A stretch of 60,852 bases of DNA from an uncultured Oscillibacter sp. (GTDB lineage Bacteria > Bacillota > Clostridia > Oscillospirales > Oscillospiraceae): NCBI GenBank assembly GCA_945868085.1, contig CAMBKF010000007.1:1-60852 (forward strand). Direction: 5' to 3'. Below are positions 1 to 60,852 of the stretch, piece after piece. Position 1 is the first letter of the stretch. The number at the start of each line of letters is the position of its first letter. The notes beneath the pieces are model-generated. The model had not been told where the DNA came from. It saw only the letters and a program-made list of their open reading frames with translations, and did not search any database. Position numbers and translations under genes: made by a program.

Positions 1-71
1 TGGTGCTTCTATTCTACACCACATCGGAGGTTTACACAAATTTTGGGATGGTCTCTCTCCCCCCCTTGATT
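1..71. mobile_element. Possible insertion-sequence end at the window edge
   Basis: The first 70 bases lie downstream of the TnpV-like gene and contain a T-rich stretch followed by a run of seven C. On the minus strand they read like the non-coding end of an IS256-type element, but the partner end is outside the window and no transposase is present. This is a resemblance only. Confidence 0.25.
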
Positions 72-452
72 TTATATGAGTATCAGGTCGCTATTTACAA
101 TTTCAGTCGCCCGGCTGCGGACACTATTCATCCGCCTGACCCATTCCATTTGGTCGCTGGCTTTCAGCGTTTCCGTAATGCCCTCTGCATCTGCCATTTG
201 TTTTACCAGCCGAAGGAAAAGCTCTTCTGCCTGCCGGTCAATATCTGCGAGATAGGCGTTCAATTCGCCGCTGGTCAGCAGGTTGGCATATAGCACACGG
301 TGATGCTCCTTGAGATATCGTAAATGCCGCTGTCCCCATACCCCGATTGGCTGATCTTCCTCCGGCTCATCATCTCCGACAACCAGGTAATAGTCACCGA
401 CCAATTCATATTTCAGCCCTGTGCGTTCATCGGTAATGTACTTTTCCATCAT
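72..452 (-). CDS. tnpV: TnpV-like transposon-encoded protein
   Basis: The protein has about 126 residues and matches the small TnpV family carried by clostridial transposons and integrative elements: an N-terminal ITDERTGLKYELVGDYYL segment, a central GVWGQRHLRYLKEHH helix and a charged helical C-terminus. Its biochemical role is not established. An upstream Met at 470 exists, but the start at 452 is preferred because GGAGG sits five bases before it and the preceding gene's TGA overlaps it (TGATG), so the two are translationally coupled. It marks the left end of a decayed mobile element. Confidence 0.75.
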   Translation of the reverse strand: MMEKYITDERTGLKYELVGDYYLVVGDDEPEEDQPIGVWGQRHLRYLKEHHRVLYANLLTSGELNAYLADIDRQAEELFLRLVKQMADAEGITETLKASDQMEWVRRMNSVRSRATEIVNSDLILI

Positions 453-634
453 CAGCGCCTCCATCCCCACAACATTGACTTCTGCGGCTTTGCCTTGGCG
501 ACTTTGATTAATATCTCATCTACGGCATCTGTGTACCGACCCGCCGCAATCAACTTGTTGCGGAACCGGTTCAGCCCCTCAATGATAAGCCGCCATTCCT
601 GCCGGTTCAGTTCTACATAGTATTTCTGCTTCAT
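452..634 (-). CDS. Small hypothetical protein paired with TnpV
   Basis: This 60-residue basic protein starts MKQKYYVELNRQEW and lies directly upstream of the TnpV-like gene, sharing its stop region. A GGAGGAA ribosome binding site precedes the ATG. Small proteins of this type are common next to tnpV in mobile elements of gut Bacillota; no enzymatic motif is visible. Its function is unknown. Confidence 0.6.
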   Translation of the reverse strand: MKQKYYVELNRQEWRLIIEGLNRFRNKLIAAGRYTDAVDEILIKVAKAKPQKSMLWGWRR

Positions 635-711
635 ACGCTGTTCCTCCTTTGATTTTCTGCAAATATTGTAGCAGGAGAATTAGCGTAAATCGAATGTACG
701 GATATAAGAAT

Positions 712-750
712 ATCACCGAGAAAAGTCTGTGATAGACTGATCTCGGTGAT
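712..750. terminator. Long two-part hairpin
   Basis: ATCACCGAGA (712-721) pairs with TCTCGGTGAT (741-750), with an inner AGTCT/AGACT stem around a GTGAT loop. It is followed on the plus strand by TTTTCCTTT. It may be a terminator or an end structure of the element; no plus-strand gene reads into it. Confidence 0.5.
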
Positions 751-879
751 TTTCCTTTCCATTGCTACGCCTGACAACTAAGTCCTTTTAACATTTCGTT
801 TTCAGTCCGTGGCTTTGCAACTCGGTTTTTCTCCCATTGCCGATTCAGCTGCGGTGATAATTTGATTTACTGCCTTATC

Positions 880-912
880 AACGAAAACCGAACGGTTTCG
901 GGGTTTTTTCGT
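880..912 (+). terminator. Short hairpin with T run
   Basis: A CCGAA/TTCGG stem around CGG is followed by GGGGTTTTTTC, the form of a plus-strand intrinsic terminator. No gene reads into it from the left. Confidence 0.4.
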
Positions 913-989
913 GCCCCAATTTTCAAGTGCAAACAAAAAGATATTTTTCTTTGTTGAGAGGACTTGAACTACCGACCCCTCGATTGTTA

Positions 990-1032
990 GGCGGCTTTTG
1001 AGAGATTTATTCTCCCGAAAGTCGTCTTTTTT
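990..1032 (+). terminator. 15-bp hairpin with T run
   Basis: GGCGGCTTTTGAGAG (990-1004) pairs with CTCCCGAAAGTCGTC (1012-1026) with a few wobbles and one mismatch, followed by six T. It looks like an intrinsic terminator for a transcript that is no longer recognisable. Confidence 0.6.
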
Positions 1033-1065
1033 CGTTTCCCAAGAAATTTTTTTCTAAAAGGTCTT

Positions 1066-1128
1066 CCCTAAAATGTTGGAATGACCTCCCCGTTTGTTCA
1101 GGAAAGAGGTTTTCCCTACATTTTAGGG
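1066..1128. repeat. Inverted repeat with a 41-base spacer
   Basis: CCCTAAAATGT (1066-1076) and ACATTTTAGGG (1118-1128) are perfect 11-base inverted arms, with a weaker GGT/ACC extension outside. The spacer carries its own CCTC/GAGG pairing. It may be a structured leader or an element end. Confidence 0.5.
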
Positions 1129-1163
1129 CAAACCTCACTTAACTTAATAACACCGTAATCTAT

Positions 1164-1208
1164 GGGCTGACTTTGCAGAAGTAATTCTATGAAGTCAGCC
1201 CTTTTTTT
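1164..1208 (+). terminator. Intrinsic terminator ahead of the ardA-like remnant
   Basis: GGGCTGACTT (1164-1173) pairs perfectly with AAGTCAGCCC (1192-1201), then seven T. The ATG at 1189 lies in the loop, so it is unlikely to be a translation start. Confidence 0.75.
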
Positions 1209-1233
1209 ATTATCTACGAAAGGAATGAGCACC

Positions 1234-1383
1234 ATGATCAAAATCAGAATCAAAAACGCCGATCACGAGATTGACATCCGCTTCCCTATCAGCGAGAGCG
1301 AACTGTTTGCAAAGCTTGGTGAGATCCACGCTGTCGAAGGAAGGGACGCCGCTCAGTCCGCCCTTGTGACGGATGCTCTATGA
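1234..1383 (+). pseudogene. N-terminal fragment of an antirestriction (ArdA)-like element protein
   Basis: About 49 residues (MIKIRIKNADHEIDIRF...) match the beginning of a longer protein that I associate with conjugative elements of gut Bacillota and that is often labelled antirestriction or ArdA-like. The start is taken at 1234, nine bases after AAAGGA. The frame ends in a stop immediately after sliding into the reading frame of the next fragment, which overlaps it by 11 bases. I read the pair as one gene with an internal deletion plus frameshift. The family assignment is from memory and moderate. Confidence 0.5.
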
Positions 1384-1873
1384 ATCAGGACCGGTCAAAG
1401 CGGTGTTCTACTGTCCCCTCGTCGGAGAGGTAACCGATGACGAGGGCTTCAGTTCTCCCGTCGACGGTCGTTTTCTCAAGAGCTATGCGTGGGCGGTCGA
1501 AAATGCCCTGGAAGCCGATACTGCCGATGATGAAATGGACATGGCTGAGTTTTTCGATGAGGATGACAGCGTTAAGGCAAAGCTCGTCTCTGCAAAGTGG
1601 GGCGTGGAAACCTACCGTGGACGGCTCTTCGGCAGGATCGAGTGCAGCCTCAAGGAAGAACTCACCGACGCCGAAACCGAAATCCTCACTGACTGGATCA
1701 GCGGACAGAATTCGGACGGCTACGGAGAGCACTTCGAGCAGCAGCCGATTGACACCGAGGACGGCGATTTGTACGTCTCCTTCTGGAACAGCGGCGACAA
1801 CTATTCCATCATGACTCGTGACGAGTTGGATGAGTATATAGATAATCAGGGCATGACGATGGGAGGAATGTGA
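1373..1873 (+). pseudogene. C-terminal fragment of the same antirestriction-like protein
   Basis: This 166-codon acidic ORF (LYESGPVKAVFYCPLVG..., ending in GMTMGGM) has no ribosome binding site of its own, and its first ATG sits inside the end of the preceding fragment. Typical relatives continue from a longer N-terminal half that is missing here. It could still be expressed as a short protein. The next gene starts three bases downstream, consistent with an original element operon. Confidence 0.5.
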
Positions 1874-1876
1874 TAT

Positions 1877-2221
1877 ATGGCTGTGCTCTTTTCGGCGGTA
1901 ACGCTTACCGCAGACAACAATCAGGTAGAGTTTCTCGCTGCCGGTGTTCCGAGGGACGCCGACGATCTCGAGGGCTGGACTGCCTATGAAAACTTTGTGG
2001 ATGAGCTGGATTCCGAACAGGAAGTCAGCGTCCATGTGGAAGCCTATCTCTACGGCGAGGGCGAAACCTTCAAGGCAACGCCCGAGGAAGTGGCGTATTT
2101 CAAGATGCGAGCGGATGCAGACGAAGAATTCCTGCACGACCACTGCGACAACATTGAGGACGCGGACTTCACCATCCATTGGTCGCAGGATGAGCTGTAC
2201 GGAGTGGAGCTGGAGTTATGA
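1877..2221 (+). CDS. Acidic hypothetical element protein
   Basis: This 114-residue, strongly acidic protein (many Asp/Glu, ending DELYGVELEL) starts after GGGAGGAATGTGATAT. Its stop overlaps the next ATG (TTATGA). It belongs with the small accessory proteins of integrative elements; I recognise no catalytic motif. An acidic surface could suit a DNA-mimic antirestriction role, but that is speculation. Confidence 0.55.
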   Translation: MAVLFSAVTLTADNNQVEFLAAGVPRDADDLEGWTAYENFVDELDSEQEVSVHVEAYLYGEGETFKATPEEVAYFKMRADADEEFLHDHCDNIEDADFTIHWSQDELYGVELEL

Positions 2222-2385
2222 CAGCAGAAAAGAAAGACCGCAAGCCGCTCCGGATCAAGAACCTTGCAGACCTCAAGCGGCATATCAGGCTCGGAACCGA
2301 GCTGGTGGCAACGGCGCACCAATTGACGCCTTCGAAGTGTACAACGACTTTGACCGCAACCTGGTCAACCTGTTCCGATGTATGA
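2218..2385 (+). pseudogene. Truncated small element protein
   Basis: The ORF opens MTAEKKDRKPLRIKNLADL and continues to ELVATAHQ, which fits a small conserved protein of clostridial conjugative elements. After that it reads low-complexity residues in the wrong frame of the Dam gene and stops. The downstream sequence in frame 3 becomes Dam methylase from about 2304, so a deletion appears to have joined this gene's 5' part to the Dam gene. Confidence 0.5.
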
Positions 2386-3164
2386 AGGAACGGACGATGG
2401 CAACGATCCGTGAGCTTGGCTTCTGCAATCTCAACTCCAGAGAGGACTTCATTGCGATCCGCAAGTTCTTCGATCATGAGACATTCGATGACAGGTTCTT
2501 GACGGAGGAACTGATGCTCACGGAGATCATGCTTCCTCCTCCCGAGGCTGCGGAGCTGAAGGAAATTCGCCTGCGCATTACCGAAGATCACGATGTGCGC
2601 AGAGCGGCCATGTTCCTGAAGCTTCTCCGCAACAGCTACTCCAGCAGCGGAAAATCCTTTGCCTCACAGCCCTTTGACATCAGAAAACTGTTCGGGCTGA
2701 TTCAAGAGCTGGAAGACCGCATGGCAAACGTGGTCATCGAAAACCAGGACTTCGAGACGCTGATCCGCCACTATGACCGTCCCGACGCTTTCTTTTATGC
2801 CGATCCGCCTTACTTTTCAACAGAAGACATGTATGAGGTCGGCTTCGGCTGGGATGACCATGTGAGACTCAGAGAAACCCTCGGAAGGATCAAAGGCAAG
2901 TTCCTTCTGTCCTACAACGACTGCCCCGAGATCCGTGAACTGTATGACGGGTTCAGCCTGTTCGACTTCTCCCGCACCCATTCGATGGCACAGCGGTATG
3001 AAGCCGGAAAGGAATTCAAGGAGCTTCTCATTGCCAACTACGATTACTACGAGCGCGAAAACGCAAAACCCAAGCAGCTCACGCTGTTCGACATCTACGG
3101 CGACGAGAACTACGACTACGAAAAAATATTAAAGGAGAGCATTATATCATGCAAAATCAGATGA
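2304..3164 (+). pseudogene. DNA adenine methylase (D12 class), N-terminally truncated
   Basis: From 2304 the frame reads a clear D12-class adenine-N6 methyltransferase: EVYNDFDRNLVNLF, then SYSSSGKSFASQPF, the catalytic motif DPPY (ADPPYFSTEDMYEV) and the C-terminal FDFSRTHSMAQRYEAG and LLIANYDYYERENAKP blocks. The roughly 45 residues that should carry the GGK/FxGxG S-adenosylmethionine-binding motif are absent. The sequence before the junction belongs to another small gene. Internal ATGs such as 2382 could give a short product, but without the cofactor loop it should be inactive. It follows two other broken genes of the same element. Confidence 0.75.
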
Positions 3165-3415
3165 AAAACCAGCCCCTCTTTGCGCTGGTTCCCGTGCCGT
3201 ATGAGGCGCTTGTGGACGCAGGCATTGAGATCGGCGATCCTCTGCAGTTCACGGTTGAAGAAGGAAAGATCACGATGGAGCGGCTCGTTCCCGAGGAAAT
3301 CGAGATCGTCTGCAGTGGGAACTGCCAGGACTGCCCGATGCTCCTGCTCGACTGTATTGGCGGCTGCGAAGCCTGTCCCTGTAAGAATAATTGTGAAAGA
3401 AGCGAGGTGCGATAA
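3149..3415 (+). CDS. Cysteine-rich small element protein
   Basis: This 88-residue protein has an AbrB/SpoVT-like N-terminal half (LVPVPYEALVDAGIEIGDPLQFTVEEGKITMERL) and a C-terminal cluster of eight Cys in CxxC-type spacing. The Cys pattern suggests metal binding. AAAGGAG lies upstream; the start overlaps the Dam stop, and the next gene follows within three bases. Related small proteins are common in clostridial conjugative elements, usually without assigned function. Confidence 0.6.
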   Translation: MQNQMKNQPLFALVPVPYEALVDAGIEIGDPLQFTVEEGKITMERLVPEEIEIVCSGNCQDCPMLLLDCIGGCEACPCKNNCERSEVR

Positions 3416-3417
3416 CT

Positions 3418-4893
3418 ATGATCCAGATGTTCCGAATCCTTGGTAAGCGTGGACGCATTACCATCCCCTTTGAGATCCGCCAGCGCGTCGGTTTCTCCTA
3501 CAACGACGTTCTCTCCTTCCCTGAATGGTATTTCTGCCCTAAGTGCCGAAAATTCCAGCCATTAAAAAACTGGGTGGCCGAGTACAGGAAAAACGCCAAA
3601 GCAAAAACGCTTGAACGGGACGAGTATATGGTTGAGCATATGCAATGCCCCAAGTGCCGCCAGGATTTGGTCGTGGCGCGTATTGTCACGGTGTGTGAAA
3701 GCGGTCATTTGAACGATTTCCCTTGGGTAAAGTGGGTGCATGCAAAGGCCAAGAAACCGATTTGCGGAAATCCGGAATTGAAGTTTAAGACCGGCGCATC
3801 TGGAACGGAAGGGCTTGAGGGCTTGAGCGTAAGTTGCTCCTGCGGTGCTATCGCTACATTAAAGGGTGCCTTTGATAAGGATTGCTTTCAAAAGCTGGAC
3901 GAAGACCTGGGGACCAATCAATTCAGATGTGATGGAAATCATCCGTTTCGGCATACCAAAGATAAGTGTGGTTGCTATCCCAAAACCGTGCAGAGAGGTG
4001 CATCGTCCGTTTACTTCCCCGTGGTGCATAGTTCGTTGGTTATTCCCCCGTATGCAGACAAGTTGAATGCAAAAATTGAGCAAAGCAAAGCTTATGATGA
4101 TTGCATGACCATTATCGGTGATGAGGACCCTGAGGAAAGGATCGCTACAATCACCCGGCGTTTGCCGAAGTGGGTGGATAAAATTGCGCTTGAAATCGGT
4201 GCGCCCCGTGCAGAAGTGGAGAAAATCCTGACTCGCAAATGGTTGGAGCCGATGCCCGAAGATGTAGATGTGACCAGTATTCAGTATCGTGTGGAGGAAT
4301 ATACCGCTTTGTCCGGAGAAGTAGGCGCAGCTGGAGCGGGGTTGGGCGATTTCTCCCGTGAAGAAATGGACATTTCCGAGTATAATCTGCCCCATATTAA
4401 AGCCATTTCCCTTGTCGACAAGGTGCGTGTGGTAAATGCATTGATTGGGTTTTCCAGAATTCAGCCGGCAATGACCAGTAATGACGTCGGTTTTGTAGAT
4501 GTAAAGGAACCCGATACTCGGTGGTACCCTGCTTATGAAGTACGTGGTGAAGGCATCTTTATCGAGTTCAATCAAGAAGATATCGATAGCTGGATTGAAG
4601 CCCATCCGGCAGTCGTTGAGAGAGCAGCTAGGCTGAACCACAACTATGCGACATCGTTTATCGGGAAGAATCATCCACGCACGATAACGCCCAAATTCCT
4701 TAAGGTCCATAGCGAGCAGATCGGCGGATACCTCTGCTTCACGCTGGAGGGGAATGGTCAGTTTGCCGCTGTCCCGACTGAACCCGCCGTCTGGTGGATC
4801 TGGGCGCTGGCCGGCCTGGGCTGCGCCGGTGCGGCGGGCGTGATCCTGCTTTTGGTGCGCAGGCGGAAAAGGAAACCCATAAACACACAATAA
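3418..4893 (+). pseudogene. Three-part chimeric ORF: AbrB-like start, DISARM DrmB fragment, membrane-anchor tail
   Basis: The 491-codon ORF is uninterrupted, but its parts come from three families. Residues 1-34 (LGKRGRITIPFEIRQRVGF) are a small AbrB-like element protein. From about residue 36 (PEWYFCPKC) to 432 (ITPKFLKVH) it reads like DrmB, the DUF1998-type subunit of DISARM phage defence: CPKC and CPKCR Cys pairs, the VTVCESGHLNDFPWVKWVH block and GASSVYFPVVHSSLVIP. It stops before the expected conserved His-rich C-terminal third. The last 59 residues (SEQIGGYLCFTLEGNG..., then a transmembrane helix and RRRKRK) resemble the anchor of a secreted protein. GC content also rises at about 4712. 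A working DISARM system would need DrmA, DrmC and a methylase, none intact here. Confidence 0.7.
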
Positions 4894-4902
4894 CTTTTAC
4901 AG

Positions 4903-4932
4903 GGAGCTGTACCGGATCCATGGTACAGCTCC
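4903..4932 (+). terminator. Hairpin after the chimeric ORF
   Basis: GGAGCTGTACC and GGTACAGCTCC form an 11-bp perfect stem around eight bases, followed by TTGTACATTATT. The T run is weak, so termination is likely but not certain. Confidence 0.6.
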
Positions 4933-5066
4933 TTGTACATTATTAAGCCGCAAACTTTTGTATGCGGCAGACACAGACCGCCCCGACGATCCGCCCGCAC
5001 AGATACGGCCGCTCCGTGTCAGTATCACAACCCCGTAAGCCGCATGAGGGGCCCCGTGGACCATGC

Positions 5067-5095
5067 TTGAAAATTTTTTTCGCCTGTGCTATGCT
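5067..5095 (+). promoter_or_regulatory. Sigma-A-type promoter of the sensor operon
   Basis: TTGAAA (5067-5072) and TATGCT (5090-5095) are separated by 17 bases, about 55 bases before the first start codon of the two-component operon. Confidence 0.65.
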
Positions 5096-5149
5096 TCATA
5101 CTGTGTATATCTGCGCCCGGCCGCGGCCGGGCACATAAGGAGTGGAGAA

Positions 5150-6808
5150 ATGACCGAGCAGCGAAAGAAACGCATCCTGACGGCCGCTGCGGTGCTGCTG
5201 GCCGCTATCACGGCGTACGCCTTCCGCCTCATCGGCAAGGGCAGCTTTTACCCAACACTTTTTTCCTATCTGCGCAGCTTCATCTACATCGGCCTGTATG
5301 CCGCCTGGGGGCTTTCCATCCGCCAGCGCATCGTGCAGCAGCAGGTGGGCCGGTACCTCACAAGCGTATCGGTGCTGCTGATCCTGTGGTTTTCCTTCCG
5401 CACGGTGAAATATTTCATTTTCTGGCAGCCGGACGCTATACGGTACCTGTGGTATCTGTTCTATCTGCCCATGCTGTTTGTGCCCATGCTGGCGCTGCTG
5501 ATCGCCCTGTCCCTGGGCCAGCCGGATGATTACCGCCTGCCGAAAGGGACCCGGGCGCTGTGGCTCATTTCCGGCGCAATGCTCCTGCTGGTGCTGACCA
5601 ACGACCTGCACCAGTTGGTGTTTACCTTTCCGGAGGACGCCGCCGTGTGGTCGGACAGGGACCACAGCTACGGCCCGGCTTACTTTCCCGTTATCGGCTG
5701 GCAGGTGCTCTGCGGTGTGTCGGCGCTGGTGGTGATGCTCTTCAAGTGTCGGCTGAAAAACGGACGCCGCCGCCTGTGGCCGGCCATCCCCATGGCCCTA
5801 TCCCTGGCCTATCTGGCTCTGAACTATATGGGTGTGCCGTGGCTGCGGGCCCTGTTCGGGGATGTCACCGCCTTTCAGAGCTTTCTGTATATGCTCAGCT
5901 TTGAGGCATGCATCGCCTGCGGATTTATCCACTCCAACAGCCGATATGCGGACCTCTTTGCCTCCTCCGCCGGCACATCGGCCCAGATCACCGACCGGGC
6001 CTTTCACGTCCGCTATGCGGCGCTGAACACCCGCCCCATCGACAAAGGGACCATGGCAAAGGCCGCAGAGGCCCCGGTCACCATCGGCGGCGGCCTGACC
6101 GTCCACGCCATGCCCATCGGCGGCGGCTATGCCGTATGGACGGAGGATCTGTCGGCTCTGCTGCAGATCAAGGAGGAGTCCGAGAGCCTTGCCGAGGAGC
6201 TGGCGGACCGGAACGAGATCCTGCGCTACGAATACAAGCGGGAAGCCAAGCGCCGGAAGGTGGAGGAGCAGAACCGCCTGTATGACCTGCTGCAGTCGGC
6301 CACCCAGACCCAGATCGACCGCATCGCCGCCCTGACAAAGGAGTACCGGCAGACATCCGATGCCCAGCGCGGGCAGATACTCCTGTCCGAAATTGCCGTA
6401 TTGTGCAGCTATATCAAGCGCCGCAAGCATCTGACCCTGCTGGCCGACCGGGACTATAAGATCTCCGCCTCGGAGCTGGAGCGGGCCTTTTCCGAGTCCC
6501 TCCAGACCCTGAAGCTTCTGGATGTCCGCAGCACGCTGTATGCGGAGAGCGGTCTTTCCATGCTCCCCGGTAAAACGGCGGCCGCCCTGTTTGATTTTTA
6601 CGAGTCGGTCATAGAGGCCGACCTGGAGGGCCTGAAAAGCGTTCAGGTGAGCCTTGCGGATACCGCCGGCCTGCGCCTGTCGCTGCGCGTGTGCTGCGGA
6701 GCGGATCTGTCGTTTTTTGCCGGAGAGACAAATGTCCGCTATGAGGCGGACGAAGACGAGGCCTGTCAGCACCTGGTGTTTTCCCCCGAAGGAGGTGACG
6801 CAGGATGA
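5150..6808 (+). CDS. Multi-pass membrane sensor-like protein
   Basis: The 552-residue product has seven or eight hydrophobic helices in roughly its first 270 residues, a likely cytoplasmic coiled coil at about 345-400 (EESESLAEELADRNEILRYE) and a 150-residue C-terminal domain. I see no HisKA H-box and no convincing GHKL N and G boxes, so it is probably a sensory partner and not itself a kinase. The start at 5150 follows AAGGAGTGGAGAA. Its stop overlaps the kinase start as ATGA, so the two are coupled. It probably senses an envelope or small-molecule signal and passes it to the kinase; that is inference. Confidence 0.6.
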   Translation: MTEQRKKRILTAAAVLLAAITAYAFRLIGKGSFYPTLFSYLRSFIYIGLYAAWGLSIRQRIVQQQVGRYLTSVSVLLILWFSFRTVKYFIFWQPDAIRYLWYLFYLPMLFVPMLALLIALSLGQPDDYRLPKGTRALWLISGAMLLLVLTNDLHQLVFTFPEDAAVWSDRDHSYGPAYFPVIGWQVLCGVSALVVMLFKCRLKNGRRRLWPAIPMALSLAYLALNYMGVPWLRALFGDVTAFQSFLYMLSFEACIACGFIHSNSRYADLFASSAGTSAQITDRAFHVRYAALNTRPIDKGTMAKAAEAPVTIGGGLTVHAMPIGGGYAVWTEDLSALLQIKEESESLAEELADRNEILRYEYKREAKRRKVEEQNRLYDLLQSATQTQIDRIAALTKEYRQTSDAQRGQILLSEIAVLCSYIKRRKHLTLLADRDYKISASELERAFSESLQTLKLLDVRSTLYAESGLSMLPGKTAAALFDFYESVIEADLEGLKSVQVSLADTAGLRLSLRVCCGADLSFFAGETNVRYEADEDEACQHLVFSPEGGDAG

Positions 6809-8055
6809 GTGCGTTTTCTTCTCTCTCCGCCTTCTGGCAGACCATGCTGCCGCTGCTTTTATATGTGGAAGCCGTGCTGGAGCTGGGTCTTTTCCTGTAT
6901 CAGATTCTCCGCAGCAGCAAGCCCCTGCGCAGCCTGCCCTGCGCCGTACATTTCGCTATCCTGCTGACCCTTTTATTCTCGGTGACCCAGGGTGACCCGG
7001 ACCAGGGCAAGGACGCCTTTCTCCTGGGCGCACCCTGGCTGGTGTTTGTCCTGGTGATCGTATTGGTAGCCATTCACTTTGCCATCGCCTTGCCCCGGGA
7101 GTACCGCCGCCGGAAAAACGAGCTGTCCCCGTTTTCCATCAAGGAGGCCACCGACAAGCTGCCCATGGGCATCTGCTTTGCCGCTCCCGATGGACGCATC
7201 ATTCTCTGCAATAACCGGATGCGCCGCCTGTCCTTTGCCCTCTGCGGCCACGAGCTGCAGGTCGCCGGCGACCTGGCGGACGCCCTGGCCCGGCCCCACG
7301 GGTCCATCATCGTTCAGGACGGCTGCTATCTCCTGCCTGACGGCACCGTCTGGCAATTCCGCGCGCAGAACATCTCCGTGGACGGCGATGACCGCTGGCG
7401 GCAGATGACGGCCCACAACGTCACGGAGCTCTATAACGGCAACCTGCGCCAGGCGGAGATCAACCGGGAACTGACCGAGGTCAACCGCAAGCTGCAGCGG
7501 ATGTACGAGCGCATGGCGGATGACATCAAGGAACGGGAAAGCCTGGACCTGAAGGTCTATATCCACGACACCATCGGCCGCAGCCTCCTGACTATCCGGG
7601 ACATCATCGGCAGCGGCGAGGACACCCAGCGAAAGCTCGCCTCCCTGCAGGAGGCGGTGAGCATGCTGACCAGCAACCGCGTCACCTCCCACGGCACCAT
7701 GGACCAGGTGAAGCAGGCGGCCATGGCCCTGGGTGTGCGGGTGAAAACCGAAGGCTATCTGCCGCCGGATTCCGCCGCCGAGGAGCTGACGGCCGCCGCC
7801 GCCCGGGAGTGCGTGACCAACTGCCTCCGGCACGCAGGCGGCCGGGAGGTGTATATCCGCATCGCCCAGCGGGACGACCGCTACGACATCACCATCACCA
7901 ACAGCGGCGCATTGCCCGCCGGGCCCATCCGGGAGGGTAGCGGCCTGGCCAGCCTGCGCCGCAGCATCGAGGCGGCGGGGGGCGAAATGCACACGGCCTA
8001 TAAGCCCCGCTTTGCCCTGCTCATCACGCTGCCGTCAAAGGAGAACGACCTATGA
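6805..8055 (+). CDS. NarL-family-type sensor histidine kinase
   Basis: The 416-residue protein has N-terminal membrane helices (about 12-32, 47-62 and 78-98), a PAS-like region (about 115-210), and a kinase core. The likely phosphoacceptor is His254 in LKVYIHDTIGRSLL. The ATP-binding domain shows an N box (RECVTNCLRHAGG, from about 334) and a G box (GSGLASLRRSIEAAGG, from about 378). This fits HisKA_3-type kinases that partner LuxR-type regulators. It overlaps the genes before and after it by ATGA, placing it in the middle of a tightly coupled three-gene operon. Confidence 0.8.
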   Translation: MSAFSSLSAFWQTMLPLLLYVEAVLELGLFLYQILRSSKPLRSLPCAVHFAILLTLLFSVTQGDPDQGKDAFLLGAPWLVFVLVIVLVAIHFAIALPREYRRRKNELSPFSIKEATDKLPMGICFAAPDGRIILCNNRMRRLSFALCGHELQVAGDLADALARPHGSIIVQDGCYLLPDGTVWQFRAQNISVDGDDRWRQMTAHNVTELYNGNLRQAEINRELTEVNRKLQRMYERMADDIKERESLDLKVYIHDTIGRSLLTIRDIIGSGEDTQRKLASLQEAVSMLTSNRVTSHGTMDQVKQAAMALGVRVKTEGYLPPDSAAEELTAAAARECVTNCLRHAGGREVYIRIAQRDDRYDITITNSGALPAGPIREGSGLASLRRSIEAAGGEMHTAYKPRFALLITLPSKENDL

Positions 8056-8681
8056 TAAATACCGTACTTGTGGAAGATGACCTGTATATGCAGCGGCATT
8101 TCATTGAGCGGCTGGATGCCGACGGCGGCTTTCACCTGGCCGGCATATACCGGGATGCCTTTGATGCGGAGAAGCACTGCGGCGCCGGCGTAAACCTCAT
8201 TCTCATGGATGTGCAGACCCAGCACAAGCACTCCGGTCTGGCCGCCGCGGAGCGCATCAAAAAAGCATTTCCCCACACCCGGATCGTCATCGTTACCTCC
8301 CTGGTGGATCCCGAGGTGCTGGCCAGAGCCCGGCGGGGCGCGGCCGACAGCCTGTGGTACAAGGACCACGGCACGGAGGAGCTGCTGGATGTGGTAAAGC
8401 GCACCCTGGCCGGCGAGCATATTTTCCCCGGTGCCGCCCCGGCGGTGGAGATGGAGGAGGCCATGTCCGACGTCTTCTCTCCCCGTCAGCTGGATATCCT
8501 CCGCTGGTACATACGGGGTCTGACCTACCAGGAGATCGCCGACAGGCTGGGCATCTCCAAAAACGGCGTCCGCTGGAACCTGGACGACATGGTGGCAAAG
8601 GGCGGCTTTGAGAGCCGCGAGGCGCTGGTGGCCACCGCCATCGAAAACAAGCTGGTCGTCACCACCCTGAAAGACGAATAA
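8052..8681 (+). CDS. LuxR/NarL-family response regulator
   Basis: The 209-residue protein has an N-terminal receiver domain with acidic residues near position 10 (VEDD), phospho-acceptor Asp53 in LILMDVQT and Lys104 in WYKDHG. A C-terminal helix-turn-helix follows (about 143-200: FSPRQLDILRWYIRGLTYQ, then EIADRLGISKNGVRWNL). Its start overlaps the kinase stop. The likely target is the palindrome at 8774-8791 just downstream, which overlaps a promoter; that link is inference from position. Confidence 0.85.
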   Translation: MINTVLVEDDLYMQRHFIERLDADGGFHLAGIYRDAFDAEKHCGAGVNLILMDVQTQHKHSGLAAAERIKKAFPHTRIVIVTSLVDPEVLARARRGAADSLWYKDHGTEELLDVVKRTLAGEHIFPGAAPAVEMEEAMSDVFSPRQLDILRWYIRGLTYQEIADRLGISKNGVRWNLDDMVAKGGFESREALVATAIENKLVVTTLKDE

Positions 8682-8691
8682 GCATCCATTT

Positions 8692-8724
8692 CCCCCTGGC
8701 CCACACGGCCAGGGGTATTTTTTT
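8692..8724 (+). terminator. Terminator of the two-component operon
   Basis: CCCCTGGCC and GGCCAGGGG form a 9-bp stem, followed by TATTTTTTT. It lies 11 bases after the regulator stop. Confidence 0.85.
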
Positions 8725-8773
8725 GTGTCCGGACGCAGAGTTTCTCGAAAAAAGTCTGCACTTGCGCACTGCT

Positions 8774-8817
8774 ACTGGCACATGTGCCAGTGACAAGACA
8801 GCGTGAACCCGTACAAT
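8774..8817 (+). promoter_or_regulatory. Promoter with an 18-bp palindromic operator
   Basis: ACTGGCACATGTGCCAGT (8774-8791) is a perfect palindrome. Its end overlaps a -35-like GTGACA (8790-8795), followed 16 bases later by TACAAT (8812-8817). The layout suits an activator touching RNA polymerase at the -35 box; the LuxR-type regulator encoded immediately upstream is the obvious candidate. Confidence 0.65.
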
Positions 8818-8866
8818 GGAATGTGTAAGATCAGAGGAGTGTACCAAAAAAGGCGGTGATGGAAAA

Positions 8867-9250
8867 ATGAAGAAGATCGTTTTGGACATCCAAAGCAGCA
8901 TCCATGCCCACAACATGGAGCGAATGCTGCTGCAGGAGCTGGAGGATTGCCAGGTGGTGATCTCCGAGTCCCCGGACTCCACCGCCGAGTGGTGCCGGCT
9001 GCACAGGCCCCATGTGCTTTTGATGGAGGTCAAGGCGTTTTCGCCCTGGATGTTTTCTGAGCGCATGGCCATCTGCGACAAGGTCCGGCGAAACGGGGAA
9101 AATTGCCGCATCATTCTGTTTGTAGATGACGAAAGCGATGAGACACTTGCCGAAAAGGTCCGGCAGGCCCGGCGGGAGGGGCGGATCGACGCCTTCCTGT
9201 TCGGCTCAGTGTCCGAGACCTACTTTGCTTCGGTCATTGACAGCGTGTAA
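8867..9250 (+). CDS. Pseudo-receiver domain protein
   Basis: This 127-residue single-domain protein has the size and hydrophobic pattern of a CheY-type receiver, but the phospho-acceptor strand reads HVLLMEVKAF: Glu54 replaces the usual Asp. The C-terminal LFG motif takes the place of the conserved Lys region. It may be a phosphorylation-independent signalling module or partner of the upstream regulator. The start follows AGGCGGTGATGGAAAA. The gene is driven by the palindrome promoter and leads into the secreted-protein gene 29 bases downstream. Confidence 0.55.
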   Translation: MKKIVLDIQSSIHAHNMERMLLQELEDCQVVISESPDSTAEWCRLHRPHVLLMEVKAFSPWMFSERMAICDKVRRNGENCRIILFVDDESDETLAEKVRQARREGRIDAFLFGSVSETYFASVIDSV

Positions 9251-9279
9251 ATCGGAACAAAAAAGGAGGAACGAGAACC

Positions 9280-10131
9280 ATGAAATCGACCGCGAAAAAA
9301 CTCATCACCCTTCTGCTGAGCCTGGTGATGATCGTAAGCCTGGTCCCCTACACGGCTTTCGCGTCCGGTGACTACAGCGACGGGCAGACTTGCCCCGGCT
9401 GCGATCATTATCACTGGGGTGACCGGATGTGTGATGACTGCGGCGGCTGCACAAGATACTGCACGGACTTCTGCTGGCTGGGCATGCACTGCAACAACTG
9501 CGGCGACTGTCTGCTCGACAGCTTTGAGTCGTGCATCGAATGCGGCTACTGCTTCGACTGCATGATGGAGAACAACCACTGCGCGGAGTGCTATGCCGAC
9601 TACATCGGCAACGGCGACCAGCTGTGCGGCAACTGCCGCCGCTGCCCCGACTGCGTAGGCGAACTCTGCCCCGACTGCGGCTTCTGCGTGGACTGCGCCA
9701 ACGATGAGGAAGGCATGCACTGTCCCGAGTGCGGCAACTGCTATCAGATCACCGATCAGTGCGAGGACATAACAAACAACCACTGCACCGACTGCTGCAA
9801 TCCCTGCTGGCAGTGCAACCGATGCATGTTTGACGCCGATGACGAGCTCTGCCCCGACTGCGGCCTGTGCCTGACATGCTGCGCCAGCAACTCCGAAAAC
9901 TCCGGCGGCACCGGTGAGGTCTGCATCGAGAGCAGCGATTGGGACGATCACATCTGCTCGGACTGCGGCGGATACTTTGAGCTGGACGACCTGTGCGAAA
10001 GCTGCGGCTCCGCCGGCGTCATCCGCTGCCCCGAATGCTGCGAGAGCGCCTCGGAGTGCTCCATGAGCATGTGCGAATACGCCCCCCGACTACGCGGAGC
10101 ATTTCTGCGAGAATTGCGGCAGATGCTTTGA
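9280..10131 (+). CDS. Secreted cysteine-rich CxxC-repeat protein, N-terminal part before a frameshift
   Basis: The frame starts with a signal peptide (residues 1-29, SLVPYTAFAS) after AAAAAGGAGGAACGAGAACC. It then reads more than 200 residues of very dense CxxC and CxxCGxC knuckles, for example CPDCGFCVDC and CSDCGG. This looks like tandem short metal-binding ribbons, most likely zinc, exposed outside the membrane. The frame breaks at a run of six C (10082-10087). With one C fewer, translation continues as APDYAEHFCENCGRCFDD straight into the large downstream ORF. The last 14 residues of this ORF are therefore out-of-frame sequence. The whole gene would be 9280-13156, about 1291 residues. Confidence 0.8.
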   Translation: MKSTAKKLITLLLSLVMIVSLVPYTAFASGDYSDGQTCPGCDHYHWGDRMCDDCGGCTRYCTDFCWLGMHCNNCGDCLLDSFESCIECGYCFDCMMENNHCAECYADYIGNGDQLCGNCRRCPDCVGELCPDCGFCVDCANDEEGMHCPECGNCYQITDQCEDITNNHCTDCCNPCWQCNRCMFDADDELCPDCGLCLTCCASNSENSGGTGEVCIESSDWDDHICSDCGGYFELDDLCESCGSAGVIRCPECCESASECSMSMCEYAPRLRGAFLRELRQML

Positions 10132-10255
10132 CGATGCCGCGGCCTGCGACACCTGCCTGGAGGAGTATGTCCTGCGCTGCGAGGATTGCTGTGCGGAGGC
10201 CAGCGAGGCGGAGTACGGCTGTGACGACGGTCTCTGCCAGTTCTCTGCTGATTTT

Positions 10256-13156
10256 GTGGAGCATATAGCGTCCGCCCATCCCGGCCATATCAACAAGCAC
10301 AGTGCCACTCCCAGCAACCGCTGGAGCATTGAACCCGGCTATCACTATCGCGCCTGCCGTTACTGCTCGGATACAGCGCATTATACCGGCAAGGCGGCGC
10401 ATAGCTTCAACAAGGCCGGCGTGTGTACCGTCTGCGGCTATAAAAACGGCGCCGTTATCTACATCACCCGCCAGCCCACCGATGCCAAAGTCCGGATCTC
10501 CGATCCGTATGCCGGGGCGGAGAGCAAATATAACCCCGCCAACAATACGGTGCGATTCACCGTCAAGGCCCAGGGCAATTCCCAAATTTTGTATTGCTGG
10601 CATGTAGTCGTAGAATATTCCAACGGGAAAACGGTGGATTATGCCGCCGACAATTGGGATTACCTGAAGGACGAGAAGAAAAACGGCGCCGTAATCGAGG
10701 GCTTTGACACCAATACACTTTCTGTGTCGGTTCCCTATTATGCCTGCCAGCAGAACTACTATGTCTACTGCGACATACACGACGAAAGCGGCGAAAACAG
10801 AGTCCTCAGCGACCGGGTAAAGATCAATGCCGACCATAATTATGCCAAGGCCATAAAGACCATGGTCGATGGCGACCGGGCCAACACCTTCACAGACAAG
10901 TTTGATGGAAAGTCCTTCACTTACGTCCATTCCAGCGGCCATTATCTGTACTGCTCCGGATGCTATTACAGCGACATGGATATGGACGATGTGCCGCGCC
11001 GCACGTCAAAGCCCGTATCCCACAGCTTCGGTTCCACGTCCTTCAAGACCTCCGACACGGGCAAAAAGTACCGCATAGCCAAGTGCTCCGACTGCGGCTT
11101 TGAGCAGTACACCTCCGTGCATGATCATCAATACTATGAGGACAACGGCTATTGCAAGCCGGACTACGAGGCAACGGAAAAAGTCGCCGCCTACGGGCAT
11201 GTGCTCAAGTGCCTCACCACCGACTGCCCCCAGACCATCACCGAGCCCCACGACTGGGGCTGGCAGATCGTTGCCTGGCCCAGGGAGGGCAGCAGCAGCG
11301 GCATGCGTCGGGAATGTAAGATCTGCCTCTATTCGGAAGAATACGTCTACGCCTATGACGAAAACAACACCCGGGTCCCCCTGGACTGGACCATGGACAC
11401 CTCCCTGGTAGAAGTAAGCGGGGCCGATGTATCCAAGCCCATTGTGGCAGCCGGGGAAAAGATCTTCCTGACGGTGAATCACGCGGGAAATGCCACGCCC
11501 CAAAAATGCACTACCTGGAAGGTATATTACCAGGCCACTCTGGGTGCCGCACGGGAAGATATAACTTCCTACTATTACAAGAGAGTCGAGTTTGGGGGCC
11601 GCCCTGTCAAGCTTTTCCAGATCGTGCCGATGGACGACGGAGCGAAATGGCGCGTCAATCAGGTCACGCTGCCCAGCGGGGTGACCGGCGGCGGCAAGCT
11701 GATCTTTGAACCCGTTTGGGCCGACTGCACCGAGCATGACCCCGTGGTCATCAACCAGAAGGATCCCGTCTGCAGCGTAGACGGCTACACCGGCGACACC
11801 GTGTGCCGGCTGTGCAATACCGTCATCACTAAGGGAACCGACATCCCGGCCACCGGCCAGCACCGCCGGAGCGATGAGCCCATCGAGGGTACGGCCCGGG
11901 AGGGCAGCTGCACCCGCAGATCGTATTCCGGCAACTATACCTGCCTGGACTGCGGCTGTGTCCTCCGGGGCGAGAGCGGCGGCTATTACCATAAAAGAGT
12001 GTGTACATCGGAAAGTAAGATCCCCAAGTGCCAGGACGGTTACACCGGTGACTATATCTGCGTTGACTGCGGCAAGCTCGCCAAGAAGGGCTATGTCCTC
12101 CCGGCGTGCCACAACAAGATGTTTGATGAGTCCACTGTTGTCCCGGCTACCTGCACCACCCAGGGCTACAGCGGCGACTATGTCTGCAAGGACTGCGGCA
12201 AGCTCTTAGAGTATGGCCAGGCAACGGCAAAGCTGGGGCACAGCTGGGTGGAAAACAAAGCCGCCAGCACCGCTTCTACCGCAGCCTACAAATGCTCCGC
12301 TGCAGGCTGTACCGCGGAGCGGTATGCGTGTAAGAGCATGGCGGACGTCAAACTCACCGCAAGCTATCTGACCTCCACTGGCAAGCCATACATTAAGTGG
12401 GATGCCGTGGCCGGGGCTGACAGCTACTCCGTATATCGCAGCGGCAGCAAGGACGGCACTTATACCCTCCTGGGCACCACTACGGCCACCAATTATACCG
12501 ACAGCAAGGCCAATGCCGGCTACACCTATTACTACAAGGTGAAGGCTGTCAGCAAGGTAAAGACCGCAGCCAACTCCTATTACAGCACCGCCGTGGCGGC
12601 CACCTGCCACTGCGCAAGACCGACGGTTACACCGGATTATCTGGCCTCCACCGGTAAGCCCTACATCAAGTGGACGGCAGTGGCCGGGGCCAGCCAGTAC
12701 GAGGTGTACCGCAGCGGCAGCAAGGACGGCACCTATACCCTCCTGGGCACCGCCACGGCCACCAATTATACCGACAGCAAGGCCAACGCCGGCTATACCT
12801 ATTACTACAAGGTCAAGGCCGTCAGCAAGGTGAAGATCGCGGCCAATTCCTATTACAGCGCCGCCGTGGCGGCCACCTGCCACTGCGCGAGACCCGCAGT
12901 GAAGATCACCACCACCTCCGCCGGTAAGCCCAGGCTGACCTGGGATGCCGTGGCTGGCGCCAGCCAGTATGAGATCTACCGGGCCACCTCGCAAAACGGC
13001 ACATACACCAAGATGTACACCACCACCGCTCTGAGCTACACCAATACCTCTGCCAAGGCAGACACTACCTACTATTATAAGGTGAAGGCCGTCAGCAAGG
13101 TGAAGACCGCGGCCAACTCCGCTTACAGCACCGTGGTGAGCATCAAGGCTAAGTAA
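10256..13156 (+). CDS. Secreted cysteine-rich protein, C-terminal part with fibronectin-III-like repeats
   Basis: The open frame really begins right after the C6 tract at about 10088, with Cys pairs continuing up to the nominal ATG at 10256, which has no ribosome binding site. The part from 10256 contains further short HxxxxxGxCxxCGY motifs and paired CxDCG modules, for example CVDCGKLAKKGY and CKDCGKLLEYGQ. Three fibronectin-III-like repeats of about 90 residues end the protein (from about 12343, 12628 and 12898), each carrying TGKPYIKW-like and YYYKVKAVSKVK motifs. No cell-wall anchor or transmembrane tail is visible, so it is probably released or held non-covalently. Function unknown; surface adhesion or metal binding is plausible. 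Confidence 0.75.
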   Translation: MEHIASAHPGHINKHSATPSNRWSIEPGYHYRACRYCSDTAHYTGKAAHSFNKAGVCTVCGYKNGAVIYITRQPTDAKVRISDPYAGAESKYNPANNTVRFTVKAQGNSQILYCWHVVVEYSNGKTVDYAADNWDYLKDEKKNGAVIEGFDTNTLSVSVPYYACQQNYYVYCDIHDESGENRVLSDRVKINADHNYAKAIKTMVDGDRANTFTDKFDGKSFTYVHSSGHYLYCSGCYYSDMDMDDVPRRTSKPVSHSFGSTSFKTSDTGKKYRIAKCSDCGFEQYTSVHDHQYYEDNGYCKPDYEATEKVAAYGHVLKCLTTDCPQTITEPHDWGWQIVAWPREGSSSGMRRECKICLYSEEYVYAYDENNTRVPLDWTMDTSLVEVSGADVSKPIVAAGEKIFLTVNHAGNATPQKCTTWKVYYQATLGAAREDITSYYYKRVEFGGRPVKLFQIVPMDDGAKWRVNQVTLPSGVTGGGKLIFEPVWADCTEHDPVVINQKDPVCSVDGYTGDTVCRLCNTVITKGTDIPATGQHRRSDEPIEGTAREGSCTRRSYSGNYTCLDCGCVLRGESGGYYHKRVCTSESKIPKCQDGYTGDYICVDCGKLAKKGYVLPACHNKMFDESTVVPATCTTQGYSGDYVCKDCGKLLEYGQATAKLGHSWVENKAASTASTAAYKCSAAGCTAERYACKSMADVKLTASYLTSTGKPYIKWDAVAGADSYSVYRSGSKDGTYTLLGTTTATNYTDSKANAGYTYYYKVKAVSKVKTAANSYYSTAVAATCHCARPTVTPDYLASTGKPYIKWTAVAGASQYEVYRSGSKDGTYTLLGTATATNYTDSKANAGYTYYYKVKAVSKVKIAANSYYSAAVAATCHCARPAVKITTTSAGKPRLTWDAVAGASQYEIYRATSQNGTYTKMYTTTALSYTNTSAKADTTYYYKVKAVSKVKTAANSAYSTVVSIKAK
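12343..13150 (+). repeat. Three tandem fibronectin-III-coding repeats
   Basis: The first two repeats share long near-identical DNA, for example GCCACCAATTATACCGACAG at both 12487 and 12760, and the third is more diverged. A fourth relative ends the broken surface gene at 27290-27545. Such repeats invite recombination and assembly collapse. Confidence 0.7.
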
Positions 13157-13218
13157 GGTTTCCCTGCCCCCATGGCGATCGCATACAACCGAAACCTTCC
13201 ATCTTGAACCCATGGCCC

Positions 13219-13252
13219 CCAGCGGGCGGTGACGGGATCCGCCGCCCGCTGG
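13219..13252. repeat. GC-rich inverted repeat
   Basis: CCAGCGGGCGG (13219-13229) and CCGCCCGCTGG (13242-13252) form an 11-bp stem in the gap after the FN3 gene. There is no T run, so its role as a terminator is doubtful. Confidence 0.5.
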
Positions 13253-13277
13253 TCACGAAAGAGGCTTGCGAAAGTCC

Positions 13278-13321
13278 CTTTCCGAAAGGCGGCCCCTCTT
13301 TGATGGCCGCCTTTCGGAAAG
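13278..13321. repeat. Perfect 17-bp inverted repeat upstream of a lipoprotein gene
   Basis: The arms 13278-13294 and 13305-13321 are perfectly complementary around a 10-base loop, ending 29 bases before the lipoprotein start. With no T run after it, it may be an mRNA 5' stabiliser or attenuator and not a terminator. Confidence 0.6.
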
Positions 13322-13350
13322 AAATTCTGTTAAAAAAGGAGGATGCCGGG

Positions 13351-14277
13351 ATGAAACGAAAAAACTTGGCAGCAGCCCTTATCCTGCTGCTTCTGCTGGC
13401 CATGCTCTCCGGCTGCGCAGGGAGCCCAGGCGGCGGTGACCGGCAGCCGGGCGGCAGCATCACGATACCGTCGGAGGGCAGCATTACCAAGCCGCCGGAA
13501 GGCAGCACCTCAAATCCGTCAGAGGTCACCGAGCCCACCGACCCAAGCCATTTGGCCCTGTGTAAGGAGATCGAAGCAAGCGGCCGCCCGGCCGGCATGG
13601 CCTTTCTGGGCTATGTGGGGGAGAGCGCTGCGGAAAGCGACCTGCGCAGCGCCCTGAAAAGCGGTCCCTACGCGGAGAAGTATGCGTTCCTCGCCGATGC
13701 CCCCCTTGTGGATGCAGGCGGCGCGGAGCTGTACGCAGTGGTGACGGCCGCAAAGGACTGCCGTGCCTCCGTTTACCGGGCCCAGCTGAACAAAAGCGGC
13801 ACATACGATGTGCAGACCGCCCAGCCTCTCTATGAAGGCGCCGGGTACGACTGCTTCCTCCTGCGCTGCAACGTCAGTGACATTCATTCCAACGCAGCCA
13901 TTTCCTTTGCGGACGGCACCGGGACTTTTTCCGTATACCCCATGCTGTCCGGTGCGGACGGACGGCTGGTGGCGGAGGGATGCCACGACTTCTCTCTTTA
14001 CCCGGAGACAGAGGAGCTCGTGGAGGATAAAAACGTGCAGATCGCCCGGGAGCTGCTGGCGGAGGCCGAGCCGGTGCGCCAGCGCATGGCCCAGGGCATG
14101 GTCCTCCTCTATACCGGGGAGCGCGAGACCATTGAGGGCCGGGACTGCTGGGTCTTTGCTCTCGGCACCGACCACGATGGGCAATTCGTGCGGGAAGCGC
14201 TTTACGGCGTGTGCGATAACCTCATCTACACCTACGATGTCATATTCGACCAGTGGAGCATTCTCGGCGCGGAATAA
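13351..14277 (+). CDS. Lipoprotein of unknown function
   Basis: The 308-residue protein opens with a lipoprotein signal peptide (MKRKNLAAALILLLLLAMLSGC; lipobox LSGC, Cys22), so it should be lipidated and held on the outer face of the membrane. A Gly/Pro/Ser linker to about residue 65 is followed by a soluble domain I do not recognise. The start has AAAAAAGGAGGATGCCGGG upstream. It is the first of several lipoproteins in this co-directional cluster. Confidence 0.7.
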   Translation: MKRKNLAAALILLLLLAMLSGCAGSPGGGDRQPGGSITIPSEGSITKPPEGSTSNPSEVTEPTDPSHLALCKEIEASGRPAGMAFLGYVGESAAESDLRSALKSGPYAEKYAFLADAPLVDAGGAELYAVVTAAKDCRASVYRAQLNKSGTYDVQTAQPLYEGAGYDCFLLRCNVSDIHSNAAISFADGTGTFSVYPMLSGADGRLVAEGCHDFSLYPETEELVEDKNVQIARELLAEAEPVRQRMAQGMVLLYTGERETIEGRDCWVFALGTDHDGQFVREALYGVCDNLIYTYDVIFDQWSILGAE

Positions 14278-14346
14278 CCCTATCAGCGATCATCTTCGGC
14301 AGGATCCGAAGCGACAAAATATAAAAATTGGAAAGGAGTCTATATC

Positions 14347-15759
14347 ATGGGACTTATTAAAGCGGGAATCGGTGCCCTGGGCGGCACATTGGCAGATCAG
14401 TGGAAGGAATTTTTCTACTGTGAGTCCATGCCCAAGGAGGTGCTTGTCACCAAGGGACAAAAGCGCACCAGCGGCCGTTCCTCCAACACCAGGGGGAATG
14501 ACAACATCATCTCCAACGGCTCCGGCATCGCCGTGGCCGACGGCCAGTGCATGATCATCGTGGAGCAGGGCAAGGTGGTGGAGGTCTGCGCCGAGCCCGG
14601 CGAATTTACATACGATGCCTCCACAGAGCCCTCCATCTTCTCCGGCGACCTCGGCGAGGGCATTATGGCCAGCTTCAAGACCATCGGCAAGCGCTTCACC
14701 TACGGCGGCGACACCGGCAAGGATCAGCGGGTGTACTACTTCAATACCAAGGAGCTCATCGACAACAAGTTCGGCACGCCGAACCCCATCCCCTTCCGGG
14801 TGGTGGACAGCAAGATCGGCCTGGACGTGGACGTGTCGGTGCGCTGCTCCGGCGTGTACTCCTATAAGATCGCCGACCCCCTGCTGTTTTACACCAACGT
14901 GTGCGGCAACGTGGAGCAGGAATACACCCGGGATGAGCTGGATGGCCAGCTGAAAACCGAGTTCATCAGCGCTCTGCAGCCGGCCTTTGGCAAGCTATCC
15001 GACCTGGAGCTGCGGCCGAATAAGATCGTCAGCCACAACACCGAGCTGGAGGACGCCATGAATACGGCCCTCTCCGCCAAGTGGGGCGAGCTGCGGGGCC
15101 TGAAGGTAGTGAGCATCGCCCTGGGCTCCGTGACCCTCCCGGAGGAGGACGCGGAGATGATCAAGCAGGCCCAGCGCACGGCCATCATGCGCGATCCCAC
15201 CATGGCGGCGGCCACGCTGGTGGGCGCTCAGGCGGATGCCATGAAGACTGCGGCGGGCAACTCCGCCGGCGCCATGACCGGCTTTATGGGCATGGGCATG
15301 GCCGGTGCTGCCGGCGGCATGAACGCCCAGAACCTGTTCGCCATGGGCCAGCAGCAAGCTCAGGCCCAGGCGCAGCCCAGCGCCCCGGCGGCCCCGGCGG
15401 CAGATGCCTGGAAATGCGCCTGCGGCGCCACGGTCACCGGTAAGTTCTGCCCGGAGTGCGGCGCTAAAAAGCCCGAGCCCGTGCAGGCCGGCGCCTGGAA
15501 GTGCAAGTGCGGTGCCACGGCCACGGGCAAATTCTGCCCCGAGTGCGGCAGCCCGAAGCCTGCGGACGAAGGCGGCTGGACCTGCTCCTGCGGCACGGTG
15601 AACACGGGTAAGTTCTGCCAGAACTGCGGTGCCAGGAAGCCCGAGGGCGCCCCCAGGTACCGCTGCGATAAATGCGGCTGGGAGCCGGAGGACCCGGCAC
15701 ATCCGCCGAAATTCTGCCCCGAGTGCGGCGATCTCTTTGACGACAAGGACCGCCTGTAA
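14347..15759 (+). CDS. SPFH/stomatin-family protein with C-terminal zinc ribbons (YdjI-like)
   Basis: The 470-residue protein has a short N-terminal segment, an SPFH/band-7-type domain (about 50-290), a Met/Gly/Ala-rich linker, and four zinc-ribbon units near the C-terminus (WKCACGATVTGKFCPECG, repeated with variations). It matches the virion-core-like/YdjI family of prohibitin-type scaffolds with zinc ribbons. In Bacillus, ydjI sits with ydjG, ydjH and the PspA-like ydjF and is linked to membrane stress. AAAGGAGTCTATATC precedes the ATG. A DUF4428 gene follows 17 bases later with the same ribbons. Confidence 0.85.
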   Translation: MGLIKAGIGALGGTLADQWKEFFYCESMPKEVLVTKGQKRTSGRSSNTRGNDNIISNGSGIAVADGQCMIIVEQGKVVEVCAEPGEFTYDASTEPSIFSGDLGEGIMASFKTIGKRFTYGGDTGKDQRVYYFNTKELIDNKFGTPNPIPFRVVDSKIGLDVDVSVRCSGVYSYKIADPLLFYTNVCGNVEQEYTRDELDGQLKTEFISALQPAFGKLSDLELRPNKIVSHNTELEDAMNTALSAKWGELRGLKVVSIALGSVTLPEEDAEMIKQAQRTAIMRDPTMAAATLVGAQADAMKTAAGNSAGAMTGFMGMGMAGAAGGMNAQNLFAMGQQQAQAQAQPSAPAAPAADAWKCACGATVTGKFCPECGAKKPEPVQAGAWKCKCGATATGKFCPECGSPKPADEGGWTCSCGTVNTGKFCQNCGARKPEGAPRYRCDKCGWEPEDPAHPPKFCPECGDLFDDKDRL

Positions 15760-15776
15760 GACTAAGGAGGAACAAT

Positions 15777-16691
15777 ATGGGACTTTTTGATAAGAAATTC
15801 TGCGACATCTGCGGCGAAAAGATCGGCCTTTTGGGCAATCGCAAGCTGGAAGACGGCAACCTCTGCAAGGATTGCGCCCGGAAGCTCTCTCCCTTCTTCA
15901 GTGAGCGCCGCCACTCCACCGTGGATGACATCCGCCGGCAGCTGGCCTACCGGGAGGAGAACCAGCGCCAGCTGGTGAACATCCACCCCACCCTGGTGTT
16001 CGGCAACCGGCTGCGCATCCGGGTGGACACAGCCCAGCGCAAGTTCGTGATCTGCCGGGCCGAGGACTGGCGGGGCGAGAATCCCGACATCATCGACCTC
16101 TCCCAGGTCCGCAGCGTCACCACCGACATCCGCGAGGATAAGGAGGAGCTGTTCTACGAGGATCAGGACGGCAATAAGAAGAGCTATTGCCCGCCCCGCT
16201 ACGAGTGCGAGTACGCCTTTCTCCTCAACATCGTGGTGGATTCCCCGTGGTTTGATGAGATCCGGGTGGAGCTCAGCGAGGGCAGCCGCCCCGACAGCCC
16301 CTATACCGATCTCTACCGCCAGTACCAGGCCCAGATGAGCCAGGCGGTGCAGGTCCTCATGGGCGGCGCGGCCCCCATGGGTCAGCAGCCCTATGGCCAG
16401 CAGCCCGCCTATGGCCAGCAGCCTTTCGGCCAGCAGGCCGCCTTTGGCCAGCAGCCCTACGGTCAGACGCAGACCGCCACCTATGTGCAGCCCCAGCCCG
16501 CGGCCCAGCCCGCCCAGGCGGCAGGGACCTGGACCTGCGCCTGCGGCGCAGTGAACACCGGCAAATTCTGCCAGAGCTGCGGCAATCCCCGCCCGGCGGC
16601 GCAGCCCGTGCGCTGCCGCTGCGGCTGGGCCCCCGCCCCCGGCCAGGCCACGCCCCGGTTCTGCCCCGAATGCGGCAGTCCGCTGGCCTGA
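15777..16691 (+). CDS. DUF4428 domain protein with zinc ribbons
   Basis: The 304-residue protein starts MGLFDKKFCDICGEKIGLLG, the Cys-pair DUF4428 module (second pair at about 31-34), followed by a domain at about 60-170. A Gln-rich linker with repeated YGQQ/FGQQ units follows, then two C-terminal ribbons (WTCACGAVNTGKFCQSCG and CRCGWAPAPG...CPECG) nearly identical to those of the SPFH protein upstream. Shared ribbons suggest the two proteins assemble together at the membrane. A strong AGGAGGAACAAT precedes the ATG; the stop overlaps the next gene as TGATG. Confidence 0.8.
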   Translation: MGLFDKKFCDICGEKIGLLGNRKLEDGNLCKDCARKLSPFFSERRHSTVDDIRRQLAYREENQRQLVNIHPTLVFGNRLRIRVDTAQRKFVICRAEDWRGENPDIIDLSQVRSVTTDIREDKEELFYEDQDGNKKSYCPPRYECEYAFLLNIVVDSPWFDEIRVELSEGSRPDSPYTDLYRQYQAQMSQAVQVLMGGAAPMGQQPYGQQPAYGQQPFGQQAAFGQQPYGQTQTATYVQPQPAAQPAQAAGTWTCACGAVNTGKFCQSCGNPRPAAQPVRCRCGWAPAPGQATPRFCPECGSPLA

Positions 16692-17128
16692 TGGCCGCGC
16701 TGCTTCTGGCGCTGCTGGCCCTGAGCGGCTGCGCCGGAGCGCACTGCCCGGATCCGGAAAGAATTTTCGTGGGCTGTACCGCCGAAAACGCCGACAGCTC
16801 CTATGCCTTCGACCTCCGAAAGGATGCCGCAGGCTGGCGTCTGACGGCGGCGTATACGGCGGCGGATCGGATCGAGTTTACCGGCCGCCCCGTGTCGGAG
16901 AGCGATGCCCAGGCGGTGCTGGCCCTGGTAAAACAGCTGGACCTTGTCCAGGCGGTAAAGGCCTATACCCCGCTCCCCAACGACTGGGAGGTGCTGGACG
17001 CGCCGATCTATGACGTGACCCTGGAGCTGCCCGGCGGGGAACGGGTGTCCGCCCCCATGGAACCGGATCCGGCGCTGACGGCGCTGCTGCGCCGCCTGGC
17101 GGTCCAATATGAAAAACAAGGAGAGTGA
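16691..17128 (+). CDS. Small lipoprotein
   Basis: Starting at the ATG that overlaps the previous stop, the product is about 145 residues: MAALLLALLALSGCAG is a lipoprotein signal peptide (lipobox LSGC). The mature part of about 130 residues has no family I recognise. The ORF could extend upstream to 16670, but that would add residues before a typical signal peptide. It is embedded in the SPFH/DUF4428/YdjG cluster, so it is probably an outer-face partner. Confidence 0.65.
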   Translation: MAALLLALLALSGCAGAHCPDPERIFVGCTAENADSSYAFDLRKDAAGWRLTAAYTAADRIEFTGRPVSESDAQAVLALVKQLDLVQAVKAYTPLPNDWEVLDAPIYDVTLELPGGERVSAPMEPDPALTALLRRLAVQYEKQGE

Positions 17129-17132
17129 ACCC

Positions 17133-18227
17133 ATGCCTACTCTGCAAGAATACAAATGTCCGTGCTGCGGCGGCGCCATCGCCTTTGACAGCACGCTGCA
17201 AAAAATGAAGTGTCCCTTCTGCGACACGGAGTTCGATATGGAGACCCTGGCGGACTATGACCAGGCCCTCCAGGCGGACCAGGGCGACCGGATGGAGTGG
17301 GAGACCTCCGCCGGCCAGGAGTGGTCCGACGGTGAGGCTGACGGTCTGCGCACCTATGTGTGCAAGTCCTGCGGCGGCGAGATCGTGGGCGACGCCAACA
17401 CGGCGGCCACGTCCTGCCCCTTCTGCGGCAATCCCGTGGTGATGATGGGCCAGTTCTCCGGCGCCCTGAAGCCGGACCTGGTGATCCCCTTCAAACTGGA
17501 TAAGAAGGCGGCCAAGGCAGGCCTGCAGAAGCACCTGTCCGGCAAGCGCCTGCTGCCCCGGGTGTTCCGCAGCCAGAACCACATCGACGAGATCAAGGGT
17601 GTCTATGTCCCCTTCTGGCTGTTTGATGCCGAGGCCGACGCCCAGATCCGCTACCAGGCCACCCGCGTCCGCAGCTGGAGCGACAGCGACTATGACTACA
17701 CCGAAACCAGCCACTACCTGGTTCACCGGGGCGGCAGCGTGGCCTTTGACCATGTTCCCGTGGACGGCTCCACCAAGATGGCCGATGACCTGATGGAATC
17801 CATCGAGCCCTATGATTTTTCCGACGCCGTGGATTTCAAAACCGCCTATCTGGCGGGCTACCTGGCGGATAAATACGACGTGGACGCCCAGCAGAGCGTG
17901 GAGCGGGCCAACGCCCGGGTCAAGCGCTCCACCGAGGAGGCCTTTGCCGCCACGGTGCAGGGCTATGCCACGGTCACCGCCGAGTCCAGCAGCATCCGCC
18001 TGCGCAATGGCCGGGCCAAGTACGCCCTGTACCCCGTGTGGCTGCTGAACACCACCTGGCAGGGCAAACAGTATACCTTCGCCATGAACGGCCAGACCGG
18101 CAAATTCGTGGGCGACCTGCCGGTGGATAAATCGGCCGCCACCCGCTGGCTGCTGGGGCTGTCTGTGGGCGGCAGCATCGCTCTGTACGCCTTGGCCCAG
18201 CTGCTGCACCTACTGGGAATTCTGTAA
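17133..18227 (+). CDS. YdjG-like zinc-ribbon membrane protein
   Basis: The 364-residue protein has two N-terminal zinc ribbons (CPCCGGAI...MKCPFC and CKSCGGEI...SCPFC), a conserved middle with PFWLFDAEADAQIRY and YPVWLLNTTWQGKQYTFAMN, and one C-terminal transmembrane helix. This matches the YdjG family (TFIIB-type zinc-ribbon proteins). The start at 17133 is preferred to 17109 because AAGGAGAGTGAACCC lies just upstream and the longer version overlaps the preceding gene. It lies 14 bases before the TPM gene, as in the Bacillus ydj order. Confidence 0.8.
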   Translation: MPTLQEYKCPCCGGAIAFDSTLQKMKCPFCDTEFDMETLADYDQALQADQGDRMEWETSAGQEWSDGEADGLRTYVCKSCGGEIVGDANTAATSCPFCGNPVVMMGQFSGALKPDLVIPFKLDKKAAKAGLQKHLSGKRLLPRVFRSQNHIDEIKGVYVPFWLFDAEADAQIRYQATRVRSWSDSDYDYTETSHYLVHRGGSVAFDHVPVDGSTKMADDLMESIEPYDFSDAVDFKTAYLAGYLADKYDVDAQQSVERANARVKRSTEEAFAATVQGYATVTAESSSIRLRNGRAKYALYPVWLLNTTWQGKQYTFAMNGQTGKFVGDLPVDKSAATRWLLGLSVGGSIALYALAQLLHLLGIL

Positions 18228-18241
18228 AGGAGGGGACGGAC

Positions 18242-19048
18242 ATGAAAAAGAAAATCGCATCCATCCTGCTGCTTTTGGTCCTGTGCCTGAGCATGGTGGT
18301 CCCCGCCTTTGCGGAAAATGGCTTTGCCGACGAGTATTACCGGGTCATTGATATGGCCGACCTGCTGACGGACGACCAGGAGCAGGCTCTGCTGAGCCAG
18401 CTGGACGAGATCAGTCTGCGCCAGCATTTTGACGTCACCGTCATCACCGCCGAGACTCTGGAGGGTTACACCGTTCAGGATTATGCCGACGCCCTCTTTG
18501 AGCATTGCAGCTACGGCTACGGCGACAGCCGGGACGGCGTGCTGCTGCTGATCTCCATGGAGGACCGGGACTGGTACATTGCCACCCACGGCTACGGCAT
18601 CACCGCCTTTACCGATGCAGGCATCGAGTACATCGGCAAGCAGCTGAAATCCGATCTGTCTGCCGGCGACTATGCCGCCGCCTTCCGGCGCTACGGGGAG
18701 CTGTGTGACGATTTCGTGACCCAGGCCCGCAGCGGCGATCCCTATACCCGCTCCAGCCTGCCCAAGGAGCCCTTGGCCACCATGTGGCTGTTTATCTCCA
18801 TCTGCCTGGGCGTGGCCATTGCCCTGGCGGTGGTGGGCGGCATGAAGGGCCAGCTGAAAACCGTGCGCCGTCAGGCCGCGGCCGCCAGCTACCTGCGCCC
18901 CGGCAGCCTGCAAGTCACCGACAGCCGGGAGATGTTCCTCTACACCAACGTGACCCAGACCGCCAGACCCAAGAACGATGACTCCGGCAGCAGCACCCAC
19001 ACCTCGTCCTCCGGCGATACCTTCGGCGGAGGCGGCGGCAAGTTCTGA
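18242..19048 (+). CDS. TPM domain protein (YdjH-like)
   Basis: The 268-residue protein has a signal peptide (1-24), a TPM domain (about 30-155; VIDMADLLTDDQEQALLSQL, DGVLLLISMEDRDWYIATHG), one transmembrane helix (about 181-200) and a Ser/Gly tail ending FGGGGGKF. This domain order is typical of TPM proteins, exported domains implicated in photosystem repair in plants and of uncertain role in bacteria. AAAGGAGGGGACGGAC precedes the ATG. It pairs with the YdjG-like gene. Confidence 0.85.
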   Translation: MKKKIASILLLLVLCLSMVVPAFAENGFADEYYRVIDMADLLTDDQEQALLSQLDEISLRQHFDVTVITAETLEGYTVQDYADALFEHCSYGYGDSRDGVLLLISMEDRDWYIATHGYGITAFTDAGIEYIGKQLKSDLSAGDYAAAFRRYGELCDDFVTQARSGDPYTRSSLPKEPLATMWLFISICLGVAIALAVVGGMKGQLKTVRRQAAAASYLRPGSLQVTDSREMFLYTNVTQTARPKNDDSGSSTHTSSSGDTFGGGGGKF

Positions 19049-19064
19049 GAATGGAGGACCAAAC

Positions 19065-19634
19065 ATGAGTATTTTCGATAAGCTGAAAACCACCGCCGTG
19101 CAGGCGGCTGTCTCTGCCGTGCAGTCCGCCGGCAGCAAGCGGGAGAGCTTCACCTTCGCCGCCCTTCCCGAGAGCCTGGCCCAGCTCCAGGCCCTCCCGG
19201 AGGCAAGCCTGGATACGCCCTATAAGACCGCAGCCCTGACGGTGCTGGCCCTCTGTGCCTACGCCGCCGACAAGGCCATCGGCACGGAGATGCTGAACTG
19301 GCTCCGGGGCCCCCGGCCCCTGAACGGCCAGGAGATCTCTTTCCTGAACGACCGCTTCCGGGACGGCAAGACCTATCTGCCCTTCACCTATTTTGCCGGC
19401 TCCACCCCCGACAACAACTATACCCCCGCTCAGCCCTACACCATCACTGTGGAGAGCAATCACGTCTCCGCCCAGGAGGCCGGGTACATGAAGCTGTTCA
19501 TTCCCTGCGGCGGGGCGGACGATCCCCGGCCCATCAAGCTGCGCCAGCGCGGCAGCGATGGCAAGTGGTTCCTGTGGGAGCAGTACCTGCTCACCGGCGT
19601 GCGCACCCCGAAAGCCGCCGACCCTTGGGCGTGA
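19065..19634 (+). CDS. DUF6935-type hypothetical protein
   Basis: The 189-residue soluble protein (MSIFDKLKTTAVQAAVSAVQ) has no signal peptide and no transmembrane helix. It resembles a small DUF6935-type family found beside similar clusters in gut Bacillota; the family name is from memory. It has a strong ATGGAGGACCAAAC before the start and lies 16 bases after the TPM gene. Function unknown; position suggests the same envelope-stress unit. Confidence 0.6.
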   Translation: MSIFDKLKTTAVQAAVSAVQSAGSKRESFTFAALPESLAQLQALPEASLDTPYKTAALTVLALCAYAADKAIGTEMLNWLRGPRPLNGQEISFLNDRFRDGKTYLPFTYFAGSTPDNNYTPAQPYTITVESNHVSAQEAGYMKLFIPCGGADDPRPIKLRQRGSDGKWFLWEQYLLTGVRTPKAADPWA

Positions 19635-19649
19635 GAGGAGGGATCTGCT

Positions 19650-20051
19650 ATGGAACTCATGGGAAAGTGGAAGATCAAGAAGGTGTTCTGCATCACGCCG
19701 GAGGGCATGGAGCTCATCGCCCCCGCCGACATTCCCCAGGGGGAGGACTATGACGAATACCGCCGCATGAGCCGGGCCATCTTCGATTTCCGCCCGGACG
19801 GCATCGCCTACATGCTCCTCCCGCCGGAGGATTTCAAGCAAATGGATACCGGCGAAGAATTGCAGCTCCTGGACGGCATGGCCATCGTGGAGCAGCACCC
19901 GTGGAAAGAGGAAAACGGCGCGTATTTCTATCATACCGGCATGGAGGGGGACGTGGGCGGCGAGCCCGTGGACCCCTATGAGGAACTCACGCCGGATGCA
20001 GACGGCTGCCTGTCCATGACCGGCGGTCTGCTCCTCATTGAAAAGATCTGA
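19650..20051 (+). CDS. Hypothetical protein (small beta-rich)
   Basis: This 133-residue acidic protein (MELMGKWKIKKVFCITPEG) has alternating hydrophobic residues as in a small beta barrel and no signal peptide. GAGAGGAGGGATCTGCT lies before the ATG. A lipocalin-like fold is possible but not supported by a clear motif. Confidence 0.55.
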   Translation: MELMGKWKIKKVFCITPEGMELIAPADIPQGEDYDEYRRMSRAIFDFRPDGIAYMLLPPEDFKQMDTGEELQLLDGMAIVEQHPWKEENGAYFYHTGMEGDVGGEPVDPYEELTPDADGCLSMTGGLLLIEKI

Positions 20052-20080
20052 GTGCGCAGCGCTCGAAAAAGGGAAAGGCG

Positions 20081-20806
20081 GTGGCCAAAGTGAGCAAAGG
20101 ATCCAAAACCCAGCCAAAGTCCCCCCACACCCGCCTGTTTGAGGCGATCCGCGCGGACGACCTTGCCGCCGTCCGGGCCATTTTGGCCGAGGATCCCGCC
20201 GCCGTCAACGCCATAGCGCCCAAGCGGCCACTGGACACCCGGGGCATGTCGCCCCTGCAGGTGTCCCTGTGTACCGGGCGGCACAAGGCCATTGCATGGC
20301 TGCTGCTGGAGAGCGGCGCGGATATGAATTATTTGGCGGACCGAAAAATTGCCGAGGAAGCCCGCCCGGTGCTCTTTGACGGCGTGAACGCCGCCATATG
20401 GAACGCCCGGCGCTATGCCTGGGACGGGACGGACGCCACGCCCCTGCGCCTGGAGTGGAAGCACACCCGGGAGGAAGCGGACGATGCCTTCGCGTTTCTG
20501 CGGCGGATGCTGGAGCTGGGCGCGGACGTATCCCTGACGGATCACTACGGCCGCAACTGCCTGATGGAGGCGGTGTCAGAGGCCAATCACCTCTGCCCCG
20601 TCAAAAATCCGGAGACCGGGGAATACTACCCCGGCCGGCCCATTACCCCGGAGATGTGCGCGGATCTGCGCCGCATTTTCAGCCTTCTCATCGCCGCCGG
20701 GGCGGACCGGGGCAACGTCTCCGCCTATTCAAAGAAAAGCATCCGGGCGCACTATGAAAGCGAGCCCGTCTGGCAGATCTGCGGCGATCTGTGGGACGGG
20801 GTATAA
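20081..20806 (+). CDS. Ankyrin-repeat protein
   Basis: The 241-residue protein starts at GTG after GGAAAGGCG; a second GTG lies at 20090. It contains ankyrin-like repeats: TRLFEAIRADDLAAVRAILA, SPLQVSLCTGRHKAIAWLLL, DDAFAFLRRMLELGADVSL and GRNCLMEAVSEA. It is probably a cytoplasmic protein-protein interaction scaffold. Its place between two envelope-type genes suggests a regulatory or scaffold role in the same operon. Confidence 0.75.
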   Translation: MAKVSKGSKTQPKSPHTRLFEAIRADDLAAVRAILAEDPAAVNAIAPKRPLDTRGMSPLQVSLCTGRHKAIAWLLLESGADMNYLADRKIAEEARPVLFDGVNAAIWNARRYAWDGTDATPLRLEWKHTREEADDAFAFLRRMLELGADVSLTDHYGRNCLMEAVSEANHLCPVKNPETGEYYPGRPITPEMCADLRRIFSLLIAAGADRGNVSAYSKKSIRAHYESEPVWQICGDLWDGV

Positions 20807-20835
20807 AAGGAAAGGGACATAGAAAGGAGAAGCAC

Positions 20836-22239
20836 ATGAAACAGGGGAAGAAGCTGCTGGCCCTGGCGCTGGCACTGGTGATGCTGCTGGCCCTCACCGC
20901 CTGCGGCGGCAAAAAGACTGACAACGCCTCCGTGGCCGGTACATACTACGGCACCGGCCTCAGTCTGTTCAGTGACGACGAATGGACCGACATGAACGAA
21001 TACTACGGCAACGCCAAGGAGGATAACTACCTCCAGCTCAACGCCGACGGCACCGGCAGCGGCACCGTCAACGACATGCCCATCGAGTTCAAATGGACGC
21101 TGAAGGGCACGGAATTGAACCTGGAAGCCATTCTCAGCGACTTTGACAAGGATCTTTATAAGCAGCTGGATATGGAGCCCACCACCATCGGCATGCGCTT
21201 TACCAAGAGCGGCGCGGCGGATCCGGCCCAGGGCACCGATACCCAAAAGGGCGAGTTCCCCCTGTCCTTTGCCGATGTCTACGGGGGCGACTGGGTAGGC
21301 CTGACCCGGTTCTATGACTGCACCGGCGACTTTGAGACCAACAACGGCAACACCTGCCACGCCCTGGCCCGGTTCCTGTTTGATAAAAACGGCGACTGCA
21401 CCCCCTTCCTGGCCATCAGCGTGGATGAAAACGGCGGCCTCACGGACGTCTCCGTCACCTATGACGCAGCGGATAATGACATGGACCTGCACGGCAAGCT
21501 GCTGGGGAAATATGAGCTGACGGATGACAGCTTCGTCCAGTTCAAGACCGACGAGAGCCTGCTGTACGTCAATCTCTCCGTGAAGAAGGACAGCAGCAGC
21601 GCCCTGAACATCGTGGGCTGCCTGCGCCCCATCGGCCAGAGCTGGAGCGACAGCGACTACCTGCGCCTGCAGCCGGAGTACGAGGAAAAGTATAACGCCA
21701 TGACCCTAGAGGAGATCATTTCCTTCTGGGGTCTGAGCGTCACGCCGCCCACGGCGGCCTCCGCTCCCCAGGACAGCAAGCCCGCCCCCTCTGCCGGCGG
21801 CGTCGATACCTCCGGCTTTGACGGCGAGTTCGTCATCGGCGAAAAGCAGAACGCCGCCATCAACTATCCCACCAATATGCTCAAGCCCGCCGAGGCCGGC
21901 GGCATGGAGCATGTCTCAGGTGACTTCCTCTATTTTGACAGCGGCATGTACGTCTATCCCCAGGGCAGCTCCTCCATCGAGGGCAGCAACCACAGCATGT
22001 CCAATAACTTCAGCAGTGAGAAGGAGTTCCATGACGATCCCACCTACACCGTGGGCAATTTCCCCTGCCACCACATCCGCTTCGTCAACATCTGGGATAA
22101 CGTGGTCCATTGCTACCTGCTGGACACCACCGGCCTGGGCAGCAGTGACGTAGCCGCCGTGTACTTCAAGGTGGAGATGGCCTCCGATGACCAGCTGCCG
22201 CTGGCGGAAGCCATCATCAGCACTCTGCACCTGCGGTAA
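20836..22239 (+). CDS. Large lipoprotein of unknown function
   Basis: The 467-residue protein starts at 20836 (AAAGGAGAAGCAC) with a lipoprotein signal peptide ending ALTAC (Cys23). Two similar beta-rich segments (about 35-135 and 165-270, both with ADGTG/DKNG-type turns) are followed by a Pro/Ala/Ser linker and a C-terminal domain (about 340-467). I recognise no enzyme motif. It ends the cluster before a GC hairpin and the nucleotidase. Confidence 0.65.
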   Translation: MKQGKKLLALALALVMLLALTACGGKKTDNASVAGTYYGTGLSLFSDDEWTDMNEYYGNAKEDNYLQLNADGTGSGTVNDMPIEFKWTLKGTELNLEAILSDFDKDLYKQLDMEPTTIGMRFTKSGAADPAQGTDTQKGEFPLSFADVYGGDWVGLTRFYDCTGDFETNNGNTCHALARFLFDKNGDCTPFLAISVDENGGLTDVSVTYDAADNDMDLHGKLLGKYELTDDSFVQFKTDESLLYVNLSVKKDSSSALNIVGCLRPIGQSWSDSDYLRLQPEYEEKYNAMTLEEIISFWGLSVTPPTAASAPQDSKPAPSAGGVDTSGFDGEFVIGEKQNAAINYPTNMLKPAEAGGMEHVSGDFLYFDSGMYVYPQGSSSIEGSNHSMSNNFSSEKEFHDDPTYTVGNFPCHHIRFVNIWDNVVHCYLLDTTGLGSSDVAAVYFKVEMASDDQLPLAEAIISTLHLR

Positions 22240-22266
22240 ATGGCCGCACAACCGAACAAACAGCAA

Positions 22267-22296
22267 CAGGGGCGGGCCGCACCAGGCCCGCCCCTG
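22267..22296 (+). terminator. GC-rich hairpin between lipoprotein and nucleotidase
   Basis: GGGGCGGGCC and GGCCCGCCCC form a 10-bp stem around six bases. There is no T run, so it may be a weak terminator or an mRNA processing barrier. Confidence 0.5.
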
Positions 22297-22321
22297 CCCG
22301 GCAAAAATCGGAGGGACAGAC

Positions 22322-23788
22322 ATGAAACATCTGAAAAAGCTGACCATCCTGCACTCCAACGATATGCACGGCGACTTTTTAGCCGAGCAGATCGACGAGA
22401 AGCTGGTGGGCGGCGTGTCGCTGCTCTCGGGCTATGTGAACCAGGTACGCCGGGAGGAGCCGAACGTGCTGTATGCCGTGGCGGGGGATATGTTCCGCGG
22501 CAGCGTCATCGACTCGGAGTACCGGGGCGTTTCCACCATCGGCATCATGAATCTGTTGGGGCCGGACGTGGCCACCATCGGCAATCATGAGGTGGATTAT
22601 GGCCTGGCCCACCTGCTGTTTCTGGAAAAATGCGCCAATTTCCCCATTATCAACGCTAATTTCCACATCAAGTCCAACGGCAAGCGCCTCTTTCAGCCCT
22701 TTTATATCGCCCATGTGGACGGGATGAAGATCCTGTTCATCGGCATCATCACCGAAGATGTGCTGGCCGCCACCAAAACCGACGAGCTCATCGGCTCCTT
22801 TGTGGACATCGGCGAGGCGGCCCGGGAAGTGGGCAATATCTGCAACACCTATAATGCCATCGACATTGACTTCACCGTCCTGCTGACCCACATCGGCTTC
22901 GAGGAGGATAAAAAGCTGGCGGCCATGCTGGACCCGGCCTGGGGCGTGGATGTGATCATCGGCGGCCACAGCCACACCTTCCTGTCGGAGCCCGCCAAGG
23001 TGGGGGACATCTACATCGTCCAGGCCGGCACCGGCACCGACCAGATCGGCCGGTTCGACATCATGGTGGATACGGACCGCAACGCCATCGACACCTTCAC
23101 CTGGCAGTCGGTGCCCATCAACGACCGCACCTGTCCCCGGGACGAGGAGATGGAGCGGTATATCCGGCATTATCAGCAGGCCACCGCGGAAAAGTACGAC
23201 CGCGTCATCACCCGTTTTTCCCAGCAGCTGACCCACCCTATGCGCAACCAGGAGACATCCCTGGGCAACCTGATCGCCGACATTCTGCGGGACAGTCTAG
23301 GCATTGACCTGATGCTCATGGGCAGCGGGGCCATCCGCAGCTATGCCCTGGGGCCGGTGGTCCACTATGCCGATCTGGTGGAGTGCCTGCCCTATGACGA
23401 CGCGGTGTATATGCTGCAGGTCACCGGGGCGCAGCTCACCCGGATGCTGCGTCATATCCTGCGGGACGAGGCGTTCCACGGGGAGCACACGGAGTTCTAT
23501 CAGTTCTCCCACGGCATGCGCATCGTCTGGTCCCGGAGCCGGCAGGCCTTCCGGGAGCTGACCCTGGACGGTCACCCCCTCCACGATGACCGTCTGTATA
23601 CCGTAGCCGTGCAGAAGTACCACTTCACCAATCTGAAGGCCTTTCTGGACATCACACCCCAGGAAGCGGAGGAAAACGCCAAGGTCCGTGTGCTGACCAC
23701 CTCGGCCCGGGATGTCATCGAGGAGTACCTGTCCGTAAATCCGCATCTGTCCCGCAGCGTGGAGGGCCGCCTGGTGGTGGAGCCGTGA
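22322..23788 (+). CDS. Bifunctional 5'-nucleotidase/UDP-sugar hydrolase-family metallophosphoesterase
   Basis: The 488-residue protein shows the metallophosphoesterase motifs HSNDMHG, GDMFRGS, GNHEVDYG and GGHSHT in order, then the C-terminal 5'-nucleotidase domain (ETSLGNLIADILRD, MGSGAIR, ECLPYDDAVYMLQVTG). It should hydrolyse nucleotides or UDP-sugars with two metal ions. Most family members are exported, but this one starts MKHLKKLTILHSND with no signal peptide, so it is probably cytoplasmic. TCGGAGGGACAGAC precedes the ATG. Confidence 0.85.
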   Translation: MKHLKKLTILHSNDMHGDFLAEQIDEKLVGGVSLLSGYVNQVRREEPNVLYAVAGDMFRGSVIDSEYRGVSTIGIMNLLGPDVATIGNHEVDYGLAHLLFLEKCANFPIINANFHIKSNGKRLFQPFYIAHVDGMKILFIGIITEDVLAATKTDELIGSFVDIGEAAREVGNICNTYNAIDIDFTVLLTHIGFEEDKKLAAMLDPAWGVDVIIGGHSHTFLSEPAKVGDIYIVQAGTGTDQIGRFDIMVDTDRNAIDTFTWQSVPINDRTCPRDEEMERYIRHYQQATAEKYDRVITRFSQQLTHPMRNQETSLGNLIADILRDSLGIDLMLMGSGAIRSYALGPVVHYADLVECLPYDDAVYMLQVTGAQLTRMLRHILRDEAFHGEHTEFYQFSHGMRIVWSRSRQAFRELTLDGHPLHDDRLYTVAVQKYHFTNLKAFLDITPQEAEENAKVRVLTTSARDVIEEYLSVNPHLSRSVEGRLVVEP

Positions 23789-23815
23789 TCTCCAGCAAAT
23801 AGTCAAATAACCCTG

Positions 23816-23852
23816 CCCCACAGCCAATCAGGCTGTGGGGCTTTAGTCTTTT
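23816..23852 (+). terminator. Terminator after the nucleotidase
   Basis: CCCCACAGCC and GGCTGTGGGG form a 10-bp stem around AATCA, followed by CTTTAGTCTTTT. Confidence 0.8.
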
Positions 23853-23952
23853 CTTGCTCCAGACTGGGGGTGAACCACAGGTTCCATGACTTTTGTGACT
23901 GCGCCGGCTACAATAGAGGCAGAAACGAATTTGAATGCAGAGGTGAACGCAT

Positions 23953-24591
23953 ATGAATCTGAAAGAGGCATTCCGCTACCAAAATAAGCTCCAGTCCTTT
24001 GTGGACGAGGCCCAGGGTATTCTCAATTGTCCGGCCAATGTCACCAAGGTGGAGACCACCTACCTGCGCCGCAAGGTCATGGTTGAGGCAGAGGATGAAA
24101 CGGTCCTGGCGGTCCCCGAAACCGAGTACAGCGATCAGATCACAGACATCGCCCGGTTCCTGCTGTATCTGCTGGCGGAAAAGGCCGCCCTGTACGCCGC
24201 CATCCGGCAGGCGAAGGATGCCCTGGACATTGACATGGACAGCGAGGTAAGCCTCAACGCCGTACGTCAGAGCATCGCTCAGACCTTCCGGCGGCTGAAT
24301 GACCTGCGCAATTCCCAGCAGATCATCACCGGCGGCGGCACCGGCTACCGCTTCAACGCCGAGGGCAATCAGGTGGCCTATCGCTGCGATGTGAAGCGGG
24401 TGACCACCATCCACTATGACCGCAAGGTCATCCGGGCGGCGCTGGGCAGGCTGGACCGGCAGGCTGACGAGACCTCTGCCCAAATCGACCTGTGCCTGGT
24501 CACCTCCCGGGTGGAATACCAGCCGCCCTTCGACGTAAACGCCAGCTTTGCCGATGCATTCGAGGCATATATGCAGCAAGCCGGGGCATAA
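23953..24591 (+). CDS. Hypothetical helical protein
   Basis: The 212-residue protein (MNLKEAFRYQNKLQSFVDEA) is mostly helical and soluble, with no signal peptide. A TACAAT -10-like box lies about 40 bases upstream and AGAGGTGAACGCAT precedes the ATG. It stands alone between terminator-like hairpins. I do not recognise its family; similar helical proteins occur in phage and element contexts. Confidence 0.55.
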   Translation: MNLKEAFRYQNKLQSFVDEAQGILNCPANVTKVETTYLRRKVMVEAEDETVLAVPETEYSDQITDIARFLLYLLAEKAALYAAIRQAKDALDIDMDSEVSLNAVRQSIAQTFRRLNDLRNSQQIITGGGTGYRFNAEGNQVAYRCDVKRVTTIHYDRKVIRAALGRLDRQADETSAQIDLCLVTSRVEYQPPFDVNASFADAFEAYMQQAGA

Positions 24592-24903
24592 CGCCCCGGC
24601 ACGGACCGGCTGTTTTGGGTGCGGCAGGACACGAGACCGCGGATACCGGTTCAGGTGCAGATGAACTATAACGCTGCACATTTCCCCCGGGAACACTGGT
24701 TCAGCCCATACCATGGGCCATGCAGGTTATGAGAATACACAGCGCTCTGCTTCTCCCTCGCCGCCAGACGCTCCCCCGTCCGGTCGTTCTCACATACTGC
24801 GCCCTCTCCCCCTGACCCACTGACGTCTCCCTTGCCGTCAATTTATCTATAGGAACAAATCAAGCTTTGATTTTTCCGCCGGCAGCGCCGGGCGCGCGGC
24901 AGC
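24592..24903. other. Intergenic stretch, little content
   Basis: A short GC stem (GCCGGGGC/GCCCCGGC) overlaps the preceding stop codon, and AAATCAAGCTTTGATTTTT near 24865 is a small hairpin with a T run that could serve either neighbour. I see no gene in the remainder. Confidence 0.4.
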
Positions 24904-25272
24904 TCACGCAGCAGGCCTCGCCGGCGGAGCAAATGGTTGATGCCGTCTCGGACTTCGGCCGCACCCAAAACAGTCGGTCCAAAAATGATTTGAGCAGCAG
25001 GGCTCACCCTGCTGCTCGCCGATGATATGCAGTTTTACCGCAGCGGGAACCAGGATCTGATCCATAGGGACCTCAAAGAGCTGCCCCAGGGCGTAGAGAT
25101 TATCCACCGTAGGCAGGCTCTCGCCTTTTTGCCACTTGTAGATGGCCCGGGGCTCCTCAAAGCCGAAGTAGCTCTGCATCTCCTGCACCGTCAGGCCGCG
25201 CTCCAGGCGCAGGCGCCGGATGTTGTCCCCCGTGGCGGCAAGGTCGATGACGGGATAGGTCTTCCTGTCCAT
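24904..25272 (-). CDS. XRE-family helix-turn-helix regulator
   Basis: The 122-residue protein has an N-terminal Cro/cI-type HTH (GDNIRRLRLERGLTVQEMQS, then FEEPRAIYKWQKGESLPTVD). A linker follows, and a Cys/Pro-rich tail (NHFWTDCFGCGRSP) that may be partly out-of-frame extension. AGGAGGCGACCTGA precedes the ATG. It is divergent from the next gene, so it may repress its own promoter and the neighbour. Confidence 0.75.
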   Translation of the reverse strand: MDRKTYPVIDLAATGDNIRRLRLERGLTVQEMQSYFGFEEPRAIYKWQKGESLPTVDNLYALGQLFEVPMDQILVPAAVKLHIIGEQQGEPCCSNHFWTDCFGCGRSPRRHQPFAPPARPAA

Positions 25273-25341
25273 TCAGGTCGCCTCCTTTTATTCGCGTGAT
25301 ATTATAAAATAGCAGATTTTTCATGAAAAAGCAAGCAAAAA

Positions 25342-25719
25342 ATGAAATTGGAGACAAATTTGAAAGAAAAACTATATTGGCCCTTGAAAAGGCCCTCCCT
25401 GCGGTATGCATATTTCCTGTTTTTTGACACAACGCCGTACCTGGCTGACCGGCTGTTTATCCGTCATAAGGTCCGGGTGTGGTTTGACCGGGAATACGCA
25501 AAGGACGGTTTTCCTTATCTCGCCATTCTCTGTCATGTCCGGAAGAAGGATGTGCCGGCGTTTTTGGCCGCCCTGGAAGATCTGAAGCGCAGCATGGCCC
25601 TCTGCGGGCATCCCCACTATGCGGCAGAGGTCAGTGCCTTTATGGATGGAATGGAACACAAGAAAGGAGCTGTGAAAACAAATGAAGCGGATACCCCTGG
25701 CCAAGCAGAGCAAGCGTAA
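25342..25719 (+). CDS. Hypothetical small protein
   Basis: The 125-residue frame (MKLETNLKEKLYWPLKRPSL) has no clear ribosome binding site at its first ATG, so the true start is uncertain. Aromatic-rich segments such as YAYFLFFDTTPYLADRLF and FPYLAILCHVRKKDV are followed by a polar tail. It is divergent from the XRE regulator and overlaps the next small gene by 38 bases. Function unknown. Confidence 0.5.
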   Translation: MKLETNLKEKLYWPLKRPSLRYAYFLFFDTTPYLADRLFIRHKVRVWFDREYAKDGFPYLAILCHVRKKDVPAFLAALEDLKRSMALCGHPHYAAEVSAFMDGMEHKKGAVKTNEADTPGQAEQA

Positions 25720-25852
25720 GCAGCGTGCGTACTATGCCTCCCGGCGCGGCTCCTGGCACGGGCTCTCCCCGGTCACCCGCGTGGTCCCAAGCCGCAAGGT
25801 CTATGACCGCAGCCGTCTAAAGTGCGCGGACCGCCGCGCCTCGGAGGAATAA
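25682..25852 (+). CDS. Small basic protein, 56 residues
   Basis: ATG at 25682 after AAAGGAGCTGTGAAAACA opens MKRIPLAKQSKRKQRAYYAS and ends at TAA 25850-25852. Lys/Arg-rich small proteins of this kind (RRGSWHGLSPVTRVVPSRK) recur in mobile elements of gut Bacillota, without assigned function. The frame continues open after the stop into a surface-protein fragment, which suggests a deletion junction. Confidence 0.55.
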   Translation: MKRIPLAKQSKRKQRAYYASRRGSWHGLSPVTRVVPSRKVYDRSRLKCADRRASEE

Positions 25853-26632
25853 CGTCCCTCGGCCACGGCCAGCGCCTCTGCAGCTCCCTCTCCCACGGAC
25901 CTGCCCAACATCACCGTCAAGAAGGGCGATGTGGTGGTTTCCGCAAATGTGTCCTCCTGGGCGCCCAAGATCTTCATGCCGCTCAACCAGAGCATCACTT
26001 TGACGGCGGAGATGGACAAAACCAGCTTCCACTGGATGGGCAAGGACTATCCCTTTGAGCTGACGGTGGATACCGACTATTCCGGTGCCAGCGCCAGCAT
26101 TGAAAAGCAGGATGACGGCAGCTACAAGATCTCCAAGTATTGGTATGGCAGCGAAGCCGGCAAGGTGGCTTACATCAAGTTTGCCGTGAAGGGCAGCACC
26201 AGTGCCAACCGGTACGTTGCCGTGCAGTTTACCAAGGAGACAAACCTGACCCAGGCAGCGGACGGCTACTTCCTGGTCCATAATGCCGCGGAACTGAAGG
26301 AATTTGCTGACCTGGTGAATAACACCGTCTGCACCGATAAGATCGGCGGCCAGCCGGAGAAGACCTTCAATCTTCGCCTCATGGCCGACATCGATATGAC
26401 CTCCATCAACGACACCTATATCCCCATCGGCTCCGCCATCAACGGAAAGTTCGGTAGCTACGCCAGCAGCAGGTATTATTCCTGGTGCGGCGACTTTGAC
26501 GGAAACCATCACAAGATCTATAACATTGATTATACCGCCCAAAGCCGCAGCGATGTAACGCTGTTTTGGAACAGCGGTGTTATCTTCACTACTGCCGGCA
26601 GCTGCCACGATCTCACGGTTGAGGGCAAAGTC
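25853..26632 (+). pseudogene. Surface-protein fragment lacking its N-terminus
   Basis: Directly after the small gene's stop, the same frame reads an extracellular-type sequence: an Ala/Ser/Thr/Pro linker, ITVKKGDVVVSANVSSWAPK, and a FLVHNAAELKEFADLVNN...GDFDGNHHKIYNIDY block typical of GLUG-type beta-helix surface proteins. There is no signal peptide or credible start. At about 26630 the homology jumps to another frame. It is the middle of a gene whose 5' end is missing. Confidence 0.65.
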
Positions 26633-27548
26633 CCACGATTATGTCACCGGCGGCATTCAGTACGACTGGCATCTCAACACCGAAACCGGCGCATACGATG
26701 CCTGCACCGCTTCCGTGTCCTACACCGAGTGCGGCAGTCCCCTGACCCAGGCTCTCACCGTCAAGCGCGAAGTAGCCCGGACCGACTGCACCCAGGAGCG
26801 CACCGTCACCTACACCGCCACCGGCACCATCAACGGCGTGGCCGCCAGCGATACCATGACGGATATTCTCCCCGCCGGCACCCACGAAGTGGATCCCACC
26901 CAGTGGACCAGCGACGAGAACACCCACTGGCACGTCTGCGCCAACTGCGATGTCCGCGTGGACGAAGCCGCCCACACCGGCGGCAGCGCAACCACCACCG
27001 AGCGTGCCCGGTGCGAGATCTGCGGCCAGGAGTATGGTGAACTGCTGCCCCGCACCTACACCGTGAAGTTTGAGGCAAACGGCGGCGAAGGCACCATGGA
27101 CGACCAGATCTTCACCTACGATGTGGCCCAGGCCCTCACCGCCAATGCCTTCACCAAGACCGACCGCACCTTCGCCTGCTGGAAGGACGCTAACGGCAAC
27201 ACCTACACCGACGGCCAGACCCTGCTGAACCTCCTCACCGAGGGCACCATCACCCTGACCGCTATGTGGACGGTCAATACCCCCGCCCTGAAGGCAAGCT
27301 ACATGATCTCCACCGGCAAACCTTACATCATGTGGAACGCCGTGAGCGGGGCCGACAAGTACGAGGTGTACCGCAGCGGCAACAGCTACGGCACCTATGA
27401 GTGCATCGGCACCGCTACGGCCACCAACTACACCGACAGCACAGCCAATGCCGGCTACACCTATTACTACAAGGTCAAGGCCGTCAGCAAGGTAAACAGC
27501 ACGGCCAATTCCGCGTTCAGCACCGTGGTGAGCATCACGGCTAAGTAA
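26630..27548 (+). pseudogene. C-terminal surface-protein fragment with InlB-like and FN3 domains
   Basis: In a frame different from the preceding fragment, the sequence reads SHDYVTGGIQYDWHLN and continues through a Cys-pair module (HVCANCDVRVDEAA...CEICGQEYGE). A Listeria-Bacteroides (InlB B-type) repeat follows (YTVKFEANGGEGTMDDQIFT...TLTAMWT), then one fibronectin-III-like domain closely similar to those at 12343-13150. Earlier in-frame ATGs exist only in the region that belongs to the other fragment's frame. This is the tail of a large surface protein, now cut from its head. Confidence 0.65.
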
Positions 27549-27554
27549 GCAAAA

Positions 27555-27589
27555 AATGAGAGGCTTCGAAAGAAGCCTCTCATTTTTTT
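27555..27589. terminator. Bidirectional terminator
   Basis: ATGAGAGGCTTC and GAAGCCTCTCAT form a 12-bp stem around GAAA, flanked by A on one side and seven T on the other. It serves both converging transcripts. Confidence 0.9.
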
Positions 27590-27599
27590 GCCTTACCTT

Positions 27600-28553
27600 T
27601 TATTTCTCCGTCATGTCATAGAGCCGGGCTTTGCCGTCCTGAAAGCGCGCGTAAGCGGTCAGCGCGTAATAGGCCCGTTCGGTGGCCATGCCGTTGACCT
27701 CCACCAGCTCATCGGAATGATAAAACCCGTCCTCCAGGGCAAAATCACACAGCGCGTCCACCACATTCCGCCCGTTTTTCGTAAAACGCGGATCCTTCTG
27801 CGGGGCGATGCCCAGGGCCGTCAGTGCCACGATCACCTGGGCGCAGGACTCGCTGTTCTTGCTGCCCCAGCTCTCATATCCGCCATCGTCCAGCTGCAGG
27901 TCGGACAGGCATTGCAGAGCCGATTCCTCCGCCTCGCTCACATCCGTGCGCTGGGTGTAGGGTGCCAGGGCCGTCAGTGCCATGCCGGTCATGTCCGGGT
28001 CGGACACATCTCCGGCAAAGCTCCATCCGCCGTCGTCCTTGCGCTCTCGCAAAATCAGGTCCACCAGCGCCTCCCGGCTCGTCTGCTCCTCACCGGGCTG
28101 CGCCGTGGGGATCTCATAGCCGCCGCAGTCAAAGGCGATCAGCGCCCAGATGGGGCCATTGATGCCCTGAAATGCAACGAACTGCATATCCGTCAGTCCC
28201 TCCAGCAGATTCACGCCGCCGAAATTCGTTACATCGCCGCCGGCGGCGGTCACACCCAGGATGATGCGGGAGTTTTCCGTGGACTTGGCGCGGTCGAGCC
28301 GGGCCGTCCCGATGGTGCGGACATAGTCCTCCACCCTTTGCAGATAGCTCTGCGCGGCGCTGTCCTTGAGCAGCCCCGAGCGGCTCAGCCCGATGATCGC
28401 CCATTCGCCGCCCACGGATCCCACACCATAGTTCTCCTGCGCCGCAAGAGCCTGTCCGGTGCGGTCATAGGCCTCCTGCCACGGCTGCTGCGGACTGCAG
28501 GCGCACAGCAGGAGCAGCAGCGCCAAAAGTCCGGGAAAAATTCGTTTTTTCAT
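27600..28553 (-). CDS. Alpha/alpha-toroid (terpene cyclase/prenyltransferase-fold) lipoprotein, possible cobalamin-binding half
   Basis: The 317-residue protein starts at 28553 with a lipoprotein signal peptide (MKKRIFPGLLALLLLLCAC). The mature part has repeated alpha-alpha hairpins with the QL/DGGW-type turn: ERKDDGGWSFAGDVSDPDMT, LQLDDGGYESWG and SEAEESALQCLSDL. This is the toroid fold shared by prenyltransferases, terpene cyclases and the large domain of animal intrinsic factor. It lacks the DDxD-type active site of cyclases. It is the last gene of an operon that also encodes a DUF4430 protein and appears controlled by a cobalamin riboswitch, hence the binding proposal, which is inference. 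It could instead bind another ligand. Confidence 0.7.
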   Translation of the reverse strand: MKKRIFPGLLALLLLLCACSPQQPWQEAYDRTGQALAAQENYGVGSVGGEWAIIGLSRSGLLKDSAAQSYLQRVEDYVRTIGTARLDRAKSTENSRIILGVTAAGGDVTNFGGVNLLEGLTDMQFVAFQGINGPIWALIAFDCGGYEIPTAQPGEEQTSREALVDLILRERKDDGGWSFAGDVSDPDMTGMALTALAPYTQRTDVSEAEESALQCLSDLQLDDGGYESWGSKNSESCAQVIVALTALGIAPQKDPRFTKNGRNVVDALCDFALEDGFYHSDELVEVNGMATERAYYALTAYARFQDGKARLYDMTEK

Positions 28554-28561
28554 GGTTCCTC

Positions 28562-30829
28562 CTACAAAAACAGAACATATTTCAGACGGATCCGCCGCAG
28601 AAAATTGGCCTTCCCCCACGTCCTGTTCCAGATTTCATCCTTCAGGGTGAGCAGCGCCTGCCGCTGCGGCTCGTCCATAGCGTGGGTGCTGAAGCGCGCC
28701 TCCTGCCGGATGGCCGCGGCAGCGCGGTAGCGCTCCCGGAGATCCTCGTCCACAAAGTCGGCATAGTCCTCCGGGGCGCAGTTTTTCGCCTTCAGGCCCT
28801 GGGCACGCAGGACGTCCATGGTGTAGTCATAAATAGCACAGATGGCGGCAGAGAGGTCATCCGACAGGAATCCCGCCTTGCGTTTGGCCGTCTTTTTTCT
28901 CTCCCAAATGAGCCACAGCACAAACAGCGCCAGCAGCGCCGCCGCCGCCAAAATCGCCAGCACCAGCAAAATCTGCAGCCGGTGTCTGAGCCAGAAATTC
29001 AGCAGCGTAGGGTCCTCGGTGTCGTCGCCTTGCGGCTGATCGTCGGTATTATCCACGACTCGCTCCTGTGGCTGCTGGCCGATAAGGCCGGAAATATCCT
29101 GGTATTTCTCTGCCTGCTCCATGGCGGAGAAATACGGCGGTGTCACCTCAAAGGGCAGCCAACCAACGCCATCCTGGTAATATTCCACCCAAGCGTGGGC
29201 CGCCGCACCGGTGAGTGAGAGCATCTCCCCGGCGGATAGTCCCTTGGCATCCTCTTTGGTGACCAGGAAACCCTCCACATACCGCGCCGGGATCCCGTAG
29301 TAACGGAACATCATGGCCGCTGCCGTGGCGTAGTGGATGTCATATCCCTTCTGGGTCCCGTCCAGGAAATTCAGCACAAAGTCGATCCCATCCCCCACCG
29401 GCGCCAAGTCCGTCTCCTCGTAGGTCATGTAGGTTGAGAGATAGAACAGGATGTTCTGCTTCGCGTTCTGGTAGTCAAAATGCGTCTCGCCCTCGTCCAC
29501 CATGTAATCCCCCAGCTTGTCCGCAAGATAGCTCTGGATGTCCGAGGGAAGGGCGGTATAGTTCTTATAGGCAAAGGCGTTGTAGGCCGCCTCATCGCGC
29601 AAAAACTGCGTCTCATCCGACGCCTGGGCAAGGGCGGTGTTGATCCTCTGATACTGCTTCACCAGCCCCACGGCGGCAGACAGCGTATAGTTCCGCTGTC
29701 CCCGGAGTCCCGGGGCCCGGAGCCCACAGTCGCCCACAGCGGACGGCTCCAACCCGGCGCTGCCGGGCAGCAGCTCATAGGGTGCGTAGAGATACTTTCG
29801 GGAGAGCCCGACATTTTCGACGGTGATCGCATTTTCCGTCTCCAGCAGCTCCGGCCGCCCGGCCGCAGCCGCCCCGGCCTGCTGCGCCTGGGCATAGAAT
29901 CCGTCCTGGTGCAGCCAGTAAAAGTCGTCCGAGGCGGGATAGAGGGTCTCGGCGTCCAGGTTGCTCCAGCGATTGTTTTCATAAGTCTCGCCTGTAAAGC
30001 CCCGCAGGTAATAGGACGCAGGCGTCTGCATGGTGACCTGCAGCACCGTTTCCTGGGTGGTGCGCCGCGGTCCCACTTCCCGCAGGTCTCCGTCCGGGAG
30101 TCCCACGTCGGCGTTATTTCCGTAGCGGAGGGTCTGCACCTGCTGCCGCGTCCACTGCACAGCGCTGTCCAGGAAGGCGGGCTTTGCACTCTGCCAGCCG
30201 TCCAGCACCAGCGCCAGCACCAAAACCATGGCGGCCACCCGCAGCCAGGCGCCCGCGCCATCGCTTCCGCCGAAAAACAGCAGATACGCCAGCAGCTCGG
30301 TCAGTGCCGCCGCCAGCAGCCATCCCGCCGTCAGATGCGGCGCGAAAACCAGGCACAGCGCCGCCAGCAGCGCCGTCAGGCACCAGAAGCCCGCCGGGCT
30401 GCGCCGCCGGGCCGGTCCGGCGCACCAAAGGCCTAGCAGGGCCGCCAGAATGCACAGCAGCAGTGCCGCCCCATGTTCGTCCGCAACGGCGAACAGCTCG
30501 GCGTTTCCCGTCCGCAGATGCTTCCATGCGTCCAGCACGCCATTGGCCAGGGCCGCCAGCCCGCTGCGGAATGCTCTGTGGCCGATCACCGCCGCAGCGG
30601 CGCATGCCCCCAGCCAAACGGCCGGCACAGGCCACGGACGTCCGCGCCAAAAGGCTGCGCTGCCCGCCGCCAAAACGGCGATCAGCAGGGGAAGCAGGAG
30701 CTTTTCACCGGGGAGAAAGGCCTTCGCCGTCAACCATAGCAGCGCCCCAGCCAGCAGCGCCGAGACCAGGCAGGCCCGGATGCGTGAAAGGAAATCGTTA
30801 TAGTGCAAGATAAACGTCCTCCTCTCCAT
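28562..30829 (-). CDS. Transglutaminase-fold membrane protein (TgpA-like), catalytic Cys replaced
   Basis: The 755-residue protein has about six N-terminal transmembrane helices (to about residue 210), an extracellular transglutaminase-like domain (about 400-580) and a C-terminal helix (about 633-656) followed by a charged cytoplasmic tail. The domain keeps HYATAAAMMFRYYGIPARYV and the His of AHAWVEYY and GWLPFEVTPPY. However, the usual catalytic Cys of the GYCxHYA motif reads GYDIHYA, so cysteine-type catalysis is unlikely. The family normally sits beside MoxR and DUF58, as here. It overlaps the DUF58 stop by 32 bases. GGAGGAACGG precedes the ATG. Confidence 0.8.
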   Translation of the reverse strand: MERRTFILHYNDFLSRIRACLVSALLAGALLWLTAKAFLPGEKLLLPLLIAVLAAGSAAFWRGRPWPVPAVWLGACAAAAVIGHRAFRSGLAALANGVLDAWKHLRTGNAELFAVADEHGAALLLCILAALLGLWCAGPARRRSPAGFWCLTALLAALCLVFAPHLTAGWLLAAALTELLAYLLFFGGSDGAGAWLRVAAMVLVLALVLDGWQSAKPAFLDSAVQWTRQQVQTLRYGNNADVGLPDGDLREVGPRRTTQETVLQVTMQTPASYYLRGFTGETYENNRWSNLDAETLYPASDDFYWLHQDGFYAQAQQAGAAAAGRPELLETENAITVENVGLSRKYLYAPYELLPGSAGLEPSAVGDCGLRAPGLRGQRNYTLSAAVGLVKQYQRINTALAQASDETQFLRDEAAYNAFAYKNYTALPSDIQSYLADKLGDYMVDEGETHFDYQNAKQNILFYLSTYMTYEETDLAPVGDGIDFVLNFLDGTQKGYDIHYATAAAMMFRYYGIPARYVEGFLVTKEDAKGLSAGEMLSLTGAAAHAWVEYYQDGVGWLPFEVTPPYFSAMEQAEKYQDISGLIGQQPQERVVDNTDDQPQGDDTEDPTLLNFWLRHRLQILLVLAILAAAALLALFVLWLIWERKKTAKRKAGFLSDDLSAAICAIYDYTMDVLRAQGLKAKNCAPEDYADFVDEDLRERYRAAAAIRQEARFSTHAMDEPQRQALLTLKDEIWNRTWGKANFLRRIRLKYVLFL

Positions 30830-31907
30830 CCGTTCCTCCGGCCCCGGCGTGCAGCACGGTCACCTGGCCGCCGTCCGCCACCGGCAGCTCTTCCTGTCCG
30901 TCCCGCAGCGTGAACAGCACAACGTGTGCATAATCCGGTACGCCGCGGGTCTCCAGCCAGTGCTGCGCCGCCGTTTTTTCGTCCGGTGCGATCTGCGCGG
31001 CCAGCAGCTCGGCCAGGGCCTGGGTCAGCGTGTCATCGCTGTCGGCCTCCACCGCGGCTATGCACCCCTGCGTCCGGTCGAACCACGCGATGCGGTGCGC
31101 AAAGCCCGCAGAGCACAGCGCCGCCGATACCGACGCAGTCAGCTCGGCCAGCGCCTCGCAGTCGTCCGGCGCACAGGGCGCCGGGACGCTGTTGTCCATA
31201 AGCAGCAAAATAGAGTGGTTCACCGGCAGGCCCAGCTGCCGCACGATCACATCGCCGGTTTTTTCCGTCAGCTTCCAGTGGATGCTGCGCACCCGGTCCC
31301 CCGGGACGTATTCACGCAGGGCGAAGGTCTCGCTGGGATCGTCCCCCGGCCGGTGCATGGAGTATTCATCGCTGTCCAGCTCCACCGTCGCCCGGTCGGT
31401 AAAGGTCAGATGCACCGGATGCAGCTCCGGCAGCACCAGGCAGAAGGCCCGCTCATCACATGAGATCTTTCTGCCGTACAGGCCGAACAGGTCGTAGACC
31501 CGCACCTCCGGCAGGGACAGCTCCCGCTTGCCGCAGCGTTCCGCGGAAAATTCCACCGGGATGCTGCGCTTTTGCTTCCCCGCCACGGAAAAGCGAATGG
31601 GGCGCCGTTCCACCTCGCCCGTCAGCAGATTGCGGCATTCCAGGCGCAGGCAGACCGCCGCGCAGGTGAGGTATGACCCGTTCTCCACGGTGAGCTGCGC
31701 CTGCACAGGCTCGCCCTTCTGCCCGGAAAGCTGTACCCCCAGCGCGGCGCGCAGGTGCTTGGCCGCCAGGGCCGTCAGCAAAAGCTCTGCCCCCGCCGCG
31801 GCAATGCTCCCGGCCAGGATGCAGCCCGGCATGGCGCTTTTCCCCAGCGCCCATATCGCCAGCCACGCCAAAAGCCACGATCCGTAAAGGATCCGATATA
31901 TGACCAT
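30798..31907 (-). CDS. DUF58 domain protein
   Basis: The 369-residue protein has two N-terminal transmembrane helices, a beta-rich middle, and the DUF58 signature REYVPGDRVRSIHWKLTEKT (about 199-218) followed by a von Willebrand A-like segment (HSILLLMDNSVPAP). DUF58 proteins commonly act with MoxR ATPases in envelope assembly or stress, and that partner lies three bases upstream. The start follows the MoxR stop directly. It is membrane-anchored with the signature domain probably cytoplasmic. Confidence 0.85.
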   Translation of the reverse strand: MVIYRILYGSWLLAWLAIWALGKSAMPGCILAGSIAAAGAELLLTALAAKHLRAALGVQLSGQKGEPVQAQLTVENGSYLTCAAVCLRLECRNLLTGEVERRPIRFSVAGKQKRSIPVEFSAERCGKRELSLPEVRVYDLFGLYGRKISCDERAFCLVLPELHPVHLTFTDRATVELDSDEYSMHRPGDDPSETFALREYVPGDRVRSIHWKLTEKTGDVIVRQLGLPVNHSILLLMDNSVPAPCAPDDCEALAELTASVSAALCSAGFAHRIAWFDRTQGCIAAVEADSDDTLTQALAELLAAQIAPDEKTAAQHWLETRGVPDYAHVVLFTLRDGQEELPVADGGQVTVLHAGAGGTDGEEDVYLAL

Positions 31908-31910
31908 GGC

Positions 31911-32843
31911 TCAGATGTGGTCCGGGCGGCGCACCTGGCCCAAGAGGTCGGTGAGTATATCCGCGGCGGTGGTGTCGGCGATCTTCGCCTTGGGGGCAAG
32001 GAACAGGCGGTGGGCGCAGACGTCAATGAACACGCTCTGCACGTCCTCCGGGAGCACATAGTCCCGCCCATCCATAAACGCGCAGCTCTTGGCCATGCGG
32101 CATACGGCCAGCGCGCCACGGGGGCTGACCCCCAGCAGCACCAGCGGATGCGTGCGCGTGGCCTCGGTCAGCCGCGTTACATATTCCAGCAGGCTGTCAT
32201 CCATGTGAACGGCCCGGGCCTGCCGCTGCATCTCCAGCAGTGCCTCGGCCGAGGATACCTCCCGCACCTGGTCCAGGGGGTCATCCGTCTGGCGGTCCCG
32301 GAGGATGTTGACCTGGCTCTCAAAGTCCGGGTAGCCCATCTCCAGCCGGACCATAAAGCGGTCCAGCTGTGCCTGGGGCAGCAGCTGCGTGCCTGCCGAG
32401 CCCACCGGGTTCTGCGTGGCAATAACGGCAAAGGGAGCCGGCAGCGGGCGGGTCACGCCGTCCACCGTCACCTGCCGCTCCTCCATGGCCTCCAGCAGCG
32501 CGGCCTGGGTCTTGCTGGAGGTGCGGTTGATCTCGTCAGCCAGCAGCAGGTTCGTCATCACCGCGCCAGGCTGATAGACGAAGGTGCCGCTTTCCTTGCT
32601 GTAAATGGAGAAACCCACAATGTCCGATGGCAGCACATCGGGGGTAAACTGAATGCGCCCGTATTTCAGCCCCAGCGCCCGGTGGAAGGCCAGGGCGGCC
32701 GTAGTTTTGCCGGTGCCGGGCACATCGTCCAGCAGCACATGGCCGCGGGAGATCAGGGTCATGAGGATCTTTTTCAGCACATCGTCCTTGCCGACGATGA
32801 CCTTGTGTACCTCTGTGAGGATTTGATTCACATTGCTGTTCAT
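31911..32843 (-). CDS. MoxR-family AAA+ ATPase
   Basis: The 310-residue protein starts at 32843 after AAAGGAGAGACCC; a longer form from 32861 is less likely. It carries Walker A (DDVPGTGKTT), Walker B (LLLADEINRTSSKTQAALLE) and sensor I (VIATQNPVG), then the C-terminal lid domain. MoxR ATPases act as chaperones that activate or assemble partner envelope proteins, usually together with DUF58 and von Willebrand A proteins. Here the likely clients are the neighbouring DUF58 protein and the surface proteins of this operon. Confidence 0.9.
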   Translation of the reverse strand: MNSNVNQILTEVHKVIVGKDDVLKKILMTLISRGHVLLDDVPGTGKTTAALAFHRALGLKYGRIQFTPDVLPSDIVGFSIYSKESGTFVYQPGAVMTNLLLADEINRTSSKTQAALLEAMEERQVTVDGVTRPLPAPFAVIATQNPVGSAGTQLLPQAQLDRFMVRLEMGYPDFESQVNILRDRQTDDPLDQVREVSSAEALLEMQRQARAVHMDDSLLEYVTRLTEATRTHPLVLLGVSPRGALAVCRMAKSCAFMDGRDYVLPEDVQSVFIDVCAHRLFLAPKAKIADTTAADILTDLLGQVRRPDHI

Positions 32844-32854
32844 GGGTCTCTCCT

Positions 32855-35119
32855 TTACCATTCTTTGTAGTAGTTTCCGTTGCTGTAGCCGTAGCCGCTT
32901 CCCACCGCCGTGGAGAAACCGCCGATGTCCTTGCCCAGGGCCAGGGTAAAGCGTAAGCGGATGACTGCGCCGTCCTGGGGCTTGCAGGCGGACATGCCAT
33001 AGCCGGGATAGCGGTCGTTGTAGGAGTACATCCAGCCCGACCAGCGGTAGTAATCAAATTCGCCCAGGGAATCCATGTCTCCGGGCTTGGGGTCATTGCC
33101 CGCGCCGTAGGCGTCCATGCCGTCGTCAATGATGAGCTGCTTCAGCTCCGGATCGATGTGATAGCCGTCATTGATGCCGGGCTTTTTAATGGCGGCCAGA
33201 TAGTTGCCGCTGGCGGAGTATGTGTATCCGTTTTCCTCCAGAAGCTTGCACACGATGGACAGTACATCCGTGCCTCCTGGCACCGTGACCTGTGTCGGCG
33301 GGACCAGATAGCCCAGCCCCACGGTGGTGGCCTCGATGCTGACGGTCAGGGTCACATCTCCCTTTTCGTAGTAGACCGTCCAGCTCCGGGTGGCGCTGTA
33401 GCCGTCCTCGTCCGTGGCGGTCACGGTGATGACGTTTTTGCCCTCATTGGTCAGATAGGTGTTGTAGCCGAAGCTGGCCCCTGTCTGGCTGCACGGGGAC
33501 TCAATACGCTGGCCGTTGATGTATACCTCGTAGTTGTTGAGATAGAGCTGCTCGTTGTTCCAGCTCCGTGCGTCAATGATGGTGATAACGTCCGGGCTTT
33601 TCAGCACCAGTCCGTCCTCCAGCCCCATGACCGTGCTCCCCACCTCAATGGTGGCGGATATGCTGGGATATTTGTCCGGCGGCGTCGTGCCGGGGTTGCG
33701 GTGGAAGCGCACCGTCCACTTGTAGCTCTGCCTTTCGCCGTCGGCGTCCACGTAGCGCAGCACAAGGTACAGCGGCTTGCGCGTGTCCACCTGCACGGTG
33801 TACCAGCCGTCGGCGGATGCCCTCACGATCTCATCGTCGTAGCGCACCTGGGTGATCTGCTCCTTGCCGGTCTCCTGGTTCAGATAGAAACGGAAGCGGA
33901 ACTCCTCCGAGTCCAGATACAGCGGCAGTTCCTCGCTGATATGCTGCGGCTGCTTGGTGTCGTTGTCGATAACGGTGCCGGAAAAGCTGGTGGTGATCTT
34001 GAAGCCGTCCTCCCGGTAGTCGATGCGGTAGGTCTCCGAGGCGCTGCCCAGCCGGTCGTCGACGGTGACCTCAATGAGGTTCGTGCCGAATTGCAGGACC
34101 GCGCTGAAGGTGTCGGAGGAGGAGCTGACGGTCTTCCCGTTCAGCCGCACCGACGCCCGCAGGCGTTTGCCGTCACGCAGGCCGTAGGCCACGAATCGCA
34201 GCCCGCTCTCCGCCGTATTGTGTACCTCGCTCAGCGGGGCGCTGTCCTGCGCCCGATAGGCCACGATCACCGTCTCCCCAGCAGGACTGTAGTTGAGGGT
34301 GTAGCTGTGGGATGCGGTGATGTTGTCCGTGCCGTCAAAATAGGCCGCCCGCACAACGATGGTATTCGTGCCCTGTGCCAGGCGGATCATCACGCTGCTG
34401 GTAGCGGCGCGGTAAGAGAACTCCTCGCCATTGACCAGCACAGTCAGTCCGCGCACCTGCAGCAGCGGCTTCAGGTGCCGGATGGTAAAGGTATAGTCGC
34501 TGTAGTCGACGGTGTCGCCGTCTATGATGCTGGTTTCAAAATATCGATCCGGGTCGCCCACCTCGGCGTTGCCCGGCTCCTGAGCCGGTTCCCGGGCGGG
34601 TGTCTGCCCGCCGGATCCGCCGCCGTTGCCGGAGATGTCCAGCAGATCCCCGATATTCGTGCGGCCGGACGTATCACTGGGATCGTCGCTGGGCACATCG
34701 CCGGGTATGTCGGGGGTCGGCGTAGGGTCATCCGGCTGATCCGGCGATGGGGTCGGATCGTCCGGGGTCTCGTTGGGCTTTTCCGGGTCCGCCGGGTCGT
34801 CCGGCTGGTCCTGGGGCTCATCGGGCTCGTCGGGTTTATCGGGTTCGTCGGGCGTGTCCGGTTCGTCGGGTGTATCCGGGTCATCCGGCTCGTCCGGCTC
34901 CTGGGGTTCGGTCTGCTGGTTGTCGTTTGCGTTGTCCAGCTGTGTCATACTGTCGGCATCGTATAGGATCTCGGCGTCTGACAGCAGCATCCGCGAGGCC
35001 GGATCCTGCTCCTGGCGCTGCGGCTCCCCCTTCTGCAGATTCAGGAAGGATAGCAGCAGCACCAGGCATACAAGTCCCGTCAGCCCCGCCTTCAGCAGCG
35101 GCCCCAATGGTTTTTTCAC
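32855..35119 (-). CDS. Large secreted/anchored protein with a C-terminal DUF4430 domain
   Basis: The 754-residue protein starts best at GTG (35119), six bases after GAGGTGAG. It has an N-terminal membrane segment (GLVCLVLLLSFLNL), an Asp/Pro/Glu repeat spacer (DEPDTPDEP units, about 60-150), several immunoglobulin-like beta domains (about 190-620) and a C-terminal DUF4430 domain (from about 625: LTVSIEATTVGLGYLVPP...SGWMYSYNDRYPGYGMSACK...VIRLRFTLALG). DUF4430 is the fold of the beta domain that closes over cobalamin in intrinsic factor and transcobalamin, although the family is not proven to bind B12 in bacteria. In the same operon a separate lipoprotein supplies the alpha/alpha barrel. Confidence 0.8.
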   Translation of the reverse strand: MKKPLGPLLKAGLTGLVCLVLLLSFLNLQKGEPQRQEQDPASRMLLSDAEILYDADSMTQLDNANDNQQTEPQEPDEPDDPDTPDEPDTPDEPDKPDEPDEPQDQPDDPADPEKPNETPDDPTPSPDQPDDPTPTPDIPGDVPSDDPSDTSGRTNIGDLLDISGNGGGSGGQTPAREPAQEPGNAEVGDPDRYFETSIIDGDTVDYSDYTFTIRHLKPLLQVRGLTVLVNGEEFSYRAATSSVMIRLAQGTNTIVVRAAYFDGTDNITASHSYTLNYSPAGETVIVAYRAQDSAPLSEVHNTAESGLRFVAYGLRDGKRLRASVRLNGKTVSSSSDTFSAVLQFGTNLIEVTVDDRLGSASETYRIDYREDGFKITTSFSGTVIDNDTKQPQHISEELPLYLDSEEFRFRFYLNQETGKEQITQVRYDDEIVRASADGWYTVQVDTRKPLYLVLRYVDADGERQSYKWTVRFHRNPGTTPPDKYPSISATIEVGSTVMGLEDGLVLKSPDVITIIDARSWNNEQLYLNNYEVYINGQRIESPCSQTGASFGYNTYLTNEGKNVITVTATDEDGYSATRSWTVYYEKGDVTLTVSIEATTVGLGYLVPPTQVTVPGGTDVLSIVCKLLEENGYTYSASGNYLAAIKKPGINDGYHIDPELKQLIIDDGMDAYGAGNDPKPGDMDSLGEFDYYRWSGWMYSYNDRYPGYGMSACKPQDGAVIRLRFTLALGKDIGGFSTAVGSGYGYSNGNYYKEW

Positions 35120-35195
35120 AGATCTCACCTCAGTTCGGAACATCACGGGAAGGAGAAAGGCAATTTTGCCCTTCTCCTCCCGGTGTTATTGTGGT

Positions 35196-38100
35196 TTATT
35201 TCTCTTTTCCGCGCTTTGCAGCCAGGAACCACTTGATCAGGCCGAAGATCACCGCTGCCGCGGCCAGGATCCCGGCGATCATCCAGACGGTGGTCCAGTC
35301 AAAGCCCTTGCTTTCGTCCCCGGGCTTCTGGTCGTCAAGCTGATCGGACGGTTTCTGATCCGTCTGCTGATCCAGCAGCGCCCGATACGCCGTGACGGCT
35401 GCCTCCAGTGTCGCCCGATCCTCCGCGGGCAGGAGGGCCTTTTGCGCCTCGGTCAGGGCATTGAAGGCATCCAGGGCCGCCTCAATAGCGTCCTTGCTCT
35501 CCAGCGTGACCTTGCCGATGCTGCGGATCCGATCGGAAACGGCCTTGACGGCCTCGCTGTCCGTCTGCGTCCCGGCGGGCTCCGCCGGCTCAGCAGGGAC
35601 GTTGGGCTCGGCGGGTACCGCCGGCTCCGTGGGCTCAGTCGGTTCCGTGGGCTGGGTCGGCTCCGTGGGCTGGGCCGGCTCTGTAGGCTTAGTCGGCTCC
35701 GTGGGCTCAGCGGGTTCGGGCTTGTCCGGCTGCGGCGGCGTAGGCTCCTCGATCTCGGCGGTGCGGTAGTATTCCTGTGCCGCCTTCAGCGCCTCCAACC
35801 GCGTGACATATTGCTTCTGTGCGTCGGTCAGCGCGTCATACTGCTCCTGCACCCGGCGCAGGGTCTCGCCCAGCGCTGCCAGGGATTCCTTCGTGGGCTT
35901 CTGGGGCAGCGTCCCGATCTGCTCGATGAGCAGGTCCACCACCTGTGCGCTGTAGCGGTCGAGGACCTTCTGTGCCTCCTCTGCCGAGGTACACTGTCCC
36001 AGCTCCGTCTCGCACTGTGCGGCCAGCGCGCCGATGCGCTCCGCCAGCGCAGGATAGGCCGCCTGCGCCTTCGCGCTCTGCTCCCGGAGCGTTTCCGCCG
36101 CCTTGCTGTGATCCGCCAGGAGTTTTTCGGCGGCCTCCAGCGTCTCAAGTGCCTTTTCGGGCACCAGTGCCTTCTGCTCGTCAGTGAGGCCGTTGTAGGC
36201 GGTGCGGGCGGTCTTCACCGCGCCCTCGTCCACCTCTGCCATGGTCGTCTCGCCGGGGACAAAGTGCATCTCATCCACCAGCGCACCCGCCACCTTGGCG
36301 CAGTAGCGGTTCAGTGCCAGCACCGCGCCGTCGCGGTCGGTACAGGTACGCAGCTCCGCCGTGGTCTCGGCGCTCAGGGTCTGCAGGGTCTCCGCTATCT
36401 GCGGATACTTCCCGGCGTCCTCCTGGGCCCAACCCGTCAGGGTCTCGATGGCCTTATTGTATACGGCCAGCAGCGTTTCGGCCTCCGCAAGGGATGCCTC
36501 GCTGCTCTCGTCCAGCAGCGCCTTCTGCGCCTGGGTCAGACCGTTGAGCGCCTGGCGGGTGCGCGTCAGCTTTTCGCCGGCGTCCGCCAGCTCGCCCATG
36601 GTAGTCGTCCCGGCGGTAAAGCCCACATCCTTCACCAGCAGCCGGACAGCGTCTGCGCAGTACTGGTCCAGAACGGGCGCCAGCTCCTCCTGCTTGGTGC
36701 ATTCACCCAGCGCAGCCTGCGCATCCGCGGCCAGTGCCTCCAGCGCAGAAGCAAGATCGGGATAGCTGCTCTTATCGTCCCCGTTCCACTGGGCCAGCAG
36801 TGCCAGGTTCTTGTTATAGCTCTCCGCCAGGGCCTGGATGTCCGCCAGCTTGGCGTAATTCTGCACCAGGGTCTGCTGCGCCTGAGTCAGCGCAGCGTAG
36901 GCACTCTCGATGTCCTGTGCCTTGTCCGCCAGCTCCTTCATGGGCGCACCCTGGGCGTCTGCCACCAGCAGGTCCACCACCTGCGCAGCAAAGCTGTCGA
37001 TCACAGCCTCCGCCCGCGCGGCATTCGCGCTGTGGGCGATGGTAACGCGGTCCGCCTCATAGCGCTCCGTCAGGCCCGCCTCGATGGCGGGATAGGCGGT
37101 CTTTGCCGCCTCATAGGCCGCCGTCAGCTTCTCCAGGGCGGCGGCGCAGGCCTCACCCAGCAGCTTGCCGGGATCCATGGCCGCCAGTGCGGTATGATAG
37201 GCCTTCACCAGCTCATCCGCGTTGTCCGTGGTGCGCACGGTCTCAGCCGTCCGGGTGAGCATGGTCTCCAGATCCGCGCGCTGCTCGTCGGAGATCAGCG
37301 GCCGGATCTTCGTCTGATAGTAGTTGTTGAGATAGTTCACCACGGCCTCGCGGCTATCCGGCAGCAGGAGCTGCCAGGGGAAGATGGGATACCCGCCGTT
37401 GAGGCCCGCGATGCTCTCGGTCAGTCCGTCAAAGATGTCCGCCGTCAGCGTATCCACGGCATAGACCCGGTCGCCCTGGCTGCTTTTCCAGCCCATGGCC
37501 GAGCGTGTCGTCCCGGAAAGCACATAGAGGTTATCGCGGTACTGCCCCTCAATGGGGAAGCCCACCAGCGTGCCGATGTGGTCGATCTTCGTGCCGGTGT
37601 CCAGTGTGCCTGCGTTGTAGCAGTTCTTCACCGTCAGCAGCTCATTGCCGGTGGAGGCGGTCTTGCCGTATTTCCCGCTTTCGCCGCCGAGGATACCGCC
37701 GGCGATGATGCCGCCGGAGATGGTTCCGGTGTTATAGCAGCCGTCGATGGTGATGCGGCCGCTCTGCACAATGCCGGCAATGCCGCCGATACCGCCGGTA
37801 GGCCATTCGCCGGCACCGATGACGAAATTCACGTCGTTGGAGATGTGCCCGGTGTTCAGGCACTGGTGCAGCACGGTCTCGTCGCTGTTATAGGCGTAAA
37901 TGGTGCCGACAATGCCGCCCACGCCGGATGCCTTGTTGGCCGTCACTTCGCCGGAGTTGACGCAGCGCTCGAGCTTCCCGTTTTTCAGGTAGCCCACCAG
38001 GCCGCCCAGACCGCCGCCGTTAAAGCCCAGATAGGAGCTGTAATTATAGAGGCAGGTGATGCTGCCCTCAAAGCGGCAGTCGGTAAAGGTACCGGAGCTC

Positions 38101-41100
38101 GCCAGTCCCGCAAAGCCGCCAAGACTGGAGCCGCGCCCGCTGAGGCCGTTAAAGGTCACCCGGATCTGCACGTCGGACACGCAGTTTTCAAAGGCAGCCT
38201 GGGTGCTGTCCGCGATCACGCCGCCGACAATGATATCCGACTTCACATCCTGCAGATCGATCTCGCCCCGGACGGTCAGGTTTTGCAGCTTGGTGCCGCC
38301 GAAGCCCCGGCCGAACAGGCCTACATACCCGGTATCGTCCCGGCTGATATACAAGCCGGACACGGTGTGTCCCTGACCGTCGAAGGTACCCCGGTAGGCG
38401 CCATTGCTGTAGCCGACCTTGCGGCCGATGGGCGTCCACTCACAATAGCCCAGGTCGATGTCCGCGGTCAGAACGGCATACAGGCTGTCGGATCTGCCGC
38501 CGTTTACCTTTTCGTCCAACCACGCCAGCTCCGCGCCGGTGCCGATGCGATAGGGTTCATCCTCTGTGCCCTGGCCCTCCGGCTGCGATTTTGTCTCGCC
38601 GTCCCACACATTGGTGTTGCCGGCAGAGGCCAGGTATCCGGCCAGCTTCTGGCGGGCAGCGGTGTAGAGGGAGTCCATCTCCTCCTCCGCTCCCTGCCGC
38701 AGCTTATCCAACTGGGCATAGTCCGTGATCTTATCCAGCGCGGGTGTGGCCGCGGTGTGCAGCGCCGCCGCGCTCTCATCCAGCAGGGTCTGAATGGCCG
38801 TCTGCCACTTTTCGGCCAGGGCAGTCAGGTCGCCCGCCTGCTCCGTCAGGGCGTCGCCGTACTTCTTCTCCAGCGCAGCCAGCTGGTCCAGGATCTCCTG
38901 GCGGGCCAGGGCCAGCGCATCCTGGGCCGCCTGGTCCAGGTCGGGCGTGCTCCCACCCTCGGTAAAGCCCTTGGCCATCTCCGCCAGGGCCTTGCGCGCC
39001 TCGGCGTAGAGGCTCTCCACCTCTTCCATCGCGGCGGCTTCGCCAAGCTTCAGCTTCCAGCTCTCATAGGCGCGCAGAAGCGTCGCCGCATCCTCCTGGG
39101 AGTAGTTTTTCCCGTAGATAAATTCGTTGTAAAGGGCGTTCGCCGCCTTCACGGGATAGGTGGCGACCTCCTTGAGCTTGCCGTCCTTGTTCTCGCTGCC
39201 CAGATAGGTCTGGCGGACGTCCGTAACGTCGGCCAGCTTCTTGGCCGCCTCCAATGCATCGTCAGCCTCCGCCAGGATGGCGTCAATGGCCTTCTGATTC
39301 TCGGCGTCGTAGAGGTTGCCGTCCACAAAGGCCTGCATCTCCTGACGCAGCGCGATCTTGGCGGCCTCCAGCTCCGTGGGCACGGCGGCCAGAGTGGTCT
39401 CCGCCTCCCGCAGCGCGTTTTCGATGTCCTCCGCGGTGGTGCACAGCTCGACCTTGCGGACACACTGCATAACGGTGTCGTTATAGAGCCCGCTCTGGTT
39501 GCCGTAGACCTTATACTCCTCGTCACGGCTGTAGCCTATGTTGATGAGCTTCCCCAGCAGCGTCCGGGTGGCGGTGAGCTTTTCCCACATGCCGCCCCCG
39601 GCGTTGACCTCGGGAGTGATCTGATCCGTGCGGATGGTGTCGGTGCCGTCGGCACCGGTAGCCGCGGCGTAGCCCCAGAGGGTGTTTTCGCTGCTGCTCT
39701 GCGCGTGCTTCACGTCGCCTGCGCGCCAGTTGCCGATGATGCCGCCTGTAGACCCGGCAGTGGTGGAATAGTCATAGGCAGCGTTATACTTATTGCGTTT
39801 TGCCTCGCTGTAGATGGTCCCCGCGTTGTAGCCGTACTGCAGGCTCAGAGAGCAGCCCTCGGCGGCATAACCGATAATACCGCCCGTACCGCGGGCATCG
39901 GAGTTGCCATCAGAGCCGTACACGTCGCCGTAGTTAGTCACATAGCACATGTCCAGCTTGCCCTTTTCGTTCACGTTGCCGACAACGCCGCCCACGCGCA
40001 GGCCGCCCCAGACTTCGGCATAGTTGACGCTCTCGCGCACCTTGGCCGTGCCATAGACCAGGCCCACGATGCCGCCCGCGGCGGATGCCTTGCCGCCGAG
40101 GTAACTGACCTCATAGCCGTGCAGCCGCATGTGATTCTCGCAGTATCGGATCAGCCCGCCGTCTGCGGGGTCGCTGACACCTGCGCTGCCCACGATGCCG
40201 CCGATGGAGTTGACCATGTTGCCGCTGTAGTTGCTGTCGTTGGTAGCCAGATAGAGCCCGTAGCTGCGGCAGTTTTCAACGGAGCCGCCCACCAGGTCAC
40301 CCACAATGCCGCCCACGCTGCCAATGCCCTTCCATGTGCCCAGGAAGCCGGACACCTCGCAGTTGTAGATCTCGCCCTCGCTGACGCCCGCGATCATGCC
40401 GGAGCCGTTGCTCTGCACTGCGCGGATGCGCCCGGCCACCCAGACATCCCGGACGATGCCATAGCTCGGGTCATTGCCGCTCTTGCGGCCCACATAGCCG
40501 AACAGGCCCTGTACACTCTGCCCCTCGGCCGTACTCCACAGGCCGTGGATGATATGTCCCTTGCCGTCAAAGGTACCCAGGTACCCATTATATTTATCGG
40601 TAGCGATGGCCGTCCATTCCTGGCGATTCAGGTCAATGTCCGCCGTCAGCACGGCACAGGCCGTGATGCTGCCGCCGTTGACCTTGTCCGCAAACCACGC
40701 CAGCTCCGCGCCGGTGCCGATGCGATAGGGATCGGCCTTCGTGCCGCTGCCCGCAGGCTGCGTCTTTGTGGTGCCGTCCCACTTGTCGGCCACGCCGGAG
40801 TCAAAGGTGGGCACCTCATACCCTGCGCGCACGGCCAGCAGCTTTTCGTTCCATTCGGTCTTGGCCGCCTCCAGCTGCTTTTCCGTGCGGGCAGCCTCCA
40901 TGGCCTCCAGGCCGGCATCCAGCGTTTCCTTGAGCGTCCCGGCCATGGTCTCCAGCTTCTCGGCAGCCGCCTTCACACCCGTCAGCTCATGCCACACCGC
41001 CGAGAGCATCCCCCGGTCGGTATCCAGGGCATAAAACTCCTTGCTGTAGGCAGTATAGTAGTCCCGCTGGGCGGTGAGCTTTGCGCCGTCAAAATCCTTC

Positions 41101-42629
41101 TGTCTCCGGATGGTCAGCACCGCCGCCATGTCCAGGACCGCCTCGTCAGCGGTCGCCGTCAGCTTGGCCGCCGCCTGCTGCTTTGCGCCGTCGGCGGTGA
41201 TGGCCTCCGGCTCCATGCTCTCCCAGCCCTCCGGCGCGGCATATTCAAGGCCCTTCAGCGTGTTCTTGGCGGTGTTGTAGTATGCCTCCAGCAGCGCCCA
41301 GTTGTCACTGCTGTAGCGGTAATAGTCGTTGGTGACGGGGTTGGTGTAGGTGCTGTCCTGGCGGTACTTGTAGGTGGTGTAACCCACATATTTAGTGCCG
41401 TCGATGGTCTTGCCGTCATCCAGCGCCTTCAGGGCCGCCGTTTTCTCGTCTTCAAAGGCCTTTTTGGCCGCAGCCAATGCCTTCTCCTGGGGCGTGTTCT
41501 GGGACGCAGGTTTCTCCAGCTCCCATGCCAGCACCGGCCAGCCGTCGCCCATCTCGTCAGGGGACGTGTAATATGTCTCGTCGCCGTTCAGGTATTCCAG
41601 CGCATAGTCAATCTTGCCGCTGTAGTCCCACGCCCGGTGGATCTGATCGCCGTCGCCGTACTCATAGGGATTCAGACTATACTCGCCCTCAATGGCCTCG
41701 GAGTACGTCATGTTGTGCGCCAGGTCATCACTGATGCTATCGGCGCTGCCGAAGAAATCGCCCGCCACATAGTCTGAGGAGATCGTCTCCGTGCGCTTTG
41801 CCCACTGGGGGTTCAGATTGTCGTTGTCCTCCGTGGAGGCGGAGGTGTAGCAGCCGATGATGTTGGGCGCAGCATAGCTCAGGCCCATCAGACCGCCGGC
41901 GTAGCCCTGGCCGTCCCCAGGCGCATAAATGGACGCGGAGTTATAGCAGTATTTCAGCGTGATTTCATAGTCCGCCCAGCCCACGATGCCGCCGTAGGCG
42001 TTCATATCGTCCTGGCAGGTGCCGGTGATCTTGCCGTGGTTGGCGCAGGCGATGATCTCGTTTCCATCGCCAAAAACATAGCCCGCAATGCCGCCCACAC
42101 CGGATGTGGTGTCACCCAAGCTGTACTCCACGCTGGAGCTGCAGTTCTCGATGGTGTTTTTCCGGTCCAGAAAGGCCGCAACGGAACCCATGGAAAGGTT
42201 CAGCCCCAGCCCCTCCTCGGACGTGACCTTGCCCTCCATGCGGACGTTCTTGATGGTTGCGTTCTTAATGGTGTTGAACAGGCCGATGGCGTTGTCGCTC
42301 TCCCAGTCGGCGCCGATGTTGATGTCCAGCTTCACGGAGTAGCCCCGGCCGTCAAAGGTGCCGCTGTAAGGCTTTCCCTGGGTGCGGCCGATGGAGATCC
42401 AGTCGTACCCGGTCAGGTCGATGTGGTTGGTCAGCACGCCCCAGATGCGTGTCTTGCCCTCGTCATTGACCAGCGCCGCAAAGGCCATCAGGTCCTCGGC
42501 GTCCGCGATCTCATAGGGGCTCGCCTCGGTGCCCTCGCCTGCCGGCGTTCCGCCGTCGGCCAGCGCCGTCACCGGCAGCATGCTGAGCATCAGCACCAGC
42601 GCCAGCAGCAGTGCAATTCCTCGTTTCAT
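35196..42629 (-). CDS. Giant surface protein with GLUG beta-helix regions, helical repeats and a membrane anchor
   Basis: The 2477-residue protein has a signal peptide (1-25, VTALADGG) and three blocks of GLUG-type beta-helix repeats (about 35-370, 640-1050 and 1400-1750; GIVGWADYEITLKYCYNSAS, GGFAGLASSGTFTDCRFEGS). Between and after them lie long alpha-helical FIVAR-like stretches full of Ala, Glu and Lys. A spacer of PTEPTQPTEP repeats (about 2300-2345) precedes a final transmembrane helix (WMIAGILAAAAVIFGLIKWF) with the charged tail RGKEK. It should span the wall and display the beta-helices. GAGGTGAAAACGA precedes the ATG. It is the first gene after the riboswitch and terminator, so it is the most directly controlled. 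Confidence 0.8.
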   Translation of the reverse strand: MKRGIALLLALVLMLSMLPVTALADGGTPAGEGTEASPYEIADAEDLMAFAALVNDEGKTRIWGVLTNHIDLTGYDWISIGRTQGKPYSGTFDGRGYSVKLDINIGADWESDNAIGLFNTIKNATIKNVRMEGKVTSEEGLGLNLSMGSVAAFLDRKNTIENCSSSVEYSLGDTTSGVGGIAGYVFGDGNEIIACANHGKITGTCQDDMNAYGGIVGWADYEITLKYCYNSASIYAPGDGQGYAGGLMGLSYAAPNIIGCYTSASTEDNDNLNPQWAKRTETISSDYVAGDFFGSADSISDDLAHNMTYSEAIEGEYSLNPYEYGDGDQIHRAWDYSGKIDYALEYLNGDETYYTSPDEMGDGWPVLAWELEKPASQNTPQEKALAAAKKAFEDEKTAALKALDDGKTIDGTKYVGYTTYKYRQDSTYTNPVTNDYYRYSSDNWALLEAYYNTAKNTLKGLEYAAPEGWESMEPEAITADGAKQQAAAKLTATADEAVLDMAAVLTIRRQKDFDGAKLTAQRDYYTAYSKEFYALDTDRGMLSAVWHELTGVKAAAEKLETMAGTLKETLDAGLEAMEAARTEKQLEAAKTEWNEKLLAVRAGYEVPTFDSGVADKWDGTTKTQPAGSGTKADPYRIGTGAELAWFADKVNGGSITACAVLTADIDLNRQEWTAIATDKYNGYLGTFDGKGHIIHGLWSTAEGQSVQGLFGYVGRKSGNDPSYGIVRDVWVAGRIRAVQSNGSGMIAGVSEGEIYNCEVSGFLGTWKGIGSVGGIVGDLVGGSVENCRSYGLYLATNDSNYSGNMVNSIGGIVGSAGVSDPADGGLIRYCENHMRLHGYEVSYLGGKASAAGGIVGLVYGTAKVRESVNYAEVWGGLRVGGVVGNVNEKGKLDMCYVTNYGDVYGSDGNSDARGTGGIIGYAAEGCSLSLQYGYNAGTIYSEAKRNKYNAAYDYSTTAGSTGGIIGNWRAGDVKHAQSSSENTLWGYAAATGADGTDTIRTDQITPEVNAGGGMWEKLTATRTLLGKLINIGYSRDEEYKVYGNQSGLYNDTVMQCVRKVELCTTAEDIENALREAETTLAAVPTELEAAKIALRQEMQAFVDGNLYDAENQKAIDAILAEADDALEAAKKLADVTDVRQTYLGSENKDGKLKEVATYPVKAANALYNEFIYGKNYSQEDAATLLRAYESWKLKLGEAAAMEEVESLYAEARKALAEMAKGFTEGGSTPDLDQAAQDALALARQEILDQLAALEKKYGDALTEQAGDLTALAEKWQTAIQTLLDESAAALHTAATPALDKITDYAQLDKLRQGAEEEMDSLYTAARQKLAGYLASAGNTNVWDGETKSQPEGQGTEDEPYRIGTGAELAWLDEKVNGGRSDSLYAVLTADIDLGYCEWTPIGRKVGYSNGAYRGTFDGQGHTVSGLYISRDDTGYVGLFGRGFGGTKLQNLTVRGEIDLQDVKSDIIVGGVIADSTQAAFENCVSDVQIRVTFNGLSGRGSSLGGFAGLASSGTFTDCRFEGSITCLYNYSSYLGFNGGGLGGLVGYLKNGKLERCVNSGEVTANKASGVGGIVGTIYAYNSDETVLHQCLNTGHISNDVNFVIGAGEWPTGGIGGIAGIVQSGRITIDGCYNTGTISGGIIAGGILGGESGKYGKTASTGNELLTVKNCYNAGTLDTGTKIDHIGTLVGFPIEGQYRDNLYVLSGTTRSAMGWKSSQGDRVYAVDTLTADIFDGLTESIAGLNGGYPIFPWQLLLPDSREAVVNYLNNYYQTKIRPLISDEQRADLETMLTRTAETVRTTDNADELVKAYHTALAAMDPGKLLGEACAAALEKLTAAYEAAKTAYPAIEAGLTERYEADRVTIAHSANAARAEAVIDSFAAQVVDLLVADAQGAPMKELADKAQDIESAYAALTQAQQTLVQNYAKLADIQALAESYNKNLALLAQWNGDDKSSYPDLASALEALAADAQAALGECTKQEELAPVLDQYCADAVRLLVKDVGFTAGTTTMGELADAGEKLTRTRQALNGLTQAQKALLDESSEASLAEAETLLAVYNKAIETLTGWAQEDAGKYPQIAETLQTLSAETTAELRTCTDRDGAVLALNRYCAKVAGALVDEMHFVPGETTMAEVDEGAVKTARTAYNGLTDEQKALVPEKALETLEAAEKLLADHSKAAETLREQSAKAQAAYPALAERIGALAAQCETELGQCTSAEEAQKVLDRYSAQVVDLLIEQIGTLPQKPTKESLAALGETLRRVQEQYDALTDAQKQYVTRLEALKAAQEYYRTAEIEEPTPPQPDKPEPAEPTEPTKPTEPAQPTEPTQPTEPTEPTEPAVPAEPNVPAEPAEPAGTQTDSEAVKAVSDRIRSIGKVTLESKDAIEAALDAFNALTEAQKALLPAEDRATLEAAVTAYRALLDQQTDQKPSDQLDDQKPGDESKGFDWTTVWMIAGILAAAAVIFGLIKWFLAAKRGKEK

Positions 42630-42704
42630 TCGTTTTCACCTCATGCAAAGTAATAGGTATATGAAAAGGGACATTCGTCCCGTAGACAGGAAACACGGCT
42701 CCCG

Positions 42705-42743
42705 ATAAAAAGAACTCCGCACGACGCCCAGCCGTGCGGAGTT
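42705..42743 (-). terminator. Riboswitch-linked intrinsic terminator
   Basis: On the minus strand AACTCCGCACG pairs with CGTGCGGAGTT over nine bases, followed by CTTTTTATC. It lies between the cobalamin aptamer and the start codon of the giant surface gene and is the probable expression platform. Confidence 0.85.
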
Positions 42744-42787
42744 GATCCGTTTTTGTAAAAACAGCTTCCCGGTAAGGGCAGGAACCG

Positions 42788-42904
42788 ACGCGCAGCCCGA
42801 CGTATCTGACTTATCCGGTTTTCCCGGCATCACAGTGACCCGCTCGCGAGGCATCTCACCTCATTCCGTCTCCGGCAAAAGCCGGAAGGCAGCGCGCTTA
42901 CAAT
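42788..42904 (-). promoter_or_regulatory. Cobalamin (B12) riboswitch aptamer
   Basis: Read on the minus strand, the leader contains the conserved cobalamin aptamer core: GGAATGAGGTGAGATGCCTC followed by GCGGGTCACTGTGA, a CCGGGAAAACCGG hairpin, and a B12-box-like AAGTCAGATACGTC (42812 down to 42799). A CCGGC/GCCGG hairpin precedes the core. Order and spacing match cobalamin riboswitches, and an intrinsic terminator follows, so B12 should switch the downstream operon off. The B12 box deviates at a few positions from the consensus I remember. A covariance-model search would settle it. Confidence 0.82.
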
Positions 42905-42922
42905 ATACAGTTGTTCAAAATG

Positions 42923-42951
42923 ATTATACCTGTTCCGTTTTAGAAATGCAA
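42923..42951 (-). promoter_or_regulatory. Promoter of the riboswitch operon
   Basis: On the minus strand TTGCAT (42951-42946) and TATAAT (42928-42923) are separated by 17 bases. Transcription would start near 42916, just upstream of the aptamer, giving a leader of about 290 bases. Confidence 0.8.
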
Positions 42952-43130
42952 GCCGAATTTCCGGTTTTCCCCTGTTTTTCCGCCGATGGGTGCAGGAATT
43001 TCCCCGGCGGCCGCCCGCACCTTTTGCAAAATTCTCCCCGCCGCCCGGCTATATTCCCCGCCTCTTTTGGGCATGCTAGGGCGTAGAAAGCAACGTCTCT
43101 TCATCCATTTTTTTACAGGGGGATCTTCCA

Positions 43131-44702
43131 ATGTCAGAAATGTTTTGTTTCCAGTGCCAGCAGACCGCCGGCGGCACCGGCTGCGTCCGCACGGGTGTGT
43201 GCGGCAAGCAGCCCGAAACCGCCGATCTCCAGGATCAGCTGCTCTATGAGCTGATGCGCCTGGCCCAGGCCGCCGAGAAAAGCGGCCGCCGCACCCGGGA
43301 ATCTGACCGCCTGCTCATGGACGGTCTGTTCACCACCCTCACCAATGTCAACTTCGATAACGCCGCCATCCGCCGCTTTACGGAGCGGGTCCGGGCCCAG
43401 CGGGAGACCCTGGGCGGCTGGGACGGTGAGCTGGTTTCGCTGTGGAAGGGGGATACGGACACCGTCTCCCTCCGCTCCACCCTGCTGTTCGGCATGAAGG
43501 GCATGGCGGCCTACGCCCACCACAGCCTGAACCTGGGGCATGAGGACCCGGCCGTCACGGCGTGGTTTTATAAGGGCCTGTGCGAATTGAACCGGCCCCA
43601 CACCGTGGAGCAGTGGCTGGCCCTCATTATGGAGTTCGGCCAGGTGAATCTCAAGTGCATGGCCCTGCTGGATGCCGCCAACACCGGCGCCTTCGGCGAT
43701 CCCGTGCCCACCCGGGTGCCCACGGACATCAAAAAGGGCCCCTTCATCGTGGTATCCGGCCACGACCTGGAGGACCTGCACCAGCTGCTGGAGCAGACGG
43801 CGGGCAAGGGCATCAACGTCTATACCCACTGCGAGATGCTCCCGGCCCACGGCTATCCGGGCCTGCGCAAATACCCCCACCTGGCCGGCAACTTCGGCAC
43901 CGCCTGGCAGAGCCAGCAAAAAGAGTTTGAGAACATCCCCGCCCCGGTGCTGTTCACCACCAATTGCCTCATGCCGCCCCGCCCCAGCTACGCGGACCGG
44001 GTCTACACCACCTCCGTGGTGGGCTATGAGGGCCTGCGCCACATCTCCGGGGATGAGGATGATCATAAGGATTTCACGCCCCTTATTGAGCAGGCCCTCT
44101 CCCTGGGCGGTTATGACCACGACCACAGCATGAGCGGCATCAACGGCGGCCATATGCTCACCACGGGCTTTGCCCACAGCGCCGTTCTCTCCCACGCACC
44201 GGAGCTGATCCGCGCCATTCAGTCCGGGGCCATCCGGCACATTTTCCTGGTGGGCGGCTGCGATGGCGCCCACCCCGGCCGCAACTACTACACGGAGTTC
44301 GTCAAGCAGACCCCCATGGACACCCTGGTGCTGACCCTGGCCTGCGGCAAGTACCGCTTCAACGACCTGGACCTGGGCGAGGTGGGCGGCCTGCCCCGGA
44401 TCCTGGATATGGGCCAGTGCAACGATGCCTACAGCGCCGTGCGGGTGGCCCTGGCCCTGGCGGATGCCTTCAACTGCACCGTCAATGACCTGCCCCTGAC
44501 TTTAGTCCTGTCCTGGTATGAGCAGAAAGCCGTGTGCATCCTGCTGACGCTGCTCTCTCTGGGCATCAAGAACATGTACCTGGGCCCCACCCTGCCCGCC
44601 TTCCTCTCGGAAACGGTGGTCAAGACCCTGGTGGACGCCTACGGTCTCCAGCCCATCACCGCCCCCCAGCAGGATATGGACGCCATTTTCCACCGGGGCT
44701 GA
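43131..44702 (+). CDS. hcp: Hydroxylamine reductase (hybrid-cluster protein)
   Basis: The 523-residue protein starts MSEMFCFQCQQTAGGTGC with the N-terminal Cys motif CFQCQQT...C...GVCGK (Cys6, Cys9, Cys18, Cys24), which holds the [4Fe-4S]/[4Fe-3S] cubane cluster, and has the later Cys/His/Glu ligands of the hybrid 4Fe-2O-2S cluster, for example CGKYRFNDLDLG and CNDAYSA. It reduces nitric oxide or hydroxylamine, or acts in S-nitrosylation, under nitrosative stress in anaerobes. AGGGGGATCTTCCA precedes the ATG. It is divergent from the riboswitch operon, with no obvious shared site. Confidence 0.95.
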   Translation: MSEMFCFQCQQTAGGTGCVRTGVCGKQPETADLQDQLLYELMRLAQAAEKSGRRTRESDRLLMDGLFTTLTNVNFDNAAIRRFTERVRAQRETLGGWDGELVSLWKGDTDTVSLRSTLLFGMKGMAAYAHHSLNLGHEDPAVTAWFYKGLCELNRPHTVEQWLALIMEFGQVNLKCMALLDAANTGAFGDPVPTRVPTDIKKGPFIVVSGHDLEDLHQLLEQTAGKGINVYTHCEMLPAHGYPGLRKYPHLAGNFGTAWQSQQKEFENIPAPVLFTTNCLMPPRPSYADRVYTTSVVGYEGLRHISGDEDDHKDFTPLIEQALSLGGYDHDHSMSGINGGHMLTTGFAHSAVLSHAPELIRAIQSGAIRHIFLVGGCDGAHPGRNYYTEFVKQTPMDTLVLTLACGKYRFNDLDLGEVGGLPRILDMGQCNDAYSAVRVALALADAFNCTVNDLPLTLVLSWYEQKAVCILLTLLSLGIKNMYLGPTLPAFLSETVVKTLVDAYGLQPITAPQQDMDAIFHRG

Positions 44703-44724
44703 AGGCCTCCCCGCCGCCATCAGC

Positions 44725-44763
44725 AAAAAAAGATCCGCTCCCCGCAGGAGCGGATCTTTTTTT
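44725..44763. terminator. Bidirectional terminator
   Basis: GATCCGCTCC and GGAGCGGATC form a 10-bp stem around five bases, with seven A before and seven T after. It serves hcp and the converging PII-like gene. Confidence 0.9.
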
Positions 44764-45430
44764 AGTTATTCTGGTAGAACCCGAACCCCGCCACCTCCGT
44801 AGTGGGCAGGGAGAAGGCGATGGCCTTGGCCGGAGTGTCCGGCCCGGCCTTCTGCAGAATGGAGCGCATGATCGCCGTTTTCTCCTCCGTTTTGGCCACG
44901 ATGAGGAACACTTCCTTTTCCTCGGCAATGGTGATGTTGTAGAACTTCTTCACCTGCTCGGCGCCGGTGCCCTTGCCGTGGAGCACCGTGCCGCCCCGGG
45001 CGCCCGCCGCCCGGGCCGCGTCCATCACCAGGTCCGTCTGTCCCTCGCTGGCGATGACAACGATCAGTTCATAGGCAAAGTTCAGCTCCGGCGTATACTT
45101 CCCGGTGCCGGCCTCGTTCCCCTTCAAAAATTCCATGGTCTTACCTCCTCCTACGCTTTTCATGGGCACCGCAATGACGATGCCGTGGCCGGGAACGCCC
45201 AGGTGCAGCCGCTCCCGCTGGCCGGCAATGAGCGCCTTGGTCTTATCCTCCGTGGCAGCCGAGAGCATCACCCGCTTTTCGTTGGACTCAATGCCCAAGA
45301 AGTCCAGCATGCTCTGAATGGCCGTACCGCGACCGTGGAGCGTCACGTTCAGCGGCAGTCCCAGCTCCTCCGTCAGTTCCTCCAGCCGGGGCAGCGCCTC
45401 CGGCGTAACGATAGAGATCACATAATTCAT
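44762..45430 (-). CDS. Tandem PII-like signal protein
   Basis: The 222-residue protein starts at 45430, overlapping the DUF1538 stop as ATGA, after GGGAGGATGCGGC. It has two related halves, each of the PII/GlnB-like ferredoxin fold: LPLNVTLHGRGTAIQSMLDF and GARGGTVLHGKGTGAEQVKK. In canonical PII proteins this region binds nucleotides and signals carbon, nitrogen or energy status. The tight coupling to a DUF1538 membrane protein suggests that it gates or senses transport. The family is not closely GlnB-like, so the ligand is unknown. Confidence 0.75.
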   Translation of the reverse strand: MNYVISIVTPEALPRLEELTEELGLPLNVTLHGRGTAIQSMLDFLGIESNEKRVMLSAATEDKTKALIAGQRERLHLGVPGHGIVIAVPMKSVGGGKTMEFLKGNEAGTGKYTPELNFAYELIVVIASEGQTDLVMDAARAAGARGGTVLHGKGTGAEQVKKFYNITIAEEKEVFLIVAKTEEKTAIMRSILQKAGPDTPAKAIAFSLPTTEVAGFGFYQNN

Positions 45431-46986
45431 GCCGCATCCTCCCACAGTTCAATAATATCGCAGTCGCCATAACTCTCCAGCTCCTGGGCGGCCCGCCGGG
45501 CCTTGCGCTGGTAGATGACGCCCACCATCTGGATGGACAGCAGCGGCATCATCGCCACCATGGCCACAATGCCGAAGGCATCCGTCAGCACGTTGCCGCC
45601 CCGGGCGATGCTCACGCCCATCATGAATTGCAGCATGAAGGTGGCCGTCATGGGCCCCGAGGCCACGCCGCCGGAGTCAAAGGCGATGGCCGTGTAAATA
45701 TCCGGCACAAAGAACGACAGCCCCAGGGCGATGGCATACCCCGGCACCAGGAACCACAAAATCGAGATCCCCGTCACCACCCGCAGCATTGCCAGGCCCA
45801 TAGCCAAAGCAATGGCCACGGAGAGGCTCACCTTAATGGCCTTGCCGGGGATAGCGCCGGCACTGACATCCTCGATCTGCTTTTCCAGAACCGCCACCGC
45901 AGGCTCCGCCGAGATGATGAACCAGCCCAGCAGCGCCGCCAGGGGGATCAGCAGCCATTCCATTTCGCTGGTGGCCAGGGCCGCCCCCAGCTCCGCGCCC
46001 AGGCTGGAAAAGCCCACGTTCACCCCCGCCAGGAACAGCACCAGCCCCACATAGGTATACAGGATGCCCACGGCGATCTTCCCGAAGTTTCTCGCGCTCA
46101 TCTTGAACACAAACACCTGGAAGATCAGGAAAATGGCCACGATGGGCAGCATGGCCATGGCCATCTCCTTCATGTATACCGGCAGCGCCCGCAAAAAGGC
46201 CGTGCCGATGCCGGTGGTGCTGTCGAAGCTCACCCGGGTGATCTCCGCAGCCCCGCCGCCTCCGTCGCTGAAAAAGCCCAGCAGCAGCACCGACAGGATC
46301 GGTCCGATGGAGCACAGGGACACTAGGCCGAAGCTGTCCGCCTCCGCCCGCCTGTCGCTTCGCACGTGGGAGATACCGACGCCCAGTGCCAGGATAAACG
46401 GCACGGTCATGGGCCCCGTGGTCACGCCGCCGGAGTCAAAAGCGATGCCCAGAAAGTCCCGGTCCGTAAACGCCGCCAGCACAAATACGGCTATGTAACA
46501 CGCCACCAGCACCCACCGCAGGTTGATGCCGTACAGGATGCGCAGCATGCACACCACCATGAAAAAACCCACGCCGATGCCCACCGCCGCCAGGAGCACG
46601 GTTTTGTCGATGTTGGGCACCGTGTCCGCCAGCACCTGCAGGTCCGGCTCCGCCACGGTCACCGCCACACCCAGGACAAAAGCCACCAGCAGGATCACCG
46701 GCAGCTTGCCGATCTTCGTCAGGGCCGTACCGATCTTGCTGCCGATGATGGTCATGGACCGCTCCGCCCCCAGGGAAAACAGGCCCAGGCCCACCACGAT
46801 CATCAGCGCCCCCACCAAGAAGGTCAGCAGCAGCGTGGGCTGCATGGGCACCAAAAACAGGCACAGCACCGCTACGATGGCAATAATGGGCAGCACCGAT
46901 ACCATGGACTCCCGTATTTTCTCCGTCAGCAGGGTGCGGGTCTTTTCAAAATTTGCTTTTCGCTTCGCTTTGGATCTGCTCAACAA
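45427..46986 (-). CDS. DUF1538 multi-pass membrane protein (probable transporter)
   Basis: The 519-residue protein consists mostly of transmembrane helices in two repeated halves. Each half contains a near-identical FDSGGV-type motif (FDSGGVTTGPMTVPF and FDSGGVASGPMTATF), as expected for tandem DUF1538 domains. The repeat suggests an inverted- or parallel-repeat transporter. The substrate is unknown. The PII-like gene overlaps its 3' end. Confidence 0.85.
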   Translation of the reverse strand: MLSRSKAKRKANFEKTRTLLTEKIRESMVSVLPIIAIVAVLCLFLVPMQPTLLLTFLVGALMIVVGLGLFSLGAERSMTIIGSKIGTALTKIGKLPVILLVAFVLGVAVTVAEPDLQVLADTVPNIDKTVLLAAVGIGVGFFMVVCMLRILYGINLRWVLVACYIAVFVLAAFTDRDFLGIAFDSGGVTTGPMTVPFILALGVGISHVRSDRRAEADSFGLVSLCSIGPILSVLLLGFFSDGGGGAAEITRVSFDSTTGIGTAFLRALPVYMKEMAMAMLPIVAIFLIFQVFVFKMSARNFGKIAVGILYTYVGLVLFLAGVNVGFSSLGAELGAALATSEMEWLLIPLAALLGWFIISAEPAVAVLEKQIEDVSAGAIPGKAIKVSLSVAIALAMGLAMLRVVTGISILWFLVPGYAIALGLSFFVPDIYTAIAFDSGGVASGPMTATFMLQFMMGVSIARGGNVLTDAFGIVAMVAMMPLLSIQMVGVIYQRKARRAAQELESYGDCDIIELWEDAA

Positions 46987-47034
46987 TTTGCTTCCTCGCC
47001 TTCCTTTATAATAGTTTCGTCTTGCCCGGAAATA

Positions 47035-47259
47035 TCAGGTCTCGCCGTCGGTTTTCTCCACCAGCTCCGCAATGTCCCACAGCTCACAATCCAGGGCACA
47101 GCAAATGCGCACCAGCATCTGCGTGGACACCGGCTGGTCGTGCTGGAGCTTGAAATAGGTGGACTGGCTGATGCCTGCCTTCTCCCGCAGGTCGTGGCCC
47201 TTCATATCCCGGTCGATCATCAGCTTAAAGAGCCTTTTGTAGCTTATCTTTTTCTGCAT
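47035..47259 (-). CDS. Small XRE-type helix-turn-helix regulator
   Basis: The 74-residue protein starts at 47259 after GGGGAGGAACGGTT; a longer frame from 47316 lacks such a site. It is a single Cro/cI-type HTH: YKRLFKLMIDRDMKGHDLRE followed by AGISQSTYFKLQHDQPVST. Short regulators of the YozG type like this are common and often unannotated. It lies upstream of the DUF1538 gene and may regulate it. Confidence 0.8.
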   Translation of the reverse strand: MQKKISYKRLFKLMIDRDMKGHDLREKAGISQSTYFKLQHDQPVSTQMLVRICCALDCELWDIAELVEKTDGET

Positions 47260-47463
47260 AACCGTTCCTCCCCGGTCTTTTTTATTTAATATACCACAAA
47301 TATATTTAAATCGCAATTATTAAATTCCGTTTTAAATATTTTTTACGGTTTATTAACATCATCTCTCTGCTTTTGCCCTGTTTTACATTCTTTAAAAGAG
47401 CCAAGCGCTTCCGCGATAACGGATCTCCGTTTTTTCCCAGCTAGTCCTGGCTGGACTTTTTTT

Positions 47464-47507
47464 AAAACGCAGGAACTCCCGCGGCGCATGCGCTGCGGGA
47501 GTTCCTG
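47464..47507. terminator. Terminator of the dnaX-ybaB operon
   Basis: CAGGAACTCCCGC and GCGGGAGTTCCTG form a 13-bp stem around GCATGC. On the minus strand the stem is followed by CGTTTTAAAAAAA, so it ends the minus-strand YbaB transcript; a short T run after the plus-strand copy is weaker. Confidence 0.75.
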
Positions 47508-47519
47508 TGTTTTGCTGTT

Positions 47520-47885
47520 TTACAGGCCGAAACCGGGGATATTCAGCCCGCCGGTGAGACTCTGCATGCTGCTCTCCATGGCGTCCTCCGCCTGGCGCAT
47601 GGCCTCGTTCACCGCGGAGATCACCAGATCCTGGAGCATCTCCACATCCTCGGGATCCACCGCCTCCGGCTGGATAGTCAGCTCGGTGAGCTGGCGCTTG
47701 CCGCTGACCGTGGCTTTCACAACGCCGCCGCCGGCGGTGGCGGAGAAGGTGGCGTTTTCCACATCGGCCTGGGCCTTCTCCATCTCCTGCTGCATCTTCA
47801 GAATTTTCTGCTGCATTTGCTGCTGCTGGCGCATCATGCCGGCGCCGCCGGTGAATCCGCCTCTTGCACTGTAACCTTTTGCCAT
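47520..47885 (-). CDS. YbaB/EbfC nucleoid-associated protein
   Basis: The 121-residue protein has the family's QQQQMQQKILKMQQEMEKAQ helix and the beta segment ENATFSATAGGGVVKATVSG...LTELTIQPEAVDPEDVEMLQDL. YbaB binds DNA as a dimer and is encoded after dnaX in most bacteria, as here (13 bases downstream). The N-terminus is Gly/Arg-rich. Confidence 0.95.
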   Translation of the reverse strand: MAKGYSARGGFTGGAGMMRQQQQMQQKILKMQQEMEKAQADVENATFSATAGGGVVKATVSGKRQLTELTIQPEAVDPEDVEMLQDLVISAVNEAMRQAEDAMESSMQSLTGGLNIPGFGL

Positions 47886-47898
47886 TTTGCTTCGCTCC

Positions 47899-49704
47899 TT
47901 ATTTAATGTTAAAATGATCCAGCCGGCCGCCCTCGGCCAGTAACTCGTTCATCCGGTCCGCACCCGCAGGGGCCGATTCCCAAGGGGGGGTCTGCTCCGG
48001 CTGCGGCGGTGTGGGCTCCGGTGTACTCTTGGGGGCGGACGGTGTAGTATTTTTCTGTTTGGGTACAGACGGCGTACTATGCTGTTTGCCCGATTTTGGT
48101 GCGGCTCCCAGGGTAAAGACTACCCGCACCGGACAGCCGGTCTCCTTCCCGGTGACGCGCTCCAAAACCTCGTTAACCTCCGGGCAGTCCAGATAGTTTT
48201 TCACCATCTCATCCCGGCAGGCAACGGTCAGCACGCCGTCTGCCAGCGTGCCGGATGCGCCGTTGAGAAACACCCGCTTATCCACCCGCAGAGCGGCCTT
48301 ATAGTGCTCCTTCAGCCGATCCCAAATGCCGCTGTCCTCCCCGGCAGGGGAAGCCTCCGGCTGAGGAGCAGGTGCGATCGGCTCCGGTTTCGGGGCTTGC
48401 GCCCGGGGAACGGGATCGGGCTTAGGTTCCGGTCTGGAAGGGGCAGGAGCCACTGGGGCAGGCGGCTCCGCCTGAGCCGGTGCCGCGGGGGCCGGGGGAG
48501 GTACCGGCGCCGCCGCCGCAGCCGGTGCCGCAGGAGCAGCAGAGACCGGGGCCGCAAAGCCCTTGGCGGCCGCCTTTTCCAGCCGCTCCAGGCGGGCGGT
48601 GAGGGCGGACAGATCGCCGCAGAGGCTCTCGTCGCACAGCTTCATGAGGCACAGCTCCGCCTCCGTGCGGAGACTGCCGCTGCCGCTGAGGGCGGCCTGG
48701 GTCTGCCCCAGCACATCCAGCAGATAAATGAGCCGATGGCCGCCGGCCAGGTCGCCCAGGGCGGTCAGAGTGCTGTCATCATACAGCCCTGTCAGCAGGG
48801 CGCTGCCCCCCTGGGGGGCGGTGCGGCGGATCAGCAGATCCCGGCCCAGGTCCGATAGCTCCCGCAAAAGGGCCGCAATATCCTTGCCGTCCCGGTAGAG
48901 CCGGTCGAAAAGCAGCAGCGCGTCCTGGGTATTGCGCCGAAGAATGAACTCCATGAGCTGGGCGGTCTGCACGCCGCCGGCCAGGCCCAAAAGCTCCAGG
49001 ATAGCGGCGCTGCTCAGCGTGCCCTCAAAGCTGCGGCACTGGTCCAGCAGGCTCAGGGCATCCCGCATGGCGCCGTTTGCCATCCGGGCCAGGATGTCCG
49101 CCCCGTCGGGGGTCAGGTCAATTTTTTCCTCCCCGGCGATGTAGAGCAGCTGCCGGGCAATGTCCTGGGGCAGGATGCGCTTGAAGGAGTATCGCTGGCA
49201 GCGGGAGAGAATGGTAGCCGGGACCTTATGCAGCTCCGTGGTGGCCAGGATGAACACCAGGTGCTCCGGCGGCTCCTCCAGAATTTTCAGCAGGGCGTTA
49301 AAGGCCGGGGTGGAGAGCATGTGCACCTCATCGATGATGTACACGCGTTTTTTCAGCACCGAGGGGGTATACACTGCTTCCTCCCGGAGAGCCCGGACGT
49401 TATCCACGCCGTTGTTGCTGGCGGCGTCCAGCTCGGTGATGTCCAGCAGGCGGCCCTCGTCAATGCCCCGGCAGGCCTCGCACTGGTTGCAGGGAGCGCC
49501 GTCGATGGGGTGCAGGCAGTTGATGGCCTTGGCCAGGATTCGGGCGCAGGTGGTCTTGCCGGTGCCCCGGGTGCCGGTAAAGAGATAGGCATGGCCGGTG
49601 CGGCCTTCGGCTACCTGGCGCTGGAGGGTATCGGTGATGTGCTGCTGACCGACCACCTGGGAAAAGGTGATGGGCCGCCACTTGCGATAGAGCGCCTGAT
49701 ACAT
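47899..49704 (-). CDS. dnaX: DNA polymerase III subunit gamma/tau
   Basis: The 601-residue protein starts MYQALYRKWRPITFSQVVGQ at 49704, after GGGAGGCAGGTCC; the longer ORF up to 49893 would run through the SRP RNA. It has Walker A (GTRGTGKTT, about 44-52), a zinc-binding Cys set (CNQCEAC), Walker B (DEVHML) and the C-terminal tau region with a Pro/Ala-rich linker. It loads the sliding clamp in the replisome. YbaB follows in the usual order. Confidence 0.97.
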   Translation of the reverse strand: MYQALYRKWRPITFSQVVGQQHITDTLQRQVAEGRTGHAYLFTGTRGTGKTTCARILAKAINCLHPIDGAPCNQCEACRGIDEGRLLDITELDAASNNGVDNVRALREEAVYTPSVLKKRVYIIDEVHMLSTPAFNALLKILEEPPEHLVFILATTELHKVPATILSRCQRYSFKRILPQDIARQLLYIAGEEKIDLTPDGADILARMANGAMRDALSLLDQCRSFEGTLSSAAILELLGLAGGVQTAQLMEFILRRNTQDALLLFDRLYRDGKDIAALLRELSDLGRDLLIRRTAPQGGSALLTGLYDDSTLTALGDLAGGHRLIYLLDVLGQTQAALSGSGSLRTEAELCLMKLCDESLCGDLSALTARLERLEKAAAKGFAAPVSAAPAAPAAAAAPVPPPAPAAPAQAEPPAPVAPAPSRPEPKPDPVPRAQAPKPEPIAPAPQPEASPAGEDSGIWDRLKEHYKAALRVDKRVFLNGASGTLADGVLTVACRDEMVKNYLDCPEVNEVLERVTGKETGCPVRVVFTLGAAPKSGKQHSTPSVPKQKNTTPSAPKSTPEPTPPQPEQTPPWESAPAGADRMNELLAEGGRLDHFNIK

Positions 49705-49761
49705 GGACCTGCCTCCCTTGATAAAATATAGTCCCGCAGAGTTTGCCGCCCGCCAGTGTGG

Positions 49762-49844
49762 AATTTTGACGCAGGGCGTCAAAATTATGCGCGCGGCGGG
49801 CTGCAAGCCTTTCAGCAAAAATCCCTGTGGAATTTTTGCTGAAA
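49762..49844. repeat. Two tandem palindromic hairpins between SRP RNA and dnaX
   Basis: AATTTTGACGC agg GCGTCAAAATT (49762-49786) is a perfect 11-bp hairpin, enclosed by a longer GC stem of GCCGCCCGC and GCGGCGGGC. TTTCAGCAAAAAT and ATTTTTGCTGAAA (49810-49844) form a second, 13-bp hairpin. The second could terminate the SRP RNA; the pair looks like an interspersed repeat element. Confidence 0.6.
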
Positions 49845-49849
49845 TAGAT

Positions 49850-49988
49850 AGTCCTCCCCATGAAGCCACAGAGCCGGCGCCCTTGCGGCACATGGATGAT
49901 CCCTCTTAATGCTGCTCGGTTCCCCGCCTGACATGATTCGTGGGTATCCATTGCGCAAGACCGGCTCCGCAGCTTCACACGGAGGACT
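49850..49988 (-). ncRNA. ffs: Signal recognition particle RNA (small SRP RNA)
   Basis: Read on the minus strand, this segment contains the conserved SRP domain IV apical motif: TGTCAGGCGGGGAACCGAGC and then AGCATTAAGAGGGATCATCC, with AGTCCTCC at the 5' end pairing with GGAGGACT at the 3' end. Length is about 139 bases. The location just upstream of dnaX is the usual one in Firmicutes. A promoter lies immediately before it. Confidence 0.88.
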
Positions 49989-50000
49989 GTCAATGGACTT

Positions 50001-50029
50001 ATTTTACACCATTTCGGCGCGTTTGGCAA
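50001..50029 (-). promoter_or_regulatory. Promoter of SRP RNA
   Basis: On the minus strand TTGCCA (50029-50024) and TAAAAT (50006-50001) are separated by 17 bases. The start would be near 49994, a few bases before the mature RNA. Confidence 0.75.
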
Positions 50030-50142
50030 CAGGAAAAAAGAAGATGTGGGGGTTATCACAAAAAATTCACAGGGGAAGCCTTGCTTTTTTTGGAAAATGG
50101 GATAAGATAAATAAGATAAGGAGAAAGCGCGGCGTGCGGTGG

Positions 50143-50196
50143 GTATTACGGATTGCCACACCAGTGACATCGGTCACTGGTTCGCAATGACAGATT
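50143..50196. repeat. REP-like palindromic element
   Basis: ACCAGTGAC and GTCACTGGT (50160-50181) form a perfect inverted repeat around ATCG, flanked by ATTGC and GCAAT. It resembles short interspersed repeats frequent in intergenic DNA of gut Bacillota. Confidence 0.55.
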
Positions 50197-50310
50197 CAAG
50201 AAGTGCAATGCACGCCTGGCAGCAGGGCGGGACGATGTAGGCGGCAGCCCCGGTGAATACAGTTTATACATTTTATTTTACATACAAAAGTCAGAAAGGA
50301 AGCACGATTT

Positions 50311-51384
50311 ATGACTAAGATTGATATTGTATCCGGTTTCTTGGGCGCAGGAAAGACCACGCTCATTAAGAAGATGCTGGCCGAGGCCTACAAGGGCGAG
50401 AAGCTGGTGCTCATTGAGAACGAGTTCGGCGAGATCAGCATTGACGGCGGCTTTCTGAAGGATGCCGGGGTGCAGATCAGCGAGATGTCCTCCGGGTGCA
50501 TCTGCTGCTCCCTGGTGGGTGACTTCGGCCGGGCGTTGGTGGACGTGCAGAAGAAGTTCAGCCCCGACCGCATCCTCATTGAGCCCTCGGGCGTGGGCAA
50601 GCTGTCCGACGTCATCCTGGCGGTGGAGAACACCGTGAAGGATGTGCCGGAAATGAAGCTGAACAGCTTCGTCACCGTGGCAGATGCCTCCAAGGTGAAG
50701 GTGTACATGAAGAACTTCGGCGAGTTTTACAACAACCAGATCGAGACCGCCGGAACCATCATTCTCAGCCGCACCCAAAAGGTGAGCCCCGAGAAGCTGC
50801 AGGCCGCTGTGGCCCTGCTGCGGGAGAAGAATCAGGATGCCGCCATCATCACCACCCCCTGGGACGAGCTGGACGGCAAGACCATTCTGGCGGCTATGGA
50901 GAAGGTGTCCCTGGCGGACGAGCTGATGGAGCGCATCCGGGCTGAGCATGAGGCCGAGGAGGAAGAACACCACCATCATCACCATGACCATGAGGAGCAT
51001 GACGAGCACGAACACCATCATGACCACGACCATGACGACCATGACGAGGACGAGGAGCACGAGCATCATCACGATGACGAGTGCTCCTGCCACCACCATC
51101 ACCACCACGCCGACGAGGTATTCACCAGCTGGGGCGCCGAGACGCCCAAGACCTTTACCCAGGCGGACATCGACCGGATCCTGGCGGCCCTGGACGGCGG
51201 CGAGTACGGCGCCATCCTGCGGGCCAAGGGCATCGTGCCCTGCGAGAACGGCAAGTGGCTGCACTTTGACTATGTGCCCGAGGAGCACGAGGTGCGCTTC
51301 GGCCCAGCGGACTACACCGGCCGGCTGTGCGTCATCGGGTCCAAGCTGGACGAGGGCAAGCTGAAAGAGCTGTTCGGCCTGTAA
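50311..51384 (+). CDS. CobW/G3E-family GTPase metallochaperone with a His-rich segment
   Basis: The 357-residue protein has Walker A (GFLGAGKTT), the G3E-specific ENEFGE, the metal-binding CxCC-type GCICCSLVGDF, and a guanine-binding region with SRTQ in place of the usual NKxD. A very His/Asp/Glu-rich insert of about 65 residues (about 218-268) includes HHHHHH runs and CSCHHHHHH, then a CobW C-terminal domain. The family inserts Zn, Ni or Co into enzymes; the His insert suggests metal storage. The start follows GAAAGGAAGCACGATTT. It overlaps no gene and is followed by a second G3E protein 12 bases later. Confidence 0.9.
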   Translation: MTKIDIVSGFLGAGKTTLIKKMLAEAYKGEKLVLIENEFGEISIDGGFLKDAGVQISEMSSGCICCSLVGDFGRALVDVQKKFSPDRILIEPSGVGKLSDVILAVENTVKDVPEMKLNSFVTVADASKVKVYMKNFGEFYNNQIETAGTIILSRTQKVSPEKLQAAVALLREKNQDAAIITTPWDELDGKTILAAMEKVSLADELMERIRAEHEAEEEEHHHHHHDHEEHDEHEHHHDHDHDDHDEDEEHEHHHDDECSCHHHHHHADEVFTSWGAETPKTFTQADIDRILAALDGGEYGAILRAKGIVPCENGKWLHFDYVPEEHEVRFGPADYTGRLCVIGSKLDEGKLKELFGL

Positions 51385-51396
51385 GGGAGAAAGACT

Positions 51397-52326
51397 ATGG
51401 ACATTCCTGTATATCTCATTGCCGGGTTTCTGGACGCCGGCAAGACGAATTTCATAAACGGCATCCTCAAGGACGGCTTTGCCGCCGAGGACAAGACCCT
51501 GCTCATCTGCTGCGAGGAGGGGGAGGAGGAGTACGACCCCCACGGGCTTTTCAACGTGTTTACCTACACGGTGGAGGACCAAAAGGAGCTGACGCCGGAG
51601 CTGTTTAAAAAGCTGGAAAAGCAATATCGCCCCAAGCAGGTCATCATCGAGTACAACGGCATGTGGATGATGGAGCCCCTGTACCGGGACGGGCTGCCGG
51701 GAAACTGGATCCTGTATCAGATCATCTGCCTGATGGATGCCAGGACCTTTGAGCCGTACCTGAAGAACATGGGCCAGTTGGTGATGGAGAAGGTCTCCAA
51801 CGCGGACATGATCATCTTCAACCGCTGCAACGAGGCCCTGCGGGAGGATCTGCGCAAGCGGAACCTGCGCATGGCCAACCGCCGGGCGGACATCTATCTG
51901 GAAAACGAGGACGGCACCAGCGAGGAGTACGTCACCGAGGACATGATGCCCTTTGACCTGTCCAGCGGCCACCTGGAGGTGGCGGACGAGGACTACGGCA
52001 TCTGGTATGTGGACCTGATGGACCATCCGGAGCGCTACGAGGGGGTCAGCGTCACCTTCAAGGCCGTGATGTGCCACTCCAAGAAGTTCAAGGGCGTGGA
52101 CTGCCCGGGCCGCTTTGCCATGGTATGCTGCGAGAACGACATGCAGTTTCTGGCCCTGGTGTGCAAGGGCGAGGGTATGGACCGCTTCAAGAACCGGGAC
52201 TGGGTGAAGATCCACGCCACGGTGAAAAAGGAGCAGTGTGAGGCCTATCAGGGCGAGGGACCGGTGCTGTATGTGGACCGCATCAGCGCCTGCCAGAAGC
52301 CGGACCCGGAGACGGTGTCGTTCTGA
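51397..52326 (+). CDS. Second CobW/G3E-type GTPase with a TIGR03943/DUF1980-like tail
   Basis: The 309-residue protein has an N-terminal P-loop (GFLDAGKTN) and a CCEEGEEEYDP loop in place of the classic CxCC motif. A C-terminal region (about 205-300: VTFKAVMCHSKKFKGVDCPG, RFAMVCCENDMQFLALVCKG) resembles the TIGR03943/DUF1980 domain seen with metal-permease systems. The missing CxCC suggests different metal handling. It is cotranscribed with the upstream G3E protein, and no permease gene follows in this window. AAGGGAGAAAGACT precedes the ATG. Confidence 0.75.
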   Translation: MDIPVYLIAGFLDAGKTNFINGILKDGFAAEDKTLLICCEEGEEEYDPHGLFNVFTYTVEDQKELTPELFKKLEKQYRPKQVIIEYNGMWMMEPLYRDGLPGNWILYQIICLMDARTFEPYLKNMGQLVMEKVSNADMIIFNRCNEALREDLRKRNLRMANRRADIYLENEDGTSEEYVTEDMMPFDLSSGHLEVADEDYGIWYVDLMDHPERYEGVSVTFKAVMCHSKKFKGVDCPGRFAMVCCENDMQFLALVCKGEGMDRFKNRDWVKIHATVKKEQCEAYQGEGPVLYVDRISACQKPDPETVSF

Positions 52327-52381
52327 GAGAACGGAAATACGAAAACAGGCCGCCGCGGCGAAAATCACGGGACGGCAAACA

Positions 52382-52420
52382 AAATATCCCACGCAAGGCA
52401 CAGCCTTGCGTGGGATATTT
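52382..52420. terminator. Bidirectional terminator
   Basis: AAATATCCCACGCAAGGC and GCCTTGCGTGGGATATTT form an 18-bp perfect stem around ACA. Confidence 0.85.
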
Positions 52421-52431
52421 GCATTTAGAAA

Positions 52432-54114
52432 TCACAGGTCATGGATGTCCCGCAGCAGCTCATCCAGGGGGAGGTGCCGGAGGGTATCCTCCAGGGCTGC
52501 ATCCGGCGCAGGCTCCGAAGGAGCAGCATCGGGGGCCGGGGCGGAGGTGTCGGCCGGTGGCTCCGGCTGAGCAGGCGCCGGAGTAGGGGCTTCGGCGAGA
52601 GGCTCTGCGGTGTCGGCGGACGGGGACGGTTCCTCCTGTGAAGGGGCGGCGGGGAGCGACTCCGGCTCGGCCGCGGCATCGGAAGCAGTCTCCGGGGCCT
52701 CTTCAGCTGCCACGGGGATGGACTCGCTGGTATCGGGCAGCAGGCGCAGCTTTTTGCCGCGGCTGCCGGCTACCGAGGCGAAAACGATCACAAGGATCAG
52801 CAGCACCAATGCCGCGCCGCCGGCGATATACACATACAGCATGGGGACGCGGAGGCTCTGGCCCGCATCATCGGCGTAGACGGCGCCGCTGAAGCGCTGG
52901 AGCGTCTCCTCCCGGGAATCGTAGGTGTAGTAGCCGTAGTTCCCGGCTTCGTCCATGAGGTACAGCACGCAGAAATCCTGCAGGGAGGCATCGTTATAGG
53001 TCCAGCCGTTGAGGGTCTGGCCGAAGGCCTTTACCGTAGACAGGGTTAGTCCGGGGACGGCGGAAAGATCCTGGGGAATATCCGTATAAATATACGTGAC
53101 GCTGCCGCAGAGGAGGGGCAGGTAAGGGGACTGGACGCCGGTGGCCTGGGAGAATAGATAGAAGCCCTCGGCGGCGGTCTTTTCGTCCACGAGGTAGACC
53201 AGGGTGCGCTTGCCGGAGACATCCGTCCAGATGGGGAGGGTATCGCCGTTATAGGCCACGGGCTCGGCAGGGGCAAAGCCCGCAGGGGGCGTGACCTGGG
53301 ACACATCCTTCACTACACCCAGCTTCTGGCCCTTATAGTCCAGAAACAGCGTGGGGGCCTGGGCCACCTGGACAGTGATGGTATAGGTCCTGGTGGAGCC
53401 GTCCTCGGCGGTGACCACAACGGGCAAGCTGGTTTCACCGCCCTGGAGGGGGATCTCCCCGTCGCCCTGGACCGTGGCACGGGAATCCGACGGGCTGGCT
53501 GTGATGGTGAGCCGGTCCGACTGGCTGGGCAGGGAGAGGGTATATTCCGTTATGGCCGGGTCAAAGGCGGGGGTCAGAGTGCCGGCGCTGACGGTGAGTG
53601 CGGAAAGAGCGTTATTACCGCTGCGGGAGGGGCTGGGGGTATCGTCGCTGCTGTCGCCATCGCCGCCGCTGGGAGAAGGGGCGGGGGTGGGCTCGCTGTC
53701 GTCCGGCTCGTCGGCGGCCACAATGGTCACGGAGGCGCTGCCGGAGGCATCATAGTCATCGGGCTTATCTTTGCCCTCTACCCTGACGCAGTAAGATCCG
53801 GCAGAGATCCACACGGAGCCGGTGCCGGTGCTGTTGGCCCGGAACACCAGCTGATTGGTGCGGTTATCCCCCTCAAAGCCCATGGGGGCCGTGTCTCCGG
53901 ACTCCAGGGTGAGGTTGCCGGACCAGGACACGGAGTAGGTCCATGCCTCCGAACCGGAGGGGACGGTGATGGAAAAGGCAACCGTCTTGCCCACGCTGAC
54001 GCTGCCCTGACCGGCGGAAACGGAAATGCCGTCGGCAAAGCTCGTCTGCACCAGGCACAGGAGCATGGCGCCAGTCAGCAGCAAGCTGAGAGAGAATTTT
54101 CTGAAATGCTTCAT
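52432..54114 (-). CDS. Secreted protein with a cadherin-like beta-sandwich domain and a membrane anchor
   Basis: The 560-residue protein starts at 54114 (AGCAGGTGTTTT ATG); a longer frame from 54132 overlaps the preceding stop. It has a signal peptide (MLLCLVQTSFADG), an Ig-like N-terminal domain, and a cadherin-like beta sandwich (LSALTVSAGTLTPAFDPAIT, then EYTLSLPSQSD). A beta-rich middle follows, then one transmembrane helix (VLLILVIVFASVAG, about 435-452) and a Pro/Ala/Glu-rich cytoplasmic tail. It lies directly downstream of a wall hydrolase, so it may act in the same surface complex. Confidence 0.75.
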   Translation of the reverse strand: MKHFRKFSLSLLLTGAMLLCLVQTSFADGISVSAGQGSVSVGKTVAFSITVPSGSEAWTYSVSWSGNLTLESGDTAPMGFEGDNRTNQLVFRANSTGTGSVWISAGSYCVRVEGKDKPDDYDASGSASVTIVAADEPDDSEPTPAPSPSGGDGDSSDDTPSPSRSGNNALSALTVSAGTLTPAFDPAITEYTLSLPSQSDRLTITASPSDSRATVQGDGEIPLQGGETSLPVVVTAEDGSTRTYTITVQVAQAPTLFLDYKGQKLGVVKDVSQVTPPAGFAPAEPVAYNGDTLPIWTDVSGKRTLVYLVDEKTAAEGFYLFSQATGVQSPYLPLLCGSVTYIYTDIPQDLSAVPGLTLSTVKAFGQTLNGWTYNDASLQDFCVLYLMDEAGNYGYYTYDSREETLQRFSGAVYADDAGQSLRVPMLYVYIAGGAALVLLILVIVFASVAGSRGKKLRLLPDTSESIPVAAEEAPETASDAAAEPESLPAAPSQEEPSPSADTAEPLAEAPTPAPAQPEPPADTSAPAPDAAPSEPAPDAALEDTLRHLPLDELLRDIHDL

Positions 54115-54128
54115 AAAACACCTGCTTT

Positions 54129-56030
54129 TCATTTCTGCACGATGGGCGTGGTGCCCAGGATATGTTTCTTGATGGCCAGCAGCGAGGTGGCCGCGATCTT
54201 GCTGCCGGAGAGCTGAGCGGCCCGGGCGTAGGCACCGGTAAGGGTCCGGACGCCCAGGATATGCTTCTTCACCGCCAGCAGATCCGTGGCGGCGATGCGG
54301 CCGTCGCCGTTGGCGTCCCCATACACCACGCAGGTGTAGGTATAGGTGCCGGCGGCGTCCCGAATGGTCAGCACCTGGCCGGTGGAGACCAGGGCAGAAT
54401 CGGAAACGGCCTTGCCGCTGCCGTCCGTCACCGTGACGGCGGCATCCGGATTGACGGCCTTGATTTGGGCGATGAGTGTCTTCACCGGCGTGCCCAGGGT
54501 GAAGCCCGAAAGGTAGGAGTCCGAGAGGCGCAGCTTGAGGCCGGACACATAATCATAGGTCGTGGGGGGCTCGGGATCCGGGTCCGGGTCCGGTTTGGGA
54601 TCGGGATCGGGTTTCGGATCCGGATCGGGCTCGGGATCGGGATCCGGTGTGTATTCGTCCTCCTGGGCGGAGGTGGGCAGCTTGGTCACGGCGGGCATAT
54701 TCTCCAGAATGGGGACGGAGAAGGTCAGGGCCGTATCCGCCAGGCCATTTTTGACGTAGGACTCATAGGTGGACCAGCCGCCCTGGTAGGCGTAGGTGAT
54801 GTCGGTGGCGTACTGGTAGGCATAGGTGTACTGCGGGGTAAGGTTGAAACGCTGGAGATACTGGGTATCCTGGCCGGCCTCTATGTAATTGCGGAAGATA
54901 AACCACGCACCGCCCAGCAGGGCCTTGTAGCTGGTGTCCCAGCCCTTGCTCTGGGCATAGAGGATGCCGTTGTAGTTGGGGTCGCTGCCGCCGTAGGCAC
55001 CGATGTTGAAGAAGTTATAGTACTTTTTGCCGTCGCTGAGGAGATAGCCGGTGGCGTTTTTGGTGGAGGAGGTGCCGATCTCGCTCCGGGCCTTCACCGC
55101 CAGGAAGATGGGGCTGACGCCGGAGACAGTCACCGCCTCCAGCCGGTCAGCGGCCTCGGTCTTGCCCTCGCTCCGCAGACGCTTCAGCTCCGTCTGCTTC
55201 GCCTTCTCCAGCTCCTCCTGGGAGCCGGCCTTGATGAATTCGTCTATGATGGCGTCGGTGGCCCAGGCGCAATCGGCCAGCACCTTCTTCAGCTGCGCGT
55301 GGGTCACGTCCTCGCCGCCGGAGAGCTGCTCAAAGGCGATGCAGGTGCCGTCCGTCAGGTAGCTGCGGGGATCTAAGTAGTAGGCCACGGTCTGGCGGCT
55401 GGCTGCGTACCAGTCGGGCTCGTACTCCTTCCACTGGCCGGTCTTGCTGTCGTACGCGCCGGGGGCGGTGGAACGCAGGGCGGTGCCGTAGTTCCCATGG
55501 ATGAGGGCCCGGCCCAGGGTGGATTCGTTCTCCAGGGCATCCGACCATTTCAGCCCCGTATGGTAGGCCACAAAGGTCCACTGACCGCCGCTGGCGGCAT
55601 GCAGCGCCCGGAGATAGGGCTGGTAGGTCTTGGGGAAGCCCTGCTCGGTCAGATAGGCCTGGTAGGCGCTGTCATCACCGATGCGTGTGACGAAATCGCT
55701 GCGCATGTAGCCCATCTTGGTATAGCCGTTATAGGTGAAGACGATCTGATACCAGGATGCGCCGTCGGGCCCCTTTTCCGTGGCAATGATCTTTACATAC
55801 TGACCCCGGTAGAGCCGGATGGCCTTGCTTTTGCCAAACTGCACGGAGCTGTAGGAGGCGCCGGGGCCGGAGCGGACGTTGATGGCGTCGTCGTTGACGT
55901 AGGCGTCCTCGCCGACGCTGCCCAGCACGGGGAGCACAAGACTTGCCAGCAGGAGCACCGCCAGAAAAGCGGAGAGGATCCGCTTGATGCGATTCGGTTT
56001 TGCGGAGGAGTGTGTCAAGAGAAAGCCCAT
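54129..56030 (-). CDS. Secreted SH3/glucosaminidase protein with C-terminal dockerin-like repeats
   Basis: The 633-residue protein has a signal peptide (about 15-42), a bacterial SH3-type domain (INVRSGPGASYSSVQFGKSK), a glucosaminidase (GH73-like) domain (about 270-420; SPIFLAVKARSEIGTSSTK, GYLLSDGKKYYNFFNIGAYG), a DPDPEP spacer, a small domain, and two dockerin type I-like repeats at the C-terminus. The first repeat (GDANGDGRIAATDLLAVKKH) keeps the Ca-binding DANGDG loop; the second (GSKIAATSLLAIKKH) has lost most acidic ligands. It should cut peptidoglycan and could be docked to a cohesin partner, none of which is visible in the window. Confidence 0.8.
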   Translation of the reverse strand: MGFLLTHSSAKPNRIKRILSAFLAVLLLASLVLPVLGSVGEDAYVNDDAINVRSGPGASYSSVQFGKSKAIRLYRGQYVKIIATEKGPDGASWYQIVFTYNGYTKMGYMRSDFVTRIGDDSAYQAYLTEQGFPKTYQPYLRALHAASGGQWTFVAYHTGLKWSDALENESTLGRALIHGNYGTALRSTAPGAYDSKTGQWKEYEPDWYAASRQTVAYYLDPRSYLTDGTCIAFEQLSGGEDVTHAQLKKVLADCAWATDAIIDEFIKAGSQEELEKAKQTELKRLRSEGKTEAADRLEAVTVSGVSPIFLAVKARSEIGTSSTKNATGYLLSDGKKYYNFFNIGAYGGSDPNYNGILYAQSKGWDTSYKALLGGAWFIFRNYIEAGQDTQYLQRFNLTPQYTYAYQYATDITYAYQGGWSTYESYVKNGLADTALTFSVPILENMPAVTKLPTSAQEDEYTPDPDPEPDPDPKPDPDPKPDPDPDPEPPTTYDYVSGLKLRLSDSYLSGFTLGTPVKTLIAQIKAVNPDAAVTVTDGSGKAVSDSALVSTGQVLTIRDAAGTYTYTCVVYGDANGDGRIAATDLLAVKKHILGVRTLTGAYARAAQLSGSKIAATSLLAIKKHILGTTPIVQK

Positions 56031-56196
56031 CCTTTCTGCCCGGCGGCTGCCGCAAGGGGCCGTGGGGATACTTATTCAAAGTAAGGATAGCACAGCCGAT
56101 CCCCTTTGTCCACACATATGAGAAAAAAAGAGGAAAGAATAGGAAAACTCCCGCAGCTGGACGAAAATGAACGCATAACCGTGCCACGGAGAATGC

Positions 56197-56231
56197 AAAA
56201 AAGGAGCAAGCCCGACAGCGGGCTCGCTCCT
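56197..56231 (-). terminator. Terminator of a minus-strand transcript
   Basis: AGGAGC plus AGCCCG pair with CGGGCT plus GCTCCT around ACAG; the minus strand continues TTTTTTGC. No gene directly upstream on that strand is obvious. Confidence 0.7.
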
Positions 56232-56391
56232 GAACCTGTCTCAAAGTCCCCCGTGCATTTTCCGCCTGCGGGCGGCAAAGGGTTGGATCCATTTTGCCTG
56301 CGGCCTGGGCGCAAGTGGGATTATTCCTTGTGCCGACCAAGCGGTAATTTATCCTATTGCCGGAAACGCGGAAGGAGTTTGCGATAATCTG

Positions 56392-56421
56392 AAATCCCCG
56401 CAGCGCGTGCGCTGCGGGGAT
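56392..56421 (-). terminator. Terminator of lexA
   Basis: ATCCCCGCAGC and GCTGCGGGGAT form an 11-bp stem in the 13-42 bases after the lexA stop on the minus strand. The T run is weak. Confidence 0.65.
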
Positions 56422-56433
56422 TCTGCTCTTCTG

Positions 56434-57066
56434 TCAGGAATAGGTGCGCACAACGGCGGCCACCTTACCCAATATAGACGCATGACGGCCGTCAATGGGG
56501 CTGTACGCCTCGTTTTCCGGCAAAAGCCAAACCTCTCCGTTTCTGCGGGAAAGGCGCTTCACCGTAGCCTCATCCTCCAGCAGGGCCACCACGATCTCGC
56601 CGTTATGGGCTGTGGGCTGCTGATGCACCACCACCAGATCCCCGGGCAAAATACCGGCGTTCAGCATGGACTCGCCCCGGACCCGCAGGGCAAAATACTC
56701 CCCGTCCCGGCCCTGGGTATCAAAGGGAATATAATCGTCAATATGCTCCTGGGCCAAAATGGGCGTGCCGGCGGCTACATCGCCCAGCACCGGCACACGG
56801 CCGGCGGGAACCTCCGGCTCCTGGGGGGCAGCGGCCGGGGCGGCGGGGCTCTCCCGCTCCGTCAGCGTCAGGGCGCGGCCTTTGCGGCCGCTCTTGGTGA
56901 TGTATCCCAGCTCCTCCAGGTGTTTGATATGAAAATGCACCGTTGAGGGCGACTTCAGCCCCACGGCCTCCCCGATCTCCCGGACGGAGGGCGGGTAGCC
57001 CTGGGTGCGGACGGCGTTGGCAATATAATCATAGATCTTCTGCTGCATGGCGGTGAGCTTCTGCAT
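56434..57066 (-). CDS. lexA: SOS repressor LexA
   Basis: The 210-residue protein starts at 57066 after GGAGGGGATTTT; longer in-frame starts lack such a site. The N-terminal winged HTH (about 8-65; GYPPSVREIGEAVGLKSPST) is followed by the autoproteolysis domain with cleavage site Ala99-Gly100 (GDVAAGTP), nucleophile Ser133 (GESML) and base Lys170. RecA-stimulated self-cleavage derepresses the SOS regulon. A degenerate LexA box lies in its promoter, so it probably autoregulates. Confidence 0.97.
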   Translation of the reverse strand: MQKLTAMQQKIYDYIANAVRTQGYPPSVREIGEAVGLKSPSTVHFHIKHLEELGYITKSGRKGRALTLTERESPAAPAAAPQEPEVPAGRVPVLGDVAAGTPILAQEHIDDYIPFDTQGRDGEYFALRVRGESMLNAGILPGDLVVVHQQPTAHNGEIVVALLEDEATVKRLSRRNGEVWLLPENEAYSPIDGRHASILGKVAAVVRTYS

Positions 57067-57121
57067 AAAATCCCCTCCTGCATTTTTCTCATTTTTATTA
57101 TAACACAAGTTTTTGCAGGTT

Positions 57122-57135
57122 GCAACAACTGTTCG
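57122..57135. promoter_or_regulatory. Degenerate LexA box
   Basis: CGAACAGTTGTTGC on the minus strand matches the Firmicutes SOS box CGAACnnnnGTTCG except for the last two bases, in the lexA/secG intergenic region. Confidence 0.6.
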
Positions 57136-57168
57136 AGTAATTTTTTTGTTTTCTTTCCGCTTTTCTGC

Positions 57169-57197
57169 TTGCATTTTATACAGGAATATGGTATTAT
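57169..57197 (+). promoter_or_regulatory. Promoter of secG
   Basis: TTGCAT (57169-57174) and TATTAT (57192-57197) are separated by 17 bases, 60 bases before the secG start. Confidence 0.75.
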
Positions 57198-57257
57198 GAG
57201 CATTACTTGATGGATATTATGCCTGCGGGCATCCAATAAATCGGAGGGAAAAATATT

Positions 57258-57500
57258 ATGTTGATTGCTATCACCATCGTGCAGCTGCTGGCCGCTCTGG
57301 TCCTTATTCTGATCGTTCTGTTCCAGTCCGGCAAGAGCCAGGGCCTGTCCGGCGCCATCGGCGGCATTGCGGATTCCTATATGTCCAAGGGCAAGGCCCG
57401 GACCATTGACGCCAAGCTGGCTAAGGCCACCAAGTGGGTCGGTGCCGTGTTCATCGTTCTGACCCTGGTGCTGGACTGCATGGTTGCCGCCGGCCTGTAA
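57258..57500 (+). CDS. secG: Protein translocase subunit SecG
   Basis: The 80-residue protein has two transmembrane helices flanking the conserved FQSGKSQGLSGAIGG loop. It stimulates SecYEG-mediated protein export. TCGGAGGGAAAAATATT precedes the ATG. It has its own promoter and terminator and is divergent from lexA. Confidence 0.95.
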   Translation: MLIAITIVQLLAALVLILIVLFQSGKSQGLSGAIGGIADSYMSKGKARTIDAKLAKATKWVGAVFIVLTLVLDCMVAAGL

Positions 57501-57529
57501 GCAAGGCGGATCGGCTTGTGAAGTGAATA

Positions 57530-57568
57530 AAAAGCCGCCCGAAGTACAGAGCTTCGGGCGGCTTTTTT
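57530..57568 (+). terminator. Terminator of secG
   Basis: AAGCCGCCCGAAG and CTTCGGGCGGCTT form a 13-bp stem, followed by a T run. Confidence 0.9.
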
Positions 57569-57609
57569 GATTGCAGAGGGGTACTCATGCGCGCCGCCGC
57601 GGAGGGCAG

Positions 57610-57712
57610 TTCTGAATAGGCGGGCGGGGTAGAACCCCGCCCCTACGGATACATTGAGAGCTGTGCAGCAGGCGGACAGAGTCGTCCGTCCCTACGGATG
57701 CGCTTCGCGGGG
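57610..57712. repeat. Intergenic repeat with palindromic units
   Basis: GGCGGGG...CCCCGCC with the phrase CCCCTACGGATACATTG, followed by a second GGACAGAGTCGTCCGTCC CTACGGATG unit, resembles short repeats scattered in intergenic DNA of gut Bacillota. No ORF is supported here. Confidence 0.55.
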
Positions 57713-57718
57713 CGATTT

Positions 57719-58582
57719 TTATGCTGCCAGGGAGGCGTCGCTGGGGAGCCCATACTCCTGCACATCGACACCTTCGTGGGGGAGAAGGCCGCGGATGGTG
57801 ATCATGTCGCCGGCGGTGGAGCCGTAGATGATGAGATCCTGCCACTGGGTGCCGGGGGCATCGGTGTTGAAGAGTATATAGCCGTCTTCCACATCGCTGG
57901 AGGGGTAGCCGGAGTCCTCCGTGCCGTCCGAAAGCATAATAAAGCCGCCGTCCAGCAACTCTTTGGCAAGGTCATAGTCGTTGGCCCAATAGAGGACATA
58001 TACCTGGCCGCTGTCGCCGGAGACATAACCCAAAAATTGAATGGTCAGGTCATCGTTGATGTCGATCTCATCGCCGCAGTCGGCGTCGATGTCGCGGTAA
58101 TTGGAGTTCCAATCGTCGTTGCTGTCGGACCAGCCGCCGTTATTCCCGCTGTTATCGTCCCGGAATATCTTATCCAGCAGGCCGCTGGCCCTTATCATCA
58201 GCAGGGCGAATACCAGCACAAAGGCGATCAGCCCGGTGACTGCGCCGCCATTCTGTGTCCCTCTCCTGGAGGAATGGGTTTTAAATGACTTCTGAAAGCT
58301 TTTCACCACTCGCTCGCCGCTTTGGGCAGCGGGGGCAGCCGCTTTCTTTCGGGGCTTGCGGGTCTGCTCCTCAAAGCACTGCTTATCTTCATAGCAGGTC
58401 TTTTCCTCATAGCATACCTTGCCGGGGCGAGGTGCGGCGCCATTTTCCTCATGGTGAATAGAGCCGTCGGCTTCCACCCATTCCCGGCGGGGCGGGCGGT
58501 TATAGGCGCCGCAGTGGGGACAGCAGCCCTCCTGCCGGTAATCATAGCGCCTGCCGCAGGCGGCGCAGCGTATCATCTGCAT
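57719..58582 (-). CDS. Zinc-ribbon membrane protein with an extracellular C-terminal domain
   Basis: The 287-residue protein starts at 58582 after GGGGAGGATAAGACAG. The N-terminus has a CxxC...CxxC zinc ribbon (CAACGRRYDYRQEGCCPHCG), then a charged linker, one transmembrane helix (about 122-140) and an Asn/Asp/Gly-rich extracellular stalk. The C-terminal domain of about 110 residues (IQFLGYVSGDSGQVYVLYWA) I do not recognise. Ribbon-TM-exported-domain architecture is shared with other membrane proteins of this window. Confidence 0.7.
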   Translation of the reverse strand: MQMIRCAACGRRYDYRQEGCCPHCGAYNRPPRREWVEADGSIHHEENGAAPRPGKVCYEEKTCYEDKQCFEEQTRKPRKKAAAPAAQSGERVVKSFQKSFKTHSSRRGTQNGGAVTGLIAFVLVFALLMIRASGLLDKIFRDDNSGNNGGWSDSNDDWNSNYRDIDADCGDEIDINDDLTIQFLGYVSGDSGQVYVLYWANDYDLAKELLDGGFIMLSDGTEDSGYPSSDVEDGYILFNTDAPGTQWQDLIIYGSTAGDMITIRGLLPHEGVDVQEYGLPSDASLAA

Positions 58583-58752
58583 CTGTCTTATCCTCCCCTT
58601 CGGTTTTTTTCTATTATACAGGCCCCGGGGTAAATTTTGCCACCAACCCCAGGTTGCGCGGCCTGTTTTTTTCGGCAACTACAGCTTTACACGCCCAGTA
58701 TACCATCCCGTTTCCCTCTGCGCAAGCCCCGGCGGGGCGGGTAATACAAATG

Positions 58753-58800
58753 AAAAAAGCCCTTTGCTATGACGCGGGCATCATAGCAAAGGGCTTTTTT
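58753..58800. terminator. Terminator of the rpsD-rpoA-rplQ operon
   Basis: GCCCTTTGCTATGA and TCATAGCAAAGGGC form a 14-bp stem, with six A before and six T after, just after the rplQ stop. Confidence 0.9.
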
Positions 58801-58814
58801 ACGTTTTGGACTGC

Positions 58815-59159
58815 TTACTTGACCAGCTCGATGATGGCGGTCTCGGCAGCATCGCCGCGGCGGACGCCGGTGCGGATGATGCGGGTATAGCCGCCGTTGC
58901 GCTCGGCATATTCAGGAGCGATCTCCTTGAACAGCTTGTTGGCAACATCCTCTTTGGTGATGAAGCTCAGTGCCTGACGATAGGCAGCCAGATCACCCTT
59001 CTTGCCCAGGGTAATCATCTTTTCAGCCAGGGGCTTGATCTCCTTGCCGCGGGTGACGGTGGTCTCCATCCGGCCATTGTCCAGGAAATCGGTGACCTGC
59101 TGACGGAGCATCGCCATACGCTGATCGGTAGTCTTACCGAGCTTACGAGTTCCGGGCAT
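58815..59159 (-). CDS. rplQ: 50S ribosomal protein L17
   Basis: The 114-residue protein has the L17 N-terminus ([20 protein letters not shown]) and the conserved [20 protein letters not shown]-terminus. It lies near the peptide exit region of the large subunit. AAGGAGGAAACAGAA precedes the ATG. It is the last gene of the classic rpsD-rpoA-rplQ block. Confidence 0.98.
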
Positions 59160-59205
59160 TTCTGTTTCCTCCTTGTAAGGATCTTACTGCGCGGGGCCGC
59201 GCAGG

Positions 59206-60159
59206 TTAGTTGTTTTCTTCACCGGCCAGATGCAGACCCATCATGGCCAGTTTGTTGATGACTTCCTCCAGAGACTTGCGTCCCAGGTTGCGGACCTTCA
59301 TCATTTCGTCTTCCGTCTTGGAGATCAGATCCTCCACGGTGTTGATGTTGGCACGCTTGAGGCAGTTGAAGCTGCGCACAGACAGATCCAGCTCCTCAAT
59401 GGTCATCTGCAGCTGCTTGCTCTGATCGTCACCGGCCTTTTCCACGATGACGGGCTCGCCGCCCACATTGTCGGACAGATCGGTGAACAGGGCAAAGTGG
59501 TCGCAGAGGATCTTGGCACCCAGGGACACGGCGTCCCGGGCGGAGATGGTGGAATCCGTCCACACTTCCAGCGTCAGCTTATCGAAATCGCTCATGTTGC
59601 CGACACGGGTCTTTTCCACCGTGTAGTTGACTTTATACACAGGGGTGTAGATAGAGTCGATGGGGATGACGCCGATGACGCCGGGGCGCATGGCCTTGTT
59701 CCGGTCGGCGGACACATAGCCGCGGCCGTGGCTCAGGGTCACTTCCATGCTCAGGGTGGCACCCACATCCAGGGTCGCAATGTGCAGCTCGGGATTCAGG
59801 ACTTCCACCTCGCCGTCGGGCTTGATGTCGCCGGCGGTGACCTCGCAGGGACCCGTGGCCTCGATGAAGACGGTCTTGGTACCCTCGCAGTGCAGCTTGG
59901 TCAGCAGATTCTTCATGTTCAGCACGATCTCCGTGACATCCTCCTTGACGCCGGGGATGGTGGAGAACTCGTGCTGCACACCGGCAATCTTGATGCTGGT
60001 GGCTGCGGTGCCGGGCAGAGAGGAGAGCAGGATCCGACGCAGGGCATTGCCCAGTGTCGTTCCGTAGCCGCGCTCCAGGGGTTCGATCACATACTTTCCA
60101 TAGGAAGCATCGCCAGGTGTTTCAATACACTCGATCTGAGGCTTCTCAATTTCGATCAT
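59206..60159 (-). CDS. rpoA: RNA polymerase subunit alpha
   Basis: The 317-residue protein has the assembly domain ([40 protein letters not shown]) and the C-terminal domain ([20 protein letters not shown], then [13 protein letters not shown]-type residues), joined by a short linker. It nucleates the polymerase and contacts activators and UP elements. GGAGGGTACTGC precedes the ATG. Confidence 0.98.
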
Positions 60160-60244
60160 GCAGTACCCTCCTTCATTTCAGTTGGGCGGAGTTTACGCTC
60201 CGCACCGTATTCGATTCCAGTTCAGTTTGAGGGTCTCGACCCTA

Positions 60245-60847
60245 TTACTTGGAGTACAGCTCGACGATGAGGTGTTCCTCAATGGGCATATCAATGTCAT
60301 CACGAGCGGGCATTCTGGTCACGGTGCCCTTCAGCGCATTCTTGTCACGCTCCAGCCAAGTGGGAACGGTGACCAGAGGAGCATCCTCTGCAGTGAAGCG
60401 CTTGAAGGCGGCGGAGGAGCGGCTGCTCTCCTTGACCTCGATCACATCGCCCACGCGCACCAGGTAGGAAGGAATGTTGACCTTCTTGCCGTTGACGGTG
60501 AAATGGGCGTGGTTCACCAGCTGACGAGCCTCGCGGCGGGTCATGGCAAAGCCCAGACGATAGACCACATTATCCAGCCGGCGCTCAACCAGGGTCAGCA
60601 GGTTCTCGCCGGTCTTGCCGGGCATGGCGGAAGCCTTCTCGTAATACATACGGAACTGCTTCTCCAGGATGCCGTAGACGAACTTCACCTTCTGCTTCTC
60701 ATTGAGCTGGATGGCATACTCGCTCTTCTTCTTTCTCATCTGGCCGCCGGGGTTGCGCTTGGTCTCCTTCTTGGCGTAACCCATGACAGCAGGAGAGATA
60801 CCCAGCGCCTTGCAACGCTTGGCGATAGGCTGCATATTCTTAGCCAT
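60245..60847 (-). CDS. rpsD: 30S ribosomal protein S4
   Basis: The 200-residue protein starts at 60847, five bases before the window edge, so its ribosome binding site is outside. It has the S4 core ([20 protein letters not shown]) and the S4 RNA-binding domain ([20 protein letters not shown]). It is a primary binder of 16S rRNA. The N-terminus lacks the Cys set of some S4 paralogues. Confidence 0.97.
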
Positions 60848-60852
60848 AATCT

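Follow-up and report, generated by a model that had tools for sequence, protein, structure and literature searches.

The window, which is the whole stretch of DNA analysed here (60,852 nt), is part of a 1.96-Mb draft genome that is 84.5% complete. It holds six minus-strand genes, with adjacent genes overlapping by at most 32 nt or standing at most 49 nt apart, and in 5′ to 3′ order these follow a promoter, a structured leader and an intrinsic terminator (Table 1). An initial annotation made from the letters had described the same six close-set genes and the terminator before them, and the coordinates bear it out on both. Its 'consensus promoter' held in part: the −10 element is perfect, but the −35 element is weak, agreeing at three of six positions, and a consensus promoter scan of the leader region reported none.

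Glug, DUF58, AAA_3/AAA_lid_2 and Transglut_core matches in the cluster proteins were above the Pfam cut-off. DUF4430 reached 22.0 bits on the whole protein (cut-off 23.8) and 26.0 bits on the domain alone, and Pfam recognised it in 11 of the 13 aligned SLBB proteins. The toroid protein matched Prenyltrans/SQHop_cyclase_C weakly; the ATG chosen for its gene is the better start, as it yields a signal peptide and a lipobox by eye. In agreement with the initial annotation, Pfam matched no BtuFCD or ECF B12 transporter component among the six proteins.

Table 1. Features of the leader and gene cluster in the window
Feature	Position	Strand	Details
Promoter	42923..42951	-	-35 TTGCAT 42951-42946, 17-nt spacer, -10 TATAAT 42928-42923; read from sequence
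Compact cobalamin-type riboswitch aptamer (predicted)	42773..42914	-	R2 model, RF00174 sub-threshold match, covariation
Intrinsic terminator in leader	42713..42743	-	13-bp stem, CTTTTT next; tail CTTTTTAT
Giant GLUG-repeat surface protein	35196..42629	-	2477 aa; signal peptide and C-terminal membrane anchor by eye
SLBB/DUF4430 surface protein	32855..35146	-	763 aa; SLBB domain at about residues 594-761
MoxR AAA ATPase	31911..32861	-	Pfam AAA_3 2.9e-55
DUF58 protein	30798..31907	-	Pfam
Transglutaminase-fold membrane protein	28562..30829	-	Transglut_core 2.9e-17; Asp in place of catalytic Cys
Alpha/alpha-toroid lipoprotein	27600..28553	-	Start shifted from 28619 to ATG at 28553

A compact cobalamin-type RNA family

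The initial annotation had seen an aptamer-like leader at 42788–42904 and proposed an Rfam check for a cobalamin riboswitch, which gave a divided answer. At gathering scores, Rfam had no match at the leader. With permissive settings, RF00174 (Cobalamin) matched 42781–42905 on the minus strand over its full model length with 20.3 bits, short of its gathering score (31.5 bits) but significant against all 4227 families (E 0.0038). The cobalamin-riboswitch core is present and correctly ordered (GGAA, GGUG hairpin, CACUG, AGUCAG). Matches to uup, DGCR5, ClpQY_promoter and Pseudomon-groES around the leader lay far below their own cut-offs and were rejected, as was a loop-loop pairing of GGUGAG with a downstream CUUACC (six pairs), which 534 of 1000 shuffles attained too.

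We built a covariance model (R1) from 16 leaders, window excluded, 14 of them at or over the Rfam gathering score and two under it (28.7 bits, and 21.4 bits for one on contig 26 of the same genome). The leader was its top match in the window (E 0.01; next 1.4; these E-values are rough). R1 and a motif scan brought up short, window-like leaders on contig 19 of the same genome and in genomes G125, G070, G219 and G199, and these five, again with the window excluded, made up a second model (R2). R2 confirmed the aptamer-like leader as a compact RNA (89.8 bits, E 2.6e-21), and since a model made without the window matches only this leader in 60.8 kb, the match is not due to chance. A direct alignment of the window and G125 leaders was uninformative.

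R2 had matches in 7 of the 32 genomes searched from the host's genus and, at the level of its family, in 64 of 200 genomes, which represent 47 of 106 genera. These counts take in the host's own genome and the training genomes; the RNA appears largely confined to this family. Across 48 distinct copies, in an alignment fitted to R2, pairing holds in 92.8% of cells, both sides vary in 16 of 25 pairs, and covariation was 0.413, compared with 0.132 for shuffled and at most 0.100 for slid alignments. The core letters are preserved throughout these copies. In a free alignment of six copies, 8 of 17 pairs vary on both sides. When RF00174 was run on 20 loci with compact copies (60-kb search, E up to 1), one compact site exceeded the cut-off (34.5 bits), four more scored 31.2, 30.6, 25.3 and 19.6 bits, and the other 15 gave no match. 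These comparisons place the window leader in a compact cobalamin-type RNA family largely missed by Rfam. Because standard searches largely miss this RNA, found in nearly a third of the 200 family genomes searched, B12-regulated genes in these bacteria would go unannotated.

We then considered the genes downstream. Within the four reading frames nearest downstream of each of 48 compact sites (window included), often in only 1.5 kb of available sequence, SLBB and/or toroid domains followed 14, the CbiK cobalt chelatase came first at two (L210, L217) and CbiQ with an ABC ATPase came first at two others (L189, L208). A 42-residue TP_methylase stretch behind the copy at L193 was discounted, as it shares its frame with an unrelated dehydrogenase. 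On a larger scale, at least 23 of 98 compact places were followed on their own strand, within 16 kb, by one of the toroids listed, where a simple Poisson estimate expects about 0.4. The 98 come from 102 places, those of G403, G407, G413 and G416 being omitted, and include the window and four of the five R2 training copies; once the window and three of the training copies are set aside, 19 places with a downstream toroid are left. A perfect terminator hairpin followed 11 of 47 sites (window included; strict scan), against 0.2 in all for letter shuffles. Compact copies elsewhere stand ahead of genes for CbiK, CbiQ-type transporters and SLBB/toroid surface proteins, which makes cobalamin the likely ligand; by analogy with known switches, the control would be of the OFF type. 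Provided that the ligand is as kinship says, the leader is a compact, under-recorded cobalamin riboswitch.

Carrier folds and the MoxR cassette

An SLBB domain forms the C-terminal end of the DUF4430 protein, and the best 14 structural matches of the predicted model of this domain were haptocorrin, intrinsic factor and transcobalamin. In its predicted structure, the toroid lipoprotein adopts the fold of the other half of those carriers, one common to terpene cyclases. Both features of transcobalamin and intrinsic factor, the SLBB beta-grasp domain and the alpha/alpha toroid, are thus present, on two genes and not in one chain. The SLBB likeness was seen by fold comparison only, not by sequence profile; DARPin/ankyrin and endoglucanase matches of that profile against PDB sequences were taken as chance. 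The toroid profile matched terpene cyclases, prenyltransferases and thioester proteins among PDB sequences, with transcobalamin not among the matches at E up to 1. As modelled, the toroid and DUF4430 proteins are the two folds of intrinsic factor/transcobalamin, which is the best evidence for capture. Because they resemble the two halves of animal B12 carriers, the operon is probably a machine for catching scarce B12.

Riboswitches accompany such genes elsewhere. Of the 34 toroid places listed in 18 genomes chosen for having toroid matches, 16 had RF00174 in the 15 kb upstream (0.37 expected, again by a simple Poisson estimate). A scan of genome contigs with the DUF4430 protein as query returned no relative. 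With the toroid alignment as query against named records, the best 80 of at least 570 loci contained SLBB in 76 cases and MoxR plus transglutaminase in 2. R1 matched upstream on the same strand in 36 of these best 80, all 36 with SLBB; 29 of the 36 matches reached at least 40 bits, and at least two are R1 training copies. R2 matched three of the 80, weakly. A frequent form among the fetched toroid loci comprised riboswitch, surface giant, toroid, SLBB, CbiQ-like and ABC genes. Riboswitch control of SLBB/toroid genes thus appears general, with the MoxR/DUF58/pseudo-transglutaminase form a minority variant among these loci as far as the scan reveals.

To follow this variant, we collected 20 transglutaminase loci; of the 16 genomes that they come from, G219 supplied three and G085 and G105 two apiece. 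MoxR and DUF58 were present in all 20, and SLBB and/or toroid in 17, with the SLBB gene of L036 on the opposite strand. The initial annotation had suggested looking for the gene order behind cobalamin riboswitches in relatives, and the cassette was found there: RF00174 lay upstream at gathering score in nine loci (L034, L036, L039, L040, L043, L045, L047, L049 and L050). L047 and L049 are apparent near-copies. In Sporobacter termitidis DSM 10068 (L034), SLBB, giant, MoxR, DUF58, transglutaminase and toroid genes sit behind a 72.1-bit cobalamin riboswitch. This is nearly the gene set of the window, except that the first two genes have changed places, and the giant is related to the window's GLUG protein by BLAST. 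The expectation that relatives share the leader did not hold everywhere. L035 has a GLUG-like giant, MoxR, DUF58 and transglutaminase behind a molybdenum-cofactor (Moco) riboswitch, without SLBB or toroid; L041 and L042, with SLBB genes, had no leader by RF00174, R1 or R2; and L052, with MoxR, DUF58 and transglutaminase but neither SLBB nor toroid, had no RF00174 leader. R1 and R2 copies lie several kilobases upstream in L044, and L033, L037, L038, L046, L048 and L051 lie close to contig ends.

The catalytic cysteine is absent from 20 of 21 aligned transglutaminase-fold proteins. Its position, as known for the family, is seen as GYC in L052. The transglutaminase-fold protein of the window is therefore probably catalytically dead, and a cysteine-less transglutaminase cassette raises a testable question on MoxR machines. 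Both this probable loss and the pairing of carrier folds had been overlooked in the initial annotation.

Candidate mechanism and competing readings

From the anatomy of the locus and from homology, that is, from the computed RNA family with its pairing and genomic associations, the clustered genes, the predicted folds and the lost cysteine, we infer that the operon captures vitamin B12 (corrinoid) and is controlled by a compact cobalamin riboswitch, and give this whole mechanism a probability of about 0.72. Riboswitch kinship and the SLBB and toroid folds of B12 carriers thereby support the capture system that the initial annotation had thought possible. With plentiful intracellular cobalamin, the aptamer would bind it and transcription would end at the terminator; with scarce cobalamin, RNA polymerase would read through and the six proteins would be made. 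At the cell surface, a corrinoid would be held between the SLBB (DUF4430) protein and the toroid lipoprotein, which would act as separate halves of an intrinsic-factor/transcobalamin-like clamp located at or close to the giant GLUG protein, a putative surface scaffold. Assembly or maturation of the surface complex may be aided by MoxR, DUF58 and the pseudo-transglutaminase membrane protein. The captured corrinoid would be handed to a membrane transporter encoded elsewhere, perhaps in an SLBB-transporter cluster on contig 14, where an SLBB protein accompanies an ABC ATPase and a CbiQ-like protein having no Pfam match. A more far-reaching version is tentative and in our judgement rather more apt to fail than to hold: a previously unlisted class of compact cobalamin riboswitch together with a B12-harvesting surface organelle of gut Bacillota, in which a split intrinsic factor on a GLUG stalk is assembled by MoxR, DUF58 and pseudo-transglutaminase.

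One refinement of the capture mechanism has the RNA and proteins serve cobinamide or another cobamide, completed by CobU/CobS. In the host's own genome, cobU and cobS directly precede a 1893-aa SLBB+toroid giant with its own compact riboswitch (contig 19), and CbiD was not found in this 84.5% complete assembly; a genome of the host's genus (L120) has cobT, cobU and cobS next to genes for SLBB, toroid, MoxR and DUF58 proteins. The bound corrinoid is not deducible from sequence, however, and the SLBB matches carry complete cobalamin, so we regard the refinement as possible but somewhat unlikely. The own genome further holds one protein with a B12-binding domain and another SLBB+toroid protein on contig 4; no cobalamin-type leader was found at the SLBB genes of contigs 4 and 14. 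This gene content, from an incomplete assembly, would fit a salvaging cell.

It is improbable that the locus encodes a general surface structure, such as an adhesin or stalk, merely tied to B12 status, with SLBB and toroid binding something else. The MoxR-DUF58-transglutaminase sets of L035 and L052, lacking both domains, would suit such a structure, and PMC1796856 presumes a range of ligands for the SLBB superfamily; yet the 36 R1 matches among the best 80 of at least 570 toroid loci all come with SLBB, and SLBB and toroid often stand beside CbiQ-like and ABC genes. Most improbable is that the leader is a different RNA resembling a cobalamin sensor: this would accord with its sub-threshold Rfam score and with the 15 of 20 compact sites lacking RF00174 (E up to 1), but not with the shared core letters and helix order, the matches of both R1 and R2 or the CbiK/CbiQ/SLBB gene contexts.

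Relation to known systems

The claim that such an operon is undescribed stands for the operon type and the RNA, for which the literature searched, covering few subscription papers, gave no recognised account. It does not stand for the function, as bacterial SLBB/toroid proteins, often with CbiO/CbiQ, were already predicted to be B12 scavengers (Burroughs 2007, PMC1796856, in the parts available). Those secreted systems share the two domains and have CbiO/CbiQ, whereas the window operon has MoxR, DUF58, pseudo-transglutaminase and a GLUG giant without transporter genes. The passages of that paper on SLBB/toroid proteins make no mention of riboswitch control. Relative to the literature searched, the compact RNA family and its tie to these operons would be new, as would the absence of the catalytic cysteine and the combination of a MoxR/DUF58/pseudo-transglutaminase cassette with a putative split clamp.

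PMC11477304 names class I, IIa and IIb cobalamin riboswitches. The compact RNA shares core letters, helix order and a leader terminator with RF00174 (class I). It differs from RF00174 in its length (∼142–143 nt), in being without the long peripheral part and in scoring mostly below the Rfam cut-off; by this comparison with RF00174 it is a candidate new class.

B12 is contested in the gut, where Bacteroides has BtuG. In the available parts of PMC6143338, BtuG is likewise a surface lipoprotein that captures B12 and comes from B12-riboswitch-regulated loci, but it is a different protein, of the Gram-negative outer membrane and with BtuB as partner. B12 capture at the surface of Gram-positive gut bacteria scarcely appears in the literature searched. 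For the PFNA cluster of Bifidobacterium, the parts of PMC8430577 available contain the terms MoxR, DUF58 and transglutaminase and none for cobalamin. The animal carriers transcobalamin, intrinsic factor and haptocorrin combine an alpha/alpha toroid with an SLBB beta-grasp domain, as predicted for the window proteins, but here the two are separate bacterial proteins, one of them a lipoprotein, in a six-gene cluster, and the toroid is nearer to terpene cyclases. Such separate SLBB and toroid halves bear on the origin of animal intrinsic factor.

A related cassette behind a molybdenum-cofactor riboswitch

The genome that carries the near-complete window gene set behind a cobalamin riboswitch (L034, Sporobacter termitidis) also holds, at L035, a cassette of similar make-up, which lacks the SLBB and toroid proteins and is preceded by a molybdenum-cofactor riboswitch (72.5 bits). 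The giant/MoxR/DUF58/transglutaminase cassette may thus serve different cofactors.

Features at the compared loci and beside the operon
Feature	Location	Strand
GLUG-protein-related giant, MoxR, DUF58, Cys-less transglutaminase	L035:1938-12421	minus
CbiK cobalt-chelatase domain	L217:1022-2905	
CbiK cobalt-chelatase domain	L210:5765-6823	
RF00174 match, ordinary length	L001 (G000 contig 26), 13853-14079	minus
Two overlapping reading frames	window 25931-27548	plus
Prismane/hybrid-cluster family protein, divergent from operon	window 43131-44702	plus
DUF1538 protein and P-II-like partner	window 44762-46986	minus
Small signal recognition particle RNA	window 49868-49967	minus

Other genes behind compact RNAs

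Both CbiK-domain proteins lie downstream of compact cobalamin-type RNAs and are apparently exported, one bearing S-layer homology domains and the other being lipoprotein-like by eye. At the L210 site, which is also that of L176, a NiCo riboswitch is present as well. Three further compact RNAs (L218, L219 and L187) are followed by a possible sensor and response-regulator set, the regulators being read by eye and the set being accompanied in L218 and L219 by an SLBB protein; its role is perhaps extracellular corrinoid sensing.

The window's own genome

On another contig of the window's genome, the RF00174 match is sub-threshold (21.4 bits) and no clear gene lies behind it; it looks like a real cobalamin riboswitch. 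Next to the operon, the two overlapping frames, the second of which contains a Listeria-Bacteroides repeat, look like a single surface protein split by a frameshift.
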